The translations under genes and the position numbers were made by a program. 64,000 bases of DNA from a virus, in the IMG/VR virus record IMGVR_UViG_3300035670_000086, positions 35,867 to 99,866 of that record. The stretch is one strand, 5' to 3'. Positions 1 through 64,000 of this stretch are shown one piece after another. A model generated the notes under the pieces. It saw only the letters and a program-made list of their open reading frames with translations. It had not been told where the DNA came from and did no database searches. The stretch's first letter is position 1. Each line of letters opens with the position of its first letter.

Positions 1-1844
1 CCCATCTTAACATCATCTCCTTTATTTTTAATTACTTTTACCCCAACAGCTACAGCATGTGTAATTTTTTCATTCCTTAATCGTTTACCTCCTAAATAAA
101 ATTGTTCAATAGTTTTTGGTGATAAAATCAAATCATTTATTACTTTTTGTGGAATACCGTCTCGTATTAATGATTCTCGTAAGGTATTTTCATTATCATA
201 TAATTCAATTATATCTGGTTTTTTTCCATTTATCAATTTTTCTCCTACCCCAAATGCATCTGTAGGATGTCTTAACTCAATGTATGTTTTTTGTGTTAGT
301 TTTAATCCTGTCAAAACTATGCTATCTATCATATTTTTAAGATCAGTTTCTGACCACCCACCACTGTTAGCAACAGCATAAGATTTTAATTCCTCTAAAT
401 ACATGTATGCTTCTTGAGATATGGCTACATTTCCTACTCCATCTCTAAGTAAAGTTTTTGTTATATCAGACAATGTATCTGAAGAAAATTGATTTTTTAT
501 GATATTTACTTTTAGTAATAATTTACTATATAAAGCCTTTTTATCTTGTTCTGTTTTTGCTGCTCTTATTTGAGCAAATATAGGGATTGTAACCTCAACA
601 ACTTTTTCAGCAAATGTTCCTATTTTGTTATTTAGTTGACTGTCTGCTTTTCCTTCACCCGCGAGTAATTTTGATAGTGAACCTTTAAAAGATGGTTTGT
701 GTTTTTCATACTCTTTCTTTAATTCTGGATTTGATTCCCTTTCAATTAATTGAAGGTATGTTTTTGCTAACACTGTAAGTGGGTGATTGTCTTGTAAAGC
801 ACCTAAAATTAAACCTCTGCTACTTCCTGAAGTAGGAATTATTCTAAGGTTATTTCCAGTATCATCAAATTGAAGATGGTTCAAATATATGCGATCATTT
901 GAATCAATTGGTTTTCCATCTGAAAGACTTTTTATAGCTCTTACAAGAGCTGATATAGATTTAGCAGCCTCTTCTCTTAAGTGTTTATCTACTTGTTGTG
1001 GTTTTTTTTCAGCAGAGGTTATTGAGAATGTTGTAGATGTATTGTCTATTTTTATAAAGTATGCAGGATGTGCTAATTTAGTAAGTATTGACTGAGGACG
1101 ACCACCCCCTTTACTAATACCAATCATTAAATCAACTATATTTCCATTATTTAAATTATTAAAAGTATCTATTAATTGTCTTATTTGTTGAATCTCTAAG
1201 TTTGTTTGGTTTTTAGATTCTTCATCTTCTATACTCTCTGCTGCTTTTTGTTTTTCTGCTATAATTGATTCCCACAAATCTTTAAATGCACTTGAAGCAA
1301 AAATATTCATTGCAGTTGAAGTAGTATCATTTACAATCTTAAATATATCTCTGTCATGCTCAGATTTAAATTTTTCCAATGCTAATGCTTCTATTTGTTG
1401 CTGTCTTCTAATTAAAGATTCTTGATTCATTACTTCCGCTCGTGATGCTGCTTTTTCTGCTTCTGTTCTTCCGGCTACTACTCCTTCTTGGCCTTTTGAC
1501 TGATCTTGTCCCCCGGAAGATAATAACCTTACAAAATCATAATAATTTTGTGTAGCAATATTACCTCCACCTCCTATAGGCATAGCTCTACCTTTGCTAC
1601 TAGGAAAACCATCAAATACAGGTTTACCTGCTGAGTTTCCTTCCTTAGCTATCCAAACAATACTGTCAGGAATTTGAGATACAGGAATTTTATTATTTGG
1701 AGAAGGTGCACCTGATGCAGCCTCGGCACTTTTTATATATTGATCTGCTAATGCTTTAGCTTGTGGATCTAATACCACTTCTTTTTTTTCATCTATTTTA
1801 TTTGCACTGTAATATGCTGATATTAATTCTTTTAAGTAATCCAT
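1..1844 (-). CDS. Unknown large protein, 3' end outside window
   Basis: An open frame of 614 codons runs leftward from ATG 1844 and leaves the window, so the C-terminus is missing. It begins MDYLKELISAYYSANK. I recognise no family. Residues about 130-240 are rich in charged and Gln residues (EAEKAASRAEV, LIRRQQQIEALALEKF) and look helical; no signal peptide or clear membrane segment is visible. Codon use and A/T richness match the neighbouring phage genes. It follows the tail tube gene, where T4 has the portal gene, but it does not resemble a portal and the portal lies elsewhere in this window. A hairpin separates it from the tail tube gene, so it may be transcribed separately. A virion or morphogenesis role is inferred from location only. 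Confidence 0.8.
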   Translation of the reverse strand, partial: MDYLKELISAYYSANKIDEKKEVVLDPQAKALADQYIKSAEAASGAPSPNNKIPVSQIPDSIVWIAKEGNSAGKPVFDGFPSSKGRAMPIGGGGNIATQNYYDFVRLLSSGGQDQSKGQEGVVAGRTEAEKAASRAEVMNQESLIRRQQQIEALALEKFKSEHDRDIFKIVNDTTSTAMNIFASSAFKDLWESIIAEKQKAAESIEDEESKNQTNLEIQQIRQLIDTFNNLNNGNIVDLMIGISKGGGRPQSILTKLAHPAYFIKIDNTSTTFSITSAEKKPQQVDKHLREEAAKSISALVRAIKSLSDGKPIDSNDRIYLNHLQFDDTGNNLRIIPTSGSSRGLILGALQDNHPLTVLAKTYLQLIERESNPELKKEYEKHKPSFKGSLSKLLAGEGKADSQLNNKIGTFAEKVVEVTIPIFAQIRAAKTEQDKKALYSKLLLKVNIIKNQFSSDTLSDITKTLLRDGVGNVAISQEAYMYLEELKSYAVANSGGWSETDLKNMIDSIVLTGLKLTQKTYIELRHPTDAFGVGEKLINGKKPDIIELYDNENTLRESLIRDGIPQKVINDLILSPKTIEQFYLGGKRLRNEKITHAVAVGVKVIKNKGDDVKM

Positions 1845-1881
1845 ATAATGAGAAACCCACCCAGCCTGAACTGGATGGGTT
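1845..1881 (-). terminator. Hairpin after tail tube gene
   Basis: In the minus-strand RNA an 11-bp stem (AACCCAUCCAG paired with CUGGGUGGGUU, one U-G wobble) encloses a 6-base loop, followed by UUUCUCAUUAUA. It sits 24 bases after the tail tube stop and directly before the next start codon. The U tract is poor, so termination may be partial. Confidence 0.5.
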
Positions 1882-1904
1882 ACCTTTCTGTATCTAATTA
1901 TAGA

Positions 1905-2501
1905 TCAAGTATTTGTGTTGGCATTCTGAACAATGAAATCGTAACGGAAAGTTGCTTCGATTGTATGGAACTCGTTAGTTGAGTAGTTAAACTCAGCTTG
2001 CTTCCAAGACTTAGGATACACACCGTAAAGCCGTGTGAATGACATTGGCTTACCCTTGTTATCCAACTGAACTATGTCTGCAACTGTTTTAAAGTTGCCG
2101 ACTACACCACCGGGGGTAACTTGTCTACCATTTTCAAACTCTCCTGTAACTGGATTGTAAATAGTTTTTATCCAGTCAAACAATAGAGAACTCATCTTAG
2201 TTTTGTACAAGTTATCAAACTGTACAGTTAGTTCTTCTGGGCTTGCTTTGCCGGGGTAGAAGACTTTATCGTTTACACGATGGACTTCTATATCTTCTAC
2301 AGTGTAACCAGTCTGGCTTACTGACTTAGCAGCCAAGGTCAAAGGACGATCAACGCCATTGGCAGCAGCAACGGGAACATTGTAGAATGTGATTTCCCAT
2401 TGATATGCACGCACGGAATCGAGATCCTGTGACACCATAGGGAGTTTCTTTCCCTGAAGGTTACGATTCTGAGATGTAACGAATAGTGGATTATATGGCA
2501 T
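1905..2501 (-). CDS. 19: Tail tube protein (gp19-like)
   Basis: 198 residues. It forms the inner tail tube through which DNA passes. It belongs to the gp19 tube family by its length, by the opening MPYNPLFVTSQNRNLQG and the core W-E-I-T-F-Y-N-V, by the mid-protein V-Q-F-D-N-L-Y-K-T-K-M-S-S-L-L-F-D-W segment, and by the C-terminal F-R-Y-D-F motif typical of T4-like tubes. T4 gp19 is 163 residues, so this is slightly longer. It lies 12 bases after the sheath gene, the usual sheath-tube order, and AAAGG before ATG 2501 is a suitable ribosome binding site. A hairpin follows the stop. Confidence 0.9.
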   Translation of the reverse strand: MPYNPLFVTSQNRNLQGKKLPMVSQDLDSVRAYQWEITFYNVPVAAANGVDRPLTLAAKSVSQTGYTVEDIEVHRVNDKVFYPGKASPEELTVQFDNLYKTKMSSLLFDWIKTIYNPVTGEFENGRQVTPGGVVGNFKTVADIVQLDNKGKPMSFTRLYGVYPKSWKQAEFNYSTNEFHTIEATFRYDFIVQNANTNT

Positions 2502-2513
2502 AGTCTATACCTT

Positions 2514-4595
2514 TCAGCTTCCTAGCTTGGCTGATTGATTAGTAACATTGATTTCGAATACAATGATTTCTGCGGTCTTGGTTGGCTTGAGTAAAATCTT
2601 GCACCAAAGTTCGTTGCGATCCACTCTAGCAGGAGTGTTAGTTGTTTCATCGCAAACCACCTTGTACTCTGTGATACCCCGTCTTCTACGAATATCGTCA
2701 AGGAGAGGATCTACCACACCAACAATATTTTCCCATGTTATTGGGTCGTTAGGTTCAAACACAAACGATTGAGTGCTTGCGAGTAGAACTTTGCGTAGGT
2801 AGATCATTAGTCTACGAACATTGATTCTATCCAAGGCACTTGGATTACGCTGTGCTGTGCGTTGACCAAAGATTGTGATACCTCTTTGTGGGAACTCAAC
2901 TACAGGGTTAATAACATTGCCACCACTGTAGAGAGAATCACGGTCCCCTTGGTTTAGTACAACATCTACATCTATCGGCTTGGTCAATCTACCTCTCTGG
3001 AATCCAGCAGGAGCAAACCAAGGATCTGCGATTGAGTCAGTGTAGCACATCTGGCGTGCGGCAAAGATGGTTGGGTCGTACCAACGGTCGATGCCATCAA
3101 AGACACTGTATACCTTTACCCAAGGCCAGAACACTGCTGCGTAGCTGCTATTGAGAGAAGCGGTTCTTGTTTCGCTTCTTCCATTTGTCCAATCTATGGC
3201 CTCTTGAACAGAGTCAACTGATCCATAAGGAGGAGCAACTAGTGCAATAAAGTTTTGAGTTTGTTCGGCTAAGGTAACCAAAGCATTCTGTAGACTTTGG
3301 TTATTCATGCCGGGGGTCAAAGCTATTGAGATGTTTAAAGTATCATCGTCTAGAGCGTAGATACCTGTTTTTGGTGTTTGAGTAGGATCGCCAATTAGAG
3401 CTAGAGCGTTGGTATCATCATCTGTGCTTGTGCCGTTAGTACCACTTCTTAGTGAGTAAGTACCTTCGATTGGCTTAACGAACATTCTAGCTGTGGCTGT
3501 TCCTGTGCCACCTTGTCCTGTACCAGTAATTCCAGTAACACCTAGGTCACTCAAAGGATCAGTGAATGCTCCTATTGGGGTAGCAGTGAAATCGGTCAAT
3601 GCTGCTCCAGAGGTCAAGTATCCAAGGATCACTTCTGATGTTGTGTTTTCTGCACCAGTGTTTATAATTTCTTCTACGAATGTATACTGGTTAACTAGAT
3701 CCCCCTTGAAGGTTTCTAGTGCAGCACCATCTTCGTTTAGTTGGAAGACTACTTTTTCACCACCGAGGCTATTAATTTCAAAAGAGTTTCCGATTGTGTT
3801 GCCATCTGAATCGGTGCTCAAGTTGTAGCCAGTTCCGGGGTATAGGGTTTCTACATAGTAAGCAACGCCGTTAGCACCACTAGCGAAGGTAGTTCCTATT
3901 ACAGTTAGTGATGAAGCTGCTGTGGCTGATGCTGTACCTGAGAAGTTTATGGCTTTTAGAGCGGATACACCATTGGTGAATGCCGCATCTGAATAGGCTG
4001 ATACTGATAAAGATGCACCTGAACCAGCCCAAGAACCAACAAGGTATCCAGTGGTTACATCTGAATCAGAGTAGAATATGCCAACCTTGTCATTATCTAA
4101 ACTTCCACCAATTACTGTCTTTAGAGCCAAGGCTTGACCACCTGATGCGGTAGTCTCTACTTGTCCTGATGGAACAGCAAACTGCTTAGTTACTAGATAC
4201 TGATTAACTCCCGTATTATCCGTTACATCTACCTTTAAATAAAGATTAGCTGATACGCCGAGTCCGCTTGCTACAAATTGAACCGCTGGGCAAGCACCGA
4301 TTGGAACTAGTGCAGAAGCCTCGGCAGCAGTTTGTGTAACTCCACGGACGAAATAAATTTTATTTGTAGCTTCTAAAATTTCGATAGCCCCTTCCAAGGC
4401 TTGGCCGGGGATGGACTCACTAGGCTTACCGAAAGTATTTATTAGCTGTTGAGGAGAAGTTATTAGGGTAGCCTCATCTACGGGACCCTTGGAAGCAAAT
4501 CCAACGATACCGACAATAGACGAATCTACCGTAGCTGCGTACTCGCTAATGTCCTTCTCTATTACATAAACGCCGGGAGATACAATATTAGCCAT
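2514..4595 (-). CDS. 18: Tail sheath protein (gp18-like)
   Basis: 693 residues, close to T4 gp18 (659). It is the contractile sheath subunit. The N-terminus MANIVSPGVYVIEKDISEYA is the signature of contractile sheaths, followed by G-I-V-G-F-A-S-K-G-P-V-D-E. The C-terminal third has the conserved core around W-P-W-V-K-V-Y, RGLYNPVVEFPQ-like and D-R-I-N-V-R-R-L-M-I-Y-L-R-K, with the final strand L-L-K-P-T-K-T-A-E-I-I-V-F. Residues about 170-420 are rich in Ser, Gly and Thr and probably form the variable surface domain. The start is supported by AAGGAT six bases upstream of ATG 4595. Confidence 0.95.
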   Translation of the reverse strand: MANIVSPGVYVIEKDISEYAATVDSSIVGIVGFASKGPVDEATLITSPQQLINTFGKPSESIPGQALEGAIEILEATNKIYFVRGVTQTAAEASALVPIGACPAVQFVASGLGVSANLYLKVDVTDNTGVNQYLVTKQFAVPSGQVETTASGGQALALKTVIGGSLDNDKVGIFYSDSDVTTGYLVGSWAGSGASLSVSAYSDAAFTNGVSALKAINFSGTASATAASSLTVIGTTFASGANGVAYYVETLYPGTGYNLSTDSDGNTIGNSFEINSLGGEKVVFQLNEDGAALETFKGDLVNQYTFVEEIINTGAENTTSEVILGYLTSGAALTDFTATPIGAFTDPLSDLGVTGITGTGQGGTGTATARMFVKPIEGTYSLRSGTNGTSTDDDTNALALIGDPTQTPKTGIYALDDDTLNISIALTPGMNNQSLQNALVTLAEQTQNFIALVAPPYGSVDSVQEAIDWTNGRSETRTASLNSSYAAVFWPWVKVYSVFDGIDRWYDPTIFAARQMCYTDSIADPWFAPAGFQRGRLTKPIDVDVVLNQGDRDSLYSGGNVINPVVEFPQRGITIFGQRTAQRNPSALDRINVRRLMIYLRKVLLASTQSFVFEPNDPITWENIVGVVDPLLDDIRRRRGITEYKVVCDETTNTPARVDRNELWCKILLKPTKTAEIIVFEINVTNQSAKLGS

Positions 4596-4606
4596 AAATT
4601 AAATCC

Positions 4607-4786
4607 TTATCTATAGTCAGAGACTTTAACCATTCTTCGTCTCTGTAAGTTTTTAATCATTTTACTTAAATAAGACGCTGGGACCACAACGCTCTGTCGT
4701 GGTTCTAAACGGTACATCTTGTTACCTTCTGGGGTGACTAGACATACCTGAAGTGCTTGTAGACATTCGTTTATTATCTGTTTCAT
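4607..4786 (-). CDS. Small 59-residue conserved-type phage protein
   Basis: A 59-residue frame begins MKQIINECLQALQVCLVTPE and ends M-V-K-V-S-D-Y-R, with its stop 11 bases before the sheath ATG. The centre (RLEPRQSVVVPASYLSKMIKNL) has the pattern strand, then 'P-x-Q-S-V-x-V-P', then helix, seen in many tiny phage structural proteins of unknown function. It fills the only gap between the 1506-residue protein and the sheath and shares their strand, so it is likely a real late gene. Role unknown. Confidence 0.65.
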   Translation of the reverse strand: MKQIINECLQALQVCLVTPEGNKMYRLEPRQSVVVPASYLSKMIKNLQRRRMVKVSDYR

Positions 4787-4833
4787 AGCTATAAGTATTT
4801 AGTATTGGCTATAATATAATTTTAGAATAATTT

Positions 4834-7800
4834 TTAAGTATTATTACCATTTAACTTTAATGCGTATTGAATGTACGCTATCAACGGAGCAACATAGAAT
4901 AAACCAGCAGGATTATTTTCTCCCATAGGAACAGTTCTTGCTTTATTTAAAGCGTAAGTCATGGATGTAAGATAATCTGCTGTTGACCACGCTGGATCTA
5001 AAACATTTGATATTGTATTATAATTAGAATTAAACCAAGCTGATTTATTTAAAAATTCATTGGATGAAGTTAGATTAGATAAGTTATCTCCAGCAGCAAT
5101 GATAGCACCTATTGCTATTGTTGAATGCCCATCCGTATTTCTTGCAAATCCAGATCTTGAAGGGAATTTGTTAAAATCACCTCCAGAGAATCCACTAGCA
5201 GGATTACCTATAGTAAAGTTACCTTTTCCGTAAATATCTGTTCCCCTCTTCCATGCTGGATAATGCCAAGAGTTTGTATTGCATACTAAAAACTCTGGGG
5301 GAGCAGCTATAGTTTTATTTGGATCCACAGAACTTAATGGATTTCCATTAATAGTAAAACTAGTTAAAACATTACCATAAGCTCCGGGATTTCTCCCTAG
5401 TATACTAAGTAATGTTCCACCAGAGTACTGAGACAATAATGTTGGAAGCTCAGGCATTTCAGCACAGCCAGAGAAATTATGAAATGCTGAATCTAGGAAC
5501 AGTGTTCGAGCAACTGAACTACAAGCATTATTTAATCCTGATGATATTACCGGATCAAATTCTTTAACTGATTTAACTAAGCATCGGAACAAGTAAACTT
5601 GATAATGCGATTGCATTACCGTAACCCAATAAGAACTAGCACTATAGATGCCACCCTGCAAATATAAATTTGGTTGACCAGCCTGTGTTAATGTTGGATA
5701 ATTTGAGTCTGGTGCTGGTTCCCAACTTACTTGCCCATCATTAGTACCTAAGGCATATGCTTTTCCTGACGGATTGTATAACCAATATCCTTTAGATGGA
5801 TTAGTAGGTATAGAACTAAAAGTATTTCCTGCTGCCAAAATTTGTTCTATATCTTGTGGATTTGGTGATGCTCCTGTTTGTTTACTTAAATGAAGACCCC
5901 CAATTAATCCATTTTGCGGTATGTAAGAATAATTTAAAGCACTTGCTGCATATTCAAATAATACTTGATTTTGATTTCTCCAATTGTTAGAAGCTATTTG
6001 ATAATACATGGCAGGACCACCGATACCAAACGCCAAGAATCTGACATTTGAAAATTGTCCTAATGCACCGTTTCCTCGACCACTTGGATTATCACGCAAA
6101 ACAGAGTAAAAATTTGTTAATGAATAATTTGTAGAATATGCGTTACCTCCACCAAGATTAGTGGGAATAGATAAAACTACAGAGCTTGGATATGGATTCA
6201 TTAGAATTGAATAGAATCCAGCGATAGATTCAAATTCTTCTTTCCACATCTCATCATTAGTTAAAGTTGTGATAGCATGCATTAAAGGGAACACACGACT
6301 TGAGTGTTCTGGGGATGCTGGTCTATATCCAGCTATATTCGTCCCATCAAAAATAGTCGCTCCATTAAAAGGCATACTAAAATAAGAATATTTACACGCA
6401 TTAACAAGGTTGTAGTTTAACAATTCTCCATAAATAATATTACCTTGAGAATTTGTTGATGGATTATCTTTTAGTTTTACAATATTGGAGAGATTAGAGT
6501 CTTCATAGGGTTCACATAGTTTTGAGTTTGATTTTTTTGATCCATAAATTTTTGGGAACAAGAATGGCTTACCATTATTTTCTATTACTCGACATCCCGG
6601 ATAACCACCGTACCCCCATTCATAAATAGTTGTTGGTGTTGTGGTTGTAGATGTAATTCCATAATGAGTCATTACCTGACCAGCAGAAATAGGAACACCG
6701 GAAAAATCAAAAATACCGTAGTACCTATCTGTAATAAAATGAGATTCTGCATTTAATAATCTCAAATAATTATTACTCAAAAACATACCTTTATACAAGT
6801 GAACAAGAGCTAATCCTCCGATATCTAGATTTCTAGACCCCATAACTGTATGAGGAGTTTTTACTCTGTACATCCAATTATATTCTGAATTATTAACATC
6901 TGTTCCTTGGTAATAAGCTGGGCTTGTTGGTGTGTATGCGTAAAAATTATGAAAATTTGTTCCTCTGGTCCCTATAGATCCATAATTACCTCCGGGATTT
7001 GCATTAGAGGGTTGTTCATATCTGCACAAACCATACTTAGTATTTTCTTCAAAATACTTATATAAATTATCACTAATTATGTTATATCCAGCCATACCAT
7101 CAACATTAGTGAATAATTTATAAGGACCATTATCAAAATAATCACCTACTTGATTTCCAAAGTGAGTATCGTTAAAACTTTTTTGCCCAACGAAATCATC
7201 ATTTATCAAAGGAGCTAAATCTTTGGTAGGACCCCACTTTGGAATTGTCCACCAAGTTCTTTTTCTATTTGGGAAGGCAACATCACCAAACTGTCCCATC
7301 TCCTTTGCATAAGAATAAGTAACATAAGAATTATCTACTGGGAACAATCTAAATCGTCTATGGAATTTTTTTACTTTTCCAATACCGTGAATATTAAACC
7401 CTAAAACTTTTTGTTCTGCTGTTAACTCTTCATCAGTATCGCTAGGGAAATATCCTTCTTTTCCTTGAGTTCTAATAATCCATTCAGGAATACTTTCAAA
7501 GTTATTAACTAAACCATATCTATTAACATCCCCATAGACATTACCCCAGTCTACATTTGAAAATCTTTCTAGTTCTGAAACGGCACTGACTCCAGAAGAA
7601 ACTTCAAACCACAAATCAGAGTAATAGAAATTACCTAAAACTTGATTTTCATTTTGTAGGACTGTGCCGATCCCTTTGCCTGCATCAATTCCTCTGTAAT
7701 CGTAGTTGCCGTTACTAATCTTAAAGTCTAATCCTACAATAGGGTCATCTTTTTTTATTGTTAAATATACATGCAAGCCTAAGGCGAATGGCTTTTTCTC

Positions 7801-9354
7801 ATCTGTAGGTGATGTAGTTGCCCAAGACTGTGGAAGCATTCTGGTGTAGAATCTATACACTCTTTTGTATGGACCGTCTTTTAAAATGCTAGAGACTGTT
7901 GCCGCTCCAGACCAAATGTTTCCTTGATATTGATATCCCGATAAATCTTTTACATAAAAGTATAGATTGTTTTGTATGTATGCTGGAATACTAAGCGTTG
8001 TTGCTGGTAAGGAATCGCTGGTGCTATATATGTCATAATATTGATATGACCCTGCCGCAGAAACTATTGTTGTTGGGAATACCACTTCTACAGTTTCTGC
8101 ACCTCCAGAAGCATCTCGAACAGTTTCGTGTGTTTGTGCAACAAAACCACTAGCAGAAATAGAATTAGTTCCAGCACCAGAAACTAACCATTTGTTATGA
8201 GAACCCCAAATTGAAGCGTTGAAATCACCGGAACTCAAAGGCATAACAGTATGAATTACAGTGCTTGCTCCTAGGACTGCACCGGATGGGACTACCCAAG
8301 CAATTTGACCCAAATAATCTGATGTTGGGTCTGGAGTTCCTTTAGGGATTGATGCCTCATAATAAACTCTAGTTTGCACAGTATTATAATTTGTGCTACT
8401 AGGTTGAGCGGACACTACTAGTAATCCAGTTCCAATTTCTGCGACTGAAATATTTCCTGATAATTGTCCATTTTGGGGGTTTATTTCAAAGGTTGTTCCT
8501 GTGGTCACAAGGCCAAAACTTCCACGCCTGAATGCGTTAGTCGGAGAAATAATTGGATTTAATGTTTCAATAGGTAATCCTAATTCTACTAACCACGGAT
8601 TTGCAGCAGTTGTGCCGTAAGATAATGTAGGTACAGGATCTGAACTTCCTCCATTCCCTCGTTGAGTTGTAGGAGCATCAATACCTGTTTCACCACTAGA
8701 AAGACTTTGCCAAGTTTCAAGTGATCCAAGATTAGTTACTTGAATTGTCCAAGTAAATTTTATAGAAAAATCTTTTGTCTTTTCAATCGGTACGAATTGT
8801 TTGTATGCTACAAGGACAGACTCTTTTGTACCTGTAGTGCCAACATTATCGGAAAATAAACCTACCTCTCGAACAGTTAAACCATTTGCTGTTTTCTTAT
8901 CTATGTTTAAAGTAACAACTACAGATGAATCATTTTTAACAGTGACTTGACTATCAGCAATTGTTATAAAAGAATTTAGTTCTTTAGAGTACTGTAAATT
9001 TTTTGATGATATAAATTCTTCTAAAGCAACTAAAGAATAGTGCTCAGAAACTCTAAAAGGCAATCCTGTGCCGTAAGCTGATTTATTTAGAGGAGAATTT
9101 AGTTTAAAGAAATTATATCTAAGTTCTGAGTTAGTATCAATTTTTTGATAATCAACGACACCTGTACCTAGTTGTGCATATCTTATAGAATAAGGATTTT
9201 TAGTTTGCCGAGATCCAGACAACAACATCGAGGTTATTGTAATGCCCATTCCTCGGGTAACAATATTATTATATTCCCCAACTTTCTCTACGAAATCTCC
9301 GTAGTCCTTATAAACCTCTAGTTTGCCTTGTACAGAATTTTTTAAATAACTCAT
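4834..9354 (-). CDS. Very large adhesin-like tail protein, possible polysaccharide-active domain
   Basis: 1506 residues. Residues 1-215 match the module that makes up the whole of the gene at 28013-28615: both begin with a G-x-x-E-x-x-K-x-Y segment, have N-x-I-V-x-x-G-M-G-x-x-x-x-x-L, and end in LVAYKQFVPIEKTKDFSIKF versus the equivalent LVAYKYFTPIEKSSDFALVF. Residues about 220-340 look like a linker plus an Ig-like fold (FEINPQNGQLSGNISV). From about 345 the protein is rich in Trp, Tyr and Gly with long strands, and the last 700 residues look like a helical toroid with aromatic motifs. That combination recalls exo-acting polysaccharide lyases (inference; no catalytic residue identified). It starts with ATGA overlap on the gp15-like gene. 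Likely a host-surface binding or depolymerising appendage. Confidence 0.75.
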   Translation of the reverse strand: MSYLKNSVQGKLEVYKDYGDFVEKVGEYNNIVTRGMGITITSMLLSGSRQTKNPYSIRYAQLGTGVVDYQKIDTNSELRYNFFKLNSPLNKSAYGTGLPFRVSEHYSLVALEEFISSKNLQYSKELNSFITIADSQVTVKNDSSVVVTLNIDKKTANGLTVREVGLFSDNVGTTGTKESVLVAYKQFVPIEKTKDFSIKFTWTIQVTNLGSLETWQSLSSGETGIDAPTTQRGNGGSSDPVPTLSYGTTAANPWLVELGLPIETLNPIISPTNAFRRGSFGLVTTGTTFEINPQNGQLSGNISVAEIGTGLLVVSAQPSSTNYNTVQTRVYYEASIPKGTPDPTSDYLGQIAWVVPSGAVLGASTVIHTVMPLSSGDFNASIWGSHNKWLVSGAGTNSISASGFVAQTHETVRDASGGAETVEVVFPTTIVSAAGSYQYYDIYSTSDSLPATTLSIPAYIQNNLYFYVKDLSGYQYQGNIWSGAATVSSILKDGPYKRVYRFYTRMLPQSWATTSPTDEKKPFALGLHVYLTIKKDDPIVGLDFKISNGNYDYRGIDAGKGIGTVLQNENQVLGNFYYSDLWFEVSSGVSAVSELERFSNVDWGNVYGDVNRYGLVNNFESIPEWIIRTQGKEGYFPSDTDEELTAEQKVLGFNIHGIGKVKKFHRRFRLFPVDNSYVTYSYAKEMGQFGDVAFPNRKRTWWTIPKWGPTKDLAPLINDDFVGQKSFNDTHFGNQVGDYFDNGPYKLFTNVDGMAGYNIISDNLYKYFEENTKYGLCRYEQPSNANPGGNYGSIGTRGTNFHNFYAYTPTSPAYYQGTDVNNSEYNWMYRVKTPHTVMGSRNLDIGGLALVHLYKGMFLSNNYLRLLNAESHFITDRYYGIFDFSGVPISAGQVMTHYGITSTTTTPTTIYEWGYGGYPGCRVIENNGKPFLFPKIYGSKKSNSKLCEPYEDSNLSNIVKLKDNPSTNSQGNIIYGELLNYNLVNACKYSYFSMPFNGATIFDGTNIAGYRPASPEHSSRVFPLMHAITTLTNDEMWKEEFESIAGFYSILMNPYPSSVVLSIPTNLGGGNAYSTNYSLTNFYSVLRDNPSGRGNGALGQFSNVRFLAFGIGGPAMYYQIASNNWRNQNQVLFEYAASALNYSYIPQNGLIGGLHLSKQTGASPNPQDIEQILAAGNTFSSIPTNPSKGYWLYNPSGKAYALGTNDGQVSWEPAPDSNYPTLTQAGQPNLYLQGGIYSASSYWVTVMQSHYQVYLFRCLVKSVKEFDPVISSGLNNACSSVARTLFLDSAFHNFSGCAEMPELPTLLSQYSGGTLLSILGRNPGAYGNVLTSFTINGNPLSSVDPNKTIAAPPEFLVCNTNSWHYPAWKRGTDIYGKGNFTIGNPASGFSGGDFNKFPSRSGFARNTDGHSTIAIGAIIAAGDNLSNLTSSNEFLNKSAWFNSNYNTISNVLDPAWSTADYLTSMTYALNKARTVPMGENNPAGLFYVAPLIAYIQYALKLNGNNT

Positions 9355-11642
9355 GATAATTCATCCATAATTTCTATATTATAATAGAATCGTTCTATTT
9401 CCCCAGTCGAACTAAAAGTGAATTTAGGAGACGGTATATAAGTCTCTACATTAACAGTAAAGGATCTCATTAAAATTCTATCCTCTCGGTCAGAAACTGT
9501 TAAAGTAGATTCGTCAGTTTCTTCAGCTAAGGTGGCTTTCGTATTGTCCGATATTGATGTATTTAGTTCGTAGGAGGGATTAAATAGTAATTGTATTTGT
9601 TCTGTTAACTGGTCCAAGTCTGATTTATACTTAGACAATATGGTGACCTTGTATGATATATCTACTGGCTTAGGAGATAAACTTACAACTCTTCTTGCTC
9701 TTTGGATACGGTCATCCCAAATAGACTCACTTACCACTAATGGGAAATATTTTTGTCGATCTGTGGTTATTTTTGTTGACGGCTGCGATATTGATATTAT
9801 TGGTAGGATTAAATTATCTTCCTGTATCTGTTTAGCTATCGAGCGTTCTGGGTTTGCGTAAATACATTTTACGGACTGAAGTTTATTTTCCCAATCTATT
9901 AATTTAAACTGGGAGAACACATGTCGCATGGATCTTAGAGTGTCCTTGTATGTTAAAGATATATTACTCTCCTGATCCACGGTTTCCAATAGTAACTCTC
10001 TAACTCTGTAAGACGCATCTTTAGACGGAACAATTTCGTTTACTGTGTTGCGTTGCTTATAGTTAATTGGCTTGATACTAGTAGTTTCTGATGCTGAAAG
10101 ATTATCTGTAGTTTCTGGGATGACATCTACTAAATAATTTTCTGAGTAGAACCGCTCAATCTTGCCAGTAGAACTAAACACAAATTTCGGAGCAGGAATA
10201 TAAGTTTCCACCGATATCGTGTAAGTTCTAATTAATACCCTATCTTCACGATCTCCAACTGTAAGAGATGATTCACTTGCCTCTTCTACAAGTTTTGCTT
10301 TTGTATTGGTAGAGATACTAGTTTGTAACTCGTGTGATGGATTAAACAATAAGTTTAATTGTTCACTTAGTTGATCTAAATCACTAGCGTACTTAGCAAT
10401 GAAACTTACTTTATAATTAATGTCTATCGGACGAGGAGCTAGACTAACGACTCTTGTTGCCCGTTGCTTCCGATCATCCCAAATAGATTCGCTAACCACT
10501 AATGGAAGATATTTTTGTCGAGCATTGTTTACTGTTGCTGTAGGTTGAGTAACAGATATAATCGGGAAAATTAAATTTCGCTCTTGGTCAATTTTAGCTA
10601 TTGCCCGTTCTGGGTTTCCATAGAAGCAAGAAACAAGTTGAGTCTCCTCACTAGAGTTTAAGATTTTAAACTTAGATAAAGAGGAATGTACAGCACGCAA
10701 AGTATCTTTAAATACTAGTGAAATGTTTGCTGATTCTTTTGCAGTCTCTAATATTAGCTCTCTGACACGATAAGAAGCGTCCTTCTCTATAGACACAGTG
10801 TTGGAAGCATTCTCTCCCGTTCTAGGCATCTTTATATATAAAGTTTCTTGTGATGCATCTACAGCGGAATCAACAGGCATTTCTTCTACAACATTAGAAT
10901 CTGTATTAAATCTTTCTATTTTGCCTGTAGAGCTAAAAACAAATTTCGGACTAGGAATATAAGTTTCTACTGTGATAGTAAAAGTCTTAGTCAATACTCT
11001 ATCTTCTCTGTCTGCTACCTCTAAAGCAGATTCGTTTGTCTCCTCTATTAACACGGCTTTTGTATTGTTTGCAAAGCTAGTTTGAAGTTCACAGGAAGGA
11101 TTAAATAGTAAGTAGATCTGTTCTGATAACTGATCTAAATCATTTTTGTATTTTGTAAATACTGAGATCTTGTATGAAATATCAACTGGCTTGGGAGCTA
11201 AACTAATAACTCTACTAGCTCTCTGGCGACGATCATCCCACTTAGATTCACTAACAATCAAAGGAACATACTTACGACGATCAGGTTTCGCTACCGTGGT
11301 TGGCTGAGATACCGATATTAGTGGGAGAATGATATTTTCTTCTTGTATAATCTTGGCTATAGAACGCTCTTGATTAGCCGTTATACACTTTACAGCCTGT
11401 AAAGACTCATCAGAATTGATAACATTCAGCCTAGAGAACAAACTTCTCATAGACCGAAGAGTATCTCTGTAGACTAGAGATATATTATTCTCAGCAGAAG
11501 ATGCCTGCTCTAAATACTCCCGTATGCGATACGATGATGATTTACCTGTGATTAGATCAGGCAATAATTGGATTTCCGTAGGCTTACCTACGATAATCGG
11601 AATTTCCTGTGGTCTAACTTGCCCAAGTAATGTTAAAAACAT
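9351..11642 (-). CDS. 15: Triple-repeat tail terminator / sheath stabiliser (gp15 family x3)
   Basis: 763 residues made of three homologous copies, at about 37-245, 290-499 and 544-752. Each copy has, in order, SYR(I/V)RE, D-T-L-R-x-x-x, a YANPERSIAK-like strand, (I/L)(L/F)P(L/I)IS(V/I)(S/T)QP, SES(I/K)WDDR, SLAP(K/R)P(V/I)D, D-L-D-Q-L-(S/T)-E-Q, LFNPS, DREDR and a closing (P/A)SPKF-FSSTG segment. T4 gp15 (272 residues) has the same order: D-L-F-S-N, ILPRI, N-P-S-P-I-K-M-I-Y-E-L-S-I-F-T-R-Y, D-D-M-F-Q-I-V-E-Q. In T4, gp15 caps the tail as a hexameric ring and joins it to the neck. The neighbouring gp13 and gp14 genes support the role. One chain here carries three subunits' worth of fold. Confidence 0.85.
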   Translation of the reverse strand: MFLTLLGQVRPQEIPIIVGKPTEIQLLPDLITGKSSSYRIREYLEQASSAENNISLVYRDTLRSMRSLFSRLNVINSDESLQAVKCITANQERSIAKIIQEENIILPLISVSQPTTVAKPDRRKYVPLIVSESKWDDRRQRASRVISLAPKPVDISYKISVFTKYKNDLDQLSEQIYLLFNPSCELQTSFANNTKAVLIEETNESALEVADREDRVLTKTFTITVETYIPSPKFVFSSTGKIERFNTDSNVVEEMPVDSAVDASQETLYIKMPRTGENASNTVSIEKDASYRVRELILETAKESANISLVFKDTLRAVHSSLSKFKILNSSEETQLVSCFYGNPERAIAKIDQERNLIFPIISVTQPTATVNNARQKYLPLVVSESIWDDRKQRATRVVSLAPRPIDINYKVSFIAKYASDLDQLSEQLNLLFNPSHELQTSISTNTKAKLVEEASESSLTVGDREDRVLIRTYTISVETYIPAPKFVFSSTGKIERFYSENYLVDVIPETTDNLSASETTSIKPINYKQRNTVNEIVPSKDASYRVRELLLETVDQESNISLTYKDTLRSMRHVFSQFKLIDWENKLQSVKCIYANPERSIAKQIQEDNLILPIISISQPSTKITTDRQKYFPLVVSESIWDDRIQRARRVVSLSPKPVDISYKVTILSKYKSDLDQLTEQIQLLFNPSYELNTSISDNTKATLAEETDESTLTVSDREDRILMRSFTVNVETYIPSPKFTFSSTGEIERFYYNIEIMDELS
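9387..11534 (-). repeat. Three in-frame copies of the gp15-like domain
   Basis: Copy 1 spans about 11534-10908, copy 2 10775-10146, copy 3 10013-9387, with a period near 254 codons. Inter-copy linkers are about 44 residues and not conserved. The copies are diverged at DNA level, so the triplication is old. Confidence 0.9.
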
Positions 11643-11658
11643 GTATCACACCTAAACC

Positions 11659-12228
11659 TCAATCGGGTCGGCTATTTAAGACACCACCTAGTTCTTTACT
11701 AATATCTGTAAGTGGAGTGTTTTGAATATCAGGAGAATCACGAAGGATCTTAGCTGTGCAAACATAGTGATACACACCATAAGCCTCAAAGCTATCTTCC
11801 TGCACTTCAAAAATCTCGTACATCACATGCTGAAAATGTGGTTGAATCAAATCCCCCGGAATAGGAGATCTACCTATTCTACGCTCAACATATGACTTGT
11901 TGAATGTAAAAACTTGATCGCTGGTTAATTGAATACCAAACTGTGTTAAGTTTTCTTCTATTACTTTAGGATCATAGTGAGAGTATAAAGTAATTGGAGA
12001 TCTTGCAATCGGCTTATTCTTCTGTTCCATATAGACATCATCATACTCTTCTGATCTATGGAACTTATAGTAATTTACCTTTGATCCAGACAGTCTAATT
12101 TGTTCGTCATCAACCATATTGAAGAATCCAATATCAGGATTCCGTTGGTCGAACAAACTAAGTTCGCTATCCACATTTGCGGATTCTACTTCTGGAATTT
12201 TAGTTGTTACTTTAAAATTCTTTTTCAT
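11659..12228 (-). CDS. 14: Neck protein (gp14-like)
   Basis: 189 residues. It forms part of the head-tail connector that closes the head and receives the tail. The central segment Q-F-G-I-Q-L-T-S-D-Q-V-F-T-F-N-K-S-Y followed by R-I-G-R-S-P-I-P-G-D-L-I-Q-P and Y-E-I-F-E-V-Q-E-D matches T4 gp14 (N-F-G-M-Q-V-Q-D-E-V-T-L-S-I, P-K-E-G-D-L-I-Y-F-P, L-F-E-I-N-W-V-E). T4 gp14 is 256 residues, so this is a short form. Its ATG overlaps the stop of gp13 as TAATG, indicating coupled translation, and gp15 follows, giving the T4 order 13-14-15. Confidence 0.85.
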   Translation of the reverse strand: MKKNFKVTTKIPEVESANVDSELSLFDQRNPDIGFFNMVDDEQIRLSGSKVNYYKFHRSEEYDDVYMEQKNKPIARSPITLYSHYDPKVIEENLTQFGIQLTSDQVFTFNKSYVERRIGRSPIPGDLIQPHFQHVMYEIFEVQEDSFEAYGVYHYVCTAKILRDSPDIQNTPLTDISKELGGVLNSRPD

Positions 12229-13088
12229 TAGTATAGACTAAACCCGGGGGGTTCCTCAAATTCAGACATGAGTTGTTTATCTAGTAATTCTAATTCTTTT
12301 TCACTCTGTTGAAGTAGGGCATCTCCGTTTAATTGAGATCCGCCCCCCGGCCCGGGCAATGTTCTATACTTACCACGAACCTGACCTAAAATACCTTTGC
12401 ATACAGCTAATGCGTATCTTTGAATAAAGTTTCTGTACGCTGGGTGAATTGTGCCAGAATCAATCGCACGATATTGTACAATGACAGTATCGGTAAAAGC
12501 TGGAACAGGATATAGCTGAAGATACTGGTTGTTAAGGATATCAAAGGAACCATCTTGTCCTAAGATCTTTCTCATCTGCTCCAAACTGATTTGAAGTAGA
12601 TTAAACTCACCTATGCTAAAGTCGTTGAACAAAAAGTTTTGTTGGAAATACTTTAGGAAGTAATCTTGTTCTAAAGTTTGTCCCATGCCCGGAATACCTA
12701 TCAAATCTTTCTTGTAAACAACATATGTTATATTATCAATAACATAGTTTGGTAGCTCGTAAGTATTAACTCCGGGAGTAGTTTTAAATGTCATTAACTG
12801 AGCAGTACACAGGGGTGCATGAAAAGATAACTTAGTTATGGCTTCATCAATAGCTATCTTTATTTGGTAATCAGTAAGCTCTACTCTTATTGTAGGATAT
12901 CCGAGTCTACCCAAAACAAAAGATTTTATTTGGTCTTCAAATTGTGTTAGTTCTACAGGATCTTGTAACCCAGTTTCGTTTAAACTAGAAGTTATAATAT
13001 CCCCTTTTGGTTTTATAGAAAAAACATTATTTCCGTAAGGAATTCCAAAGCTGTTACCATAACTACCAGTTTCAGGTTTTATCTGCAT
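12228..13088 (-). CDS. 13: Neck protein (gp13-like)
   Basis: 286 residues (T4 gp13 is 309). It is a head-completion protein binding the portal side of the neck. Family features are the segment F-V-L-G-R-L-G-Y-P-T-I-R-V-E-L-T-D-Y-Q-I-K-I-A-I-D-E-A read in pieces, a YELPNYVIDNI strand, L-Y-P-V-P-A-F-T-D-T and the C-terminal Y-A-L-A-V-C-K-x-x-L-G-Q-V-R-G-K-Y with a Gly/Pro-rich P-G-P-G-G-G. It is the first gene after the major capsid terminator, so it needs read-through or its own promoter; a TATATAAT element lies just upstream. Confidence 0.85.
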   Translation of the reverse strand: MQIKPETGSYGNSFGIPYGNNVFSIKPKGDIITSSLNETGLQDPVELTQFEDQIKSFVLGRLGYPTIRVELTDYQIKIAIDEAITKLSFHAPLCTAQLMTFKTTPGVNTYELPNYVIDNITYVVYKKDLIGIPGMGQTLEQDYFLKYFQQNFLFNDFSIGEFNLLQISLEQMRKILGQDGSFDILNNQYLQLYPVPAFTDTVIVQYRAIDSGTIHPAYRNFIQRYALAVCKGILGQVRGKYRTLPGPGGGSQLNGDALLQQSEKELELLDKQLMSEFEEPPGFSLY

Positions 13089-13108
13089 ATGTACACACGA
13101 CCCCTAGG

Positions 13109-13116
13109 ATTATATA
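13109..13116 (-). promoter_or_regulatory. Possible promoter element for the neck-tail operon
   Basis: TATATAAT on the minus strand lies between the capsid-gene terminator and the gp13 ATG at 13088. It resembles a degenerate T4 late element (TATAAATA) or a sigma70 -10 box. In an AT-rich genome such a match is weak evidence; its position directly after a terminator is the main argument. Confidence 0.3.
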
Positions 13117-13119
13117 GCT

Positions 13120-13160
13120 AAAAAAGAAAGAGCCAGAGAGATTTTATTTCTCTCTGGCTC
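13120..13160 (-). terminator. Rho-independent terminator after the major capsid gene
   Basis: A perfect 12-bp stem (GAGCCAGAGAGA with its complement) and a 7-base loop, followed in the minus-strand RNA by UUUCUUUUUU. It starts 27 bases after the major capsid stop. This is the strongest terminator in the window. Confidence 0.92.
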
Positions 13161-13186
13161 GATTGTTTACCCTAAGGTAACTCTAC

Positions 13187-14719
13187 TCACTTAGTAGCTT
13201 TTGCGAAGGGGTAGAGCATGTAGTTTGAAGCAGTACCAACGATTCTAATTATTCTGTAGAATCTTTGAGCAGGTTGGATTGCCATCTTGCCGTAGCGGGT
13301 CAAGATACCCTTTCTTGGTTGGAAGGTTTCAGGGTCAGTTATTGTTGGTAGTGACTCGATTGGGATGTATGGGCAGTAAACGAATCCACCGTCCATAGGG
13401 CTTCCACCCTTGTAACCCATCAAAATCTCGTCTTCAGGCCAGAGTGGGTCGATGAAGAGATCGTACTTACCAGCGAACTTACCACGGTACTCAATCTTGT
13501 TAGCACCCATGTTTGTGATGCCTTCAGTCTTGGGACCGATACCACCTTCGAGCTTGGCAGCGGATTCCATCATTGCACCAACCAATGGTGATGTGATAAT
13601 CCAGTTACCGGGGCCACGATGGGTTGTCTTGTAAATATCTTGTGATGCAAAGTTCATTACACCCAAGAGATTAGCGTAAACTTGGCCCATGTGTTGAGGA
13701 GCAAAGTTTGCAGCGCATGCGGTTAGGTCAACGATGAAAACATTGCTGTCGACTGCTGCGCCGTAAGCATCTGTTGGCATTGTGCCTTGACCATATGTGA
13801 ATGATGCTGGGGTGAACCCTGTGCCTTCTGGGCCACTGCCACCGATAGCACCAAAGTTATTTGAATTGGAGTTATCTAGTGAAGCGTATGTCCAGTTGGG
13901 GTTGTATGTTGCACCAGTGACATTGTAAGCAATACCACGGAGGTCTTCGATCAACTCGCGGTCGATTTCGAGTTCCAATTCCTTTGACATGAGTTCAGTC
14001 AACTCACGCTCAAGGTCAAGGTTGTGATATGCCTTGAGGTCTTGGCTGGCTTCAATTGTCCACAATGCACGCATCTTGCGTGTACGGGCAACGACAGGCT
14101 GCTGCTCAACACTGATGTTGAGTTCAGGAATACCAGAACCTGTTAATGCTTCACCTGCTGAAACTGACCAACCTAGGATTGTGTTTGTTGAAGGCCAAGC
14201 TGCGATTCTACCACCGTAAGTAGTAGTTGCCCAACCAGTGGCAGATGCACCAGAAGTTCCGTAGAGCTTCTCTGTGCTGACACCAGTCAATGCACCAGTG
14301 TACAATCCACCAACTGTGCTACCTTGAATGGTGCTAGTTGTTAGGCCCTGATAGGTTAGGTTGTACTTGCTGTACAACTGCTGCTTAGTTGCACCGTATT
14401 GACGGGCTGAACCTAGATAGAAGATCTGTGATACTGGACCTTCCATAGGCTGAACTGAACCGATCTTGTTGAAGATCAATTCAGGGAACACTCTACGAAC
14501 GAGTGGGAAGGCGAACTTTTGGAAAGTGCCTAAACGACCAGCAGTGGTTGCACCTGCTGATAAGTCTTCGTTAACCTGTTGGGCAACGATTGACTTCGCT
14601 TGGTTCTCTAAGAGAATAGCGGTAACTTTAGCTGTGTACTGGTCACTAATGCCTTCTAGTACTGGTGACCACTTTTCAACTAACTTATTGTGGTTGAGAT
14701 TAGTTAATGTATCGGACAT
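13187..14719 (-). CDS. 23: Major capsid protein precursor (gp23-like)
   Basis: 510 residues from ATG 14719. That start (MSDTLTNL) is chosen over the ATG four codons upstream because GAGGA lies five bases before it. The N-terminus L-V-E-K-W-S-P-V-L-E-G, then A-I-L-L-E-N-Q, aligns with T4 gp23 L-L-N-K-W-K-P-L-L-E-G and K-I-F-E-N-Q. Then F-P-L-V-R-R-V-F-P-E-L-I and G-S-V-Q-P-M-E-G-P match VRRAIPNLI and GVQPMNSP. The E-A-S-Q-D-L-K-A-Y-H-N-L-D helix and the C-terminal F-Q-P-R-K-G-I-L-T-R-Y-G are also family marks. The gp21 protease probably removes an N-terminal propeptide; ILLE and VNE near residues 41 and 57 are candidate cut sites. A terminator follows. Confidence 0.97.
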   Translation of the reverse strand: MSDTLTNLNHNKLVEKWSPVLEGISDQYTAKVTAILLENQAKSIVAQQVNEDLSAGATTAGRLGTFQKFAFPLVRRVFPELIFNKIGSVQPMEGPVSQIFYLGSARQYGATKQQLYSKYNLTYQGLTTSTIQGSTVGGLYTGALTGVSTEKLYGTSGASATGWATTTYGGRIAAWPSTNTILGWSVSAGEALTGSGIPELNISVEQQPVVARTRKMRALWTIEASQDLKAYHNLDLERELTELMSKELELEIDRELIEDLRGIAYNVTGATYNPNWTYASLDNSNSNNFGAIGGSGPEGTGFTPASFTYGQGTMPTDAYGAAVDSNVFIVDLTACAANFAPQHMGQVYANLLGVMNFASQDIYKTTHRGPGNWIITSPLVGAMMESAAKLEGGIGPKTEGITNMGANKIEYRGKFAGKYDLFIDPLWPEDEILMGYKGGSPMDGGFVYCPYIPIESLPTITDPETFQPRKGILTRYGKMAIQPAQRFYRIIRIVGTASNYMLYPFAKATK

Positions 14720-14727
14720 AATATTCC

Positions 14728-15348
14728 TCATTTGGCTTTTGGCATTAGAGCCATTACACCTTCAGTCAAGAACTGGTTGTTTACCTTAGACACTTTCTTA
14801 ACTGGAGTATGTTGCATCTCGTCGGCAATAATTACTGCCTTCTCTGATGTCTTGAATGGAAGTGAGGCTTGTTCTGTTAATTGTTCTACTTCCTCCTCAA
14901 GATGTACGGTTTGCTCTTGTAGAGCTTTGTTCTTCTTAGAAATAATCTTCACAGTACGCTCTAGTTGTTGTATTTGCGTTACTGCGTTGTTTAGTTCTTC
15001 TATGAGAACTTGGTTTTCTTCTTCGACTTGGCTCTGCTCCTTAACTACTTGAGCAACTGCACGCTGCTCATCCTTTTCGTTAAGTTCTAAAGCCATAAGA
15101 GATTTTATGCTTTCAAAGAGTTGTGCGTTGCGATAGACATCACTCTCTTCTTGTAGTTCCCGTAAAGCGTGTTCTTTTACGGATTGAATCTCCATACGCA
15201 AGAAGCCTTTTACTTTAGCTTCTAGTAAATTAACTCTTTGATTAACTTCTTCCTTGATTACGGTGTCTACCAATTCGGCAATTTGGTTTACTGCCTCCTC
15301 TGACAAACCTTCTGGAAGTAGTTCGGCTATTGATTTTACTTTTGACAT
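14728..15348 (-). CDS. 22: Prohead scaffold core protein (gp22-like)
   Basis: 206 residues (T4 gp22 is 269). It builds the internal scaffold core around which the capsid protein assembles and is later degraded by the prohead protease. It is almost wholly helical and rich in Glu, Gln and Lys; residues about 95-160 form a long coiled coil (VEEENQVLIEELNNAV, LQEQTVHLEEEVEQL). The C-terminus F-L-T-E-G-V-M-A-L-M-P resembles the capsid-contact tail of gp22. Position between protease and major capsid protein is as in T4. LLPE near residue 13 is a possible protease site. AGGAG precedes the start. Confidence 0.9.
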   Translation of the reverse strand: MSKVKSIAELLPEGLSEEAVNQIAELVDTVIKEEVNQRVNLLEAKVKGFLRMEIQSVKEHALRELQEESDVYRNAQLFESIKSLMALELNEKDEQRAVAQVVKEQSQVEEENQVLIEELNNAVTQIQQLERTVKIISKKNKALQEQTVHLEEEVEQLTEQASLPFKTSEKAVIIADEMQHTPVKKVSKVNNQFLTEGVMALMPKAK

Positions 15349-15406
15349 AAGTTCTCCTAGAGTCTATATTTATCTATAAATGATAAAATAAAATACTTAG
15401 ATTTTT

Positions 15407-16111
15407 TTATTTTTTGTAGCGATTAACGATTTTATCTATTTCACGAGCAAGGGATTCAGCCTTGCTTATTTCTTCTATATTTACATCCTCAATGATTTCC
15501 TGAGGCTTGTATTTTAAATCTAGCTTATTTTTAAGTAGCGTAACTAATACATTCTCTCTCAAAGCCTGTTGCTTAGTCTTCTGTTTTAATAATAGCGTAG
15601 ATTCTGAGACAGATGGGAATGCTCCTCTTGTGCTTGGGTCTGCAACTAGGTCGAAGGTTACCATTTTATAATCTTCTTGAACCTCTTGCTTACCCGGAGT
15701 ATCGTCACATTCCTTTAAGCTACCTAGACCACGGCTTGAGATACCGATTCTAACACCGTCTTTAATTAACTGTTGTGCAACCTTACCAGCAGGAGTATTA
15801 AGCAATTCAGCTTCTCCAATTAGTTTGTTACCATCCCAATCTAATTTTGTAATTAAGTGTGAGACATTTGTTAATTTAACAGATGTATACTCAGGGTGAT
15901 CTAGTTCACCTAGCAATCTTCTCTCTGTAATCATAGGCATTAGTTTGCCCATCTCACGCTCTAATAACGACTTCTTGTAGCGACGATTGTTATTATTAAA
16001 CTCATCGGCTCTACCGAAGATGCCTGCTACACGAACCAAACCATTACCTGATTTAGATTCGTTGATTACTCGTACTGAGTCTGTACCAAAAAAGTCTGTT
16101 AATAGATTCAT
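15407..16111 (-). CDS. 21: Prohead core serine protease (gp21-like)
   Basis: 234 residues (T4 gp21 is 212). It matures the prohead by cutting scaffold, capsid protein and internal proteins after Glu in (L/I)-x-E sites. Catalytic candidates are visible: His72 in L-G-E-L-D-H-P, Ser125 or Ser126 in G-I-S-S-R-G-L-G-S, and Asp154/Asp158 in F-D-L-V-A-D-P-S, matching the herpesvirus-protease-like fold family. The N-terminal V-I-N-E-S could be a self-cleavage site. It is followed by scaffold and capsid genes and preceded by eight small proteins that look like its substrates. Confidence 0.93.
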   Translation of the reverse strand: MNLLTDFFGTDSVRVINESKSGNGLVRVAGIFGRADEFNNNNRRYKKSLLEREMGKLMPMITERRLLGELDHPEYTSVKLTNVSHLITKLDWDGNKLIGEAELLNTPAGKVAQQLIKDGVRIGISSRGLGSLKECDDTPGKQEVQEDYKMVTFDLVADPSTRGAFPSVSESTLLLKQKTKQQALRENVLVTLLKNKLDLKYKPQEIIEDVNIEEISKAESLAREIDKIVNRYKK

Positions 16112-16120
16112 ATTAAATTC

Positions 16121-16399
16121 TTACCTAGATCCTGTTCTTCTTCCAGACCGTCTTCTAGCCGTCGCGTTTCCAGCTCGTGATGCTGGAGTTCCAGCAGCCA
16201 CTCCGGGATGTAAGTCTGTCGATGTTGTACCACTAATTTGTCTTGATATCAATTTTTTAGTTCCTTTCCCCGGATAGTTTGTTGCATGCTTCAACATTCC
16301 GGGAGTTAATAAAGGACGAGGTTTTTTTAATTTAGGATTACCAACCTCATTAATTTGAGCTTCAACTAACAAATCATGTATTCTTTGAATGTAATTCAT
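16121..16399 (-). CDS. Small basic head protein with capsid-targeting-like N-terminus
   Basis: 92 residues, strongly basic towards the end (ARRRSGRRTGSR). It opens MNYIQRIHDLLVEAQ, an amphipathic helix ending in L-V-E followed by Ala, which fits the (L/I)-x-E cleavage rule of T4 prohead proteases and resembles the MKTYQEFIAEA targeting peptide of T4 internal proteins. After cleavage the remaining 78 residues would be a disordered, Pro/Gly-rich basic peptide suited to contacting packaged DNA. Nine bases from the protease gene. Function inferred; no wider family recognised. Confidence 0.7.
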   Translation of the reverse strand: MNYIQRIHDLLVEAQINEVGNPKLKKPRPLLTPGMLKHATNYPGKGTKKLISRQISGTTSTDLHPGVAAGTPASRAGNATARRRSGRRTGSR

Positions 16400-16400
16400 A

Positions 16401-16916
16401 TTAGCAATTCCACTTTCTTAATGCTTTGTTTATTCTGCTATTAGGATTCTTAGCAGTCTTTGCGGATGTTCTGCGCTTCTTCATCCCACCCATTCGAGCG
16501 CAGAATGATTTTCTTCTCTTAGCAGCCTTTGAACCTTTTTTAAGTTTTGATGGCTTGGTGGTTACAGCAGTCTTTAATTTTGAACCGGGGTTTTCTCTAC
16601 GATAGGATTCAACTCCCTTTTTATTTAGACCACCGGAAGGATTTTTTCCCTCTTTTCTTTGCCAAGCTGCTACTTCTGTTATTAGATCACCTATTCTTTC
16701 AATAGAATCTTCAACTCTTGCGGCTCTACGACCTGCACTCTCTTTCTTAGCAGCTTGTAATTTATTTAATTGAGCTTGATGTGCAACTCTTGTTGCTGAT
16801 TCAGCAGGTGTGCCCTCAGCCTCTTTTCTTTGTTTATAAAGAGCTTTTGCTACTCTCGTAGCTCTTTTTATTTTTTTTTCATTTATTAAATTTACTATCT
16901 GTTCGTAGATGTTCAT
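16401..16916 (-). CDS. Basic internal head protein, Lys/Arg-rich conserved domain
   Basis: 171 residues from ATG 16916, which overlaps the upstream stop as ATGA; the longer frame begins with TTG and is less likely. It opens MNIYEQIVNLINEKK, matching the targeting-helix pattern with cleavage after I-N-E. The C-terminal half has W-Q-R-K-E-G-K-N-P-S-G-G-L-N-K-K-G, then R-R-K-S-F-C-A-R-M-G-G-M, and ends A-L-R-K-W-N-C. I recall this domain from other tailed-phage proteins of unknown function. Very basic, so DNA contact inside the head is plausible. Confidence 0.72.
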   Translation of the reverse strand: MNIYEQIVNLINEKKIKRATRVAKALYKQRKEAEGTPAESATRVAHQAQLNKLQAAKKESAGRRAARVEDSIERIGDLITEVAAWQRKEGKNPSGGLNKKGVESYRRENPGSKLKTAVTTKPSKLKKGSKAAKRRKSFCARMGGMKKRRTSAKTAKNPNSRINKALRKWNC

Positions 16917-17455
16917 TTTGATTTTGGTACGCAATTTGGAACCTTGCGCCCACCTTTCATCTTCATTCCGATAGCTTCATAACCTTTCCAACAAGGACCT
17001 TTTTTCTCATTTAATTGAAAAGATTCTCTAATTAGTTTTGTTATGTATCCGTAATAAGTTGATTCATTTTCTCCGGGAAGCGGTGCATCACTTTTGGCAA
17101 ATTTAGAGGTGTCCATTGATGTAGCCTTCTTAGCTGATTTTTTTGGTTTTGCGGCGCGTCTTTTCTTTACTTTTGGTTTAGGTTGTTTAGGAACAGGAGC
17201 AGCATCTTTTTTCTTAGCAGCTACTCTAGCTCTAATTGCTGCTCTTCTATCATCTGCATTTAAACCTCCCTCATACTTTCCCCTCAATGGATTCCATTGT
17301 CCTGTATAGGGGTTAGCTGGTTTGGATGAAAGTAGAGTTCCCATCGCTCTACCAATTCTACCAAGAAGTTCATCTATTCTTTCTTGTTGTTCTTGAGACT
17401 CTACAATAATTTGATCGCCTGAGATTACCTCAGTTATTCTGTTGTAATAATTCAT
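16913..17455 (-). CDS. Basic internal head protein with C-W-K-G-Y motif
   Basis: 180 residues. The N-terminus MNYYNRITEVISGDQIIVES gives a helix with I-V-E followed by Ser as candidate protease site. The middle (about 85-115) is a Lys/Ala/Pro-rich basic tract. The C-terminus carries L-I-R-E-S-F-Q-L-N-E, then G-P-C-W-K-G-Y-E-A-I-G-M-K and G-G-R-K-V-P-N-C-V-P-K. This two-cysteine tail motif recurs in phage proteins I know from aquatic T4-like viruses; its function is not known to me. Overlaps both neighbours by four bases, so it is translationally coupled. Confidence 0.72.
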   Translation of the reverse strand: MNYYNRITEVISGDQIIVESQEQQERIDELLGRIGRAMGTLLSSKPANPYTGQWNPLRGKYEGGLNADDRRAAIRARVAAKKKDAAPVPKQPKPKVKKRRAAKPKKSAKKATSMDTSKFAKSDAPLPGENESTYYGYITKLIRESFQLNEKKGPCWKGYEAIGMKMKGGRKVPNCVPKSK

Positions 17456-17838
17456 TTGTGTTCCTTGTATTTTAAAAACTTCTTGGATCTTTGCTTACCA
17501 TGTTTTTTCATGGTGCGAACTGAATAACCTTTGATTTCGCTAAATGGAGTTCCAGCAGCAAAACCTTTAGCAACTTTTTCTGATTGTTGAACGCTCTTCT
17601 TACCCCATGTAGGACGGGTAACTACATATAATCTATCACTAGCAGTTGTGGAAAAGATTGTTCCAAAGTCTAAAACACCCAATGCTTTAGAAATTGAAGG
17701 GAATACTCTAACTCTTGATTTTCTAGCTTTTACTCGTTCTCTACTTGCGCCTTCTTTGGATGCAAATACATTCCTACCAGAACGGCTACCCTGTCCAGAT
17801 TCAAATCTAGAATCAATAATTAGTTGTAATATTCTCAT
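17452..17838 (-). CDS. Small basic head-cassette protein
   Basis: 128 residues, strongly basic, opening MRILQLIIDSRFESGQG. The first 13 residues form a hydrophobic helix; R-F-E followed by Ser is a weaker match to the protease rule. The middle (F-P-S-I-S-K-A-L-G-V-L-D-F-G-T-I-F) looks folded, unlike its neighbours, and the end (MKKHGKQRSKKFLKYKEHK) is a basic tail. ATGA overlap with the preceding 51-residue gene. No family recognised. Confidence 0.68.
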   Translation of the reverse strand: MRILQLIIDSRFESGQGSRSGRNVFASKEGASRERVKARKSRVRVFPSISKALGVLDFGTIFSTTASDRLYVVTRPTWGKKSVQQSEKVAKGFAAGTPFSEIKGYSVRTMKKHGKQRSKKFLKYKEHK

Positions 17839-17990
17839 TTCATTCCCTGTTTCTTTTTAACATCCATTACACAGCGTTCGTATTTATCTTTATCTCCTCT
17901 ACCAACAGAAGCAGTGCATACCGCCCAAGGATTTACTTTTTTACCCTTTTTAGCTTCTGTCAATAGATTAAAGATTTTTTTGTAAATCAT
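17835..17990 (-). CDS. 51-residue head-cassette protein with N-P-W-A-V-C motif
   Basis: 51 residues from ATG 17990, placed two bases after the upstream stop; the longer frame inside the previous gene is rejected because the internal start restores the cassette's common N-terminus, MIYKKIFNLLTEAKK. L-T-E followed by Ala fits the protease rule exactly. The rest, N-P-W-A-V-C-T-A-S-V-G-R then Y-E-R-C-V, is a two-cysteine motif seen in small phage proteins of unknown role. The start choice is the main uncertainty. Confidence 0.68.
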   Translation of the reverse strand: MIYKKIFNLLTEAKKGKKVNPWAVCTASVGRGDKDKYERCVMDVKKKQGMK

Positions 17991-17991
17991 G

Positions 17992-18393
17992 TTAGTAGGT
18001 CCAACTCTTTTTTTTCTTTTTCTTCTTTTTACCGGGGCCTGCCATGTTAACACCAATCATCCCACAAGAAGTCATCTCCTGAATCAACCCTCTAGCTTGA
18101 ACTAGAACTTGTTCAAATTCAGTTATTAGTTGTTCAGGAGATTTAGTCTTAGTTCTTTCCTCTACCCTCTTAGATTCTTGTACAGGTCTAGCTACAGCCT
18201 TCTTTTTTATTCCAAAGGATCTAGCAAATATATCTGTGACCGTAGCTTCATCTACTTGAATCTTAGAGAGATCAGGACCATCAGGAGTTGGGATTGATAC
18301 AGGCAATCCATTAGATGTACTTCTTTTGTACTCATTTTTGTTTTGCTCAATGAGTGACATTGCAAAGTCACCTATAGATTTAATATTGCTCAT
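17992..18393 (-). CDS. Head-cassette protein with polylysine tail
   Basis: 133 residues. It opens MSNIKSIGDFAMSLIEQNK, with L-I-E followed by Gln as a candidate protease site. The centre is mixed-charge and probably helical (PEQLITEFEQVLVQARGLIQE). The end is a run of nine lysines (GPGKKKKKKKKKSWTY-like), encoded by an A-rich tract that may make the count uncertain. Fits a capsid-internal, DNA-contacting protein. Function inferred from the cassette. Confidence 0.65.
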   Translation of the reverse strand: MSNIKSIGDFAMSLIEQNKNEYKRSTSNGLPVSIPTPDGPDLSKIQVDEATVTDIFARSFGIKKKAVARPVQESKRVEERTKTKSPEQLITEFEQVLVQARGLIQEMTSCGMIGVNMAGPGKKKKKKKKSWTY

Positions 18394-18396
18394 ATG

Positions 18397-18882
18397 TTAT
18401 TGTTTAATTATTTTTTTTGGCTTCTTTACTGGTGGCTGTGTTTTTTCTACTGGTAGTTTTGTAGACCCTTTTCTTCTAGCCATTTGTTCTTGGTGTTGTC
18501 TATAATCATCTCTATCCCAACCACCCGTAGTATAATATTCATTTTCTTCCTCCATCAAAGAACGAAGAATAGGATCAGCTATAGCTAAGAAAGCCTCTTC
18601 TGAGATTAGTTCATCTTGATAAGCCTCTTTGATAAGGTTTAAAATGTTTGCTATCTCAGTAGATGCATTTACTTTTTTTCCGGCTTTTTGCTTGTGGTCA
18701 TGGTCGTAACAATTGGCTGATCCCACAGGTGATTTTTGACCACCCTTTCCTTCATGATGAGTAGGGATCATTGCTTTACCTTTACCCTTACCTTTACCCT
18801 TACCTTTACCGGATTTTTTCTTAGCCGTTTTAGCTTTCTTAGCTTCGTTAATTGAAGCAAATATACGATTTAGTGAATCCAT
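18397..18882 (-). CDS. Head-cassette protein with Gly-Lys repeats
   Basis: 161 residues. It opens MDSLNRIFASINEAKKAKT, with I-N-E followed by Ala, again the targeting/cleavage pattern. Residues about 23-37 alternate Gly and Lys. Then come H-E-G-K-G-G-Q-K-S-P-V-G-S-A-N-C-Y-D-H-D-H-K, a His/Cys-containing stretch, a helical region with many Glu, and a basic Pro-rich tail (KPKKIIKQ). Preceded by AAAGG and by a small hairpin. Unknown function. Confidence 0.68.
   Translation of the reverse strand: MDSLNRIFASINEAKKAKTAKKKSGKGKGKGKGKGKAMIPTHHEGKGGQKSPVGSANCYDHDHKQKAGKKVNASTEIANILNLIKEAYQDELISEEAFLAIADPILRSLMEEENEYYTTGGWDRDDYRQHQEQMARRKGSTKLPVEKTQPPVKKPKKIIKQ
18775..18810 (-). repeat. Short tandem repeat coding Gly-Lys
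   Basis: About three copies of a 12-base unit (GGTAAGGGTAAA on the coding strand), which encodes the Gly-Lys alternation. Such a repeat could vary in length between isolates. Confidence 0.85.
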
Positions 18883-18888
18883 AGTTAC

Positions 18889-18938
18889 ACCTTTCTTGCT
18901 AACAGCAAGTTTAATAGATGTGAGTTTAGACTCACTTA
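18889..18938 (-). other. Two short hairpins between head-cassette genes
   Basis: GTGAGT/ACTCAC (18920-18935, overlapping the stop codon of the acidic gene) and CTTGCT/AGCAAG (18895-18909), each a 6-bp stem with a 3-4 base loop. Neither has a U tract, so they are unlikely terminators; they may tune mRNA processing or stability. Confidence 0.4.
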
Positions 18939-19351
18939 TACTTCATACCTTTTTTGCCCATTTTACCCTTTGCTTTTTTTAGCTGATGTGGCATTTTACC
19001 TTCTTCGATTTGTTCATCTTCATCGTCGAAGTCTTCTTCATCATCTTCGTCTTCTGATTCGTCTTCTTCATAGAGTTCTTCACCGTCTTCTTCTTCCTCT
19101 TCTTCATTGAGGGTAGCAGCATTAACTGCTTCGAGAACATTAGCTGTGTGCTCCATTAGGGCCTCGTCGCTAATAGCCTCGTCTAGGTGTGAAGAGCAGA
19201 GGGGGCATACATGAGCTTCCTCTTCTACTTCTTCGGTTGACTCGTCTATTTTCTGGTCTTGTGTTTTGTTAACCTTTAGACCAAAATCTGACCAAGCGGC
19301 GTTCTCAAGAATAATCTTCATTGCATCATCTGATATATTTAAGTGCTTCAT
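18932..19351 (-). CDS. Acidic prohead-core-like protein with zinc-ribbon half-site
   Basis: 139 residues, first gene after a consensus late promoter. It opens MKHLNISDDAMKIILENAAW, with I-L-E followed by Asn as candidate protease site. Residues 48-51 are C-P-L-C, a possible metal knuckle though no second pair is present. About residues 82-116 are nearly all Glu and Asp, then the end turns basic (LKKAKGKMGKKGMKYK). T4 gp67, an 80-residue prohead core protein, has a similar acidic tail and lies in the same place upstream of 68-21-22-23. Gp67 equivalence is inferred from composition and order. Confidence 0.7.
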   Translation of the reverse strand: MKHLNISDDAMKIILENAAWSDFGLKVNKTQDQKIDESTEEVEEEAHVCPLCSSHLDEAISDEALMEHTANVLEAVNAATLNEEEEEEDGEELYEEDESEDEDDEEDFDDEDEQIEEGKMPHQLKKAKGKMGKKGMKYK

Positions 19352-19368
19352 AATTTTAAATCCTTTGT

Positions 19369-19382
19369 GGGAATAAGTTCCC
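19369..19382 (-). other. 5' leader hairpin
   Basis: GGGAA and TTCCC form a 5-bp stem with a 4-base loop, positioned at or next to the predicted start of the late transcript and followed by an AAAGG ribosome binding site. It could protect the 5' end of the prohead mRNA (inference). Confidence 0.35.
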
Positions 19383-19388
19383 TATTGT

Positions 19389-19396
19389 TATTTATA
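19389..19396 (-). promoter_or_regulatory. T4-type late promoter (TATAAATA)
   Basis: An exact TATAAATA on the minus strand in an intergenic gap, 38 bases before the ATG of the acidic core gene. In T4 this -10 element is read by RNA polymerase with gp55 and gp33. Transcription would begin near 19383 and cover the prohead-capsid genes to the terminator at 13120. Confidence 0.75.
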
Positions 19397-19433
19397 CTAC
19401 TTTAAAACAAGTAGAATATTTTTATTAATTTTT

Positions 19434-19724
19434 TTAATTAGCAAAGACATCTGGGGATCCAATTCCTGCAATATCTCCACATTGAACTAAATCCCCTGTT
19501 CTATGGACCCCTTTATTGTTAACAAGGACAGTAGAACTTCCTGTAGCAGCGGGACCCATAACATGGGTATCGTCACCACAAGTGTGAGTTTGAGAATAAT
19601 TATCCCCAATCCTGACCACAGGTTTATTATTAACGAAGACATCTGGACTGCCTATTAAACAAAGTTTAGGCCCATAACAATGTCCTACCGAAAGATCTGT
19701 ATTTGCTCTAAATATTTGGGGCAT
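19434..19724 (-). CDS. PAAR-domain spike tip protein
   Basis: 96 residues, the length of T4 gp5.4. It caps the central spike with a sharp, metal-binding point that first meets the cell envelope. The two PAAR halves are visible: G-S-P-D-V-F-V-N-N-K-P-V-V-R-I-G-D near residue 25 and V-L-V-N-N-K-G-V-H-R-T-G-D near 66, ending G-S-P-D-V-F-A-N. His14, His47, His54 and Cys residues are candidate metal ligands. It overlaps the preceding 929-residue gene by 17 bases and is the last gene before the prohead promoter. Confidence 0.93.
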   Translation of the reverse strand: MPQIFRANTDLSVGHCYGPKLCLIGSPDVFVNNKPVVRIGDNYSQTHTCGDDTHVMGPAATGSSTVLVNNKGVHRTGDLVQCGDIAGIGSPDVFAN

Positions 19725-22497
19725 TTCGAATATTATTAATAATTGCTGGGCTTGTTGTATTTATTTCAACTGGAACGACCTTAGCGGCATCAGGAACACC
19801 CTGAATTGTCACTGGTCTAAATCCTAGTAATCGTGTTTCTTTACGGAATATATCGTTTCGAGTGTGTAGTAATTTAACTCCGGTCTTTTCTCCGAGTCGT
19901 AACTTATCTATCATAGTCTTAGAAATTCCTATCTTAAATGTCTTATATTGTTCTATAGTTAATCTAATGAACAAATCAGACCAAGAAACTCCCTCGTCTA
20001 TGACATAGTTATTATTTATTGCACTAGCAGTTTCTACTGCGGCTCTAAATCCGTGTTTTCTTCTTGGTAAAGGCTCTTGATTTTCTTTAAACCCTAAAGA
20101 TAATAATCCGGCTCTACCAGTAAATGTTCCTTGCTTTCCATTAACATTTAACTCGTCATTAACATCGGTATTTGGGTAAGTGTCTTCGATTTTAATCCAA
20201 TGCTGATCCAAGCCAGTTTTATTATATCTGGGGTCTGGAGATGCTGTAAAAAGCATTCTACGCTTGTTCCATTCTATCAGCCTAGAATAGCCATTAAAGA
20301 AGTTTAAATTATATTTATTAGTGGGCAATATAATTATAAGTTCAGGGATCTTTCTAACAAATAATTGCTCCCCTGCTTTAGTTCCAAATTGGTGTAAACT
20401 AAAATTGGTAAACTCAAATTCGTATGTGCTGCTAGATGTAAAATGACCTAAGATAGGATCATTATGATTTACAGTGAAAACCTTCCAAGGATACAATCTG
20501 TACTTAACTGCGTTTCTAATATTAGTCGCGTTAGTTTCTATTGTATATTGAACCTTTGTTTTTCTAGTAAATATGCTATCTGAATCAGGAAGATCCTCTA
20601 TTGACTCCCTGTCAATTTTTAAAACATAATACTTAGATCTTTCCCCAGATAGACTATAGTTAATTTCTAAGTCATTTGCAGAGGGGGAAGTTACCGTAAA
20701 CACTGTTTGCCACTTAGATCCTACATCGTGTAGCGTAGCAAATTCCACATCATTTTGTAATGTAACTGCTCGGTTAATATCACTATAAGATCCAACATAA
20801 TCCAAAGAATTGTTTGTTAGTGTTACGCAAACAGAGTAATCTATTCTATCTACAGGAACAGTAATACTAGATCCAGCAGATGTTGTTACTTGGATAGTGT
20901 CGGTGTCCTGAATGTATATTGGGTAGTCCGTACCACTAGCAGTAACTAAAATCCTACGGTTTATATCGGTAGGCAAAATGTACCATAGTTTTAGTAATTC
21001 TTTATTTTGATCAGCATAGTTATCTGGATCTAGTGATTTTACATTTTGTAAAGCGCGTACTACACCTCTAGTTTGATTTGGTGCAGTATCTATTACTACG
21101 GGTTGAGTAGTTATTCTTTGTTTTTGATCAGTTCTGATTTTTTTCAATTCGCTTTTAGAAACACCGAATTGAGATTTTAAGAGTTGTAAAGAACGAGCAT
21201 TTTCGTTATTTTGTTGTACTGCTCTTTCTTTTAAATCACTAATATAACCAACATCTATTTCATTTATCGTATTCTCTAGTAAGTGCTTCTTTATTCCTTT
21301 AGCTATTTTCGACTCAGGAATAGGTCTACCATCTGGGTAAGTTAAATTAAATAAAATATCTCGTAAATCTTTTTTAACTGATTGTTTTATGTTATTTAAA
21401 GATAAACTAGCAATATCAACATTCAAAGCACTAAGCACAGATTGAGAACTTGCTATTAAATTTTGAACTCTTATATCCCGCTGTTCTCCGAAGAAATCAC
21501 TGTAGATGGAAGATCTAACAAAATTAACTACATTAGATGGTTTTGTAATAATCGTATATGTCGGATCACCAAAAGAGTATCCTGTAGGCACTCGACTGTC
21601 TAATATTCTAGGATCATACTGATACCCGGGTAAGTTATCTCCATATTGATTGGTTGGGATAGTTACCTCTTGAGTTTCAGTTTGCACAACAACAGAAGGC
21701 TCCGTTGTGACAACAGATCCCCCAGTCCCAAGACCCCCAGTGCCTCCAGTCCCACCGCCACCACCTGTCTGAGGCTCATCTGGATTTATAATTTCTGTGC
21801 AAGTGTTAGGAATTAAGGTTAATGTAAATCCTGTACATGGTGGATTTATAGAAGCACAATCTGCGAATTCTCCTACTCCGGGTAATGGAGGGTTTGGAGT
21901 AGTATATGTATAAACTCTAGGTAGACAATTTTTTACTGATTTTATACATCTACAATCAGTCTCCTCTGGTACAGTCTCATCAAATTGTCCTCCCCCTATG
22001 GAGATACAAGGAACTATTGTGTTTACAGTTTCACAGTAGTAAAAAGTAATAGATCCACCCTCACCATCTGGAGGGTTAGTATCATCAACACAATTTGCCT
22101 GACAATCAGTTATACTCGCATAAGTTAATTCCCCAGCTACGACATCGCGCTGACGAATGTATAAACATTCAAATTGTCCTGTAATTGCGTTTCGCCTACA
22201 AACTATGACTGGGAAACATTCATATTCACATTCGTCTTTTGTAGTATGTGTACTTATTGCTCCAGCGGGAACGGCATTTAAACTATATTCTTTACAAGTT
22301 CTGCTTGTTGGTCCTGCTTCAGCATCGGTGCTTTCACATACCCAAACCGTAGGAATAGGATCTACAGGATCACCTGTATTATCATCACCATCATCATCAG
22401 ATTGATCTAAACTTCCTCCATCAATAGCGTCAACAGGAATCGGTAAAAGTCCCGGATTCCCTAATTCACAAGGAAGTCTATTAAGATCAACTGTCAT
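19708..22497 (-). CDS. Cysteine-rich large virion protein
   Basis: 929 residues in three parts. Residues 1-240 contain about 20 cysteines in short repeats of the form C-x(n)-C ... (Y/T)-x-(T/S)-x-x-(E/D)-C-x-x-x-C, for example around V-W-V-C-E-S, F-E-C-L-Y-I-R and F-Y-Y-C-E-T. Residues about 245-262 are a Gly-rich linker. The rest is strand-rich with no family I recognise, ending in E-I-N-T-T-S-P-A-I-I-N-N. The cysteine modules could hold disulfides outside the cell or metal. It lies between a large tail protein and the PAAR tip, so a tail or baseplate location is inferred. Confidence 0.75.
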   Translation of the reverse strand: MTVDLNRLPCELGNPGLLPIPVDAIDGGSLDQSDDDGDDNTGDPVDPIPTVWVCESTDAEAGPTSRTCKEYSLNAVPAGAISTHTTKDECEYECFPVIVCRRNAITGQFECLYIRQRDVVAGELTYASITDCQANCVDDTNPPDGEGGSITFYYCETVNTIVPCISIGGGQFDETVPEETDCRCIKSVKNCLPRVYTYTTPNPPLPGVGEFADCASINPPCTGFTLTLIPNTCTEIINPDEPQTGGGGGTGGTGGLGTGGSVVTTEPSVVVQTETQEVTIPTNQYGDNLPGYQYDPRILDSRVPTGYSFGDPTYTIITKPSNVVNFVRSSIYSDFFGEQRDIRVQNLIASSQSVLSALNVDIASLSLNNIKQSVKKDLRDILFNLTYPDGRPIPESKIAKGIKKHLLENTINEIDVGYISDLKERAVQQNNENARSLQLLKSQFGVSKSELKKIRTDQKQRITTQPVVIDTAPNQTRGVVRALQNVKSLDPDNYADQNKELLKLWYILPTDINRRILVTASGTDYPIYIQDTDTIQVTTSAGSSITVPVDRIDYSVCVTLTNNSLDYVGSYSDINRAVTLQNDVEFATLHDVGSKWQTVFTVTSPSANDLEINYSLSGERSKYYVLKIDRESIEDLPDSDSIFTRKTKVQYTIETNATNIRNAVKYRLYPWKVFTVNHNDPILGHFTSSSTYEFEFTNFSLHQFGTKAGEQLFVRKIPELIIILPTNKYNLNFFNGYSRLIEWNKRRMLFTASPDPRYNKTGLDQHWIKIEDTYPNTDVNDELNVNGKQGTFTGRAGLLSLGFKENQEPLPRRKHGFRAAVETASAINNNYVIDEGVSWSDLFIRLTIEQYKTFKIGISKTMIDKLRLGEKTGVKLLHTRNDIFRKETRLLGFRPVTIQGVPDAAKVVPVEINTTSPAIINNIRNAPNI

Positions 22498-24749
22498 CTG
22501 AGTTGAATAGTGGGAGTGTTATCTTGAGGTAATCTACTGCTGTACGCTTGTGATGGATATCCTACAACTTCAAAAGCTACAGTAGGATAAACACATTTTA
22601 CAATTACAGGGTTTTTGTTTCTGTGTGCAGATTCACTTATCGAATTTATAGTGTAATCTAAAACATCGTATCCATTATTGTTTGTTGGGTACGGTATTTT
22701 TGTACTAAATGTAAAGAAAGCTAATCCAGCACTAGAATTTCTATTTTTTCTAGGATTTAAATTTTGATTAATATTATCCTGACTAAAAATAGAATTCGGG
22801 TTAAACACCGTATCACTCGAAGTAGGGTTAGAAAGATTAGCTGGTGCGACACAATAAATTATAAAATGATCAGGGAATTTTTCATAATACAAACCTTGTG
22901 TGTAAGAATATAGAGAATCTCCCTCAAAACCAGTAGGTAGAGTTGTGTCTGAACCTGCTTGAACACAATTTTTATATGACAGCTTTACCTCATAATCTGC
23001 CATCCAAGGGACTTGAGTTCTATCTATATTAATTCGTTTTTTCAAAAATAACATTCCACGCAATCTATTTCTGATTTGTAAATTATAGTTATTATTTATT
23101 ACTGTAGGATCAAAGAAGGAGAAATTAATTCTATCTCCAACCCTAGTTCCGGGATCTACAAGGTTAGCTGTAGTTGTTGGTGGTTCTGAAGTCCACCAAT
23201 CAGCTAAATCCCAGTCTGGTAATGCAGGAACAGTGTCATCAGTAAACACATTTTCAGTAATTCCTAAGGATGAGAGTGTGGCGTTAATTGCTCCTTCTGG
23301 ACCAAAGTTTAACCCTCCCCAAATGTTCCCTCCAGCTACAGTTCTAGCAGGGTTATTACCTTGTGTGATTGTACCGTTTAGTCTAGAAATTTCTGCATCA
23401 ATATAACCCTTTAATTTTGATGCTTCCGCATCTATAGCATATTGAGTTGCTACAGGGTTAGCTAGTGAAGGTGATGGTAATGCAGCAGCTAAACCAGCAC
23501 GCTCATTGTAAGTTAACTCTGCTGTTCTAAAGAATGGACGGATATCCAAAATATCAGACTCAGTTAGAACTATATTACCTAAAGAGTTGACTGTGCCTGT
23601 TTTTCTGACAACAACATAAGCTAATGGGAGTATTGATTGACCAATTAGTTGAGCATCAGTTTCAGATAGTCTCTCAGAGATTACAGGAGCTAAGTTCATC
23701 AAATCATCCGGGCTAGGGAATGATCCATGGACATTAATTGATGTAGCTTGGAATCCATTTGTGGTTATGGATGCATCTTTGTAATCTGCTAAAATTTGAG
23801 TGTTTCCAGCAACATCGCGTGCGGGGGAGACGGAATATGTTGTGGGAGATATACCTACGCCTGCACCACGCACGATACCTAAAACTGGTTTAGTTATTGT
23901 TACGGGTTGACCACCAGACCACTTTTGTATTGTTGTTGATGAAACATCAACAGGTTTGCTGTAAACAAACAATAGGTCGATTCTAACTGATGCGTTAGGA
24001 ATTAATTGCTTCTCGCCAGCAGCAGTTATTGTAAAGAAATCATTCTCATCAAAATTAGGTATTTGAATGGATAACTCTTCTGGAACATCGACAATTGCAG
24101 TTCTAGCTACGCCTCTAAATTGTTTTACAAACTCAGCACCTAATCTTGGTAACTCATATCCTGCACCGTATGCTTGAGTAAATGTTGCGAAGAAATCAAA
24201 ATTATTCAATAAAGGCCACTTGGAAGAAGCATTTACTAATCCTATTGATGGTAAAGAATTTTGAATGCTTGAATCACCAACCAAATCTGTATCAAATACA
24301 GGCCAAGTAAGGACTCTTTCTACAAGACCATTTAAAGAAAGAGCATTAGTTGTTGTTGCTGATTGTAGGCTAGAAACAAATGATTGAGCAAGGGTTAAAC
24401 CACTAGGATTGTTATATTGCTCGAATTGACCTGCTTCCAATCCAGTTAGTAAAGAAAGTTTTTGTAACGGATTTTTGTTGTATGCATCATTAATTCTAGC
24501 AGTAAAGCGTCCGGGTTTAACCTTTACAATATTTGTATTTCCCTCTACATAAGGACGCAATTCATTAATCTCATTACGATCTATACCATCTGCTGCTGGG
24601 TTTGATGCTATTTGATCTTTGAGCCACAAACAGTTTTCTTGCAACTGTTTTAGTGGTATATTATCCACTTCCCAGTAGTAAGGATCATTCTCCTTAAAAT
24701 ATCTTACAGGATCAGTAAAAACATAATTAGATTCTTTAAAACCAGCCAT
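22494..24749 (-). CDS. Large tail/baseplate protein sharing a Y-W-E-x-D-N motif
   Basis: 751 residues. The N-terminus has D-P-Y-Y-W-E-V-D-N-I-P-L-K-Q-L-Q-E-N-C-x-W-L, closely matching S-F-Y-N-W-E-E-D-N-M-P-I-Y-D-L-E-D-R-T of the adjacent beta-helix protein, so both probably dock to the same partner by this segment. The middle holds D-I-R-P-F-F-R-T-A-E-L and a helical A-x-x-L-x-G-Y-I-D-A-E-I-S-R-L that could trimerise. No enzyme motif seen. Overlaps both neighbours by one to four bases, so it is coupled in the tail operon. Exact role unknown. Confidence 0.75.
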   Translation of the reverse strand: MAGFKESNYVFTDPVRYFKENDPYYWEVDNIPLKQLQENCLWLKDQIASNPAADGIDRNEINELRPYVEGNTNIVKVKPGRFTARINDAYNKNPLQKLSLLTGLEAGQFEQYNNPSGLTLAQSFVSSLQSATTTNALSLNGLVERVLTWPVFDTDLVGDSSIQNSLPSIGLVNASSKWPLLNNFDFFATFTQAYGAGYELPRLGAEFVKQFRGVARTAIVDVPEELSIQIPNFDENDFFTITAAGEKQLIPNASVRIDLLFVYSKPVDVSSTTIQKWSGGQPVTITKPVLGIVRGAGVGISPTTYSVSPARDVAGNTQILADYKDASITTNGFQATSINVHGSFPSPDDLMNLAPVISERLSETDAQLIGQSILPLAYVVVRKTGTVNSLGNIVLTESDILDIRPFFRTAELTYNERAGLAAALPSPSLANPVATQYAIDAEASKLKGYIDAEISRLNGTITQGNNPARTVAGGNIWGGLNFGPEGAINATLSSLGITENVFTDDTVPALPDWDLADWWTSEPPTTTANLVDPGTRVGDRINFSFFDPTVINNNYNLQIRNRLRGMLFLKKRINIDRTQVPWMADYEVKLSYKNCVQAGSDTTLPTGFEGDSLYSYTQGLYYEKFPDHFIIYCVAPANLSNPTSSDTVFNPNSIFSQDNINQNLNPRKNRNSSAGLAFFTFSTKIPYPTNNNGYDVLDYTINSISESAHRNKNPVIVKCVYPTVAFEVVGYPSQAYSSRLPQDNTPTIQLR

Positions 24750-27700
24750 TAGTCATCTCTCCTTAGATCAAATATTTCAGCAGATTTAAATCCTTTACCG
24801 TAGCCAGCAACATTAGAATCATATCCTTGTCCACCAGCAGTAGAGGTAGATCTATAGATGGTAACTAATGCATGCCGTCCAGACTTTGCTATTGCATTGT
24901 GTTTTGCATTAGCAAAAGAATCAGCAGCGGACTCATCCAATCGTATTCTATTTTTGTAACTAGCATCTACCATGGCTGAAACATAGTAGAACGCAGATGT
25001 GGATATACCGCTGTAAATTGCATCAAATGCTGATGCTCCAATTAAGTTTCCTGATGGGTTGTATCCTTGAGCCAGCATTTGATAGGGAGCACCGTAGAAA
25101 GCTGCTTGGTCTGCTCCAGTTCCGCTAACATAACCAAGCATCTTAGCTTGTGAATGTGGTGAGAAATACAATCTAAATGGTCCGTAATTTGTACCTGCTC
25201 TAGATGAAGACACCCCATAGAAATCTAAAACACTCAAAGTGCTAGTGTCTGGAGTAGAGGATGGTGCTCCTGATGCTGGAACACCCGCACCACTTAAATA
25301 AACTGCGCTAGGGCCATAATATCCAGCCAAACTTGGATACATTCCACTAACAGATAGGTAAGCTGCTTCCAACTCAGAGTTTTGACAGATGTTCCAAATT
25401 CGCAACAGTTCACAGTTTCCAGATGATGAATCATAGAATGCAGATGAAGTGTTGTACCATCCAGCAGCAAAGTTAACATTTAGAGCTTTTACTTTACTAC
25501 CATTTTGAGCTTTAACACAAATTCCACCTTTAGAGTAGTTAGCAATATTTGTTGCGGAGTTTGCGTCTTTGTATGAAGTTAAGAAGTAACCGGGGTTTGT
25601 TTCTGTATATACATACGAGCCTATTGCTGCTGGGACTAAGTTTGTACCAGTTAACAAGTTATCATCTTGTGGGTTGGGATAGAACTGAACATACCCACCA
25701 CTAGTGTAATAAGTTGTATTGTACACATCAGAATTATTGTAGTCTTGACTAGGTAAAACCGTTGCTCCCCATTGAGTAGCGTAATCTCCAATATCCTCCA
25801 TGTTAATCACAGAGTTTTTATCTGCAACTAAGCAAGATTTAATTGCATGTAATTCTACTCTTGTATGATTCTGATTATCACTTAAATTCCAACCAGAAAC
25901 ATCTAATGTATTATTATCTCTCTTATGAGGTCCAAAGTTTACGACTGAGTTATCTTCAGCTAAAACATCTACAGCCCCTTGTGCAATTAAAGTATTTCCG
26001 TTGAATGTAGCCGCTGAGTTTTTAGATACATAAACAATTGCTGCCTTTTTCTGTGCAGCTAAAGTTTGAGGTCCAACTAACATAGTGGGGCCTGTGTTAG
26101 GTGATACACCTCCTGAACCACGCAAAACAACTTTACTGTTATCAGATATGGATAAGCATGCACCGAACAAAGGTTGGGCATACACACTAGTTGTTTGATA
26201 AGTTTTAATTTCGGGATGTATTAATTCTGCGCGTGAGCTATTCTTTATTTCTATAGCGGGTAATCTTCCCTTTGTACCACTTACATCGTAAGATCCAAAA
26301 GAATCTATGGCAAGAATATTACCTACCTTTGAAGGCATTGATGTTGCATATGGATATCTCAAAATGGAATGGTTTAGAACCATGTGTTGACCATTTCGAT
26401 AGAATGTAAATTGCTTGTAAGTTTTACCTATCTGACTGTTTTCATATGATGTAGTCACGCTAGGTCTAATTAAATCTGGATTGAAAACAATATCACAATT
26501 ATTAGCTTCAAATCCGATCTCTTGATTGTTTTCTATGGTTAGTAGTGGGAAGTTCAATTTAGAATTATTAGCAACTATACCGTTGTAATTATTAATAATT
26601 TCCAAGCCACCTTGATGGTCAAAGATAGAATTAGTTACTTCCAAACCCACTCTCTTATTGTACAAAGATTGGATCATGGTGGGGCCATCAGTCACAGAGA
26701 ATGCTGTAGTTATCTTGTTGCCACCTACTATTTTGGAATTATTTAATTGAATACCTACATCATTAAATGCAAACTGAGATATTAGATCCACACCCGAATA
26801 CTGCACATATGCTGTGCTTACAGGTACAAAGTTTATTAAACTGTTTTCTGCATATAAACCAATTCCATTTGAATTCGCAGATCTATCTGAAGTTGAGGAT
26901 ATTTCGTAGTTTCTTGCAGCTACGATGGCTCTACGAACATCTACATTAGAATTAATTATTTTAAATCCATGCTTCTTGCAACGCATGGACATTACATTCT
27001 CTAGAACAACATCAGAGTTTACTATATTGAATCCTGAGTCAATACTTTGTGTAATAGTTCCTGTTGTGTCTAATGACCCATCAACCAAGAATCCACGAAT
27101 AAATATTGGGCCATCACAATTACTAACTTTTACATTAGATAAGAAATTACCAAATGCTAAAACTGCAACATTAGATTGGTCTTGTATTGCTGTTCTTGCT
27201 ATTGCTGCTCCTGAGATTGTATCCGTTACTGCTACATCATATGCAGTGATAGTTGGGTCTTCAGTATTGCCATACTCTGCAATAGCGAACTTATTTGTTG
27301 CTATTGATTGATCAAATTGAGTATCTTTAAAACTTAGTATAGGTTTTTTAGTTAGTAGTGATGTTGCTCCGTAAGCGTAATTTACAACCCATGAACGGTT
27401 GTTTGAATTTAGTCTTGCATCTGTGGTAGCACTCAAAACTACTGAACTTATGGCAAGAGCAGATGCATTATGGAACATTTCCTTTATCATCAAGGAGCTT
27501 ACGGATGGATCGCTACTGATGTACAATGCAGATGGGGCTGCGGCAGAACCAAATTTAGATCTTGCAAAAACTCGGTTAACTATTTCTAGACCTGCGCCCG
27601 GACAGGAATCATCTATTTTTATATTATTTAAATTAAGTTCACCTAAGTTTCCAAAACTTGCTACTTCAATTATAATCGGATAAGTAATTGGATTAGGGAG

Positions 27701-28003
27701 TACATTTATAACTGAACTTAAATCTCTAAAAACTATACCACTAGAATCTTGTCCAACAGGGAAACCATAGTCTGAGGACACAACAAACATTTTGCCGGGA
27801 ATACCGGAGAAACCATCTCTAACTGGGTAGCCTATTCTTTCCCAGATATAAGATGTACGATCCTCAAGATCATATATTGGCATGTTATCTTCTTCCCAGT
27901 TGTAGAAAGAAGATGAATCGAACTTAGTTACAGTTGCTTGCCAGTCGTTAATTATTGCGACTGTGCCCGAGGTTAAATATAAATCTTGAGGGATGAAAGA
28001 CAT
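24749..28003 (-). CDS. Beta-helix tail spike/fibre protein
   Basis: 1084 residues. After the N-terminal docking-like motif (about residues 32-55) the protein consists of many short strand repeats rich in Asn ladders: G-F-N-I-V-N-S-D-V-V-L-E-N-V, G-F-K-I-I-N-S-N-V-D-V-R, G-I-G-L-Y-A-E-N-S-L-I, G-I-V-A-N-N-S-K-L. This is the pattern of right-handed parallel beta-helices of phage tail spikes, which bind or cut surface polysaccharide. No catalytic residues could be assigned. The C-terminal part (YKNRIRLDESAADSFANAKH) looks like a separate cap. Likely a receptor-binding spike. Confidence 0.8.
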   Translation of the reverse strand: MSFIPQDLYLTSGTVAIINDWQATVTKFDSSSFYNWEEDNMPIYDLEDRTSYIWERIGYPVRDGFSGIPGKMFVVSSDYGFPVGQDSSGIVFRDLSSVINVLPNPITYPIIIEVASFGNLGELNLNNIKIDDSCPGAGLEIVNRVFARSKFGSAAAPSALYISSDPSVSSLMIKEMFHNASALAISSVVLSATTDARLNSNNRSWVVNYAYGATSLLTKKPILSFKDTQFDQSIATNKFAIAEYGNTEDPTITAYDVAVTDTISGAAIARTAIQDQSNVAVLAFGNFLSNVKVSNCDGPIFIRGFLVDGSLDTTGTITQSIDSGFNIVNSDVVLENVMSMRCKKHGFKIINSNVDVRRAIVAARNYEISSTSDRSANSNGIGLYAENSLINFVPVSTAYVQYSGVDLISQFAFNDVGIQLNNSKIVGGNKITTAFSVTDGPTMIQSLYNKRVGLEVTNSIFDHQGGLEIINNYNGIVANNSKLNFPLLTIENNQEIGFEANNCDIVFNPDLIRPSVTTSYENSQIGKTYKQFTFYRNGQHMVLNHSILRYPYATSMPSKVGNILAIDSFGSYDVSGTKGRLPAIEIKNSSRAELIHPEIKTYQTTSVYAQPLFGACLSISDNSKVVLRGSGGVSPNTGPTMLVGPQTLAAQKKAAIVYVSKNSAATFNGNTLIAQGAVDVLAEDNSVVNFGPHKRDNNTLDVSGWNLSDNQNHTRVELHAIKSCLVADKNSVINMEDIGDYATQWGATVLPSQDYNNSDVYNTTYYTSGGYVQFYPNPQDDNLLTGTNLVPAAIGSYVYTETNPGYFLTSYKDANSATNIANYSKGGICVKAQNGSKVKALNVNFAAGWYNTSSAFYDSSSGNCELLRIWNICQNSELEAAYLSVSGMYPSLAGYYGPSAVYLSGAGVPASGAPSSTPDTSTLSVLDFYGVSSSRAGTNYGPFRLYFSPHSQAKMLGYVSGTGADQAAFYGAPYQMLAQGYNPSGNLIGASAFDAIYSGISTSAFYYVSAMVDASYKNRIRLDESAADSFANAKHNAIAKSGRHALVTIYRSTSTAGGQGYDSNVAGYGKGFKSAEIFDLRRDD

Positions 28004-28012
28004 TTAAAATCC

Positions 28013-28615
28013 TTAGAATGTTATAGTCCACTTAAATACTAGTGCAAAATCAGAAGATTTTTCTATAGGTGTAAAATATTTATATGCTACAAGGATGGGG
28101 GCTGGAGTTGATAACTTTCTAATGTTATGTACAAATAACCCGATCTCATCCAAGTAATCAGGAAGCCCGTTCGCATTGTTTGCACCTAAAAATAAAATGT
28201 ATTGCACGGCATTTTTGGATACTCGAACAATATTATTATCAGGTATTTTAGCGAAAATTTTATTACTGACAATCGTCCCGTTAGCTAATTGACTAAGAGT
28301 AGACAATTGTAACTCCCCTGTCTGCCCGTAAGAATCTATGCTACTTAAAGATGATCCTAGCTGATAAGTTCCTATTCCGGGCACAGATCCGTCAGTTCCG
28401 ACTTGGAACCATCTAATCTGGTAATCATATGCTTTATCGGATCCAGATGCAGCAAATAGGTGAGATAAAGCTACACCCATACCAGATACAATCTGGTTAG
28501 AGTCCGAGAAATGGAGTTCTCGCTTCCCGTCTGGGTAAACTTTCCAAATTTCAATTTCCCCTGTAGGGCTATAAACTTCTCTATTTGATCTCATACTTGT
28601 ATATATTTCTCCCAC
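28013..28615 (-). CDS. Short adhesin-module protein
   Basis: 200 residues, a stand-alone copy of the module at the N-terminus of the 1506-residue protein at 4834-9354. Shared marks are G-E-I-E-I-W-K-V-Y near residue 19, Q-I-V-S-G-M-G-V, I-R-W-F-Q-V-G-T, D-E-I-G-L-F-V-H-N and the closing L-V-A-Y-K-Y-F-T-P-I-E-K. The F-x-x-x-x-W-T-I-T-F end is a typical final strand. It sits among wedge and fibre genes, so it may be an adaptor that lets a fibre bind the baseplate (inference). Confidence 0.7.
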   Translation of the reverse strand: MGEIYTSMRSNREVYSPTGEIEIWKVYPDGKRELHFSDSNQIVSGMGVALSHLFAASGSDKAYDYQIRWFQVGTDGSVPGIGTYQLGSSLSSIDSYGQTGELQLSTLSQLANGTIVSNKIFAKIPDNNIVRVSKNAVQYILFLGANNANGLPDYLDEIGLFVHNIRKLSTPAPILVAYKYFTPIEKSSDFALVFKWTITF

Positions 28616-29635
28616 TCATAAGAAGAATATTCTCCATATTATAGTTAAGTTTGAGTAGTTAGTTAACCCTGCATCAGACCCATTATCACTAATTCCTACT
28701 ATATTTTTATTAAAAGTTTTCTTGCTAAAAAGTTTATAATCTAAAACATTGGTATACGGGTGGAATGAGTACGGGGGAGTTCTTCCTGCCGATAACATGG
28801 ACTTAGTGTTTAATCCCCATAACCCCATTTGAGTTATACCCCCATACATATTAGCCACATTCGCGTCACCACTAGCTATGGTAATTTGATATATAATCTC
28901 TCCTGTAGATGAGAAAGTGGCTGTTGAAGAAGTAACTAAACCACTTAATGGATCGGTGCTTGATGTGGTAGTTACGAATCCTCGCCAATCCATAGATGAT
29001 ACAACATTAAAATTACTGCTTGTAGTAGTTGTTGCAACTACAGAACTATTAGTATAATTAACTAAAAGTAATGTAGTAGTTGTGGATCTAGGCCAGCACC
29101 CAGCCCTTATATACCATCTAGCTTGCTGTGTCCCTGTATACAACTGTGCATAATAATTATAAACATTAATTAATTGCCCAAGTTCAGCTAGTGCGGATAA
29201 TGCAGAAGTTACATTACCTAGGGAATCAAATGTACCGCTCCCTATACTTAAATATGAAGATGGTATTATTTCTAATTTAGTATCATATGGAGTAGGATAT
29301 TTTGGTAGAAAATTCGTAGGGGTGTATGACGATACCACAGAACCTACAAGACCCCAAATTTGTCCATTACTCTGCCCAGACACCTGTAATGGAGATATAC
29401 CATGAGCGTTGTGTGCATATGATGATGCATCTTTTCCAAAGGACACTGCCCGTATGGTATAATTTGAGGCATCATATATAGCAGATGCTGATGCAATACC
29501 TGATCCCTCTAAAGGGAGTGTCATTAGATCAACAATCATCTCACCACCACTATCGACAATTAAGTTATTAGACGCTTCCACTAACTCCTGCTGTGGAGTG
29601 CCGTAATCCTTATAAACTTCTACATAACCTCTCAT
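28616..29635 (-). CDS. Tail protein with diverged adhesin module
   Basis: 339 residues. The start M-R-G-Y-V-E-V-Y-K-D-Y-G-T-P matches L-E-V-Y-K-D-Y-G-D of the 1506-residue protein, and N-N-L-I-V-D-S-G-G-E-M-I also recurs, so it is a third member of that family. The middle is a Ser/Thr-rich insertion (residues about 175-260) and the last 60 residues return to a strand pattern ending I-I-W-R-I-F-F-L. Start ATG overlaps the end of the gp7-like gene; the next gene begins one base after its stop. Probably a baseplate-attached fibre part. Confidence 0.68.
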   Translation of the reverse strand: MRGYVEVYKDYGTPQQELVEASNNLIVDSGGEMIVDLMTLPLEGSGIASASAIYDASNYTIRAVSFGKDASSYAHNAHGISPLQVSGQSNGQIWGLVGSVVSSYTPTNFLPKYPTPYDTKLEIIPSSYLSIGSGTFDSLGNVTSALSALAELGQLINVYNYYAQLYTGTQQARWYIRAGCWPRSTTTTLLLVNYTNSSVVATTTTSSNFNVVSSMDWRGFVTTTSSTDPLSGLVTSSTATFSSTGEIIYQITIASGDANVANMYGGITQMGLWGLNTKSMLSAGRTPPYSFHPYTNVLDYKLFSKKTFNKNIVGISDNGSDAGLTNYSNLTIIWRIFFL

Positions 29636-32600
29636 CTGTATATGTCGATTTGTGTGTATTGATTAAATCCAGCAGACTTAGTGTTTGGACCCCAGTCAGC
29701 ATGGTATCTGTAATTAATTCTACTGCCACCAGATGTTTCAAAAGTTCCACTTGTTATTGCGGCTTGTCTTGATGCCCTAGCAGCAGCTATATCTACAAAG
29801 TATCTATATGCCACTAGTAATTCTTCTGGAGTGTACCCTGATACATTAGTATTTATGGTTAAATCCTTGGCAGACACAGAATCTAATATTGTATAAGTGT
29901 CCCCCGTGTCATCGGGCAACATAAACACTTCTATTGTGTACCCTTGATTTTTTCTATGTACTTGTTGTCCTATAACTGAATAATAGTTTGGTATACAGAT
30001 AGGAGGATTTAAAGTGTTGATTTTAATAGTAAAATCTTTAAATAAATCGGATACTAAGTTTTCAATACCAACCTTAGTTACTGAACTTGTTTCAAATACT
30101 TGATTTATACATGGGATACTAGACGCTACAACCGTGTCAGGTATTGGTTCTAACGGGAAAGCATACAAATGAGACAAGTCTTGTACTTTTTGTAAATTTA
30201 TTCCAGTTACAGGAGTTATCTCCCATCTAAAGTCTTTATTGTATGACCAAACATAACCTGCTTCTGGATCGGTGTGAATCCAAACACCTATAGCTCCACC
30301 GCCCATATTACCACCAGACTCCTTACCCATAAACGCCCGAACAGTAAGTTCGAACTGGTGTTCTGGCAACAAGAAGTTAGATGTTCCGTAGTTTCGTAAA
30401 CTAAAGCGTAATCTAGGTAACCCAAAGAAACTACCGGACTTAATTTTTATTAAAGGATTAGCAATTGAAAAGTTTTCTTGAGATTCTCTAGAGTCACTAA
30501 CATCTAAATTGTAAATAACAAAGTCGTTAAGTTCTGAATCCCCAGAAGTCTGGACGAACTCTATACCACTTAAGATATGAGGATTTCTAAATTCATATTT
30601 TTGGATGTACAGATCATTTAATGTGCTAGCGACATAAGTTCCTGATGGAGATCCTGATATGCTTAAAATTCCAGATCCACCACCGGAATTAAGATGAATC
30701 TCGCTACCTATTGTAGATGTTATCAAGGAATAAGTCTGTGCAGCCGACCCTGATTTATCAAAGAATCCGTTGAACAACAATGGCCCATACGCATGTGAGA
30801 TTACATTTGGACCGCCTGATAAATCTAAAATTTCCTCCCCTAAATCGTGACCCCCAAAGTCAGTCACATAACTCTTATATGTTGTATGAATTCCTCTGTT
30901 GAACTGGAAATCAAAGAAATCAGATATTGATGATGGGCCACCACTAGCGTTTGATAGATTTCTGGCTATGTCTGAGTAATATGCCGATGTATCATAACTA
31001 TTAAAAACAGTTTCATTTTGTAAAGACGCTGATGCTGTGGCGTATGATCTCTCTAATATTTTTCTATGTATTAATGGTATAATTGGATCCGCATCTCCAC
31101 GGGTTGAATATGCTGCACAAGATGAAACAAAATAATCAATACCACGGCAGGGGAATGTAGAACTAGTCGCAACACCATTAATTATTGATGTGGAATCTAA
31201 GTTCTCACATTTAGTGTAAACTTGTGGAATGCTACTGTAATTTGTTATAGAAACATACTTGCCTGCGGATGGTATGTACCCCAAAGGCATGTAGTAGTTA
31301 TAGTTTGGAACAGTTGATGGTGCTAGGTACGGAGGCATATTGAAGCCATCTCTGTAGTACCAACCATCTTTAGGTATTAGATTCTTTAGGCTTCTTCTAC
31401 GAACGGAGGTTCTTCTTAAGTTTGTTAGTGGAACAGTGCTGGTAAATACCGCATCAGAAAGTAGATTTACATCATTACGAGTAAACACTCTACCTAAAGA
31501 ACTCATATTCATTCCAGAGAACTCAAAACCACCTACGACACTAGAGACGAAAACATCGTCTTGTGGCATCACTATATCTGTACAAACCAATTCATTGTAT
31601 CCAGCAAAATCCTCGTCTGTAGCAATTAAATCAATGTTAGGGATCGCGTGCGCGGGTGTGAATAAGTTTGTAGCTCTTGCTACAGATTTTAGTCCTGTAT
31701 AAGATCCAAATTGGAATGAATCTGAATCAATATTAAACCCAGATGCATCTAGTAATAAATTGAAGTGGGATGATTTACCGTTCCAGAGAGGTAAGTATTT
31801 ATACCGTTTTTGATCAAGATTAGCTAATATATAATCGTAGTTTGGTGGTAAAATATTTTGAGATGTAAAGAACAACCAACCATTTCTAGAAGACACCTTT
31901 GTAGTTTCTAGAGTATTTTCCGTAATAAAAGTATACAAAGCATCAGCAAACGATTTTCTTACACCCAAGCAAACTAAACGGTCATAGAAGTAATCTACTA
32001 TTTCTTTTGTTATACCGCAGTACTTGTAAAACTTCTCCAACTCCCAAGGAGGAATATTTGTTATTCTTCCACGATATTTAAATACGAAATCAGAGTCTCC
32101 TATTCTAAACGGATTGTTCCCTATATAAAATTTATCTGGGAATAGTATTGCCGCTTTTCTGATGATATCATCGACAACAAATCGAATGTTTGTATCCATG
32201 TCATCATCAGAATATTCTTGAATGTTAAGTGCTTGCGCCGTTGATCTAGACCAAATATCAAAACTACTGAATGCTGATGTTTCTGTAACTAAAGCATAAT
32301 ATAGTAAGTTAGGTACATAAGATTCCCACAACTCTGAGATGTTAGCAGTTACAGTATCAGATGATTCATTATTGACACCAAATAGAGTATCTAAAACTAA
32401 TTTAAGTGCGTTCTTCGTGCCTTTTGCTTTATAAATAGCAACAGCATTTTTTAACTGCATTCTCCACTTATCAGGGTTAGGGCCAATTAATTCCCATCCA
32501 ATTATGTCAGCTAAATACGGGAGATATGTGTCAGGGCAATCATCTATGCTGTGTAATAACAACAAATTGCTAACTTGATCATTGATATCAAACATTCCGT

Positions 32601-33477
32601 AAGAAACAGCAGCTAACAATCTACGGAATGCTCCTGATGATTCTAACGATTGAGTAATATCTTCTGTAGCTAAATAATTTTCAAATGCAGTCTGTACTCT
32701 AACATCTTTTGAATCAGATAACAATGGAGAGTAAATAACATCTATTAAGGTTTCTAATTTTTGTAAAGACTGTGTTCCCGATGTAAACTTTTCTGTGCCA
32801 GACAAAAATGGGGTGGGAATGAAAGTTTGGAATAAGGAACAAACCCCGTAGTTCTTCCAGATATAATTTTCTAAACCTTTTATACCATCGTTTAATTTAA
32901 CAGTTTCACCATAATAAATTTTGTCTACTAGAAGATCTGCGACATATGCTGATGGTTGATATGCTAATCCTGCTGCGCCAGATAAGTTTAATAAGTATAA
33001 CCATGACATATTTTCTATCAAATAGTCATGAGCTTCGGCAGCAGTGGGAAGTCCAAATAAGTAATTAGGTGTGTTTAATCTAATATTTGGAAGTAGGGTG
33101 CTGGTTACATAACTTCTAAAGTCGGCACTAGTATCGAAATCTTTTAGCTTCTTATTAAGTGGTTTTAAAATTAATCTTTCAAAATCAAATGCGTCTAGTT
33201 TTAGTGGATTATTTTGTTTTATAAAATAACCAGCGATACCAGAAAATACTCGTAGCGCAGCACCTTCGGTCGTTCCAGATACATTGAATATGGTATTAAA
33301 ATTATTAGCTACATCAATGTGCGAATTTATTATTTGATCTATAGGAGATACTTGTTGCCCAAAAGTATCAATATCATCTTGCAAATAAAATTTGGGAGTC
33401 AATAACTCCAAAACTTCAATGTAATTTTGCTTGAAGTATTTTTCTCCACGATTCGCAAATTGATTAAAGTTAGCCAT
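29632..33477 (-). CDS. 7: Baseplate wedge protein (gp7 / P2 gpI-like N-terminus)
   Basis: 1281 residues (T4 gp7 is 1032). It forms the outer wedge joining the gp6 ring to the peripheral fibres. Residues about 300-370 contain the tail-protein-I signature: L-L-L-L-H-S-I-D-D-C-P, Y-L-A-D-I-I-G-W and K-N-A-V-A-I-Y-K-A-K-G-T-K-N-A-L. A helical region follows (residues about 440-530), then a long strand-rich part. The C-terminus carries E-E-L-L-V-A-Y-R-Y-F-V-D-I, similar to the adhesin-module proteins next door. Directly follows gp6 (adjacent stop and start), the order in T4-like and simpler contractile systems. Confidence 0.85.
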   Translation of the reverse strand: MANFNQFANRGEKYFKQNYIEVLELLTPKFYLQDDIDTFGQQVSPIDQIINSHIDVANNFNTIFNVSGTTEGAALRVFSGIAGYFIKQNNPLKLDAFDFERLILKPLNKKLKDFDTSADFRSYVTSTLLPNIRLNTPNYLFGLPTAAEAHDYLIENMSWLYLLNLSGAAGLAYQPSAYVADLLVDKIYYGETVKLNDGIKGLENYIWKNYGVCSLFQTFIPTPFLSGTEKFTSGTQSLQKLETLIDVIYSPLLSDSKDVRVQTAFENYLATEDITQSLESSGAFRRLLAAVSYGMFDINDQVSNLLLLHSIDDCPDTYLPYLADIIGWELIGPNPDKWRMQLKNAVAIYKAKGTKNALKLVLDTLFGVNNESSDTVTANISELWESYVPNLLYYALVTETSAFSSFDIWSRSTAQALNIQEYSDDDMDTNIRFVVDDIIRKAAILFPDKFYIGNNPFRIGDSDFVFKYRGRITNIPPWELEKFYKYCGITKEIVDYFYDRLVCLGVRKSFADALYTFITENTLETTKVSSRNGWLFFTSQNILPPNYDYILANLDQKRYKYLPLWNGKSSHFNLLLDASGFNIDSDSFQFGSYTGLKSVARATNLFTPAHAIPNIDLIATDEDFAGYNELVCTDIVMPQDDVFVSSVVGGFEFSGMNMSSLGRVFTRNDVNLLSDAVFTSTVPLTNLRRTSVRRRSLKNLIPKDGWYYRDGFNMPPYLAPSTVPNYNYYMPLGYIPSAGKYVSITNYSSIPQVYTKCENLDSTSIINGVATSSTFPCRGIDYFVSSCAAYSTRGDADPIIPLIHRKILERSYATASASLQNETVFNSYDTSAYYSDIARNLSNASGGPSSISDFFDFQFNRGIHTTYKSYVTDFGGHDLGEEILDLSGGPNVISHAYGPLLFNGFFDKSGSAAQTYSLITSTIGSEIHLNSGGGSGILSISGSPSGTYVASTLNDLYIQKYEFRNPHILSGIEFVQTSGDSELNDFVIYNLDVSDSRESQENFSIANPLIKIKSGSFFGLPRLRFSLRNYGTSNFLLPEHQFELTVRAFMGKESGGNMGGGAIGVWIHTDPEAGYVWSYNKDFRWEITPVTGINLQKVQDLSHLYAFPLEPIPDTVVASSIPCINQVFETSSVTKVGIENLVSDLFKDFTIKINTLNPPICIPNYYSVIGQQVHRKNQGYTIEVFMLPDDTGDTYTILDSVSAKDLTINTNVSGYTPEELLVAYRYFVDIAAARASRQAAITSGTFETSGGSRINYRYHADWGPNTKSAGFNQYTQIDIYR

Positions 33478-35057
33478 TATACTAATACGATATTGATTGT
33501 AAAGTTGTTTAGTTGTATGATTTCATTAAAATCTACAACTACATCAGTATCTAGGTTATCCACAGTAGCAAACCTAACTTCTGGTATGGTAAATATTGCT
33601 CTGCTTAATTCTCCTAAAACTAATGTTTTTCCAAAATCAAAGTTATTGACATTGAAGAAATTCACTAATCTTCTTCTAATTTTACCTTTGATTAACTCTT
33701 CCTTTGCAGCTAAGTTTTTATCTATTCTAGCGGTTATAACTAAATCTACTGTTCTGATTACACCGTCAACAATTACGACCTCATCAGTAAGCATTTTCTT
33801 TTCCCCAATACTAGTTAGAATCTCTTGCTTAAATGGAATGGTAGCTTGTTGTAGTTGTAAGGGAGATGCTACTTGAAGAACATATATATCTAATATATTA
33901 GCAGAGCTATAAGCATCCCGTACCACTGCGCGAGCCTTACCTGTTGCCCCAGTTGATCCTATATACGAGTTAACAAAGGTAGAATAATCTTCTGCTGTAA
34001 CTAATCTATCTTGTCGTTTAAATGTTAGGGGGGCATAGCGTTTAGCGTGCTCAACTGTTTCTGCATCTTGACCACCTGTTGCTTGTGTGGTATTTTCAAT
34101 CGTAGCTGTATCTGCTCCAACCGTTAACTGAGCATTAATAATTTCAGCAGCTATGTTACCTCTAGTTCCACCGCCCACGCGATATGATACAGTGTAATCT
34201 GCATTGGCAGGAGGGATATTTCCTACCACCCCATCACCGAAAATAACTGTTGCGCCATAATTCTCATCGTAAGAAACTTCAAAATAGTTTTGTCCCCCAC
34301 CCGAGGCGAAGAATAAATTGTCTACTTGAGTCCAAGCACCAGAAGCTCCACTGTCTGTAGTTGTGATGAACACATTAACGCTTTTTTCTACAACAGGAGA
34401 TGCTGTTAACGGTATCTTTTTAATAATGTCTGTAGAAGTAAAAGAACCAGTTTGAACTACCAAAGCACCCTCTAACAACGCTAGATTTTGCCAGACGGAG
34501 CTTGCACTATTTTCTGATTCAATTCCTTCCAGTTGAATAGAAGCATCAGAACTCATCGGGCTTAATGCTCCGTTGATTGGTTCTGTTTTGTATAATGTAA
34601 AGTTTAACGGAGCACCATCTTCTGGAGAAGTTATTGATACTACTCGTTTATCAGGAGTTATTACCACCGGAACCGCTGTTGCAGGTGAATCAAAAGTTAT
34701 TCGTGCATTTGCCATGGAGGAGATAGGTCCCTTCATTCGCACTCCTATCAACTCCATTATCTTCTTTACATTGTTTCGATTCTTTGCAGTGGTTAAGAAT
34801 GTTTCATTTGCGAGCATGTCTGCCTTCATGGACATTACTGCACCCATGTAAGCGACAATCTCAATCAACATCATACCTAAGTCAGATTCCGAAAAGTTTT
34901 GATAATCTAATGGGTATGTTGCCTTGATATAGTTGATTAAAGCAGTCCGCAGAGAAACGAAATCTGTGGCTGCATAGTTTATATTGTCCGCTTTTTTAGA
35001 ATCAGGTAATTGAACTAATTTTAAGAAATCGGATTCTACTGTTCCATTAAATACCAT
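33477..35057 (-). CDS. 6: Baseplate wedge protein (gp6 / gpJ family)
   Basis: 526 residues (T4 gp6 is 660). It makes the inner baseplate ring that controls opening. Family marks are the N-terminal helix bundle (F-S-E-S-D-L-G-M-M-L-I-E-I-V-A-Y and D-M-L-A-N-E-T-F-L-T-T-A), the G-V-R-M-K motif, the central F-G-D-G-V-V-G-N-I-P-P and V-S-Y-R-V-G-G-G-T-R-G-N, and A-K-R-Y-A-P-L-T-F-K-R-Q-D-R-L-V-T-A-E-D-Y. These are conserved in the baseplate J-like family. It sits between gp25 and gp7 as expected. Confidence 0.95.
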   Translation of the reverse strand: MVFNGTVESDFLKLVQLPDSKKADNINYAATDFVSLRTALINYIKATYPLDYQNFSESDLGMMLIEIVAYMGAVMSMKADMLANETFLTTAKNRNNVKKIMELIGVRMKGPISSMANARITFDSPATAVPVVITPDKRVVSITSPEDGAPLNFTLYKTEPINGALSPMSSDASIQLEGIESENSASSVWQNLALLEGALVVQTGSFTSTDIIKKIPLTASPVVEKSVNVFITTTDSGASGAWTQVDNLFFASGGGQNYFEVSYDENYGATVIFGDGVVGNIPPANADYTVSYRVGGGTRGNIAAEIINAQLTVGADTATIENTTQATGGQDAETVEHAKRYAPLTFKRQDRLVTAEDYSTFVNSYIGSTGATGKARAVVRDAYSSANILDIYVLQVASPLQLQQATIPFKQEILTSIGEKKMLTDEVVIVDGVIRTVDLVITARIDKNLAAKEELIKGKIRRRLVNFFNVNNFDFGKTLVLGELSRAIFTIPEVRFATVDNLDTDVVVDFNEIIQLNNFTINIVLV

Positions 35058-35058
35058 A

Positions 35059-35511
35059 TTATCCTATCTCCACTTCTACATCTATAATTTGATTATCCAG
35101 TTCTTCTACTTGAACATTTAGAATAACATACAAACTTTGAACACCTTCCAAATTAACTTTATTACTTGGGAATACTTGTAATTTAGTTACCGAAACTCCG
35201 GGAGCATATTTAGAAATAGCTTGTAGTATATCATCCCTAATATTTTGAACCGTAAATTTATCTAATGGTTCAAATAAATATGATTGCAAGTTTGTACCAT
35301 AATCAGATAACATAACCCGCTCTCCCTTGTTCGTCATTAAAAGTTGACGCAGATTATTTCTAACTAAAGTTACACCACTTTGTTTAGCAAAGTAGCCTTT
35401 TTTTGGAGTTATTGGTAATGGGTAACCAAATCCGTACACCTTTTTTGTGGTGGAGATTACATCCTTTTGGATTCCTATAGATGGTGATCTTCCGTAAATA
35501 GAGGTTGTCAT
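35059..35511 (-). CDS. 25: Baseplate wedge protein (gp25 / gpW family)
   Basis: 150 residues (T4 gp25 is 132). It links the wedge ring to the sheath and starts sheath polymerisation. The family core is plain: R-N-N-L-R-Q-L-L-M-T-N-K-G-E-R-V-M, Y-G-T-N-L-Q-S-Y-L-F-E-P and D-D-I-L-Q-A-I-S-K-Y-A-P. Despite old annotations the family is not a lysozyme. Followed at once by gp6, the canonical 25-6 order, and preceded by a four-base overlap with the LamG-domain gene. Confidence 0.95.
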   Translation of the reverse strand: MTTSIYGRSPSIGIQKDVISTTKKVYGFGYPLPITPKKGYFAKQSGVTLVRNNLRQLLMTNKGERVMLSDYGTNLQSYLFEPLDKFTVQNIRDDILQAISKYAPGVSVTKLQVFPSNKVNLEGVQSLYVILNVQVEELDNQIIDVEVEIG

Positions 35512-38147
35512 AGGTCTATATTCTTAAAGAATCCTTTCTGGGCGTTGAAGTTGCTTAGTGTTTCTTGAGGGGTTAATGCTTTTGCATAGAATTTAACACT
35601 ACCCATGTGCCCATTCAAACCACTACGAAGTCCAGAATCAGAGTTCATGAACCCTCCATAAGGTTTGTTTCCATCCGTGTACCCACCACCTAGAACCCAA
35701 GGTGTGAAATAATCATTAAGTTTTGGTCCATTTATATGGTATTGAGATTGTGTAGATGAGAATGAATACTCAAAGCTATTGGATTGTTTGAATGTAGGTA
35801 TCCCCGGAGCAGTAAACTGTTCATTTCCAAAAACATCAGGAATGGTGGAAGTAGCGACTAGAGTTCCATCAAAGCAGATACGAACTTCATTCTTTCTAGG
35901 TTCTACCGCGACACTGATCTGCATGAATTCGTCGCCAATAGAACTCACATACTTCCCAGTTGTTACTTGTGTTGATATAGGGACGGCGCACTTCAAAACT
36001 TCAAAACCAGATGCACACCCGAAAACACTAGCTTTATTTACAAAGGATACATCTGATGCGTTTACAGATCTAGTGGGAGCAATGAAGAACATTCCCGCAG
36101 ATGCTGCGTTCGCTGTTGTAGATGCACTTGGCTCTAAGTTCTGGGTTACCTGTCTATCTCTTGTAAACCCTATCATCATGCCTTTTGTTACGGTGCTGTT
36201 GTTAGAATAAGGAGCTTGATTAGCATTAATACTATCATTCAAACCACCAGTATTCTCACAAGCAAGCATCAGTCTGTAATAAGATGATACACCATATCCT
36301 GTTGCAGGTTCTACTGATGTAAAAGATCTACCTACTCCGGGAACATACGCCCATGCTTCAAAAGTGAATCCCTCTGGGTTATATGTCCAATCTTGGAATT
36401 CGGGATTGTCTGGAAGTAATCCAAAAGAACCAACTCCGTTTATAAATTGCATGCTATTGTATGTTGCAATTCCGGTAAACTTAGGAATACCTAATCCACG
36501 AGTAAACACACTTGATGGATTAGGACCGATCAAAATAGCATTATTATAATTATTTCCAGATGTGCAGTTTAGCACATTATACTTAGTGGATCCAATAGTT
36601 GCGACTTCACCATCTAAGAAATTGTAGATAGCAAACAACTTATCCTTAACAACTAAATCAGTTAAAGATAGTATTGTTGCCGTGCTTCCTATGCTATCCG
36701 AATCATATACAATAGCTCCGGTTCCAATTTCAGGAACCACTAAGTGAGACATTGTAATAGTGGATTGAGCCTCCGCTGCTGTTACGAACTTAGGCTTGAT
36801 TGGAAGCACAACACCAGAAACTTCAGCCTGTTGCAAAACTAATTTCTTTTGTTTCTCATAAGCAACAGCTAGGTTTAAATCTTTCAAATAAGAGAAGTCA
36901 TTAATTGGAACCTCTCCCTTCTTGAATATCGGACCTTTACCAAAAAGGTAAGGGGATTTAACTGCTACTTCTATTTGCTTCTTGCGACGATTCATCTTAG
37001 AATCGTAAGTAGCTGCTGTTGAGAATAATGATTGTTTTAAGTTAGAGATTATTGCTAAAGAATAACCATTAGCCGTAGCATCAGAGATCTGACCTGACAA
37101 ATCATAAACATGTTTTATTTTTTGATTTTTAATTACAGATAAGAAGTGATCAGCATCATACTGTTCTACCATTTCTTTCGTTTCATCAATTTTATTTAAA
37201 TCAAAAATAGTATCTACATTAGAATTAATTGACTCAACAGAAACTGCGAATCCTTTACCACCTAAATTAGCTGCTTGCTCAAACTTATATTTATCTTCTG
37301 GGGCTACTGAACCTGTAACTTCAGGAATTCCACCCGTTTGTGAGTCGTAATACAAACCATCAACTGAAAGTAAGAATTGTCCTTTTTTAGATTTAGGTGG
37401 TCCGAATACCAGTCTGAATATAGGCGCATCTTGTTGACCAGCATCGGATGCGACTAGCAATCCAGTTCCCGATACCAAGGCAGCGTTTACAAATTGAGGT
37501 TCTAATGAAGGATCAGCAAGCCTAGCCGACATTACATTTCTAGCGTTCTGTAAAACCTCGTCTGCTTCTTGTATAAAACCCAAAGCAGATTGAACCTCTG
37601 CAATTTCTAAAGCATATTGAGTTTCTACATAATTCGGATCTAGTTCTTTGGCTTTTAATGTGGATGGTCCTTTTTGAAGGTCTAAGAATGTTTTGTACGA
37701 TTGAATACAATCCCCGATACCTTCAATTACTTGTGCTGCGCCTAAGTAGTTCGCATAAAGCTCAGTACCTAATTGGGTAGCGTATCCAACAGCATCTGCT
37801 ATTGCACCTATGGTTTTAGATTCTGTAGCCGCGCCCTTATCCTGACCATTTCTACTATAATCGGAAGAAAATCTAAAAGTTCCGTTTTCCGTATTAATCT
37901 CAAAGATACCATTCTCTTGCAAGATTTTCTTTTTAACTTTGGCAATTTGGGATGATGCTCTATCTCTGCCTTGTTGTACTTTATCTGATATACTTAAAAC
38001 TGCATCGCTAGGCAATAATGCTAAAGCAGCACTCTTACCTATGTCTAATAGACACTGGGGAACTCCAAAGGCTGTACCTAAGGAATCGACAGGGCTTGCC
38101 CCCTCCCCATAAACTTTCGCTGCTGTTTCTAGATCAAAATAAACCAT
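35508..38147 (-). CDS. Baseplate-associated protein with LamG-like domain
   Basis: 879 residues. The N-terminal third is helical with G-I-G-D-C-I-Q-S-Y and a segment S-A-R-L-A-D-P-S-L-E. The last 300 residues look like a concanavalin/laminin-G jelly roll: F-T-F-E-A-W-A-Y-V-P, Y-Y-R-L-M-L-A-C-E-N, N-E-V-R-I-C-F-D-G-T-L-V-A-T, and the closing L-N-G-H-M-G-S-V-K-F-Y-A-K-A-L-T-P-Q-E. Such domains bind glycans or proteins. The gene lies between the spike and gp25, where simpler systems have nothing, so this is an added, possibly surface-sensing, baseplate part. Not seen in T4. Confidence 0.75.
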   Translation of the reverse strand: MVYFDLETAAKVYGEGASPVDSLGTAFGVPQCLLDIGKSAALALLPSDAVLSISDKVQQGRDRASSQIAKVKKKILQENGIFEINTENGTFRFSSDYSRNGQDKGAATESKTIGAIADAVGYATQLGTELYANYLGAAQVIEGIGDCIQSYKTFLDLQKGPSTLKAKELDPNYVETQYALEIAEVQSALGFIQEADEVLQNARNVMSARLADPSLEPQFVNAALVSGTGLLVASDAGQQDAPIFRLVFGPPKSKKGQFLLSVDGLYYDSQTGGIPEVTGSVAPEDKYKFEQAANLGGKGFAVSVESINSNVDTIFDLNKIDETKEMVEQYDADHFLSVIKNQKIKHVYDLSGQISDATANGYSLAIISNLKQSLFSTAATYDSKMNRRKKQIEVAVKSPYLFGKGPIFKKGEVPINDFSYLKDLNLAVAYEKQKKLVLQQAEVSGVVLPIKPKFVTAAEAQSTITMSHLVVPEIGTGAIVYDSDSIGSTATILSLTDLVVKDKLFAIYNFLDGEVATIGSTKYNVLNCTSGNNYNNAILIGPNPSSVFTRGLGIPKFTGIATYNSMQFINGVGSFGLLPDNPEFQDWTYNPEGFTFEAWAYVPGVGRSFTSVEPATGYGVSSYYRLMLACENTGGLNDSINANQAPYSNNSTVTKGMMIGFTRDRQVTQNLEPSASTTANAASAGMFFIAPTRSVNASDVSFVNKASVFGCASGFEVLKCAVPISTQVTTGKYVSSIGDEFMQISVAVEPRKNEVRICFDGTLVATSTIPDVFGNEQFTAPGIPTFKQSNSFEYSFSSTQSQYHINGPKLNDYFTPWVLGGGYTDGNKPYGGFMNSDSGLRSGLNGHMGSVKFYAKALTPQETLSNFNAQKGFFKNIDL

Positions 38148-38148
38148 G

Positions 38149-39048
38149 TTAATTTAAATAAATTTTATTCCCACTTATATCTATATCCCCACCTGTAGAT
38201 TGCATAATAATTCCATTACCAGCGGTCATAACAATTGTATCACGAGCGTTTATTACAACATCACCGCCCTCTCCGTTAGATTCTAATCTAATTTCTTGAT
38301 TCTGTCCTGTGGCTACAATATTAACATCCCCATTTTTTGAAAGTATATTAATATTACCAGTCCTAGAATCATTGCCTGCTCCAGAACCTAGGCCAGACTT
38401 GTTCTCTATATTTATGGTTCTACCATTAATTACGGTTAAATCTAAGTCGCCTTGTTGTGATGTGATTGATACATTACCTGTAACTTGTACGGAAAATGAT
38501 GCTGGACCACCCATAGCCGTCTGGTCAGCCATGCTATTTTCAGTAAGAACTAACATGGCATTGTTTGTTGAGTTGCCGAGAGTTATTGTGCCTGTGGAAT
38601 CATCTAACGATAACCTCATACCTCTGCTAGTCTCTAAGTGTGTTCCAATGTAAGAGCCATCTGGGTTGTATCCATCAGAAAGCATTATCTTATTTCCTTT
38701 AGGAGAGCTAAAAATATAAGCCTGAGGTACAACCCCTCGAAACCTGTAAAGGTCATTAAATGGGTTTTTTACACCCTCATCAATAACCTTGCCCTCACCC
38801 GCACCATCTGCAAAGTTATTCTCGATTATGGACCCTAAGTAATACCAATCGTTTTTATTAGCAGGCTTACAAATCAATACATCCGTTCCAACTTCAGGAA
38901 TCGCCATGAAACCTATATTGTTAACAGTTGTAAAAGGAGAAACATATTTAATTCCAATCCCTAGTGGATACTCATCCCAAGCAACAGTAATTCTACCTGA
39001 TTTAAATAAATCTATATTAGATCTAACATTCCCTACTTTAATCTCCAT
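38149..39048 (-). CDS. 5: Central spike protein (gp5 / gpV-like) without lysozyme domain
   Basis: 299 residues. Residues about 1-95 form an OB-fold entry (G-R-I-T-V-A-W-D-E-Y, I-P-E-V-G-T-D-V-L-I, G-S-I-I-E-N-N). A short region with P-K-G-N-K-I-M-L-S-D follows, then from about 180 a triple-stranded beta-helix with repeats such as N-V-S-I-T-S-Q-Q-G-D, N-I-N-I-L-S-K-N-G-D-V-N-I, I-I-M-Q-S-T-G-G-D-I-D-I-S-G-N-K-I-Y. T4 gp5 (575 residues) carries a lysozyme domain between these parts; it is absent here. The PAAR protein would cap this spike. Overlaps the hub gene by 11 bases. Confidence 0.88.
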   Translation of the reverse strand: MEIKVGNVRSNIDLFKSGRITVAWDEYPLGIGIKYVSPFTTVNNIGFMAIPEVGTDVLICKPANKNDWYYLGSIIENNFADGAGEGKVIDEGVKNPFNDLYRFRGVVPQAYIFSSPKGNKIMLSDGYNPDGSYIGTHLETSRGMRLSLDDSTGTITLGNSTNNAMLVLTENSMADQTAMGGPASFSVQVTGNVSITSQQGDLDLTVINGRTINIENKSGLGSGAGNDSRTGNINILSKNGDVNIVATGQNQEIRLESNGEGGDVVINARDTIVMTAGNGIIMQSTGGDIDISGNKIYLN

Positions 39049-41938
39049 CTTGTTTATCCTCTTCTGCTTTTACATCTAATGTGTCGATTGAATCAACCTT
39101 CTCTGGAGTAAGACCTTTTGGTAATTGAATTCTAGGATCTTTTGTTATGTGGAATGATGAATGTGCTTCACCTCTACCAATTGAATGCTCATAACCATAA
39201 ATAACCCACAAACCATTTAAAGAATCACTAATTGAACTATTTTTATTTACGCCCAACATAGATGTTTCTTTTACAAATAATAGGGCTGGATTTAAAGATC
39301 CAACACTCATACTTAAATGGAAAAATGGTAGTGTCCTGATAGTTCCTCTATATGCAATCTTAGACATTTGGCTCAACATGGCGTAAAAATGAACTGCTGG
39401 GTTTTCAGACTGCCACCAATCCAAATTCCTAACTACACCTTTCTCATCAGTAAATGCAATTAAAGAAACAAACGCTGCCTCTAGGTCTTGCAACGAGTAT
39501 GACGCTAACTCTGGTGCAATCTTCTTTAATTCTTCAGTTTTATTCGGATCTAATGTCGGAGGCTTATTGGGACTGACAACCATGTAGTTTTTAATTAAGT
39601 TTGCAACTTTATTTTTGTCTAAAGTTAATAAAGGATTAAACTTGTCGTTTAAAGAATCTACTGTTCCAGCACCCCCCTTATGGAGATTAGTTGTTTGATA
39701 AAATACACTGTTTAGGATATTAAAGTAATAATGATCAATATCAATATCTAAATCTAAAACATTTGAGTCTTGAACACCAAATTTAAATATAGGGATATTA
39801 GATTGTTTCAAACCCTCTTCATCTTCTTTTTTAAACGCAAATTGTGATGTGGGCAACTTGTAAGAATTAAAACAATTGTCTTGTTTTGCTAACTGAAAGT
39901 ACTTGGCTGCTATTTCTTGATATTTTTGTGATATAAATTTAACATCTCTCGTGGCTACTAAATTATTATAATTAAATGCTTTAGATCCTTGATCTGTATT
40001 GTTCTTATTTAATTCTGCTTCTGATACATCAGAACCAAAACCAAACTTAAATATCCCTATATTCTCTAGTCTAATTTTGCCATAAAAGAATCTATCTATC
40101 ATCGTTTTATCACCATAGATGATTAGGGGCTTATTTTCATCTATGGTAATAATCTCTTCTAATCTTTTTGATTGAATTACTTTTTCAGATGTAATATTTA
40201 TTCTTCTGCGCTCCTCTTCTAATGAGTGCCCTGCACAAAATTTCTTTAAATCACGGAGAAAATCAGCGTTGTTTTCAACTAAAAAAGTAGGCTCAATTAT
40301 TTTTAAATTTTTAGGAAACTTATTTTTTATATCAAGAAGAGGATCTATAAATTTTTGTCCCGGCTTCTTTACCAAGTTAAGGTACAAATTTTTAGCAACA
40401 TTCGTGGAGCTTTTTACTACTTCAGGATAATATGCAGCGTTACCATTTTTTCCAATTACTTTATCTGGATGATAACTAATAACCTTACCATCTTGAACAA
40501 CCTCTTCTGATACATCAAAACCTAATTCTTTCATTATTTCAGGAATGACATAAAATTCCGATTTTGGTATTCTTATTCTAGTTCCATCAAATAATGCAAC
40601 ATCACAAAATCCGGTAAATTCATTTTCTGGGATAAAGGTTGCGTTTGCTTCTAAATTGTTTTTTAGTGGTAGTATTAATTCGTTTAAATCTGGGAACAAC
40701 ACAATCACATTAGCTTTGTTACTAACACATTTTAGTATGTAATCTTTAATACATTCTGATATTACATAATGATAATCAATATAATTTTCTTCTGCCTTAA
40801 TTTCCTCCATCTTTTTGTTAGTTGATTTAGAAGCCTGTAATTTAGCTAATTTAGTTAATCTGCCTGCATCTCCTTGAAGGTCAAACTCTCTCATTGAGTA
40901 TAATTCTTTTTTGAACAATTTTCCTTCACCATAGGTTACTTGCTGCTCGGCAATACGCAACAAAGGATAAGATCCAAACACTTGTAGTTCTCTACCTAAA
41001 TTAAACCTAACATCATCCATAGGTGTAAGTCCGGGAAACTGAGCATTTACTGTAAAAACTAAAGTAATTGTTCTAAACCCAGTCTCAGCGGAAAAACCAA
41101 ATTTGGCTCCCGTCAACCAACACAAAAATGGACCCGCCCAGTTTTCTATATTAGATCCACAACCATATGAAATATACATGGTAGTTGGAACAACGGGCTT
41201 TGTTAGTTGGTGTAATTGATTTTTTAAACTTTCTAAATAAGCTGCTCTTTTTTCCTCAAACTCTTTTGTATATTTATTTTTTTCTTCGTCGAAAAGTTCT
41301 TTTTCTTTTGGGTAATTTGGATTTGTTGTTGTTCTTTGTACAGCTTGACCACCCCTAGCTGCATTACCACCAGAATCAAATTCTGTATATCCCCCCTTCT
41401 CAACTTCTGCAACATCAATATATATTGACTGTGTATAATATTCGACAGGCTCTTTTAATTCTCTTATTTTTTTATCTAAATTATACAAATCTTGTTCTAT
41501 AGATCCTGTAGCATCTTTGAAGTTATCTAACTTTAAAGCAAAACTATCTGGACTGTCCGCAACTGACTTTAATCTACTTTCTAGTGTTTTTACTTCTGAT
41601 TCTACACTGGTATCAACAAAATCCTTACCAAATAATGAGGACTTACCATTAGCTAATTGCTTTAAAGAGTTAATTAGATAATTTTGTTCAAACACTCTTC
41701 CCGGATCTAAAACTTCTAAAGTAATTGTAAAGTTATCTGTTTCTTTTCCTTGCTTTTCTTGGAATGTATACGCATGAGACAACCTTAAAAAGTTGTCAGA
41801 TATGTTTGTAAACAATACGCTATCCTTACGATTGCGTAGGAATGCGTCCATTGACTCAGGTGCTGCTCTTTTTAGATCAGCGAACACTTGCTTGTCAAAA
41901 GCAACAATAATGTTATATGTTGGTATAGGCTTAGTCAT
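39038..41938 (-). CDS. 27: Baseplate hub protein (gp27 / gpD-like), enlarged
   Basis: 966 residues, far longer than T4 gp27 (391). It should form the trimeric hub that connects tube and spike. Evidence is position just before the spike gene plus hub-type segments: an N-terminal beta domain with F-T-I-T-L-E-V-L-D-P-G-R, F-R-T-I-T-L-V-F-T-V-N, and a C-terminal G-L-W-V-I-Y-G-Y-E-H-S-I-G-R-G-E-A-H-S-S-F. The middle (about 130-240 helical, 380-700 mixed) is extra to known hubs. The family call rests on order and domain pattern; direct similarity to T4 is not visible by eye. Confidence 0.7.
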   Translation of the reverse strand: MTKPIPTYNIIVAFDKQVFADLKRAAPESMDAFLRNRKDSVLFTNISDNFLRLSHAYTFQEKQGKETDNFTITLEVLDPGRVFEQNYLINSLKQLANGKSSLFGKDFVDTSVESEVKTLESRLKSVADSPDSFALKLDNFKDATGSIEQDLYNLDKKIRELKEPVEYYTQSIYIDVAEVEKGGYTEFDSGGNAARGGQAVQRTTTNPNYPKEKELFDEEKNKYTKEFEEKRAAYLESLKNQLHQLTKPVVPTTMYISYGCGSNIENWAGPFLCWLTGAKFGFSAETGFRTITLVFTVNAQFPGLTPMDDVRFNLGRELQVFGSYPLLRIAEQQVTYGEGKLFKKELYSMREFDLQGDAGRLTKLAKLQASKSTNKKMEEIKAEENYIDYHYVISECIKDYILKCVSNKANVIVLFPDLNELILPLKNNLEANATFIPENEFTGFCDVALFDGTRIRIPKSEFYVIPEIMKELGFDVSEEVVQDGKVISYHPDKVIGKNGNAAYYPEVVKSSTNVAKNLYLNLVKKPGQKFIDPLLDIKNKFPKNLKIIEPTFLVENNADFLRDLKKFCAGHSLEEERRRINITSEKVIQSKRLEEIITIDENKPLIIYGDKTMIDRFFYGKIRLENIGIFKFGFGSDVSEAELNKNNTDQGSKAFNYNNLVATRDVKFISQKYQEIAAKYFQLAKQDNCFNSYKLPTSQFAFKKEDEEGLKQSNIPIFKFGVQDSNVLDLDIDIDHYYFNILNSVFYQTTNLHKGGAGTVDSLNDKFNPLLTLDKNKVANLIKNYMVVSPNKPPTLDPNKTEELKKIAPELASYSLQDLEAAFVSLIAFTDEKGVVRNLDWWQSENPAVHFYAMLSQMSKIAYRGTIRTLPFFHLSMSVGSLNPALLFVKETSMLGVNKNSSISDSLNGLWVIYGYEHSIGRGEAHSSFHITKDPRIQLPKGLTPEKVDSIDTLDVKAEEDKQDGD

Positions 41939-42234
41939 AATTTAGGTATAAGTATTCTGTCACCAACATTAAATCCTTCAAAAGGATCAGCCACATTATT
42001 TACTAACATTAGCAACCACCAGTATCCCGCTGTATTATAGAATAATTCAGAGATCGCATCTGGTCTATGCTGAAATCCAGCAGGAACATACCCCACTTCA
42101 AACTCGTATAGCCGACCAGAATATTGAGTCATTAAATCTTGAGCAGGATGGCCTACCGATGTATTCGTTTTTACTCCCTTATGTTCGACCATAACTTGGC
42201 CTACTGAATAGCGAGTTCTTGGTGAATTAAGCAT
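41935..42234 (-). CDS. 53: LysM-like baseplate protein (gp53-like)
   Basis: 99 residues. The second half is Q-H-R-P-D-A-I-S-E-L-F-Y-N-T-A-G-Y-W-W-L-L-M-L-V-N-N (read in parts) then D-P-F-E-G-F-N-V-G-D-R-I-L-I-P, the pattern of the gp53/LysM-like baseplate adaptors that clamp the wedge to the hub. T4 gp53 is 196 residues; short forms are usual in simpler contractile tails. Overlaps the hub gene by four bases. Confidence 0.82.
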   Translation of the reverse strand: MLNSPRTRYSVGQVMVEHKGVKTNTSVGHPAQDLMTQYSGRLYEFEVGYVPAGFQHRPDAISELFYNTAGYWWLLMLVNNVADPFEGFNVGDRILIPKL

Positions 42235-42237
42235 ATA

Positions 42238-43215
42238 TTAGTTCCTGTAATTATTATTTTGTATTCCTATATCAGGTCGAATAGGATCTATGGTGTTACT
42301 TCCATTCAAAATAACTTCCCACCCTACCGAGTTATCTCTTTGTACATATTTGTTTATATTGTAATCACCAAAATCACCTACTCTAATTTCTTGCAAATTA
42401 ATTTCGAAAGAAATAACTCTAGGTAACAAAGTCCGTAGATCAGCACCATGAGCTTTATCATAATCTATTTTATAATCTAAAGCTACACATGGGATATCTT
42501 GATATAGAATGCCATGATTTAATCTTATTATTGGAGGACCATTTGTAGGATTTTTTGCGTTATTTAAAACAGACAATCTAATTAAATTAGTCCAATACAT
42601 AACCAAATCAATACCGCGATTTATTTCTGGTCTTGGGTTATTTTGTATTGATGTTCTTCTACTTGCGACAAATGTACCTGTAACTCCCACACGCGAGGTA
42701 GTTGTGCCGTCAAAATCTTGATCTAAATCTTTAAAATATAAATCGTGGTCTTTTGCATTACCTCGACCAGATTTAAAGTGTTTTGTAGTATCATTAACAT
42801 ATAAAGATTTAAAAAACAAATTTTTCATTTCTTCTTTAGATTTTAAATTAGAATGATTTGTAGATAATATAGTATCCGCTGTTGATAATATATGTGGTAA
42901 AGTTATTTTAAATGATAGTGAAAACTGTCTTGATTCTGCGCCTGTGTAAGCTAGAAGAGTGCTGTTCCTGCTAATGGGTTGATACTTTGCATGCATCGCT
43001 TTTCTAGATTCTCTTATCTCTGGGTTTTCATAAAACATTAAATATCTAACATTTGGCGCATCCTTGGAAGATTCATAGAATTCAAACCGTAAGTAAGATC
43101 TCTCCTCTAATTTACGATCAAAATTCTTTGGATTGTTAACATACTCTACAAGTGCAGTTTGCCCAGTTTTACCTGCTTGGCTATCTGTTACAGAATTAAG
43201 TACACTTTTTATCAT
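42238..43215 (-). CDS. Baseplate tube initiator (gp48/gp54-like)
   Basis: 325 residues (T4 gp54 320, gp48 364). It is expected to form the ring from which the tail tube grows. Characteristic segments are Y-L-R-F-E-F-Y, F-Y-E-N-P-E-I-R-E-S-R, I-S-R-N-S-T-L-L-A-Y-T-G-A-E-S-R-Q-F, and the C-terminal I-P-C-V-A-L-D-Y-K-I then L-L-P-R-V-I-S-F-E-I-N-L-Q-E. These resemble tube-like initiators. Lies between tape measure and gp53 genes. Which of gp48 or gp54 it matches cannot be decided; only one such gene is present in the window. Confidence 0.75.
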   Translation of the reverse strand: MIKSVLNSVTDSQAGKTGQTALVEYVNNPKNFDRKLEERSYLRFEFYESSKDAPNVRYLMFYENPEIRESRKAMHAKYQPISRNSTLLAYTGAESRQFSLSFKITLPHILSTADTILSTNHSNLKSKEEMKNLFFKSLYVNDTTKHFKSGRGNAKDHDLYFKDLDQDFDGTTTSRVGVTGTFVASRRTSIQNNPRPEINRGIDLVMYWTNLIRLSVLNNAKNPTNGPPIIRLNHGILYQDIPCVALDYKIDYDKAHGADLRTLLPRVISFEINLQEIRVGDFGDYNINKYVQRDNSVGWEVILNGSNTIDPIRPDIGIQNNNYRN

Positions 43216-43228
43216 AAATTAATTAGCC

Positions 43229-44782
43229 TCATGTTGATATTGGAGCGGATCCTCTTTTACTGTTATTTTGAATGACAGTTAGTAATAATAACATTGCATT
43301 CTTTTGTTCCTCATTTACATTCAAAAGTCGTTTGGATAAATCAGTGCCGTAAATAATATCTTGCATAGTTCTGTTTAAACTTTGTGATTGCATCTCTAAT
43401 AGTGAATTTGTTTTATAGTTAAGAGCGGCACGAGCATCATTTATGGCTTTTTGTCTTTGTGCATCTAATCGTTTTCTTTCTTCTTCTGCTGCTCGTCTCT
43501 TCTCTGCTTCAGCCTCATCATCTTCTCCAGAACCAAGCCAAGACATTAATTCAGGGATGAAAGAAACTAACAATGATATTAATAACCCTATAGGACCTGA
43601 CAAAAACCCAAATACTCTAGTTAACATTAAACCACCTTTAGCTAAAGCATTTCCCATTTTAGATATTTTACCAGTAGCTATACTAGCTGCTCGCATATCC
43701 CTTCCCAATTTAGTCATGTTTCTAGACAGATCTTCTAGTTTGTTTCTAAGAGAACCTAAAATTACTGTAACAGCAAGAAATTTTAGCGTATTAACTAATA
43801 AAGTCATGTTATTTACTAACAAGGGAACTATTGTAGCAGCTAATTCTTGTAATGGTGAAGTTGCCTTTTCTAATGCCGTCATTAGGTTAGCAAATGGATC
43901 TTGCTTTGCTCCAACATCAGGAACTATTTCTTTGGGTTGTAATTTACTTATTGCTTCCGACAAAGTTACTAGTTCTTGAGATCCAAAGTAATCTCCTAGC
44001 CTTTGTAATATTACATCTTGATCTAATCCTTGCATTTCCAACGCTTGGCGTTGAGCATCTATCATTGGTTGCAATGTTTTAGCTATACCAAACAAAGATT
44101 CTTCTATTTGTTCTGCCGTAGCATCTCTAGCCATCAACTTTTTAGCCATGTCTGAAATGCCAAACGCCATTCTCTTACCAAACATCTCTGGATTCATTAT
44201 CTGTTTGGAGAAGCGTTCAATCAAATCTTCAGATCCTTGACCAAACTTGCCTGCAACTTTTGCAGCAGCTTCCGAAAATTGTCTACCTACTCCATAGAAG
44301 GCTAAATCTAAATCAGATGAGAATTTGCCCATAGCCTCTACTATATTTTCAGTAGAGATTTGGTAAGTATCGCGTAATTTAGAAATCCTCTCAGAGAAAT
44401 CAGAAAGATTGCTGTTGTTTAAGTTTCCTGTTATGATTGATTGTCTGGTTAGCTTTAGTAACCCAGCATTACTTTTTCCGGCTACTTTATTTTCTAATGT
44501 TAGCTTAGTTAACTCTTTGTTATTAAGAGTTATACCCTCTTCAACCATCTCCAAGGCATTCTGAAGTTCCTCATTCCGACCAGCTAAATTCCCTAAATTA
44601 GGCCCTAGAACTTTTGATACACTAGCGACAGAAGTTCCTATTGAAGCAGATGTTTTATTCATCGTATCTGCTTGCTTTACGAACCTAGATAAAGTAGCAG
44701 TAAGGTTACCCATCACTTGAGCACCTGCTAGGTAGCTTATACTTTTAGTTAATTCAGCAAGAACTGAGTCGGTAGTAGCCAT
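43229..44782 (-). CDS. 29: Tape measure protein (gp29-like)
   Basis: 517 residues (T4 gp29 is 590), mostly helical. It would set tail length and lie inside the tube. It has repeated helices rich in Leu, Lys and Asn, a strongly hydrophobic segment at about 385-420 (GLMLTRVFGFLSGPIGLLIS), the usual membrane-like part of tape measures, then a charged helix E-A-E-K-R-R-A-A-E-E-E-R-K-R. It precedes the tube-initiator, gp53 and hub genes, which is the standard place. No other window gene is a better candidate. Confidence 0.72.
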   Translation of the reverse strand: MATTDSVLAELTKSISYLAGAQVMGNLTATLSRFVKQADTMNKTSASIGTSVASVSKVLGPNLGNLAGRNEELQNALEMVEEGITLNNKELTKLTLENKVAGKSNAGLLKLTRQSIITGNLNNSNLSDFSERISKLRDTYQISTENIVEAMGKFSSDLDLAFYGVGRQFSEAAAKVAGKFGQGSEDLIERFSKQIMNPEMFGKRMAFGISDMAKKLMARDATAEQIEESLFGIAKTLQPMIDAQRQALEMQGLDQDVILQRLGDYFGSQELVTLSEAISKLQPKEIVPDVGAKQDPFANLMTALEKATSPLQELAATIVPLLVNNMTLLVNTLKFLAVTVILGSLRNKLEDLSRNMTKLGRDMRAASIATGKISKMGNALAKGGLMLTRVFGFLSGPIGLLISLLVSFIPELMSWLGSGEDDEAEAEKRRAAEEERKRLDAQRQKAINDARAALNYKTNSLLEMQSQSLNRTMQDIIYGTDLSKRLLNVNEEQKNAMLLLLTVIQNNSKRGSAPIST

Positions 44783-45231
44783 TATTCTATATCTTCCGTG
44801 CTTTCAGGCAGCTTCTCTTTTTCAATAGATATTTCATTGAGATCGGACATTTCAGCTAGTTTATAAGTCCTAAAGCTATTTGGACCAAAAATAGCCAGCA
44901 ACCCCCTAGAAACATTATCGTAATCAGCAAAACGCCTATTTTTATATAGGGTCTTAAGTACATTAGAACTTATTTCTGGAGACACCGAAGTTAGTTTAAA
45001 ACAGGCTACTAGTATATTTCCCCTTGTGGAAATGAATAACCCATTCCCTCTTTTAACTTTAACAACAAAAACGAATACCCTACCACTACCCGGATAAACA
45101 AAAGATAAAACATCCCCGGGTGAAATAAACCCTGCGCTCCTAGGAATTACCCCTATATGCTCTTTTCCCTCGTGGTTAATATCTTTTAAAAAATTGCCAC
45201 CGTTTTCGTAATATTTTTCGTAACGATTCAT
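44782..45231 (-). CDS. Unknown conserved-type tail operon protein
   Basis: 149 residues, first gene of the tail operon, with its stop overlapping the tape measure start by one base. The middle is strand-rich (G-D-V-L-S-F-V-Y-P-G-S-G-R-V-F-V-F-V-V-K-V) like a small beta barrel; then F-G-P-N-S-F-R-T-Y-K-L-A-E-M-S-D-L-N-E-I and an acidic tail. The R-T-Y-K-L end pattern recurs in T4-like phages, but I know no function. Confidence 0.7.
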   Translation of the reverse strand: MNRYEKYYENGGNFLKDINHEGKEHIGVIPRSAGFISPGDVLSFVYPGSGRVFVFVVKVKRGNGLFISTRGNILVACFKLTSVSPEISSNVLKTLYKNRRFADYDNVSRGLLAIFGPNSFRTYKLAEMSDLNEISIEKEKLPESTEDIE

Positions 45232-45252
45232 GTATAATAATCCGAGGTATTT

Positions 45253-45531
45253 ATGACTGAGAATATAGATGAGAGCATAGTAGATTTTCTTGATTTAATT
45301 AATTTTACCCTATCTAATAAGTTTGAAGATAAGTGGAGACATAGATTTAGTTCTTCCTTCATAAAATTATTCCAATTAAAGCTATTAGAATGTATGGATA
45401 GCCAGAAGCCAATAAAGAGATCTACTTTATTTACTTACCTAACGAAAAGATGTAAGTATTCTGAGGAACAGGTAGAAAACTTCTTCAAAGCAATAGAAAT
45501 AGAAATCTACGATCCGGTGATCCAAAAATGA
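45253..45531 (+). CDS. Small unknown protein, divergent from tail operon
   Basis: 92 residues from ATG 45253 with GAGG 5 bases upstream. Helical, with many Phe, Lys and Glu residues; no motif recognised. Its stop overlaps the next start as ATGA, which argues that both are translated. It stands divergent to the tail operon, 21 bases away, so any promoters must overlap the start regions. Early or middle expression is possible since neighbouring plus-strand genes are replication genes (inference). Confidence 0.65.
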   Translation: MTENIDESIVDFLDLINFTLSNKFEDKWRHRFSSSFIKLFQLKLLECMDSQKPIKRSTLFTYLTKRCKYSEEQVENFFKAIEIEIYDPVIQK

Positions 45532-45683
45532 GCGAAAAGAAAAGACACGGCCTGAGAAGCGTTCCGAGAGACACTTCACTCGATAACCTTCGTCAACTTA
45601 ATAACATAATTGGTTGTGCTTTTATATTTTATGCATTCCTTTTTTTCTTAGCCATAATAAAAATATTTATTGACGCTATTTAG
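45528..45683 (+). CDS. 51-residue single-pass membrane protein
   Basis: 51 residues beginning MSEKKRHGLRSVPRDTSLDN, then a hydrophobic segment at about 27-48 (IIGCAFIFYAFLFFLAIIKI) and a short end D-A-I. Basic N-terminus plus one membrane helix fits an inner-membrane protein with a cytoplasmic N-terminus. Start overlaps the upstream stop as ATGA. Its last 8 bases overlap the convergent nuclease gene. A holin or host-envelope modulator is possible but not shown. Confidence 0.65.
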   Translation: MSEKKRHGLRSVPRDTSLDNLRQLNNIIGCAFIFYAFLFFLAIIKIFIDAI

Positions 45684-46452
45684 TTTTTGATTCCTTTGCC
45701 TTCTTGCACTCGGTGATGTAATTCTTTACATCATCTGTGCTGTAGAACTCAGGGCAGGCTTGCTTGTACCCACACCAGTTGCAAAACTGGTTTCTGCTGG
45801 GAGCAAAGTCGGACTTCTTCCGCTTTCTAATATCCCAAACATCTTTTTGGACATCGTTTACATACTTGTGAATCTGTCCCGGAAGATAGTTAACAAACAC
45901 AAAGTTATTGGTTAGTGGGTAGTAGTGAGCAGCAGTAATCTTTTGAACAGGGATGTTAAAATGTTTATGGATGGCATAAGTGTATGCCTTAAGTTGGTCG
46001 TTATTAAATAACTCTAACTTAGATTTCTCGTCCGCGCCTGTCTTGTAGTCAATAATTAAATAGTTACCTTGCTTAGATTTAATTATGCGGTCAATGACTA
46101 CCCGTTGATCTGTCCCCTCTAACAAGGCTACCTTAAAATCTGATTCAGTTCCAACCGTTTCCTCTAGTGTAGCATTAAACCTTAGAAAATTTTTAAGGCA
46201 TACAGAAATCTTCTTGTCATAGCTATTATCGAAGGTATAGTTGGAGCGTTGTTCTTCAGCTATCTTAGCCAACTCATCATGAGTCTTAGCTGCAACACCC
46301 AACTCGAAGATCTTATGGATGTAAGACCCGAACTGCATGGCATCAGCGTTTGCCCCACTCTCAGGGATTCGTTCATAGTACTTCAAGTAAAACTTCCAAC
46401 CGCACTGCTTGTAAGTATCCCTTTTGGAATGTGAAATTTCAGTTATGAACAT
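45676..46452 (-). CDS. PD-(D/E)XK nuclease with Fe-S cluster cysteines (RecB/Cas4-like)
   Basis: 258 residues from ATG 46452, chosen over the ATG 18 bases upstream because AGGAG lies at the right distance. Motifs: S-x-R-D-T-Y-x-x-C-x-W-K (Cys17), His46 in G-S-Y-I-H, Asp121 in V-I-D-R, and Asp135-Lys137 in I-I-D-Y-K-T-G; then Cys224, Cys227 and Cys233 in F-C-N-W-C-G-Y-K-Q-A-C-P. One early and three late cysteines are the 4Fe-4S arrangement of Cas4, AddB and related exonucleases. A DNA-end processing role in recombination or replication is likely. Starts back-to-back with the primase. Confidence 0.88.
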   Translation of the reverse strand: MFITEISHSKRDTYKQCGWKFYLKYYERIPESGANADAMQFGSYIHKIFELGVAAKTHDELAKIAEEQRSNYTFDNSYDKKISVCLKNFLRFNATLEETVGTESDFKVALLEGTDQRVVIDRIIKSKQGNYLIIDYKTGADEKSKLELFNNDQLKAYTYAIHKHFNIPVQKITAAHYYPLTNNFVFVNYLPGQIHKYVNDVQKDVWDIRKRKKSDFAPSRNQFCNWCGYKQACPEFYSTDDVKNYITECKKAKESKTK

Positions 46453-47422
46453 TGATATCTCCTGCTTCATTAAAGACTACCTGACAACCAAATTCTCAGG
46501 AAAATTTAAATTATCTAGTAATGGTAGGGAATTGTTGATGAACTCCCCTGTAGACCCAACAGATAGAAAGCAGCACTTTTCTATCAATTTGGAAACAGGA
46601 TTGTGGCAGGATTTCCGTAAAGGGGAGAAGGGTAACTTCTACTTCCTCTATAGTTATCTAGAGGGAGTCACATACAAACAAGCAGTTAAAGAAATCCACA
46701 TCCGCAGCATTAACAAAGAGCCTCTCCCAGCTACGATCATTGAGGCTCCGTCTAGCTCCATCAGGGAGGAGATGAAAAACTTTGTACCAGTTCTGCTAGA
46801 CAAGCAGCCCGAATCAGAACTAGAGATTGCTGCTTACCTGTACTTAAGTGATCGTAAGATACTAAATAACAAATACCCATTCTTTGTTGCTATGGAGGGT
46901 AGATTCTACGGGCGCGTGATCATCCCGTTCTGGAGAAACGATGATCTAGTATATTTCCAAGCCAGATCACTTATCGGTCAAAAACCTAAGTACCTAAACC
47001 CCGGAGCAGAGTTTGGTCTTAAGAGCAAGAGCTACCTATTCCCCTTTGATCTCTCAGAGCGGTATGTCATTGTATGTGAGGGTCCGACTGATGCAATTTC
47101 CCTACAACTACAGGGCGTAAACGCTACTGCTACCCTAGGATGCTCTCTCAGCGTAACTCAATCAAGAATGCTTGCAGGCTTCCAAGGTCGCATTATTGTA
47201 GGGTACGATAACGATAGTGCAGGCAAAGCAGGACTAAAGAATATCCATACTACAATTAATTGCCAAAGATTCCTCCCCATCAGCTACTGCTTCCCAGACA
47301 GTCGATACAAGGATTGGAACGAAATGCATGTAGATAATATTAACCTCAGACAGTATGTAAAAGAGAACACCCGAGAGTATGATTCTCGGGTGTTTGAAAT
47401 AAGTTCCGTACTAGGTATTTAG
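46445..47422 (+). CDS. 61: DNA primase with TOPRIM domain (gp61-like)
   Basis: 325 residues from ATG 46445; the longer frame begins with TTG inside the nuclease gene. T4 gp61 has 342 residues. It should make RNA primers for lagging-strand synthesis. The TOPRIM core is clear: V-I-V-C-E-G-P-T-D-A-I-S (Glu212) and V-G-Y-D-N-D-S-A-G (Asp255, Asp257). The N-terminal part has the fold pattern of the primase zinc region (F-S-I-N-L-E-T-G-L-W-Q-D-F) but only one cysteine, so metal binding seems lost. The 3' end contains a hairpin serving as a terminator for the opposite strand. Confidence 0.85.
   Translation: MNIDISCFIKDYLTTKFSGKFKLSSNGRELLMNSPVDPTDRKQHFSINLETGLWQDFRKGEKGNFYFLYSYLEGVTYKQAVKEIHIRSINKEPLPATIIEAPSSSIREEMKNFVPVLLDKQPESELEIAAYLYLSDRKILNNKYPFFVAMEGRFYGRVIIPFWRNDDLVYFQARSLIGQKPKYLNPGAEFGLKSKSYLFPFDLSERYVIVCEGPTDAISLQLQGVNATATLGCSLSVTQSRMLAGFQGRIIVGYDNDSAGKAGLKNIHTTINCQRFLPISYCFPDSRYKDWNEMHVDNINLRQYVKENTREYDSRVFEISSVLGI
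47355..47394 (-). terminator. Terminator embedded in the opposing primase gene
   Basis: Perfect 11-bp stem (AACACCCGAGA with its complement, 47366-47376 and 47384-47394), 7-base loop, and CUCUUUUAC after it in the minus-strand RNA. It lies 25 bases beyond the stop of the 311-residue gene and inside the convergent primase coding sequence. Confidence 0.85.
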
Positions 47423-48354
47423 TCTAATATTAGGTACATTAAATCGGAGACTATAGTTTCTCGTAATATATTGTATTTTACTTGTACAGAGTAAGTGCCT
47501 GTTAGAGGTCCAAAAGTTCCTGCTGCAACAGCGGGTAATGTAGCTATTGTGGCAGTATCCCAGTTAAACACGATTGTGTTATCACCTGTAATATCAACGC
47601 CGGAAGTTGTATCTGTAAATGAGCTAACTGTAACTCGTGCAGGTAATGTATAATCGTCGTTTAGTTTTACTATTTGTATCTGTGCAGAGGTAATCGCAGC
47701 ATCCTCAAAGGTGTTTCTAATACTTCTACTTATGTTTTTGTTACCTATATTTATCTCGGTAACAACTTTTAAATCAACCTTTGAGCCTAGTTTAACATGC
47801 TTGTTAGTTAGCCTGTTTGTAGTGCTAATTAGTAAAGGTTCTGTGCTTGTGAAGATTGTATCTCTGTACAAACGGAAATCATTTATGAAGATTTCCCAGT
47901 CGCTATTTTGCACCCAGCGAACAGTCCAAATGTCTATATAATCACCAACTCCAGATGCTTTGTTTGGGATTGTGGATCCTTCATACGATCCTGACAAAGC
48001 AACCTGCCCGTTCAAAACTGTTACATATTCGCCTGTTGATAGTTTATAGATGCCGTTAGCTGTTGTTCCGGGTGTGTAGTTAGATGCATCAAAAGTGGCG
48101 TTCGTAGTTACTGTGGCAGCATTCTTGAAGCCCATTTTAACTACGGAGGATGCAATAGTTGGATCTATTAAATTAGCTGATGTCAGTATTGTGCTGGGGC
48201 TAGTATTGTCTGCTAGAGTGAATACTGTTACTGAACTAATTTCATAGGGATCCTGAAAGACCCCGTTATTAATGAAAAAGCATCTAAGACCCACAGGTTG
48301 TAGCACTGAAGGTCTATTATTCCGATCATAAACTGTGTAACCGTTAACTAGCAT
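47419..48354 (-). CDS. Unknown virion protein, strand-rich
   Basis: 311 residues. Opening M-L-V-N-G-Y-T-V-Y-D-R-N-N-R-P-S; the middle has repeated short strands with Thr and Asn, Y-I-D-I-W-T-V-R-W-V-Q then W-E-I-F-I-N-D-F-R-L-Y-R-D, and the end T-G-T-Y-S-V-Q-V-K-Y-N-I-L-R-E. The profile suits an all-beta structural protein such as a tail or head decoration. It overlaps the gp51-like frame by 11 bases, linking it to the chaperone gene. No family recognised. Confidence 0.7.
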   Translation of the reverse strand: MLVNGYTVYDRNNRPSVLQPVGLRCFFINNGVFQDPYEISSVTVFTLADNTSPSTILTSANLIDPTIASSVVKMGFKNAATVTTNATFDASNYTPGTTANGIYKLSTGEYVTVLNGQVALSGSYEGSTIPNKASGVGDYIDIWTVRWVQNSDWEIFINDFRLYRDTIFTSTEPLLISTTNRLTNKHVKLGSKVDLKVVTEINIGNKNISRSIRNTFEDAAITSAQIQIVKLNDDYTLPARVTVSSFTDTTSGVDITGDNTIVFNWDTATIATLPAVAAGTFGPLTGTYSVQVKYNILRETIVSDLMYLILD

Positions 48355-48520
48355 TTTTATTCATAGCCTCCATACGCTCTCGGTGTAATTCCAAGAAAAT
48401 CAGTCTTTCTCGTCTAGACATCCTCAGAACATCCGCATAGGTCATGTGGACATCATGTACTAGTATATAGGCTTCTCTAAGTAGAACCTCTAAATTTAAA
48501 ATAGGTTCTAATTCACGGTA
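48344..48520 (-). CDS. gp51-like tail reached by -1 frameshift from the gp26-like gene
   Basis: A 58-codon frame in the -1 register begins just after the slippery run and ends at TAA 48346-48344. It encodes a helical peptide ending Y-A-D-V-L-R-M-S-R-R-E-R-L-I-F-L-E-L-H. The Y-x-x-(V/L)-x-x-M-x-x-R-x-R pattern is what short gp51-like and GT-type chaperone tails look like. The only ATG is at 48445, which would give 33 residues; no good ribosome binding site precedes it. With the frameshift the product would be 302 residues in total. Confidence 0.7.
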   Translation of the reverse strand, partial: YRELEPILNLEVLLREAYILVHDVHMTYADVLRMSRRERLIFLELHRERMEAMNKNAS

Positions 48521-49251
48521 AAAAAATCAGCACCTATCGGCAAGTCTACAACATTATGAGCCTTGCATTCAGTACACTCAAATTTAACCTTAGTTTGTAC
48601 CCCATAAGAAGCCCCTGAAATGGAGTTTATGATAGTATGAATATCTTTTAAGGGTAGACGAGGATCTGATAGGAATTTAGATATTAGGGTCTTATCTGTG
48701 CTACCATCTACTGAAGTTACGAATCTCCACAGGTTATCAAATACTTTAGTTTTATCTAAAAAGTACTGCTCATGTGCAACTCTGGGGAAGATAACCTTTA
48801 CTTTCTTTTGGAGAACTGGTAGGGTTATCTCTCTAGGATCTAAAACTTCATCAGGGATGTATTCTACTGGTAAGGACATTAATGGAATATCCATACCGTT
48901 TTCTGCGTTACATTCAGAGCAGATAGTTATTGCTTTGTAAATATCCCCATAGGAAATTGCTCTTAAGTTGAAGATAAGAGCCAACTTATCCAGTAATAAC
49001 AAATCATCTATATCAACGCCTTCTACACATCTGGACAAGACAATATTAATTGGATCCGTTACTTTTCCTTTTGCTAGAGCGATTGCTTTTTCATCCTCTA
49101 GATTCATCGGACGGATTTTAATCCCTGTAGAATTTTTATAGAATTTACCATTAGAAGGTAAATTTACTTTTTTATCTATTTCTACAGGTAAATGTTCAAA
49201 TAATTTATCTAAGTCTTGATTATTATTTACTGGTATGTTTGGTATTTCCAT
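48508..49251 (-). CDS. 26: Baseplate hub assembly protein (gp26-like), zinc-ribbon
   Basis: 247 residues in frame 0 (T4 gp26 is 208). Features are L-P-S-N-G-K-F-Y near residue 31, I-R-P-M-N-L-E-D-E-K, paired cysteines C-S-E-C (111-114) and C-T-E-C (226-229) that should bind one zinc, and F-P-R-V-A-H-E-Q. This is the gp26-like T4 baseplate family that acts with gp51 in hub or tape-measure assembly. AAGGATAT precedes ATG 49251. The last codons contain a slippery heptamer that can shift ribosomes into the gp51-like frame. Confidence 0.88.
   Translation of the reverse strand: MEIPNIPVNNNQDLDKLFEHLPVEIDKKVNLPSNGKFYKNSTGIKIRPMNLEDEKAIALAKGKVTDPINIVLSRCVEGVDIDDLLLLDKLALIFNLRAISYGDIYKAITICSECNAENGMDIPLMSLPVEYIPDEVLDPREITLPVLQKKVKVIFPRVAHEQYFLDKTKVFDNLWRFVTSVDGSTDKTLISKFLSDPRLPLKDIHTIINSISGASYGVQTKVKFECTECKAHNVVDLPIGADFFTVN
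48520..48526 (-). promoter_or_regulatory. Slippery heptamer T TTT TTT for -1 frameshift
   Basis: Seven T residues in the coding strand, read GAT TTT TTT ACC in frame 0, form an X XXY YYZ heptamer four sense codons before the gp26-like stop. A simultaneous slip gives TTT TTT TAC and continues for 58 codons. A sequencing error in the homopolymer is the alternative. Confidence 0.6.
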
Positions 49252-49294
49252 ATATTAACTTATATCCTTAATATGAATATATTATAGGCGAAAA
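49252..49294. promoter_or_regulatory. Divergent promoter region
   Basis: A 43-base gap between the gp26-like gene (minus) and the helicase gene (plus). It is nearly all A/T, with TATAATAT on the minus strand and TATATTATA on the plus strand, plus AAGGAT as ribosome binding site for the minus gene. Both directions need a promoter here, but no consensus is exact. Confidence 0.35.
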
Positions 49295-50710
49295 ATGAAA
49301 ATTTTTATAAAAAACTTAAATTCCCGAATAGAAACTGATAACCCACGGTTACTTAAAGCCCTCGTAGATAGATATACCCATTCGATTCCCGGAGCTAATT
49401 ATTCAAACGCATACAAACGAGGACATTGGGACGGTAAAAAATATTTCATCCACCCGCGCACGGGAGAGTTTAAAACTGGGTTGTTAGATTTAGTTTTGGC
49501 AGATTTAAAACTTATTGAGTGCGAGCCAGAACTTATCTACGAAGAACCAATTGAGCCAAACATTAAACTTCAAGATCATACCTTTGACGGATGGGATCTT
49601 CATGATTACCAAGAGGCTCTTGTTGGTCAGGCTCTAGATAATAAGCGTTGCGTAATAAAATCTCCGACAGGCTCTGGTAAGACATTGATCATGGCTTCGG
49701 TCATCAAGGCGTTCGGCCCACAAGCAAAAATCCTCTGTCTGTTCACCAAGAAACAGTTGATCAACCAGACCTACGAGTTCTTGGTCAAGAAGTCCCCCGC
49801 AGGCGTAGAACTAACCAAGACAAAGGAATTTTCCGTAGGAGTTTCGTTCTCAGAAGGTTTTGAATACGGTAACATAATGTTATGTTCCGTTTACAGCCTA
49901 GAGCGTTTAATTGGCACTCCGCACGAGCGTCCAGATGTTTTAATTGTAGATGAATGCCATGAATTCTCTAAAGGTAAACTTACATCTGAAGCCATCAGTT
50001 CTTTCCCTACAGCTAAGTACCGTATTGGATTTACTGCAACTCCTCCTACCGAAGCAATTCCCAAATATACCTTGCATGGTGGGCTGGGGCCTGTTATAAC
50101 CGAAGTAGACACATCATCCTTAATCGAACGAGGGATGCTGGCAAGACCATTTGTTCAAATACTACCGTTACACACTTCTGCTGATGATCATCTTGATATG
50201 GACTACCGTGGAGTTTACGATAAGTATATTGTGAACAACGAGATGAGAAACCAAGCAATCACATCTATTGTGGGAACTGTTAAAGCAAAAACTCCAGCAG
50301 CGAAAGTATTGATTTTAGTAAACAGTTTAGAACACGGTCAAAACTTAATGCAAAAGATTCCAGAGGCGAAGTACTTACAAGGCTCTGACGATCTGCGTGA
50401 ACGGAACAAGATTATCAAAGACTTTAAAACTAAGAACGAGTTTAAAGTATTGATTGGAACTAAGATTCTGGAAACAGGCGTTAACATTCCAGAAATCACT
50501 CACTTCATAAATGCTAGAGGTCTGTTCTCCGAGATCGCCACAATACAGGCACTTGGGCGTGCGCTTAGACTTAACGATTTTTCCGAAAAAGTTTATGTGT
50601 ACGACTTCTATGATGAGGTAAAATATTTAAGTACTCATTCAAGAAAAAGAAAAAGTACCTATAAGAATCAAGGACATGTAATAGAAGTATTACCTAGAAT
50701 AGAATACTAA
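49295..50710 (+). CDS. uvsW: UvsW-like SF2 DNA helicase
   Basis: 471 residues (T4 UvsW about 500). An ATP-dependent helicase that remodels branched recombination and replication intermediates. Motif I S-P-T-G-S-G-K-T (123-130), motif II D-E-C-H (219-222), motif III T-A-T (247-249), and a C-terminal G-V-N-I-P-E and Q-A-L-G-R-A-L-R-L (motif VI). The N-terminal 95 residues, with Y-K-R-G-H-W-D-G-K-K-Y-F, form the DNA-binding entry domain of UvsW. The stop is followed at once by the next start, so the two are coupled. Confidence 0.93.
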   Translation: MKIFIKNLNSRIETDNPRLLKALVDRYTHSIPGANYSNAYKRGHWDGKKYFIHPRTGEFKTGLLDLVLADLKLIECEPELIYEEPIEPNIKLQDHTFDGWDLHDYQEALVGQALDNKRCVIKSPTGSGKTLIMASVIKAFGPQAKILCLFTKKQLINQTYEFLVKKSPAGVELTKTKEFSVGVSFSEGFEYGNIMLCSVYSLERLIGTPHERPDVLIVDECHEFSKGKLTSEAISSFPTAKYRIGFTATPPTEAIPKYTLHGGLGPVITEVDTSSLIERGMLARPFVQILPLHTSADDHLDMDYRGVYDKYIVNNEMRNQAITSIVGTVKAKTPAAKVLILVNSLEHGQNLMQKIPEAKYLQGSDDLRERNKIIKDFKTKNEFKVLIGTKILETGVNIPEITHFINARGLFSEIATIQALGRALRLNDFSEKVYVYDFYDEVKYLSTHSRKRKSTYKNQGHVIEVLPRIEY

Positions 50711-50934
50711 TGATTAATAAACAAGAACAAGAAAAAAGTTTTGCTTTCTTATCTGAGGAAGAACAAAGAACTCTAGAAACAATTTCTATTGCTCTACAAG
50801 ATATAGCTAAAAAGAAAAACCTTACCGATGAGATGGTAAGGTCTTTAGATAATGCTGAGAGGGATATCTCAGTTATTAGAAATAAGGTTATCTGGAAATA
50901 TATTAATGTCCTAAAATTGGGAACTATTGTTTAG
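50710..50934 (+). CDS. Small helical protein after UvsW
   Basis: 74 residues, start overlapping the helicase stop (TAATG). Charged helices (S-E-E-E-Q-R-T-L-E-T-I, L-D-N-A-E-R-D-I-S-V-I) with no cysteine or enzyme motif. T4 also has a small gene, uvsW.1, in this position; similarity is positional only. A terminator for the opposite strand lies in its coding sequence, and its 3' end overlaps the convergent gene by 11 bases. Confidence 0.7.
   Translation: MINKQEQEKSFAFLSEEEQRTLETISIALQDIAKKKNLTDEMVRSLDNAERDISVIRNKVIWKYINVLKLGTIV
50808..50842 (-). terminator. Terminator of the fibre operon, embedded in an opposing gene
   Basis: Stem ACCTTACC with GGTAAGGT (50819-50826 and 50835-50842), 8-base loop, followed on the minus strand by UUUUUCUUUUUA. 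It lies 82 bases beyond the stop of the last fibre-operon gene and inside the small plus-strand gene. Confidence 0.88.
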
Positions 50935-51280
50935 TAGCTTTCATGATATTAATATCAGCTTCTAATTTTTGAGTTAGCTTAAGAACTTCTTTAGCAGTTT
51001 CTTGAATATCTTTTTGATTCTCTAATGCTATTTTAAGTAGTTCTTTTTGGTTCTCTAATACTTGTTCTAGCTTTATTCCTGATTGAAGATCGTACTTAGT
51101 TTTTAGGTCACTATTAAATTCAGTTTTCATCCAACTTAGTTTAGTTTCTAGTTCAGCTTTAACAGCATGAGCGTTTTCAACTGATCTAAACTCAATATAC
51201 CCTGCAACGGACCCGACACAGGCTATTACTGCGATTGTCCATTTGACCATATCTCTTGTAACTGAATTTGCTGTAACCAT
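50924..51280 (-). CDS. Membrane-anchored coiled-coil protein
   Basis: 118 residues. Residues 13-30 (VKWTIAVIACVGSVAGYI) form one membrane helix near the N-terminus; the rest is a long heptad-like helix (LEQVLENQKELLKIALENQ). The layout suits a spanin-like or envelope-acting lysis accessory, or a host-interaction protein, at the end of a late fibre operon; no lysozyme gene is present nearby to confirm lysis. A late promoter element lies 44 bases upstream. Confidence 0.65.
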   Translation of the reverse strand: MVTANSVTRDMVKWTIAVIACVGSVAGYIEFRSVENAHAVKAELETKLSWMKTEFNSDLKTKYDLQSGIKLEQVLENQKELLKIALENQKDIQETAKEVLKLTQKLEADINIMKATKQ

Positions 51281-51283
51281 AAA

Positions 51284-51505
51284 TTAACTCCATTCACCGT
51301 CTACTTTTATACTGGGTTTGGTATATTTATATATACCACTTTCCCTACGATAGACAGTAGTTATTCTCCAAGTTCCATTATCTTTTATCCAAAGAAGCGT
51401 TGTGCCTACTAGTTCAGGAGCAGGTTGAGGTTGTGATGTAGCTTGTATAGATAAAGAACCTAATTCTTCCTGCGCTCCATCGAAAAATCTTCTACTAGTT
51501 GCCAT
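51284..51505 (-). CDS. Small fibre-operon protein
   Basis: 73 residues, four bases from the next gene and overlapping the previous stop by one base. The end (L-V-G-T-T-L-L-W-I-K-D-N-G-T-W-R then Y-K-Y-T-K-P-S-I-K-V-D-G-E-W) has a strand-turn pattern of small fibre or decoration domains. No family recognised. Confidence 0.65.
   Translation of the reverse strand: MATSRRFFDGAQEELGSLSIQATSQPQPAPELVGTTLLWIKDNGTWRITTVYRRESGIYKYTKPSIKVDGEWS
51324..51331 (-). promoter_or_regulatory. Late promoter element TATAAATA inside a gene
   Basis: Exact TATAAATA on the minus strand within the 73-residue gene, 44 bases before the ATG of the membrane protein, and set inside a short palindrome (GGTATAT/ATATACC). 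Could add late transcription of that last gene. A chance match is possible in this AT-rich DNA. Confidence 0.4.
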
Positions 51506-52353
51506 TACTGCTCCTCATAAGCCATTAGTAAAACGCCAGCAAAGGTTGTAGTAGTTGAGTTTCCTTCGGATGCCATTAAAGATAAATTAGTTTGTCTATC
51601 TAAATCTCCCGCATATCCAAGAAAGTTACCAGAGATCATATCACAAATATGAGGACCATCCGTATTATTAATTGGGATTAAAAATAATGGTTTAAATAAA
51701 GTTATGCCTATAACACCAGCAGTTCCTGTAGTTGCCGCGAGTGTTATAGATTGGACACTTCTTACTCCAGTATCTCCAGCTTGTAATGATGGTATAAGTA
51801 TCCTACCAGCTTCTCTATATCCTGATCCCCCAATTTGAATTGCAGGACTAGTTCTACCAGAAGTACCTGCTTGATTAGTGTAACTAACAGTTACAGTTGT
51901 ACCTGTCGATCCTACCTGTGTGTATATTTCTATAGCCATCATTACTCCGATACCATCAGTAAACCGAGGTAATGCTGCTGTTGGCAAATTTGTAGTTTGT
52001 GCTCCAGTTCCTGTAGCGTTTAATCCACCTTGATGACTTAACCTATCCACAACTATGTAACATCCTTGAGAAAATCCTCCTGCCGCAGGATTAACTCTTG
52101 CACCTAAAATACTATAAGGTCCTGAAGCAGTAGAATGCACATCAAAAGGGTAATTTACATTCGCTATGGTTTCTGAGTAAGAACTAGCATATAATGCAGT
52201 TGCTGTGGTGGGAGCAGCATAAGCACTAACTACTCCAATCGAATAAAGAGAAGCTAATCTAGGAGCAGAACCTCTAGTACCAGTGAATGCAAGATTACTA
52301 ACTGTTCCTTCAGCTAGTTTATGTGTGAATAACTCTAAAGAAGATATTATCAT
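51505..52353 (-). CDS. Virion structural protein, paralogue A
   Basis: 282 residues, a paralogue of the next gene upstream. Both share V/Y-D-R-L-x-x-x-G-G-(L/F)-N-A-T, an E-I-x-T-x-x-G-S-T-x-x-T strand, Y-x-N-Q-x-G, then G-V-R-(S/A)-V and T-T-G-T-A-G. All-beta profile with no enzyme motif. Such pairs are found near fibre genes in other tailed phages and are probably head or tail surface proteins. Overlaps its neighbours by one to four bases. Confidence 0.72.
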   Translation of the reverse strand: MIISSLELFTHKLAEGTVSNLAFTGTRGSAPRLASLYSIGVVSAYAAPTTATALYASSYSETIANVNYPFDVHSTASGPYSILGARVNPAAGGFSQGCYIVVDRLSHQGGLNATGTGAQTTNLPTAALPRFTDGIGVMMAIEIYTQVGSTGTTVTVSYTNQAGTSGRTSPAIQIGGSGYREAGRILIPSLQAGDTGVRSVQSITLAATTGTAGVIGITLFKPLFLIPINNTDGPHICDMISGNFLGYAGDLDRQTNLSLMASEGNSTTTTFAGVLLMAYEEQ

Positions 52354-53195
52354 GCTTGCACCGTAGAAATTGCACCAAAAAAGTCTGGGATTGAAGTTGT
52401 GAACGCGAAGAACAAAAATGATAATGCAGTTCCGTTAGGTATGTTAGGCAAGGCAGGCAATCCTGTTGTAAAATCTCTCCAGCCTAAACTACCTGCGTTT
52501 CCTATGGGAATGTATGATATGGGTTTTCCTATTACTATACTAAAGTTACCCGCTGTTCCAGTTGTTCCATTTAGTTGAAATTTAGTAACAGCTCTTACTC
52601 CATGATCATTGCCTGATAAAGAAAAGAATTGTGCTCTAGATACTGTGTTAAATCCAGTACCTCCAATAGTTGCAGTTCCACTAGCTGTATTACCATCCTG
52701 ATTTATGTATTCCATTGTTATAGTTCTTGCAGTAGAACCTATGGCAGTATTAATTTCATAGAATACTATATTACCTTCACCACTTGTATTTCTAGTTATT
52801 TCTGGGCTTGGAGGATTATCTTGTACAGTTGTTACTGTTGTCGCAGTAGCATTAAATCCGCCCATTTCAAATAATCTGTCATACAAAATCAATGTGCCTG
52901 CTTGTGTACATGCTCCTCCTGCTTGAATTAGATACTTATCAAATCCTGCGGAAGCGTCTGTAAGAGTTATAGCACCAATAGATGACCCATAAATAACTGA
53001 TGCTGTAGTTGGCACTGCTCCAGCGGCAGGGTATCCTTCATATCTCCAAAGTGAAATCATTCTTCCTGCTATGGGAGCAGTAGCAACAGCACCATTGATT
53101 CTACCATTCTTATAATAAAATATAGTTTCAGGAGCACCCGAAGCACCGCCAGTAAATTTATGAATTAGATCCGATAAGTCTTGTATTTGTCCCAT
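52350..53195 (-). CDS. Virion structural protein, paralogue B
   Basis: 281 residues. Same length and motif order as the 282-residue neighbour (L-Y-D-R-L-F-E-M-G-G-F-N-A-T; M-E-Y-I-N-Q-D-G; G-V-R-A-V-T-K-F; G-T-T-G-T-A-G). The N-terminus M-G-Q-I-Q-D-L-S-D-L-I-H-K-F may be a docking helix also present, weakly, in paralogue A (L-E-L-F-T-H-K-L). Tandem duplication followed by divergence is the likely history. Confidence 0.72.
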   Translation of the reverse strand: MGQIQDLSDLIHKFTGGASGAPETIFYYKNGRINGAVATAPIAGRMISLWRYEGYPAAGAVPTTASVIYGSSIGAITLTDASAGFDKYLIQAGGACTQAGTLILYDRLFEMGGFNATATTVTTVQDNPPSPEITRNTSGEGNIVFYEINTAIGSTARTITMEYINQDGNTASGTATIGGTGFNTVSRAQFFSLSGNDHGVRAVTKFQLNGTTGTAGNFSIVIGKPISYIPIGNAGSLGWRDFTTGLPALPNIPNGTALSFLFFAFTTSIPDFFGAISTVQA

Positions 53196-53210
53196 GATTA
53201 CTCCTTAACA

Positions 53211-53606
53211 TTAATCAAATATTTTGTCTAGTGTTATTTCCCCTAAATCTGCATCTGAATCACTTTCATTTAAAACATCAAATATTATGACTCCAAAACT
53301 ACTAGCTATCCATCTAAAATATATAGTATCTCCATTTACAACACTAAAAGTACCCCCATCAGGGGATATAAGAATTGCGCTTCCCCCATTTTTTATGTAA
53401 TATAAGTCTCCTCCATCATTAGCAATCAATAATAATCTTAGAGTTATTGTTGTGTTAATACCTGCAATTAATTTAGATGAACTATCAACTTCAGGTGCAG
53501 CTAGACCCACATATTCAGTAAAATCAGTAGTACAAGTTACATCACTACCACCACCAGTTGATTTCTTGGCTAACATACCAACCTTAAATGCCATGCCACC
53601 AAACAT
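53211..53606 (-). CDS. Small structural protein following the fibre
   Basis: 131 residues from ATG 53606, which forms TAATG with the fibre stop and so is chosen over an upstream start inside the fibre gene. Beta-rich: F-K-V-G-M-L-A-K-K-S, L-R-L-L-L-I-A-N-D-G-G-D-L-Y-Y-I, then an acidic end with N-E-S-D-S-D-A-D. Pattern fits a small trimeric fibre tip or collar; function not recognised. An alternative start is the ATG four codons later. Confidence 0.66.
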   Translation of the reverse strand: MFGGMAFKVGMLAKKSTGGGSDVTCTTDFTEYVGLAAPEVDSSSKLIAGINTTITLRLLLIANDGGDLYYIKNGGSAILISPDGGTFSVVNGDTIYFRWIASSFGVIIFDVLNESDSDADLGEITLDKIFD

Positions 53607-55696
53607 TAGAAGTTTTGACCTCCAACAAATCCATACCAAGTAGTTCCGTTATCAGGTGATACGAAACTTAAAATATCTACTTTACCATTAGTACTTGTTA
53701 GTGTTGGCCCCGTTCCACTAGGCCATTTTACAGATGCAGGCCAAGAAATAGTTCTTGCTGTTCCGTCAGCAGTTAGAATAAGTGTAAATCCTTGAACTGT
53801 GTTAGCTCTAGAATCTGTATTGCTTATCGTTAATGTTGAAATGTTAGAGTTTAGCGATACAGTGAATACTTGTGAATTATTCAGATCAAGGGTAAGAGCA
53901 CTACTAGAAATAGTGGGAGCAGATTTAGATTCAGAATAATCTGTCATTCTAACTGCACTAACATCTCCACTGGCTGTAGTCAATAACCCAGTTACTGTAA
54001 ACCCGTTAGGTGCTTGTTGTGCATTTAAAGCGGAAGTGGCACTAGTGGCGTTTAAAGATTCTGTTGCACTAGTGGCATAAGTCCAAACCAAAGTTCCAGA
54101 CGGTAAGTTGTAATAATTAGTTGCAGATACAGATGGGACTTGTAAAGCTACTACATCTGTTTGTAAATATATATCACCATCTGACCCACCCGTGGGAACA
54201 GCACTACCATAAGTGTATGCAAACAATGCAGCAGATGCAGTCCAAACAGAACCATTGTACATTAGTGCTTGTCCTGCTGTGGGAACTAATGTGGCTGATA
54301 ATGGTGATCCTCTTAAAGAAGATGCATCTGCTATTCCACCACCACCTCCAAATACAGAAGATGGAACTATTGTGTAGTATGAATTTATTGTATCCCAAGC
54401 TAATATATCACCATCAGAAAGGGGAACCGATCCTACATCAATAGCATATCCATTTAGTGATGATGCATCCGACTGTGGTAGATTTATATAATTTGTTGCA
54501 GATACTGTTGTTGCAGATGCTGTTCCTGTAACATACAGATTATTATTGATTTGCATCTGCGCTTGGAAATAACTCTTGCCTTGAACATAGAGTCTAGCGT
54601 CAGCAGGAGCAGAATAAATACCGGATGCAATATCAAAACTATTTTTAACTACTCCACCATCTACGGATAGTGTAGTTCCTGATAAAGTAGTTGATCGAGT
54701 TGTCCCAGTTACTACAAACCCAGCGGGAGCTTGTGTTGCATTTAGTGCTGATGTTGCGCTTGTAGCGTTTAGTGCCGAGGTAGCACTTGTGGCGTTCAAG
54801 GCCAGTGTAGATGATCCAGCTAAATCAGCATACCCAGCAGAAGCCCAAACTATTACGCTTGAAGGTAAATTAATATAATTTACAGCAGATACTGTTGTTG
54901 CACTAACTGTTTGAAAGTAAAAAGCCGAGTTAACAGAATCACCAGAAGCATTAATATAATTTGTATTTAGTGTGGCTAAATCCCAGTGAACCGCAGAAGC
55001 TAAGTGATTAGATACGGTAGAACTTAGAGCATTGTTTGTAGCGGATAGAACATACTGAGGATGGTCATTATCTGATAAACCTAATATTGACCCGTGGTCA
55101 ATTTCCGCTTGTGTAAAGTGTACAGAAGCACTAGTTATGTGGTCATTTACTAATGAACTTAATGTGTTATTAGTAGAAGATAAAACATATTGTGGGTGAT
55201 CATTATCTGACAGTCCTAAGATACCGCCGTGGTCAATTTCTGCTTGTGTAAAGTGTACAGAAGCACTAGCAATGTGGTTTGATACAGTAGAACTTAAAGT
55301 ATTGTTTGTAGCGGATAAAACATACTGGGGATGGTCATTATCCTCTAGACCAGTCAATGCTCCGTGGTCAGTAACACCACCTCCACCACCCGCAGCAATG
55401 GTAGATGCAGTCCAAACAGATCCGTTGTAAACTAATGCTTGATTTGTTATTGGAACTAATGTGGCAGATAGTGGAGATGATTGTAGTGCAGAAGCATTCC
55501 ACTGTGCAGTTGTGTTTCCTAGATTTAAATATGTCGTTGCAGATACTGTTGTTGCGCTTAGTGTCCCCGTTACAATAAAACCATTCGGAGCTTGCGCCGA
55601 ATTTAGTGCAGATGTAGAACTAGTAGCTAGACCAGCAGATCCAGCACTTGTTGCATAATCAACACTAGATGGGGATGGCGCAAAAAATATTGACAT
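53606..55696 (-). CDS. Repetitive tail fibre protein with D-H-P-Q-Y repeats
   Basis: 696 residues. Residues 110-242 hold three near-identical 45-residue units, each with D-H-G-x-L-x-G-L-x-D-N-D-H-P-Q-Y and H-I-A-S-A-S-V-H-F-T-Q-A-E-I; His-containing D-x-x-H-P-x-Y elements of this type bind metal along fibre shafts. Later comes an Ala/Ser/Thr-rich stretch (ATSATSALNATSATSALNAT) and a block shared with the 618-residue fibre. The C-terminus (T-I-S-W-P-A-S-V-K-W-P, D-G-T-T-W-Y-G-F) is a known fibre end domain pattern. Likely a trimeric side or long fibre that touches the host. Confidence 0.8.
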   Translation of the reverse strand: MSIFFAPSPSSVDYATSAGSAGLATSSTSALNSAQAPNGFIVTGTLSATTVSATTYLNLGNTTAQWNASALQSSPLSATLVPITNQALVYNGSVWTASTIAAGGGGGVTDHGALTGLEDNDHPQYVLSATNNTLSSTVSNHIASASVHFTQAEIDHGGILGLSDNDHPQYVLSSTNNTLSSLVNDHITSASVHFTQAEIDHGSILGLSDNDHPQYVLSATNNALSSTVSNHLASAVHWDLATLNTNYINASGDSVNSAFYFQTVSATTVSAVNYINLPSSVIVWASAGYADLAGSSTLALNATSATSALNATSATSALNATQAPAGFVVTGTTRSTTLSGTTLSVDGGVVKNSFDIASGIYSAPADARLYVQGKSYFQAQMQINNNLYVTGTASATTVSATNYINLPQSDASSLNGYAIDVGSVPLSDGDILAWDTINSYYTIVPSSVFGGGGGIADASSLRGSPLSATLVPTAGQALMYNGSVWTASAALFAYTYGSAVPTGGSDGDIYLQTDVVALQVPSVSATNYYNLPSGTLVWTYATSATESLNATSATSALNAQQAPNGFTVTGLLTTASGDVSAVRMTDYSESKSAPTISSSALTLDLNNSQVFTVSLNSNISTLTISNTDSRANTVQGFTLILTADGTARTISWPASVKWPSGTGPTLTSTNGKVDILSFVSPDNGTTWYGFVGGQNF
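54563..54684 (-). repeat. Fibre module copy 1 (pairs with 57639-57760)
   Basis: 122 bases aligning without gaps to 57639-57760, with about 15 mismatches by eye. Both encode V-D-G-G-V-V-K-N-S-F-D-I-A-S-G-I-Y then L-Y-V-Q-G-K-S-Y-F-Q. Suggests recent exchange or duplication of a fibre module. Confidence 0.85.
54970..55369 (-). repeat. Three tandem 135-base fibre repeats
   Basis: Encode the three 45-residue D-H-P-Q-Y units; the third is trimmed at its end. Near-identity between copies suggests recent expansion or gene conversion. Confidence 0.85.
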
Positions 55697-56919
55697 TAGA
55701 CATACTCCGTTACCTGAGCAGTTCCGTTTGCACTAGCCCATATTCCGTAAATAGTATTTGTTACTATAAGTTGCTGATCTAAGAGTAAGAATGATCCTGC
55801 TGGCATTTCTATGAATGCATTAGTCGTAGTTGCAGGACTTGTGAATGACAAGTACAATTTTTGAGTAGATGTGTTACTTATACTAAATCCTTTTCTGTTT
55901 GCGTTAGAAGCTAGGATTGTAACACTAGTTGCACTTGATAGAACCGATGCTGTTGTTGGAGTTCTAGCAGTTACGCTTGTAGGAATGTCATTGCTTGCAC
56001 TAACACCTATAGGTTGTGTAAAGCTGACTGGAACTGCTGTGGCAGCACTAACAGCTATTGTTTTTGTAATGTCTACAGGAAGAGCATTAGATGCACTAAC
56101 AGCAACTGTACCAGAAACTCCTACGGGTACAGTAGTTTTTACATTGAATGTGTCAGTAGAACTTACACCAATCGGTTGTGAGAAGCTAACAGGAATGGCT
56201 GAGTTAGCACTAACAGCCACAGTGCCCGAAACTGCTACAGGTGCTGTTGTTATTACATCAAAGACATCAGTTGAACTTACACCGATAGTCTGAGAAAAGC
56301 TAACAGGTAATGCAGTGTTTGCACTTACGCCTATTGGTTGTGTAAAGCTAACAGGGAGAGCAGAATTAGAGCTTACAGCAAGAGTTTGTGCTACTGTAAC
56401 AGGTATTGATGAGTTTTTAACATTTACATCAAGGTTGCTTACTGAACTAACGCCGATAGCTTGTGATATAGAAACTGGTACTGCTGTAGCTGCACTAACG
56501 GCTACTGTCCCTGATACTCCAACAGGTGCTGTTGTTCTAACATTAAATGTATCAGTAGAGCTAACACCTATTGGCTGTGAAAAACTAACTGGAACTGCTG
56601 TTGCTGCGCTGACGGCAACTGTTCCTGATACACCTACTGGAGCTACCGTTCTAACATTAAGAGTATCTGTAGAACTAACACCTAAGGTTTGAGATACACT
56701 AACAGGTAATGTTGTGGCAGAACTTACAGCAAATGTTTGGGTGGAGCTTACACCTAAAGTATTTGGAGCCGTAATTGGCATTGGATTGGATACAGACACA
56801 TCCGTAGCTGCGCCGTCTGCACCTACACCAATTTTTACCCGTTGATAGAGTATACCTCCAATATCGTCCGCTGCGATACTAGCTCCAGCCCCGGGTGTGT
56901 ATCCAATATTATCTGCCAT
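55696..56919 (-). CDS. Fibre protein with short beta-repeats and sandwich tip
   Basis: 407 residues. Residues about 45-335 are built from variants of L-P-V-S-F-S-Q-T-I-G-V-S-S, and the longer F-N-V-R-T-T-A-P-V-G-V-S-G-T-V-A-V-S-A-A-T-A, repeated many times: a regular beta-shaft. The C-terminal 75 residues (K-G-F-S-I-S-N-T-S-T-Q-K-L-Y-L-S-F, P-A-G-S-F-L-L-L-D, I-Y-G-I-W-A-S-A-N-G) match a small beta sandwich common on phage surface proteins. Lies between two fibre genes. Part of a fibre or a head decoration. Confidence 0.75.
   Translation of the reverse strand: MADNIGYTPGAGASIAADDIGGILYQRVKIGVGADGAATDVSVSNPMPITAPNTLGVSSTQTFAVSSATTLPVSVSQTLGVSSTDTLNVRTVAPVGVSGTVAVSAATAVPVSFSQPIGVSSTDTFNVRTTAPVGVSGTVAVSAATAVPVSISQAIGVSSVSNLDVNVKNSSIPVTVAQTLAVSSNSALPVSFTQPIGVSANTALPVSFSQTIGVSSTDVFDVITTAPVAVSGTVAVSANSAIPVSFSQPIGVSSTDTFNVKTTVPVGVSGTVAVSASNALPVDITKTIAVSAATAVPVSFTQPIGVSASNDIPTSVTARTPTTASVLSSATSVTILASNANRKGFSISNTSTQKLYLSFTSPATTTNAFIEMPAGSFLLLDQQLIVTNTIYGIWASANGTAQVTEYV
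55960..56787 (-). repeat. Short imperfect repeats of fibre shaft
   Basis: About 36-42 base imperfect repeats code the shaft units. Their base bias also keeps long frames open on the opposite strand, which are not genes. Confidence 0.8.
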
Positions 56920-56930
56920 ATTATTGTTCC

Positions 56931-58787
56931 TTATGAACTAAAGTCGTAGAATAATCCGGGAGCAGCACCAGTTCCTGCCGTGGTTCCTGCTTTTGGGAAA
57001 GTTGACGGTAAAGAACTATCATAAGTATGTGTTGCATACAAGTGAGTAGTCCAAGTTGTGTTTGCAGAACTAGCTGTCCCTAGTATATAGTGAGTTTGGT
57101 TCGTAGATATTCCCCGTATTACTGGTGCTCCATTAGCTACAACTGCTAACCAATAAAGTTGTCCGGGAATTAATGTATAAGCAATATTCCAAGTTCTTTT
57201 TTGTGCGTTTGTAGTAGTATCTAGCTCCACTGCCCCTTGTGCTACTAACTCATCAGGGTAAAGATCATTCTCTGCTGAATTAGTATATAATCCCATGATT
57301 GCGGATGTGCTGGCTGCTCCTGTAGTGACATAAATTTCTATATCATCTATCGTTGCACCTCGTCTTGGAGAAACAAAAGGCATAGCATACAATCTATTAG
57401 CAGTCATTGTGAATGTGCCTAGTGTTACTCCTGTCATCAATCCAGCGGCATACCAAGATGTGTAGTTAGTGGTTACTGCATTAGCAAAATCGTCAATAGA
57501 TGCTTCTTCTAACCAACTATAATCAATTTTACCACTAGATTTAGCTCTTGGAATCCCAGAGTCCGTTGCCGTATCGTATATATTTCCTGCCGTTATAGCT
57601 CCTGATACCGTTAAATTATTGCTTAGAGTTACTAAACTTTGGAAATATGATTTTCCTTGAACATACAGTCTAGAGTCAGCAGGAGCAGAATAAATGCCAG
57701 ATGCGATATCAAAACTATTTTTAACTACTCCACCATCTACAGTCAATGTCGTTCCTGATAGAGATCCAAATTTACCTTGACCAGAGACATTAACTGCTTG
57801 CACATTTGTAAATGTGCTTGTAGTTGTGCTGTAACTAATCAAGTCGCCGTTAGTAAGACCAGACGCTAGATTAAACCCTACAATGTCATTAATGTGAATT
57901 GGGTTAGCAACATCTATCAGAATAGAACCATTATTTACGCTTTGTCTAGTTACAATACCTAAGAATACTTCATCGTAAGGAGCAGGTAGTTTAACATTAG
58001 TAAACCCACCGCTAGAAGCTAAGTATAAAATATCTCCTTCGTTGTATGCATTAGTGTTAAACTTGTATAAAGTTCCTTTAGTAAGAACATGACCAAATTC
58101 ATTGTTAGGAATATCATGTTCTACTACACCAATACATCTACTCAAATCACCATTTGGAGCTTCAGGTACATGGTTATTCGCTGCCGATACTGCTCCGATT
58201 AAAACATTGTCTCCCGTAGCTCCGGTTACTCTTACAGGAGTTCCTTTAGCTAATGTAGATCCAGTATCGTTTTTAGCTACTACTACAACACCATAAGCTC
58301 TGTCATAATCTAAAGAATACCAATTATTTCCAGCAGCTATTACAGTAACAGACTCTGTTGGATCGTACAAACGAACTGTATTTGTCGCAGTTTGTAATGT
58401 TGCGCCAGATAATGTAACCGATCTATAAGATCCACCATCATCAATCTTAGATACTGTTATTTTTCTATCAGCATACGCAGATGCATCAGGTAAGTATAGT
58501 GTTACTGATGTCGTAGTGGTATTAACTAAGAAGGTATCAAAACCACCATTGATATTTAAAGAAGTGGTTGTTGCACTATCAACAGCACAAACATAAGGTC
58601 TAATATTTCTATACTCAGTTGCAGAAACTGTTGAAGCATATAAAGTAGTAACAGTTAATGAGTCATAAGAAATATCACTCACTGCTAAATAACTTGCTGG
58701 TATTGTGTCACCACTAGTTATTTCCCGAAGACCGGAGACTTCCCCCGCTCCGTTTCTTGATAATCCAATCGGAAGAAAATCTGCCAT
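56931..58787 (-). CDS. Tail fibre protein
   Basis: 618 residues. N-terminus M-A-D-F-L-P-I-G-L-S-R-N-G is a likely attachment segment. Residues about 165-300 form a beta domain (R-A-Y-G-V-V-V-V-A-K-N-D-T-G, L-A-K-G-T-P-V-R-V-T-G, D-I-P-N-N-E-F-G-H-V-L). Then comes the module shared with the 696-residue fibre (V-D-G-G-V-V-K-N-S-F-D). The C-terminal domain contains P-G-Q-L-Y-W-L-A-V-V-A-N-G, a strand pattern common in fibre tips. First fibre gene after the 631-residue protein. Confidence 0.75.
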   Translation of the reverse strand: MADFLPIGLSRNGAGEVSGLREITSGDTIPASYLAVSDISYDSLTVTTLYASTVSATEYRNIRPYVCAVDSATTTSLNINGGFDTFLVNTTTTSVTLYLPDASAYADRKITVSKIDDGGSYRSVTLSGATLQTATNTVRLYDPTESVTVIAAGNNWYSLDYDRAYGVVVVAKNDTGSTLAKGTPVRVTGATGDNVLIGAVSAANNHVPEAPNGDLSRCIGVVEHDIPNNEFGHVLTKGTLYKFNTNAYNEGDILYLASSGGFTNVKLPAPYDEVFLGIVTRQSVNNGSILIDVANPIHINDIVGFNLASGLTNGDLISYSTTTSTFTNVQAVNVSGQGKFGSLSGTTLTVDGGVVKNSFDIASGIYSAPADSRLYVQGKSYFQSLVTLSNNLTVSGAITAGNIYDTATDSGIPRAKSSGKIDYSWLEEASIDDFANAVTTNYTSWYAAGLMTGVTLGTFTMTANRLYAMPFVSPRRGATIDDIEIYVTTGAASTSAIMGLYTNSAENDLYPDELVAQGAVELDTTTNAQKRTWNIAYTLIPGQLYWLAVVANGAPVIRGISTNQTHYILGTASSANTTWTTHLYATHTYDSSLPSTFPKAGTTAGTGAAPGLFYDFSS

Positions 58788-58804
58788 AATCTAATTTTAC
58801 CTTA

Positions 58805-60700
58805 TCAGCGTCTCTTTAGCTGGTCTTCCTTTTTTTCTGCTTTTTTCTGCTTTGAGCGAACTATGCTTTCTTCTTCTTCAGCCTCGTCTTCAATTTCATG
58901 AGCTTTCTCATGCTTTGCTTCGATGGCATCTTCTTCTGCATCTAGTTCTGCTTGTTCAGCGTCGATGTCATCAGAATCTTCCATTTCTTCTTCGCCCTCT
59001 TCTTCTTCACCTTCTTCAGGCATTTCTTCTTCGCCACTATTTCCTAGTTCGGATTGGAGTGATGCGATGATTTCTTCTAGATCAGACATTACTTTCATAT
59101 ACTTATCGTCTGAAATGCCCATTTCGGTTGGCTCTGGTTTAGGTTGTAGAGCAGCCATCATTTCTTCATCTTCCATGCCCTCTTCGCCACCCATACCTTC
59201 TTCGCCTTCCTCACCCTCCATACCCTCTTCACCTTCCATCTCTTCTCCACCTTGAGGTACGGTAACATCGTCATCATCCATGCCTGTTGCAGGTGGAGGC
59301 TGTGATCCACCCATGGGTGGTTTGGGCATACCAGCGGGTGCTGCTGCCTGCATAGCTTGCATTGCTGCTGCGGGATCTCCACCACCTGCTGCCGCTCCAT
59401 TGATCATCTTTAAGATATCGCTAACCTTGGTCAAGTCAGTTGCGATCTTGTTAAAATCGAGATATGAACCTAGGCTCTCGTTTATGATTGTATCTTCGTA
59501 TCCAGCAGCGATAAATATTTCTTGAATTACCTCGTTGCAGGAGACGGCTTCAACACCGTTCTTATGCTTGAGTGAATCAGCCAACTCCATGAGGACTGAT
59601 CTCTGAACACTCTTCTTAGGTGATATCTTTGCTAGAGTTTCAAAGATTGAAATCTGTGTATTTAGTAAACCCTTAAATGTTGCAGGCTCTTTTAGGTTTT
59701 GAATGTTGATTCCGTATCTCTCATTTAGGTGAGTGATTAAAGAATTCTTCATTGGTTTCTTCATCTCAAAGATGTAAGATGAGAACTTCTGGATATCTGT
59801 TATTGTGATATCCTTTACATTGTTTAAATTTAGAGCGTTCTTGAATGTTTCAGTTAATTGCTTCTTACTTGCTAGTGCTAGGTAAGGAACCTCTGCAATT
59901 GCATGAGCCAAGGCTTCTATAATGACTGGCTCCTCAGAATACAACAAACCAGCTAGGCTCTGTACTCTTGGGCTAGATGCCCATACGGTATCGAAGTTAG
60001 CCTTATGCTCTAGCAATTCCTTCTTGATCAACTCGTGACGGCAAATCATTTCGTAAACAGACTTTGTGGTGTCCTCAGTAACGACAAATGAACCAGTCTC
60101 TACCAATGAATCGTAATCGTGTGTAACAATGTTGAATGCTTCTGAGATAGTTTGAGACAACCGAACCGCAGTTCTCATTTCCGCAATCTGAGATATCTTG
60201 TCCTTATGCTGCTGTAGGTACTGAACTAGCTGTGGGGCTATCTCCAAGAAGTTCTGAAACTCTTTAGTCTCTATGATCTTAGAAGTATCATTGAAGCGAT
60301 TTGATTTCTCCTCCAAGTTCTTCTTTATAGACTTGAACTTCAATCTGGACTCCCATAAGTAAAGCAAATCATCAAATGATGATTTGGCCTTCTTGTGTGA
60401 GTCTTCGTAAATGTGCTTTACGAAGGAGGATATTTTTGAATCAACCATAGAATCAAACTTGCTTTGATTCAAGAACACATCCACATCTTCCACAACTATG
60501 TCGTGGAGTGCTAGAGAGTCCTCTGTTTCAAAAGTTCCAACAATCACCTTGTTGGATTCCGTAACATAACATACGGATTTATCTTCTACATCAATCTTGA
60601 ATATAGACACATTCTCTCTAAGGGAACGACCTAGATAGTCACCCAACTTAATCAACTCAGAAACAGTTTTATTGCGGTTTTCAAATAAATTATCAAACAT
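58805..60700 (-). CDS. Helical protein with acidic tail, prohead-core-like
   Basis: 631 residues from ATG 60700, supported by AGGAG ten bases before; a longer frame starts with TTG. Residues 1-430 are mostly helical with no motif known to me. Residues about 445-480 are Pro/Gly/Ala/Met-rich (an M-Q-A-M-Q-A-A-A segment), and about 480-630 are dominated by Glu and Asp. It follows the portal gene, where T4 has the acidic core protein gp67, and the composition of the tail agrees with a scaffold or core role. A virion or prohead role is inferred; homology to gp67 is not claimed. Confidence 0.72.
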   Translation of the reverse strand: MFDNLFENRNKTVSELIKLGDYLGRSLRENVSIFKIDVEDKSVCYVTESNKVIVGTFETEDSLALHDIVVEDVDVFLNQSKFDSMVDSKISSFVKHIYEDSHKKAKSSFDDLLYLWESRLKFKSIKKNLEEKSNRFNDTSKIIETKEFQNFLEIAPQLVQYLQQHKDKISQIAEMRTAVRLSQTISEAFNIVTHDYDSLVETGSFVVTEDTTKSVYEMICRHELIKKELLEHKANFDTVWASSPRVQSLAGLLYSEEPVIIEALAHAIAEVPYLALASKKQLTETFKNALNLNNVKDITITDIQKFSSYIFEMKKPMKNSLITHLNERYGINIQNLKEPATFKGLLNTQISIFETLAKISPKKSVQRSVLMELADSLKHKNGVEAVSCNEVIQEIFIAAGYEDTIINESLGSYLDFNKIATDLTKVSDILKMINGAAAGGGDPAAAMQAMQAAAPAGMPKPPMGGSQPPPATGMDDDDVTVPQGGEEMEGEEGMEGEEGEEGMGGEEGMEDEEMMAALQPKPEPTEMGISDDKYMKVMSDLEEIIASLQSELGNSGEEEMPEEGEEEEGEEEMEDSDDIDAEQAELDAEEDAIEAKHEKAHEIEDEAEEEESIVRSKQKKAEKKEDQLKRR

Positions 60701-60745
60701 AAGGACTCCTAAAATGTTATAGCCTATCAACTTGTATATAGGTTA

Positions 60746-62587
60746 CTATTTATCCAACATTTTTAACTTTGTGTTATATTTTTTAATAATTCTATCAAAA
60801 ATCAATACTTTTTCCATATTTTCGTTAATTAGGCTTTGATTTTTGAGATTATGTAAGGTATCTATGGATTCTTGTGGGGGAGCCGTTGGGGGCGTATTCT
60901 CCGCACTTTCGATTCCATTAGGTGGTTGCGATCCCATAGGAGGCCCCCCACCAGCTTCAGGAGGAGGTGCAGGAGGTGCTCCACCCATAGCACCAGCCCC
61001 ACCTTGCGGCTGCATTTGCTGTTGCATAGCCATGGCCTGTTGCTGCTCCATTTGAGTTTTCATTTCTTCCTTCATTTTCTTTATTTCGTTATCTGTTAGC
61101 TCGAAATACTCCTTGTAGAGGTAATCATCTGGGAATAGCTGTAACCCCTTAACTGCTTGAACTACACGGATTTTCTGCTCATCAACATCAAGTCTACGCT
61201 TGGTAAACATGTCTGATGGGTCGGGTAACTTAATTTTAAGAGAGTTAATTTCGCTTTGTGGATACTTTAAGATGGCTAAATGCCGTTTGGCTATGGTTTC
61301 TAGGCCAATCTCTACTTCGTGTTGTACCCGCATGATCACGCGAGCAAACTTAACATCTAGCTGAGATAGGTTTGCCTTACGCTCTGGGGACTTGTCATGC
61401 TCTACAACATAGTCTTTGGGAATCTTCAAACATGCTAAAACCTTATCTCTAAAGTACTTAACATCGTCAACTTCGCCCAAGTTCTGTGCTCCGGGCAAGG
61501 TTTCAATACGAGTATCTCTGTCGCCTCTGTGTGGGACGAAGAAGTCCTCATCCATGGACATTGGGTTGTACTTCTCGTCTATTGTGCCATTAGCGGAGTT
61601 GTAATATTTCTCTTTCTTAAACTTTTGCTTTAGCTTTTCTACGAATGCTTCAGCCTTACCTGTGGGTAAACTTCCAACATTAACATAGAATATTCTACGC
61701 TCGGGTGCGCGTGAGAGGCGGTAAATAAGCATTGCGTCTTCCATCAACTTAAGTGAACGGAACACTCTGATTGCAAATGCTGCTATAGACTTACCATATG
61801 GATAATACTTAGGGTCAGAGGTATGCAAACGGAAGTGGACGAGTTGGTTCTTGTCCAAGCCCATGTACTGGCTCTTTTCCATAGCTGTAGATTGGAATCC
61901 GAAAGAATTCCAAGAACCGTTATTCTTCTGAGGTATTTCCTGCAAGAAATCGGTTAGATACCCGTATTCATTTTCTACACGAATGATATAGTTAGGGTTT
62001 AAAATCTTTATTCTTTGGACACCTGCGGTGGGGTTGTTTAAGTCCATTACTAATTCTACGAAACAATCACCATACTTTACTGTGTTTCTAGTAATGTCCC
62101 AATAGTGACGGTCTAGCTTAATATTATTAAATAACCGCTCAATCTCTTTTATTGTTTTTTGCGAGTGAGCATCAACCCGCCACCGTCTATTTTTGGTATC
62201 CCGTTGAGTGCAATCGTCTGCGTAAATATCAAACGCTGCTCCGACCTCAGGATATTCATCCATCGACTCAAACTGAGAATATCTGTTCTTTCTGTTATTC
62301 TCTAGCTCTGGGATGAACGGGCTTCTGATGATCGAAGGAGTGCCACCCGGGTTTTGACGAACAACATTTGGGTTTATGATTGTATCGCCACCCAAAGGAT
62401 GGATAGGTGTAGGATTATTATCATCCGACTGTTGTGATACATATGGAGCAGCTTTAGTAGCAAAGTATCTGCCCCACCACTTACCGAATACGCCTAGTGG
62501 GTTAAACCAAGGTGTTGCTGCTGCGGAAGAGTTTGGATTACCAAACGCTGTCTCACCCATTTCATTTAATTTTTGCCTAGAATCCAT
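60746..62587 (-). CDS. 20: Portal protein (gp20-like)
   Basis: 613 residues (T4 gp20 is 524). It forms the dodecameric ring through which DNA enters the head. Family marks include E-Y-P-E-V-G-A-A-F-D-I-Y-A-D-D, V-K-Y-G-D-C-F-V-E-L, Y-R-L-S-R-A-P-E-R-R-I-F-Y-V-N-V-G, D-E-K-Y-N-P-M-S-M-D-E-D-F-F-V-P and G-R-D-T-R-I-E-T-L-P-G-A-like text, plus K-V-L-A-C-L-K-I-P-K-D-Y. The C-terminal extension is rich in Gln, Met, Pro and Gly. GAGGA precedes ATG 62587, which overlaps the terminase end by 22 bases. Confidence 0.95.
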   Translation of the reverse strand: MDSRQKLNEMGETAFGNPNSSAAATPWFNPLGVFGKWWGRYFATKAAPYVSQQSDDNNPTPIHPLGGDTIINPNVVRQNPGGTPSIIRSPFIPELENNRKNRYSQFESMDEYPEVGAAFDIYADDCTQRDTKNRRWRVDAHSQKTIKEIERLFNNIKLDRHYWDITRNTVKYGDCFVELVMDLNNPTAGVQRIKILNPNYIIRVENEYGYLTDFLQEIPQKNNGSWNSFGFQSTAMEKSQYMGLDKNQLVHFRLHTSDPKYYPYGKSIAAFAIRVFRSLKLMEDAMLIYRLSRAPERRIFYVNVGSLPTGKAEAFVEKLKQKFKKEKYYNSANGTIDEKYNPMSMDEDFFVPHRGDRDTRIETLPGAQNLGEVDDVKYFRDKVLACLKIPKDYVVEHDKSPERKANLSQLDVKFARVIMRVQHEVEIGLETIAKRHLAILKYPQSEINSLKIKLPDPSDMFTKRRLDVDEQKIRVVQAVKGLQLFPDDYLYKEYFELTDNEIKKMKEEMKTQMEQQQAMAMQQQMQPQGGAGAMGGAPPAPPPEAGGGPPMGSQPPNGIESAENTPPTAPPQESIDTLHNLKNQSLINENMEKVLIFDRIIKKYNTKLKMLDK

Positions 62588-64000
62588 TTAACTTCCTCTA
62601 AAGGTAATCCTTTAAAATATTTTGCAGACGCATCTCGTCTATCTGATATAGAAAGAGGCTCTGGAGAGTTTGGTTTAAGTTTGCTTACAATACTCGGAGA
62701 AGTTGCGATTAACCTGTTAAGTCCATGCACTGCAAGTTTTAATGCAGAGATTAAATCGTCATGGTGTCCTTTAGCAGCTTCAACCTTCCCGCTGTCATTA
62801 ATCTCAAACGCTAGTAATTCTTTTACTAATCTATCTGAGTTGATTGTTACTTTTCTGTTACGCACGAACTCTTCCATGTCGGAGAGTATGACCTCGTTGT
62901 TTGTAGCAGTAATGTTAATTCCCATTTGGTTTTTATCATCCATCCAAATGTTTTCATATTCTTGCCGTTCAAACAACTCGTTTACTAAGTTTGCTCCAAT
63001 ACCATTCCGCTCAGGAACAATCTTACACATATTGTAATAAATGCCCTCGCGTGCGACTATCTCTGCAAACTCGTTAATAGGAGTTTTGTTAGAATAAAAC
63101 TCTGCTACTTGCTCTCCATTGTACGCATTTAATATTACGAATGAAGAATAATCTAGCTCTCGTCCAAGAGCAGTGTCCACACCCATAACATAATCATGAT
63201 ATGGAACAGGCTCCTTCCAAATTCGCATACGGCCTTGATATTTTGTATCATATGTCTGTTTAACATTCTCATGTAAAAACTGTAAGGATTCGCCATCAAT
63301 GTAAGTAGATCCAGTACCTAGGAATTCCTTCTCGTACTCCTGTCTCCAACGCTTAAGGCCAATGTTCTTCTTGGTGATTTCCTCAAAACGAGTAACATCA
63401 TACTTCTTATCCTTCTCACGGATGAACTCGTACAACCACTCATACTTTTCATTGTACTTATATTGAGGATGCTCCCACCAATCAATCTCTATAAGGTTGA
63501 ATTCGTTTCTTCCTGCTCTAGCTTCCTGATAAGTATTAAAATACCAATTACCCATGCCATTAACGGTAGATAACACAAATACACGACCACCTGTAGAAAT
63601 GATTGGATAAACTGCTGCCCAAATGTCATCAATGTGTTCAATGAATGCCGCCTCGTCGATCATCAAGAAATAAGAAGCTAGTGAACGGCCTGATGTCTTT
63701 TTAGCCGGACGAGCTTTAATTTTATTACCGTTTGATAACTCTAATGTGTGCTTGTTGTCTCCACCACGAATAATCTTGGGTTGCATCCAAGGTGGAAGCT
63801 CATCATACATAATTTTAATTCTAGACAAGATTTCAATTGACTCAGTATCACCAATAGAAAGAATAGTAATCGTCTTATTCTTTTGGAATACTGCCATGTG
63901 CATGATATAAGCACAACCAATCGTAGTACATCCTGCCTGTCTAAACTTGCGGAGGAAATTAAAGCGATTATGTTCTAAATCATCAATAATCCGCTCTTGG
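62566..64000 (-). CDS. 17: Terminase large subunit (gp17-like), 5' end outside window
   Basis: 478 codons of an open frame run off the right edge; the first ATG seen (63903) is internal, since the upstream codons give F-L-R-K-F-R-Q-A-G-C-T-T-I-G, the P-loop region. It packages DNA: ATPase plus nuclease. Walker B is Y-F-L-M-I-D-E-A-A-F, motif III is V-L-S-T-V-N-G-M-G, and the nuclease has G-V-D-T-A-L-G-R-E-L-D-Y (Asp), N-G-I-G-A-N-L-V-N-E-L, and G-H-H-D-D-L-I-S-A-L (Asp). The P-loop has Cys where T4 has Lys (R-Q-L-G-K-T-T). Confidence 0.95.
   Translation of the reverse strand, partial: QERIIDDLEHNRFNFLRKFRQAGCTTIGCAYIMHMAVFQKNKTITILSIGDTESIEILSRIKIMYDELPPWMQPKIIRGGDNKHTLELSNGNKIKARPAKKTSGRSLASYFLMIDEAAFIEHIDDIWAAVYPIISTGGRVFVLSTVNGMGNWYFNTYQEARAGRNEFNLIEIDWWEHPQYKYNEKYEWLYEFIREKDKKYDVTRFEEITKKNIGLKRWRQEYEKEFLGTGSTYIDGESLQFLHENVKQTYDTKYQGRMRIWKEPVPYHDYVMGVDTALGRELDYSSFVILNAYNGEQVAEFYSNKTPINEFAEIVAREGIYYNMCKIVPERNGIGANLVNELFERQEYENIWMDDKNQMGINITATNNEVILSDMEEFVRNRKVTINSDRLVKELLAFEINDSGKVEAAKGHHDDLISALKLAVHGLNRLIATSPSIVSKLKPNSPEPLSISDRRDASAKYFKGLPLEEVKWILGKN

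Follow-up and report, generated by a model that had tools for sequence, protein, structure and literature searches.

Three fused gp15-family tail sheath terminator domains in a single chain encoded by an environmental virus

The window analysed here comes from a T4-like environmental phage and is a DNA stretch of 64,000 nucleotides (positions 35,867 to 99,866 of the IMG/VR virus record IMGVR_UViG_3300035670_000086). At 9351..11642 on its minus strand lies an ORF with an ATG start and no internal stop, coding for a 763-aa protein with three fused domains of gp15, the tail sheath terminator (or stabilizer). Boundaries of the domain cores are approximate (residues ~37-245, 291-498 and 545-752). 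An N-terminal extension of 36 residues (11535..11642, minus strand), predicted to be disordered and by eye unlike the N terminus of the single-copy sister proteins, precedes repeat 1 (residues 37-245; 10908..11534, minus strand). Repeat 2 (residues 291-498; 10149..10772, minus strand) and repeat 3 (residues 545-752; 9387..10010, minus strand) follow, each after a linker with predicted disorder: linker 1 with 45 residues (246-290; 10773..10907, minus strand), which seems to combine the C-tail and the N-tail of the single-copy gene in a fusion, and linker 2 with 46 residues (499-544; 10011..10148, minus strand). The interval 9387-11534, reported earlier in a sequence-only reading of this DNA, covers everything between the start of repeat 1 and the end of the repeat 3 core.

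Pairwise identity of the three repeats was 59-64%, well beyond chance, and all three carry the invariant residues of the family. The motifs SESxWDDR (positions 131/384/638), LFNPS (179/432/686), DREDR (211/464/718) and YIP[SA]PKF (228/481/735) occur once per repeat. The sequence-only reading had listed the first three of these together with ILPxIS as kept in every domain; we confirmed the three, while the fourth has the form IFPIIS in repeat 2.

The tripled gene adjoins the equivalents of the neck genes 13 and 14, in the same order as in T4 (adaptor, neck protein, gp15). The position of gp14 in this T4-like order 13-14-15 is held by a single-copy 189-aa protein (11659..12228, minus strand; sisters 80-85% identical, own family match weak), the expected partner of the ring. 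Next to it is a single-copy gp13-like head-tail adaptor Ad2 of 286 aa (12228..13088, minus strand; PHROG 211; sisters 82-85% identical). The tail sheath protein gp18 is of ordinary size, 693 aa (2514..4595, minus strand; PHROG 23, PF17482; sisters 83-84% identical), and its last ring should be capped by gp15. The gp19-like tail tube protein of 198 aa (1905..2501, minus strand; PHROG 4542 and 45; sisters 88% identical) is present in a single copy too.

On its other side the tripled gene overlaps by 4 bases a gene for a 1506-aa protein (4834-9354, minus strand). The N-terminal ~205 residues have a homologue in the small protein of ~200 aa that adjoins gp15 in relatives (PHROG 5417), and the rest is a large extension with no family match. 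Between the window and the sisters this protein is 61-63% identical, a divergence equal to that between the sisters. Another PHROG 5417 protein, of 200 aa, is encoded among the baseplate genes (28013-28615, minus strand) and shares 30% identity with this N-terminal part (205 residues) of the 1506-aa protein; thus, the same module is seen at both ends of the tail. The idea that the large downstream protein requires the triplication as its anchor was rejected as a simple link, since the same neighbour (~1520 aa) accompanies the single gp15 of the sisters L027 and L059.

With respect to family membership, we found that PF16724 (T4-gp15_tss) matches the protein in three stretches (E=1.7e-25, 90.1 bits for the whole protein). 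In the search of the window's own record, repeats 1, 2 and 3 scored 48.4, 29.3 and 33.9 bits, each above the curated cut-off of 25 bits. The profile of PHROG 227, 'tail sheath stabilizer', matches in three stretches as well, and the profile built from the family of the tripled protein retrieves T4 gp15 by sequence (E=9.5e-8). The earlier claim of three full gp15-like domains in one 763-residue chain is therefore upheld, and the tripled protein belongs firmly to the gp15 family. No second gp15 match was found by PF16724 elsewhere in the 99,866-bp record of the window, which is linear and possibly incomplete.

An AlphaFold2 model of repeat 3, made with 22 homologues, had a mean pLDDT of 77. In a Foldseek search of this model against the PDB, ranks 1-6 were all T4 gp15 chains (9MKB at E=1.9e-9; moderate TM-scores of 0.46-0.64); next came tail terminators from other phages and from contractile systems. 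The model of the full chain had a mean pLDDT of 60 and a pTM of 0.33, with no reliable domain-domain geometry, and predicted residues 235-305 and 488-543 as disordered. In the mixed alignment the single-domain relatives could be aligned to repeat 3 alone; still, each third was predicted with the same succession of helices and strands, even in the two thirds with almost no aligned homologues. The sequence-only reading had expected every third to match gp15. By profile this holds for all three domains, and by structure for repeat 3, the one third that the fold search of a model covers. A usual gp15 has one domain per chain and this chain has three, which makes it a departure from the usual form and not from the sequence and fold criteria of the family; tandem tail-ring domains fused in one chain, as in T5 pb6 and pb3, are what we see here.

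The window comes from an environmental virus record, where metagenome assembly could create a chimera. We found, however, the complete tripled ORF on two other IMG/VR contigs (L001 and L002), while on L003 and L004 it is cut by the contig end in a way consistent with the complete form. These four contigs have ~97% DNA identity to the window over 5.6 to 12.9 kb. Moreover, the repeats differ from one another at 56-64% of third codon positions, which is beyond assembler confusion. Since independent contigs carry the tripled ORF, we reject an assembly artefact, the probability of which is negligible.

In the tripled gene L001 and L002 are identical and differ from the window by 51 substitutions, 43 synonymous and 8 non-synonymous. 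The resulting pN/pS (window vs L001/L002), although based on small counts, was 0.054 overall and 0.072, 0.046 and 0.023 for repeats 1, 2 and 3. By this measure the three domains are clearly under purifying selection, and the low value in all three copies indicates that each copy is now needed. That none of the domains is degenerate, as was thought from the first inspection, agrees with the pN/pS range (0.02-0.07) and with the invariant residues kept in all three, which together rule out degenerate copies.

The nearest single-copy relatives, referred to as sisters, are L027 (the same as L060), L059 and L061-L063. Their gp15 proteins have 242-249 aa and are 61-70% identical to each repeat, and they share with the window the order of the capsid, adaptor, neck and large downstream genes. 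Of the 167 loci that we inspected (some being re-fetches of the same contigs), 158 had one gp15 domain and nine had three. Those nine comprise the record of the window plus L001 and L002, each of which was fetched more than once. A search with T4 gp15 gave 2,110 matching places in 2,107 phage records, and repeated gp15 appears to be at least very rare in named phages. On the sequences compared, the tripled gp15 is an innovation of one lineage. Other candidates for repeated gp15 did not hold: the huge phage LR756511, considered as a second case of duplication, has one domain, and so do the long gp15 proteins of Campylobacter and Vibrio phages (343 and 414 aa).

The string KDASYR, which ends the N terminus of the sister gp15, also ends both linkers just before repeats 2 and 3, and this fits a fusion of whole tandem genes. 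In a tree the three repeats and three sisters formed one clade (100/100) with no resolution of the inner order, and the AU test did not reject a single origin of the three repeats (p=0.196).

Besides the fusion itself, the gp15 copies differ in divergence from the genes around them. The sister gp15 proteins are 77-82% identical among themselves, compared to 61-70% between repeats and sisters, while for the adaptor, the gp14-position protein, the capsid, the sheath and the tube the window-sister similarity is nearly that among the sisters. These figures suggest faster evolution of gp15 after the triplication; an accelerated rate is not claimed, because Tajima relative-rate tests on the copies were mostly not significant. 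The copies differ most in the N-terminal helices and in the strand region around positions 38-53, and the C-terminal segment PxPKFxFSSTGxIERF is the best kept between the three (88%).

In T4, gp15 is a hexamer present in 6 copies (PMC3004832), and the C-terminal arm of gp14 binds gp15 residues 203-245 (PMC12270204). We propose that a normal gp15 gene was tandemly duplicated twice and came to be read through in frame, which would yield a tail sheath terminator in the form of a covalent trimer. As the sequence-only reading had also suggested, two tripled chains would then fill the six places that six gp15 monomers hold in T4, and the resulting ring would cap the last sheath disc and dock the gp14/gp13 neck. 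The symmetry of such a ring could be no higher than C2, its positions being of three different kinds (R1-R2-R3-R1'-R2'-R3'), and the copies, freed from six-fold identity, would have diverged while all of them stayed under purifying selection. We consider it probable that the virion has six gp15 domains contributed by two chains that arose by this twofold in-frame tandem duplication. What we infer is the two-chain ring, a chain that stays uncleaved in the virion, and any benefit of the fusion.

The partner proteins are in single copy and share 80-88% identity with their counterparts in single-gp15 sisters; we therefore see no sign that the number of docking places has changed. With such ordinary partners, the simplest reading is that there are six gp15 places and that two chains fill them. 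The conservation of the C-terminal segment would follow from each copy docking a partner of its own, although the mapping to T4 residues 203-245 is approximate because the alignment ends there. The disordered linkers of 45-46 residues would be long enough to join neighbouring domains; being flexible, they would be compatible with other arrangements too, and side-by-side seating of the domains of one chain would not be forced.

Single gp15 domains could, in principle, still be produced. We saw no clear Shine-Dalgarno sequence at any in-frame start in either linker, and internal ribosome sites giving single domains were set aside on this ground; this is weak evidence, since the ORF's own start and the neighbouring genes also have no strong site. 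Alternatively, the chain could be a polyprotein with linkers cut by the phage S77-type prohead protease or a host enzyme, releasing three gp15 monomers for a mixed hexamer. An S77 protease gene is present at 15407..16111, the linkers are predicted to be disordered, and VVE and IPE, one in each linker, fit the loose motif [LIV]xE, the type of motif cut by T4-like head proteases. Such a short motif is expected by chance, however, as it is also present (VRE) where the folded part of repeats 2 and 3 begins. Furthermore, the T4 prohead protease is active within the prohead, while gp15 is added to the tail in a separate pathway. We regard cleavage as quite improbable. Much the same holds for a virion with more than six gp15-type domains, in which three or six chains would form extra rings, decorate the neck or replace the gp3 tube terminator. 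The flexible linkers would permit it, a non-exhaustive search of the window proteins found no gp3-like tube terminator, and the large gp15 extensions in five relatives (L006, L016, L030, L040 and L053) indicate that additions are tolerated at gp15. Yet all three domains keep the conserved residues and the C-terminal segment, none diverging to another role, and the partner proteins have no matching change; we deem extra domains rather improbable.

A more serious contender is a neutral or dosage event with no structural purpose, giving three domains per translation, fixed by drift and then held by the divergence of the copies. The fusion is limited to one lineage, the sisters with the same gene order manage without it, and selection for divergence finds little backing in the relative-rate tests, most of which were not significant. 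The low pN/pS tells us that each copy is now needed, and it does not contradict a neutral origin. We see this origin as a distinct possibility, short of being probable. Our confidences in the readings are not mutually exclusive: after a neutral or dosage event the ring may still consist of two chains.

If two chains do close the ring, its function could be affected as well. A C2 ring with three specialised gp15 positions might break the six-fold symmetry between sheath and neck and fix the register of neck and tail, for example by choosing the sites of collar fibres; we hold this to be unlikely. The suggestion in the sequence-only reading that three distinct interfaces might impose asymmetry or register is kept as speculation.

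Compared to T4 gp15 (PF16724; PDB 4HUD, 4HUH and 9MKB), the protein is alike in family by profile (three domains), in fold (repeat 3) and in gene order. It differs in having three domains in 763 aa with disordered linkers against one domain of 272 aa present in six copies, and the sequence identity over the fold alignment is ~17%. The sister gp15 proteins (L027/L060, L059 and L061-L063) are much closer, in identity per repeat and in synteny that includes the large downstream protein, and differ in having a single domain. Covalent fusion within a six-fold tail ring is already known: the T5 tube protein pb6 and baseplate hub protein pb3 have duplicated tail-tube domains, and their trimers form pseudo-hexamers; the terminator of T5, p142, is a hexamer without such fusion (PMC11784142, PMC10038345). 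Domain duplication with fusion and, if two chains build the ring here, fewer chains per six-fold tail ring are common to both systems. The T5 proteins show duplication and trimers in the tube and hub, as opposed to triplication and a putative dimer in a sheath terminator. Outside phage tails, the bacterial sliding clamp is a dimer of three-domain chains and PCNA a trimer of two-domain chains. By analogy, the clamp is also a pseudo-six-fold ring of six domains from two three-domain chains; its fold and function are unrelated, and its domains are tightly joined, in contrast to the long flexible linkers here.

As far as could be checked, the triplication of a tail terminator in one chain is new. 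No description of this form was found in the literature searched, which missed most subscription journals, in agreement with what the sequence-only reading had stated. Should two chains indeed close the ring, a natural homohexameric phage ring would have turned into a dimer of covalent trimers. With near relatives keeping the hexamer, it would offer a matched before/after pair for symmetry breaking at the head-tail junction, as well as a case for how homo-oligomers evolve into fused pseudo-symmetric rings, and its 3 x 2 arithmetic would join the 2 x 3 rings of T5 tails.

In further lineages of the phage group, a single gp15 domain with a long C-terminal extension was observed in ORFs of 909-1618 aa (L006:4793-7519, L016:1810-5133, L030:4023-6803, L040:4127-7477 and L053:4902-9755), with a TIG domain in L053. 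Such extensions are possibly neck appendages anchored directly on the terminator ring. For L055 (QCKN01000003.1, 130,604 bases), a relative with a single gp15 domain, the contig belongs to a Prochlorococcus single-cell assembly, and part of the phage group may thus have cyanobacteria as hosts. In the window itself, two large proteins (53606-55696 and 56931-58787, minus strand) have in common a 67-residue segment, 70% identical (residues 329-395 and 334-400, respectively), and the protein at 53606-55696 ends in a tail-fibre-like domain.

Follow-up and report, generated by a model that had tools for sequence, protein, structure and literature searches.

Near the 3′ end of a gene for a T4 gp26-like protein, in the 64,000 nt stretch of viral DNA analysed here (the window), a run of seven T residues lies in phase with the coding frame, and the -1 frame remains open well past the stop codon. 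Does this arrangement cause some ribosomes to shift frame, and if so, what would the longer protein be? The original prediction proposed a programmed -1 frameshift that joins a gp26-like protein to a gp51-like one. The features at the junction are as follows.

48508..49251, minus strand: gp26-family gene, encoding the short chaperone form of 247 aa; matches to PF12322 and phrog_150.
48520..48526, minus strand: putative slippery heptamer T_TTT_TTT, in phase with frame 0; read from the sequence and kept in 10/10 related contigs.
48344..48526, minus strand: -1 reading frame of 60 codons plus stop, the putative C-terminal extension of the long form; homologous tails in relatives, with pS > pN.
48482..48510, minus strand: predicted hairpin of 8 bp (arms 48503-48510 and 48482-48489), a candidate frameshift stimulator located 9 nt past the heptamer.

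The frame 0 protein matches the Pfam model PF12322 (T4_baseplate) with E=3e-17 and 63.5 bits (curated cut-off 24.5) over positions 5-218 of 219, and matches phrog_150 with E=4e-19. These matches show that the short part is homologous to T4 gp26. The phage is T4-like, with portal (1.6e-82) and Gp23 (1.7e-73) matches as well as matches for sheath, tube and gp25. Only one PF12322 member was found in the 99.9-kb record, which may itself be a fragment.

The gene ends with GCT GAT TTT TTT ACC GTG AAT TAG, wherein the TAG stop codon occupies 48508-48510. Thus, the predicted heptamer is present near the end of frame 0, but its distance to the stop codon, first given as six bases, is nine (the three sense codons ACC GTG AAT). 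A TGA directly before the T run bounds the -1 frame upstream. The frame is then open to 48347 and terminates with TAA (48344-48346); its 60 codons include two Phe codons, and the 58 that follow these are as many as originally counted. Across the window, the minus strand has a single T7 and the plus strand 28, and in the main minus-strand genes (17,726 codons) the slip site is the sole in-phase T7. Outside the slip site, T7 on the coding strand looks as if it were avoided (1 T7 versus 28 A7). The total for the window, counting both strands, is 29, compared to 48 expected from shuffles. Furthermore, -1 frames of at least 60 codons are rare, opening at just 0.23% of the codons within genes.

Related IMG/VR contigs were collected through the neighbouring helicase gene, which proved to be the useful route. 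When viral contigs were scanned with the gp26-like protein, only two relatives emerged, a broad alignment gave no usable pattern, and a DNA pattern across the junction matched five contigs, none of which showed a gp26 match by tblastn. The check on heptamer conservation in homologues that had been proposed with the original prediction came out in its favour: in all ten related contigs, whose gp26-like proteins are 39-98% identical to that of the window, the heptamer T_TTT_TTT is in phase and three sense codons precede the frame 0 stop. The run consists of seven T residues in seven contigs and eight in the remaining three (L032, L034 and L036). Two contigs (L025 and L030) have identical junction sequences, and therefore the number of independent relatives is smaller than ten. 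The -1 frame is complete in nine of the ten, with L002 ending 22 nt past the start of the stop codon. In divergent relatives the tail is 34-47% identical to that of the window, and it ends near the start of the next gene.

We also surveyed 22 junctions from public phage records, which were picked for diversity and not at random. Twelve of these carry T_TTT_TTC together with an open -1 tail, and they come from seven cyanophages, Stenotrophomonas phages DLP_6 and Moby, Cronobacter phage S13, Aeromonas phage AS-szw and Vibrio phage Bakedbeans. In AS-szw (L042 2170-2370) and S13 (L040 2180-2375), both filed under the T4 family Straboviridae, the open -1 tail is unannotated. Cba120 has only GATTTTC, again with an open -1 tail. 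Pseudomonas phage Cygsa01, Vibrio D510, K476 and jumbo phage L004 are without a T6 or T7 run and have an ATG that overlaps the gp26 stop. For the first three (L013 3809-3982, L043 2214-2390 and L049 2223-2405), the tail ATG lies in the sequence TAATG, an overlap that suggests re-initiation.

The tail is in the +1 (equivalent to -2) frame in GXN1, SP-15, LIS04, L006 and S-SCSM1. Streptococcus phage GXN1, Bacillus phage SP-15 and Listeria phage LIS04 (L003 3716-3997, L005 3690-3913 and L007 3685-3925) share CCCGATT directly before the stop codon, which is possibly a +1 shift site. The tail region is unannotated in GXN1 and LIS04, and SP-15 has a 40-aa hypothetical ORF there. Cyanophage S-SCSM1 (L011 4150-4374) keeps TTTTTTC at the gp26 end with its tail in the +1 frame, which could mean that the shift is of another kind, that the tail has its own start, or that the record contains an indel.

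A hairpin starting ~5-13 nt past the heptamer is predicted in 8/8 clade sequences tested. RNAalifold identified no common structure in a MAFFT alignment because the hairpins sit in different registers of that alignment, and we therefore compared single-sequence folds with synonymous-codon nulls. The mean z was -2.0 and the Fisher p was ~1e-5 for the eight sequences, not all of which are independent. The signal is present in segments that start 0-10 nt past the slip site and absent at 20-50 nt, and there is a weaker structure signal near the end of the -1 frame. When assessed alone, the window hairpin (z -0.7 to -1.3, p 0.24) and that of L029 (p 0.39) are not significant relative to the synonymous nulls. 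Downstream RNA structure, another check proposed at the outset, is therefore seen as a clade-wide signal and not in the window sequence by itself. The hairpin is probably real for the clade, and the predicted hairpin of the window falls short of proven.

A T run of this kind might also act during transcription. Specifically, RNA polymerase would add one U within the T7 or T8 run in part of the mRNA to give the same -1 product. The conserved homopolymer of 7-8 T residues is what such a process would use, and its protein product would be identical. However, runs of seven are short for polymerase slippage, the hairpin signal just past the slip site is better explained by slippage of the ribosome, and so is the T_TTT_TTC of relatives, with only six T residues. 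We consider transcriptional slippage improbable.

Past the frame 0 stop, the tail exhibits pS of 0.47-0.83 and pN of 0.08-0.17 among informative pairs of relatives, and the pattern is reversed in the other two frames of the same region. Tail codons 8-27, pooled, give a pS of 0.36 and a pN of 0.08. The -1 tail is under purifying selection, codons 8-27 included. The lower pS in these codons than beyond them (0.36 versus 0.82) fits an added constraint on the RNA.

These values bear on whether the tail might instead be a separate small protein, translated after re-initiation or from a start codon of its own, as in phages where an ORF is named ‘baseplate hub assembly catalyst’. Support for such a protein comes from Cygsa01, Vibrio D510, K476, P-TIM68 and ACG-2014f, wherein an ATG overlaps or lies just past the gp26 stop. 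The window is organised differently, as the original prediction had recognised in finding no good start for the -1 frame. No ATG, GTG or TTG precedes codon 28 of its tail, and the first ATG, Met28, is missing in L032, L034 and L036. Moreover, the portion of the tail upstream of Met28 is under purifying selection. We rejected a separate gene with its own start on the basis of the late Met28 and the selection before it, and regard this explanation as very unlikely. Although homopolymers are error-prone, the idea that sequencing or assembly miscounted the T residues (six or eight in reality, with one long frame) was rejected as the least credible explanation, since ten contigs of diverged sequence keep the same phase, and the frame 0 end past the run is also conserved (TV followed by N, K or S, or SVS, and then the stop), which would be needless in a fused gene.

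T4 gp26 and gp51 both match PF12322 over the whole model length (9e-64 and 4e-52), and match each other with 2e-6 in a single comparison. In phrog_150, gp26 stops at position 235 and gp51 continues to 280. Because the two proteins share a PF12322 model and gp51 extends further in phrog_150, gp51 is a paralogue of gp26 that is extended at its C-terminus. It follows that one chaperone would have gp26 as its short form and gp51 as its long form. The proposal of a fusion between two hub genes must therefore be set aside, since gp51 itself already combines a gp26 paralogue with a tail domain. In the record of Acinetobacter phage AM101, gp26, gp51 and gp28 are all named ‘tape measure protein assembly chaperone’.

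The 58-aa window tail alone has no match in Pfam or PHROG scans or in a phage-wide tblastn search. A profile of the clade tails aligns by hhalign with the tails of twelve other T4-like phages (90.8%, E=1.2e-6), and its score is 33.4, whereas 200 column shuffles reached at most 18.1. The twelve-phage tail profile in turn matches T4 gp51 residues 200-246 (E=2.4e-5, score 33.3 versus a shuffle maximum of 19.4). Similarly, phrog_634 (‘baseplate hub assembly catalyst’) is matched by 12/12 of the other T4-like tails and by 1/9 clade tails, at 6.5e-4. The clade tail profile did not match T4 gp51 directly, and the description ‘gp51-like’ is therefore supported by way of intermediate phages only. That part of the original prediction holds by way of the profiles of other T4-like phages, although the window peptide itself matches nothing. 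A relationship between the -1 tail and the gp51 C-terminus is thus supported indirectly.

The conserved heptamer, the purifying selection in the -1 frame, the clade hairpin and the lack of an alternative start strongly support the original proposal of a programmed -1 frameshift. We conclude that the locus very probably encodes a G/GT-type pair of short and long tail assembly chaperones by way of -1 ribosomal frameshifting. Slippage itself, its rate and its role in the tail are what we infer. Most ribosomes would stop at TAG and release the 247-aa short form, comparable to lambda gpG or T4 gp26. A minority would slip back one base at T_TTT_TTT, probably aided by the hairpin ~9 nt downstream, and would pass the stop codon and add the 58-residue C-terminal domain. 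The resulting long form of ~302 aa would be comparable to gpGT or gp51. In E. coli, A_AAA_AAG shifts more readily than U_UUU_UUU (PMC5009743), and therefore the rate of frameshifting here may be low. Following the lambda model, the tape measure protein would be coated by many copies of the short form and a few of the long one, whose extra domain would bring in tail tube subunits, and neither chaperone form would remain in the finished virion.

Two further genes are relevant to this proposed function.

47419..48354, minus strand: following gene, 311 aa, no family match; its ATG lies within the last codons of the -1 frame.
43229..44782, minus strand: candidate tape measure protein, 517 aa, the presumed chaperone client; proposed from position and hydrophobic segments only.

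The TAA of the -1 frame (48344-48346) falls past the ATG of the next gene (48354), and this overlap suggests translational coupling. The candidate tape measure protein (43229-44782) has no tape-measure family match in Pfam and PHROG scans. Its gene is located ~3.6 kb downstream of the gp26-family gene with other genes between. Whereas most G/GT-type loci adjoin the tape measure gene, the gp26-family gene here does not adjoin the candidate one. Elsewhere in the window, tandem repeats of 135 and 114 bp (55004-55370 and 56093-56684) lie inside two adjacent structural-looking genes (53606-55696 and 55696-56919).

The clean slip site, the selected -1 tail and the hairpin signal argue that frameshifting occurs in the T4 gp26 family. 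In the simple reading, a single chaperone exists in a short version (gp26) and a long version (gp51), and in many phage genomes its tail domain has been overlooked or entered as a gene of its own. Throughout the T4 superfamily, frameshifting might be the original means of producing both chaperone forms, with T4 an exception that arose by duplication into 26 and 51, and other phages using a stop-overlapping start or a +1/-2 shift (Thornevirus, Streptococcus phages); we find this scenario evenly balanced between likely and unlikely. If true, one protein pair would be made by several different decoding mechanisms.

According to PMC5009743, frameshifting of the lambda G/GT type is conserved widely in phages with long tails, ‘except T4’. 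In lambda, gpG is a short chaperone and gpGT carries a rare -1 extension, an arrangement resembling the present one as far as sequence tells, although the slip site and the sequences differ. The T4 proteins belong to the same PF12322 family as the window gene, with the same gp51 tail domain recognised via intermediate-phage profiles, but T4 uses two genes (26 and 51) on opposite strands where the window phage has a single gene containing a T7 slip site. S-CAM8, DLP_6, AS-szw and others have the same layout, with a slip site at the gp26 end and a -1 tail open across the stop. Their site is T_TTT_TTC with the stop one codon on, in contrast to T_TTT_TTT with the stop after three codons here, and in these phages the tail frequently appears in the records as a gene of its own or is left unannotated. 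The chaperone locus of Vandenendeviridae and Andersonviridae, inferred by comparative genomics (PMC12846349), also has a T-rich -1 slip site, but it concerns other phage families and the motif GTTTTT. The same paper cites Vladimirov, Gautam and Davidson 2022 (Virology 566:9-15) for polyT -1 signals within the TAC-N genes of T4-like phages, and PMC10885494 also cites this work, on the tail assembly chaperones of T4-like phages. Judging from the family relationships, T4 gp26 and gp51 are presumably the genes meant. The concept of a frameshifted chaperone is known and already proposed for T4-like phages; new here are a T4-like clade with a T7 site, the selection test and the hairpin signal.
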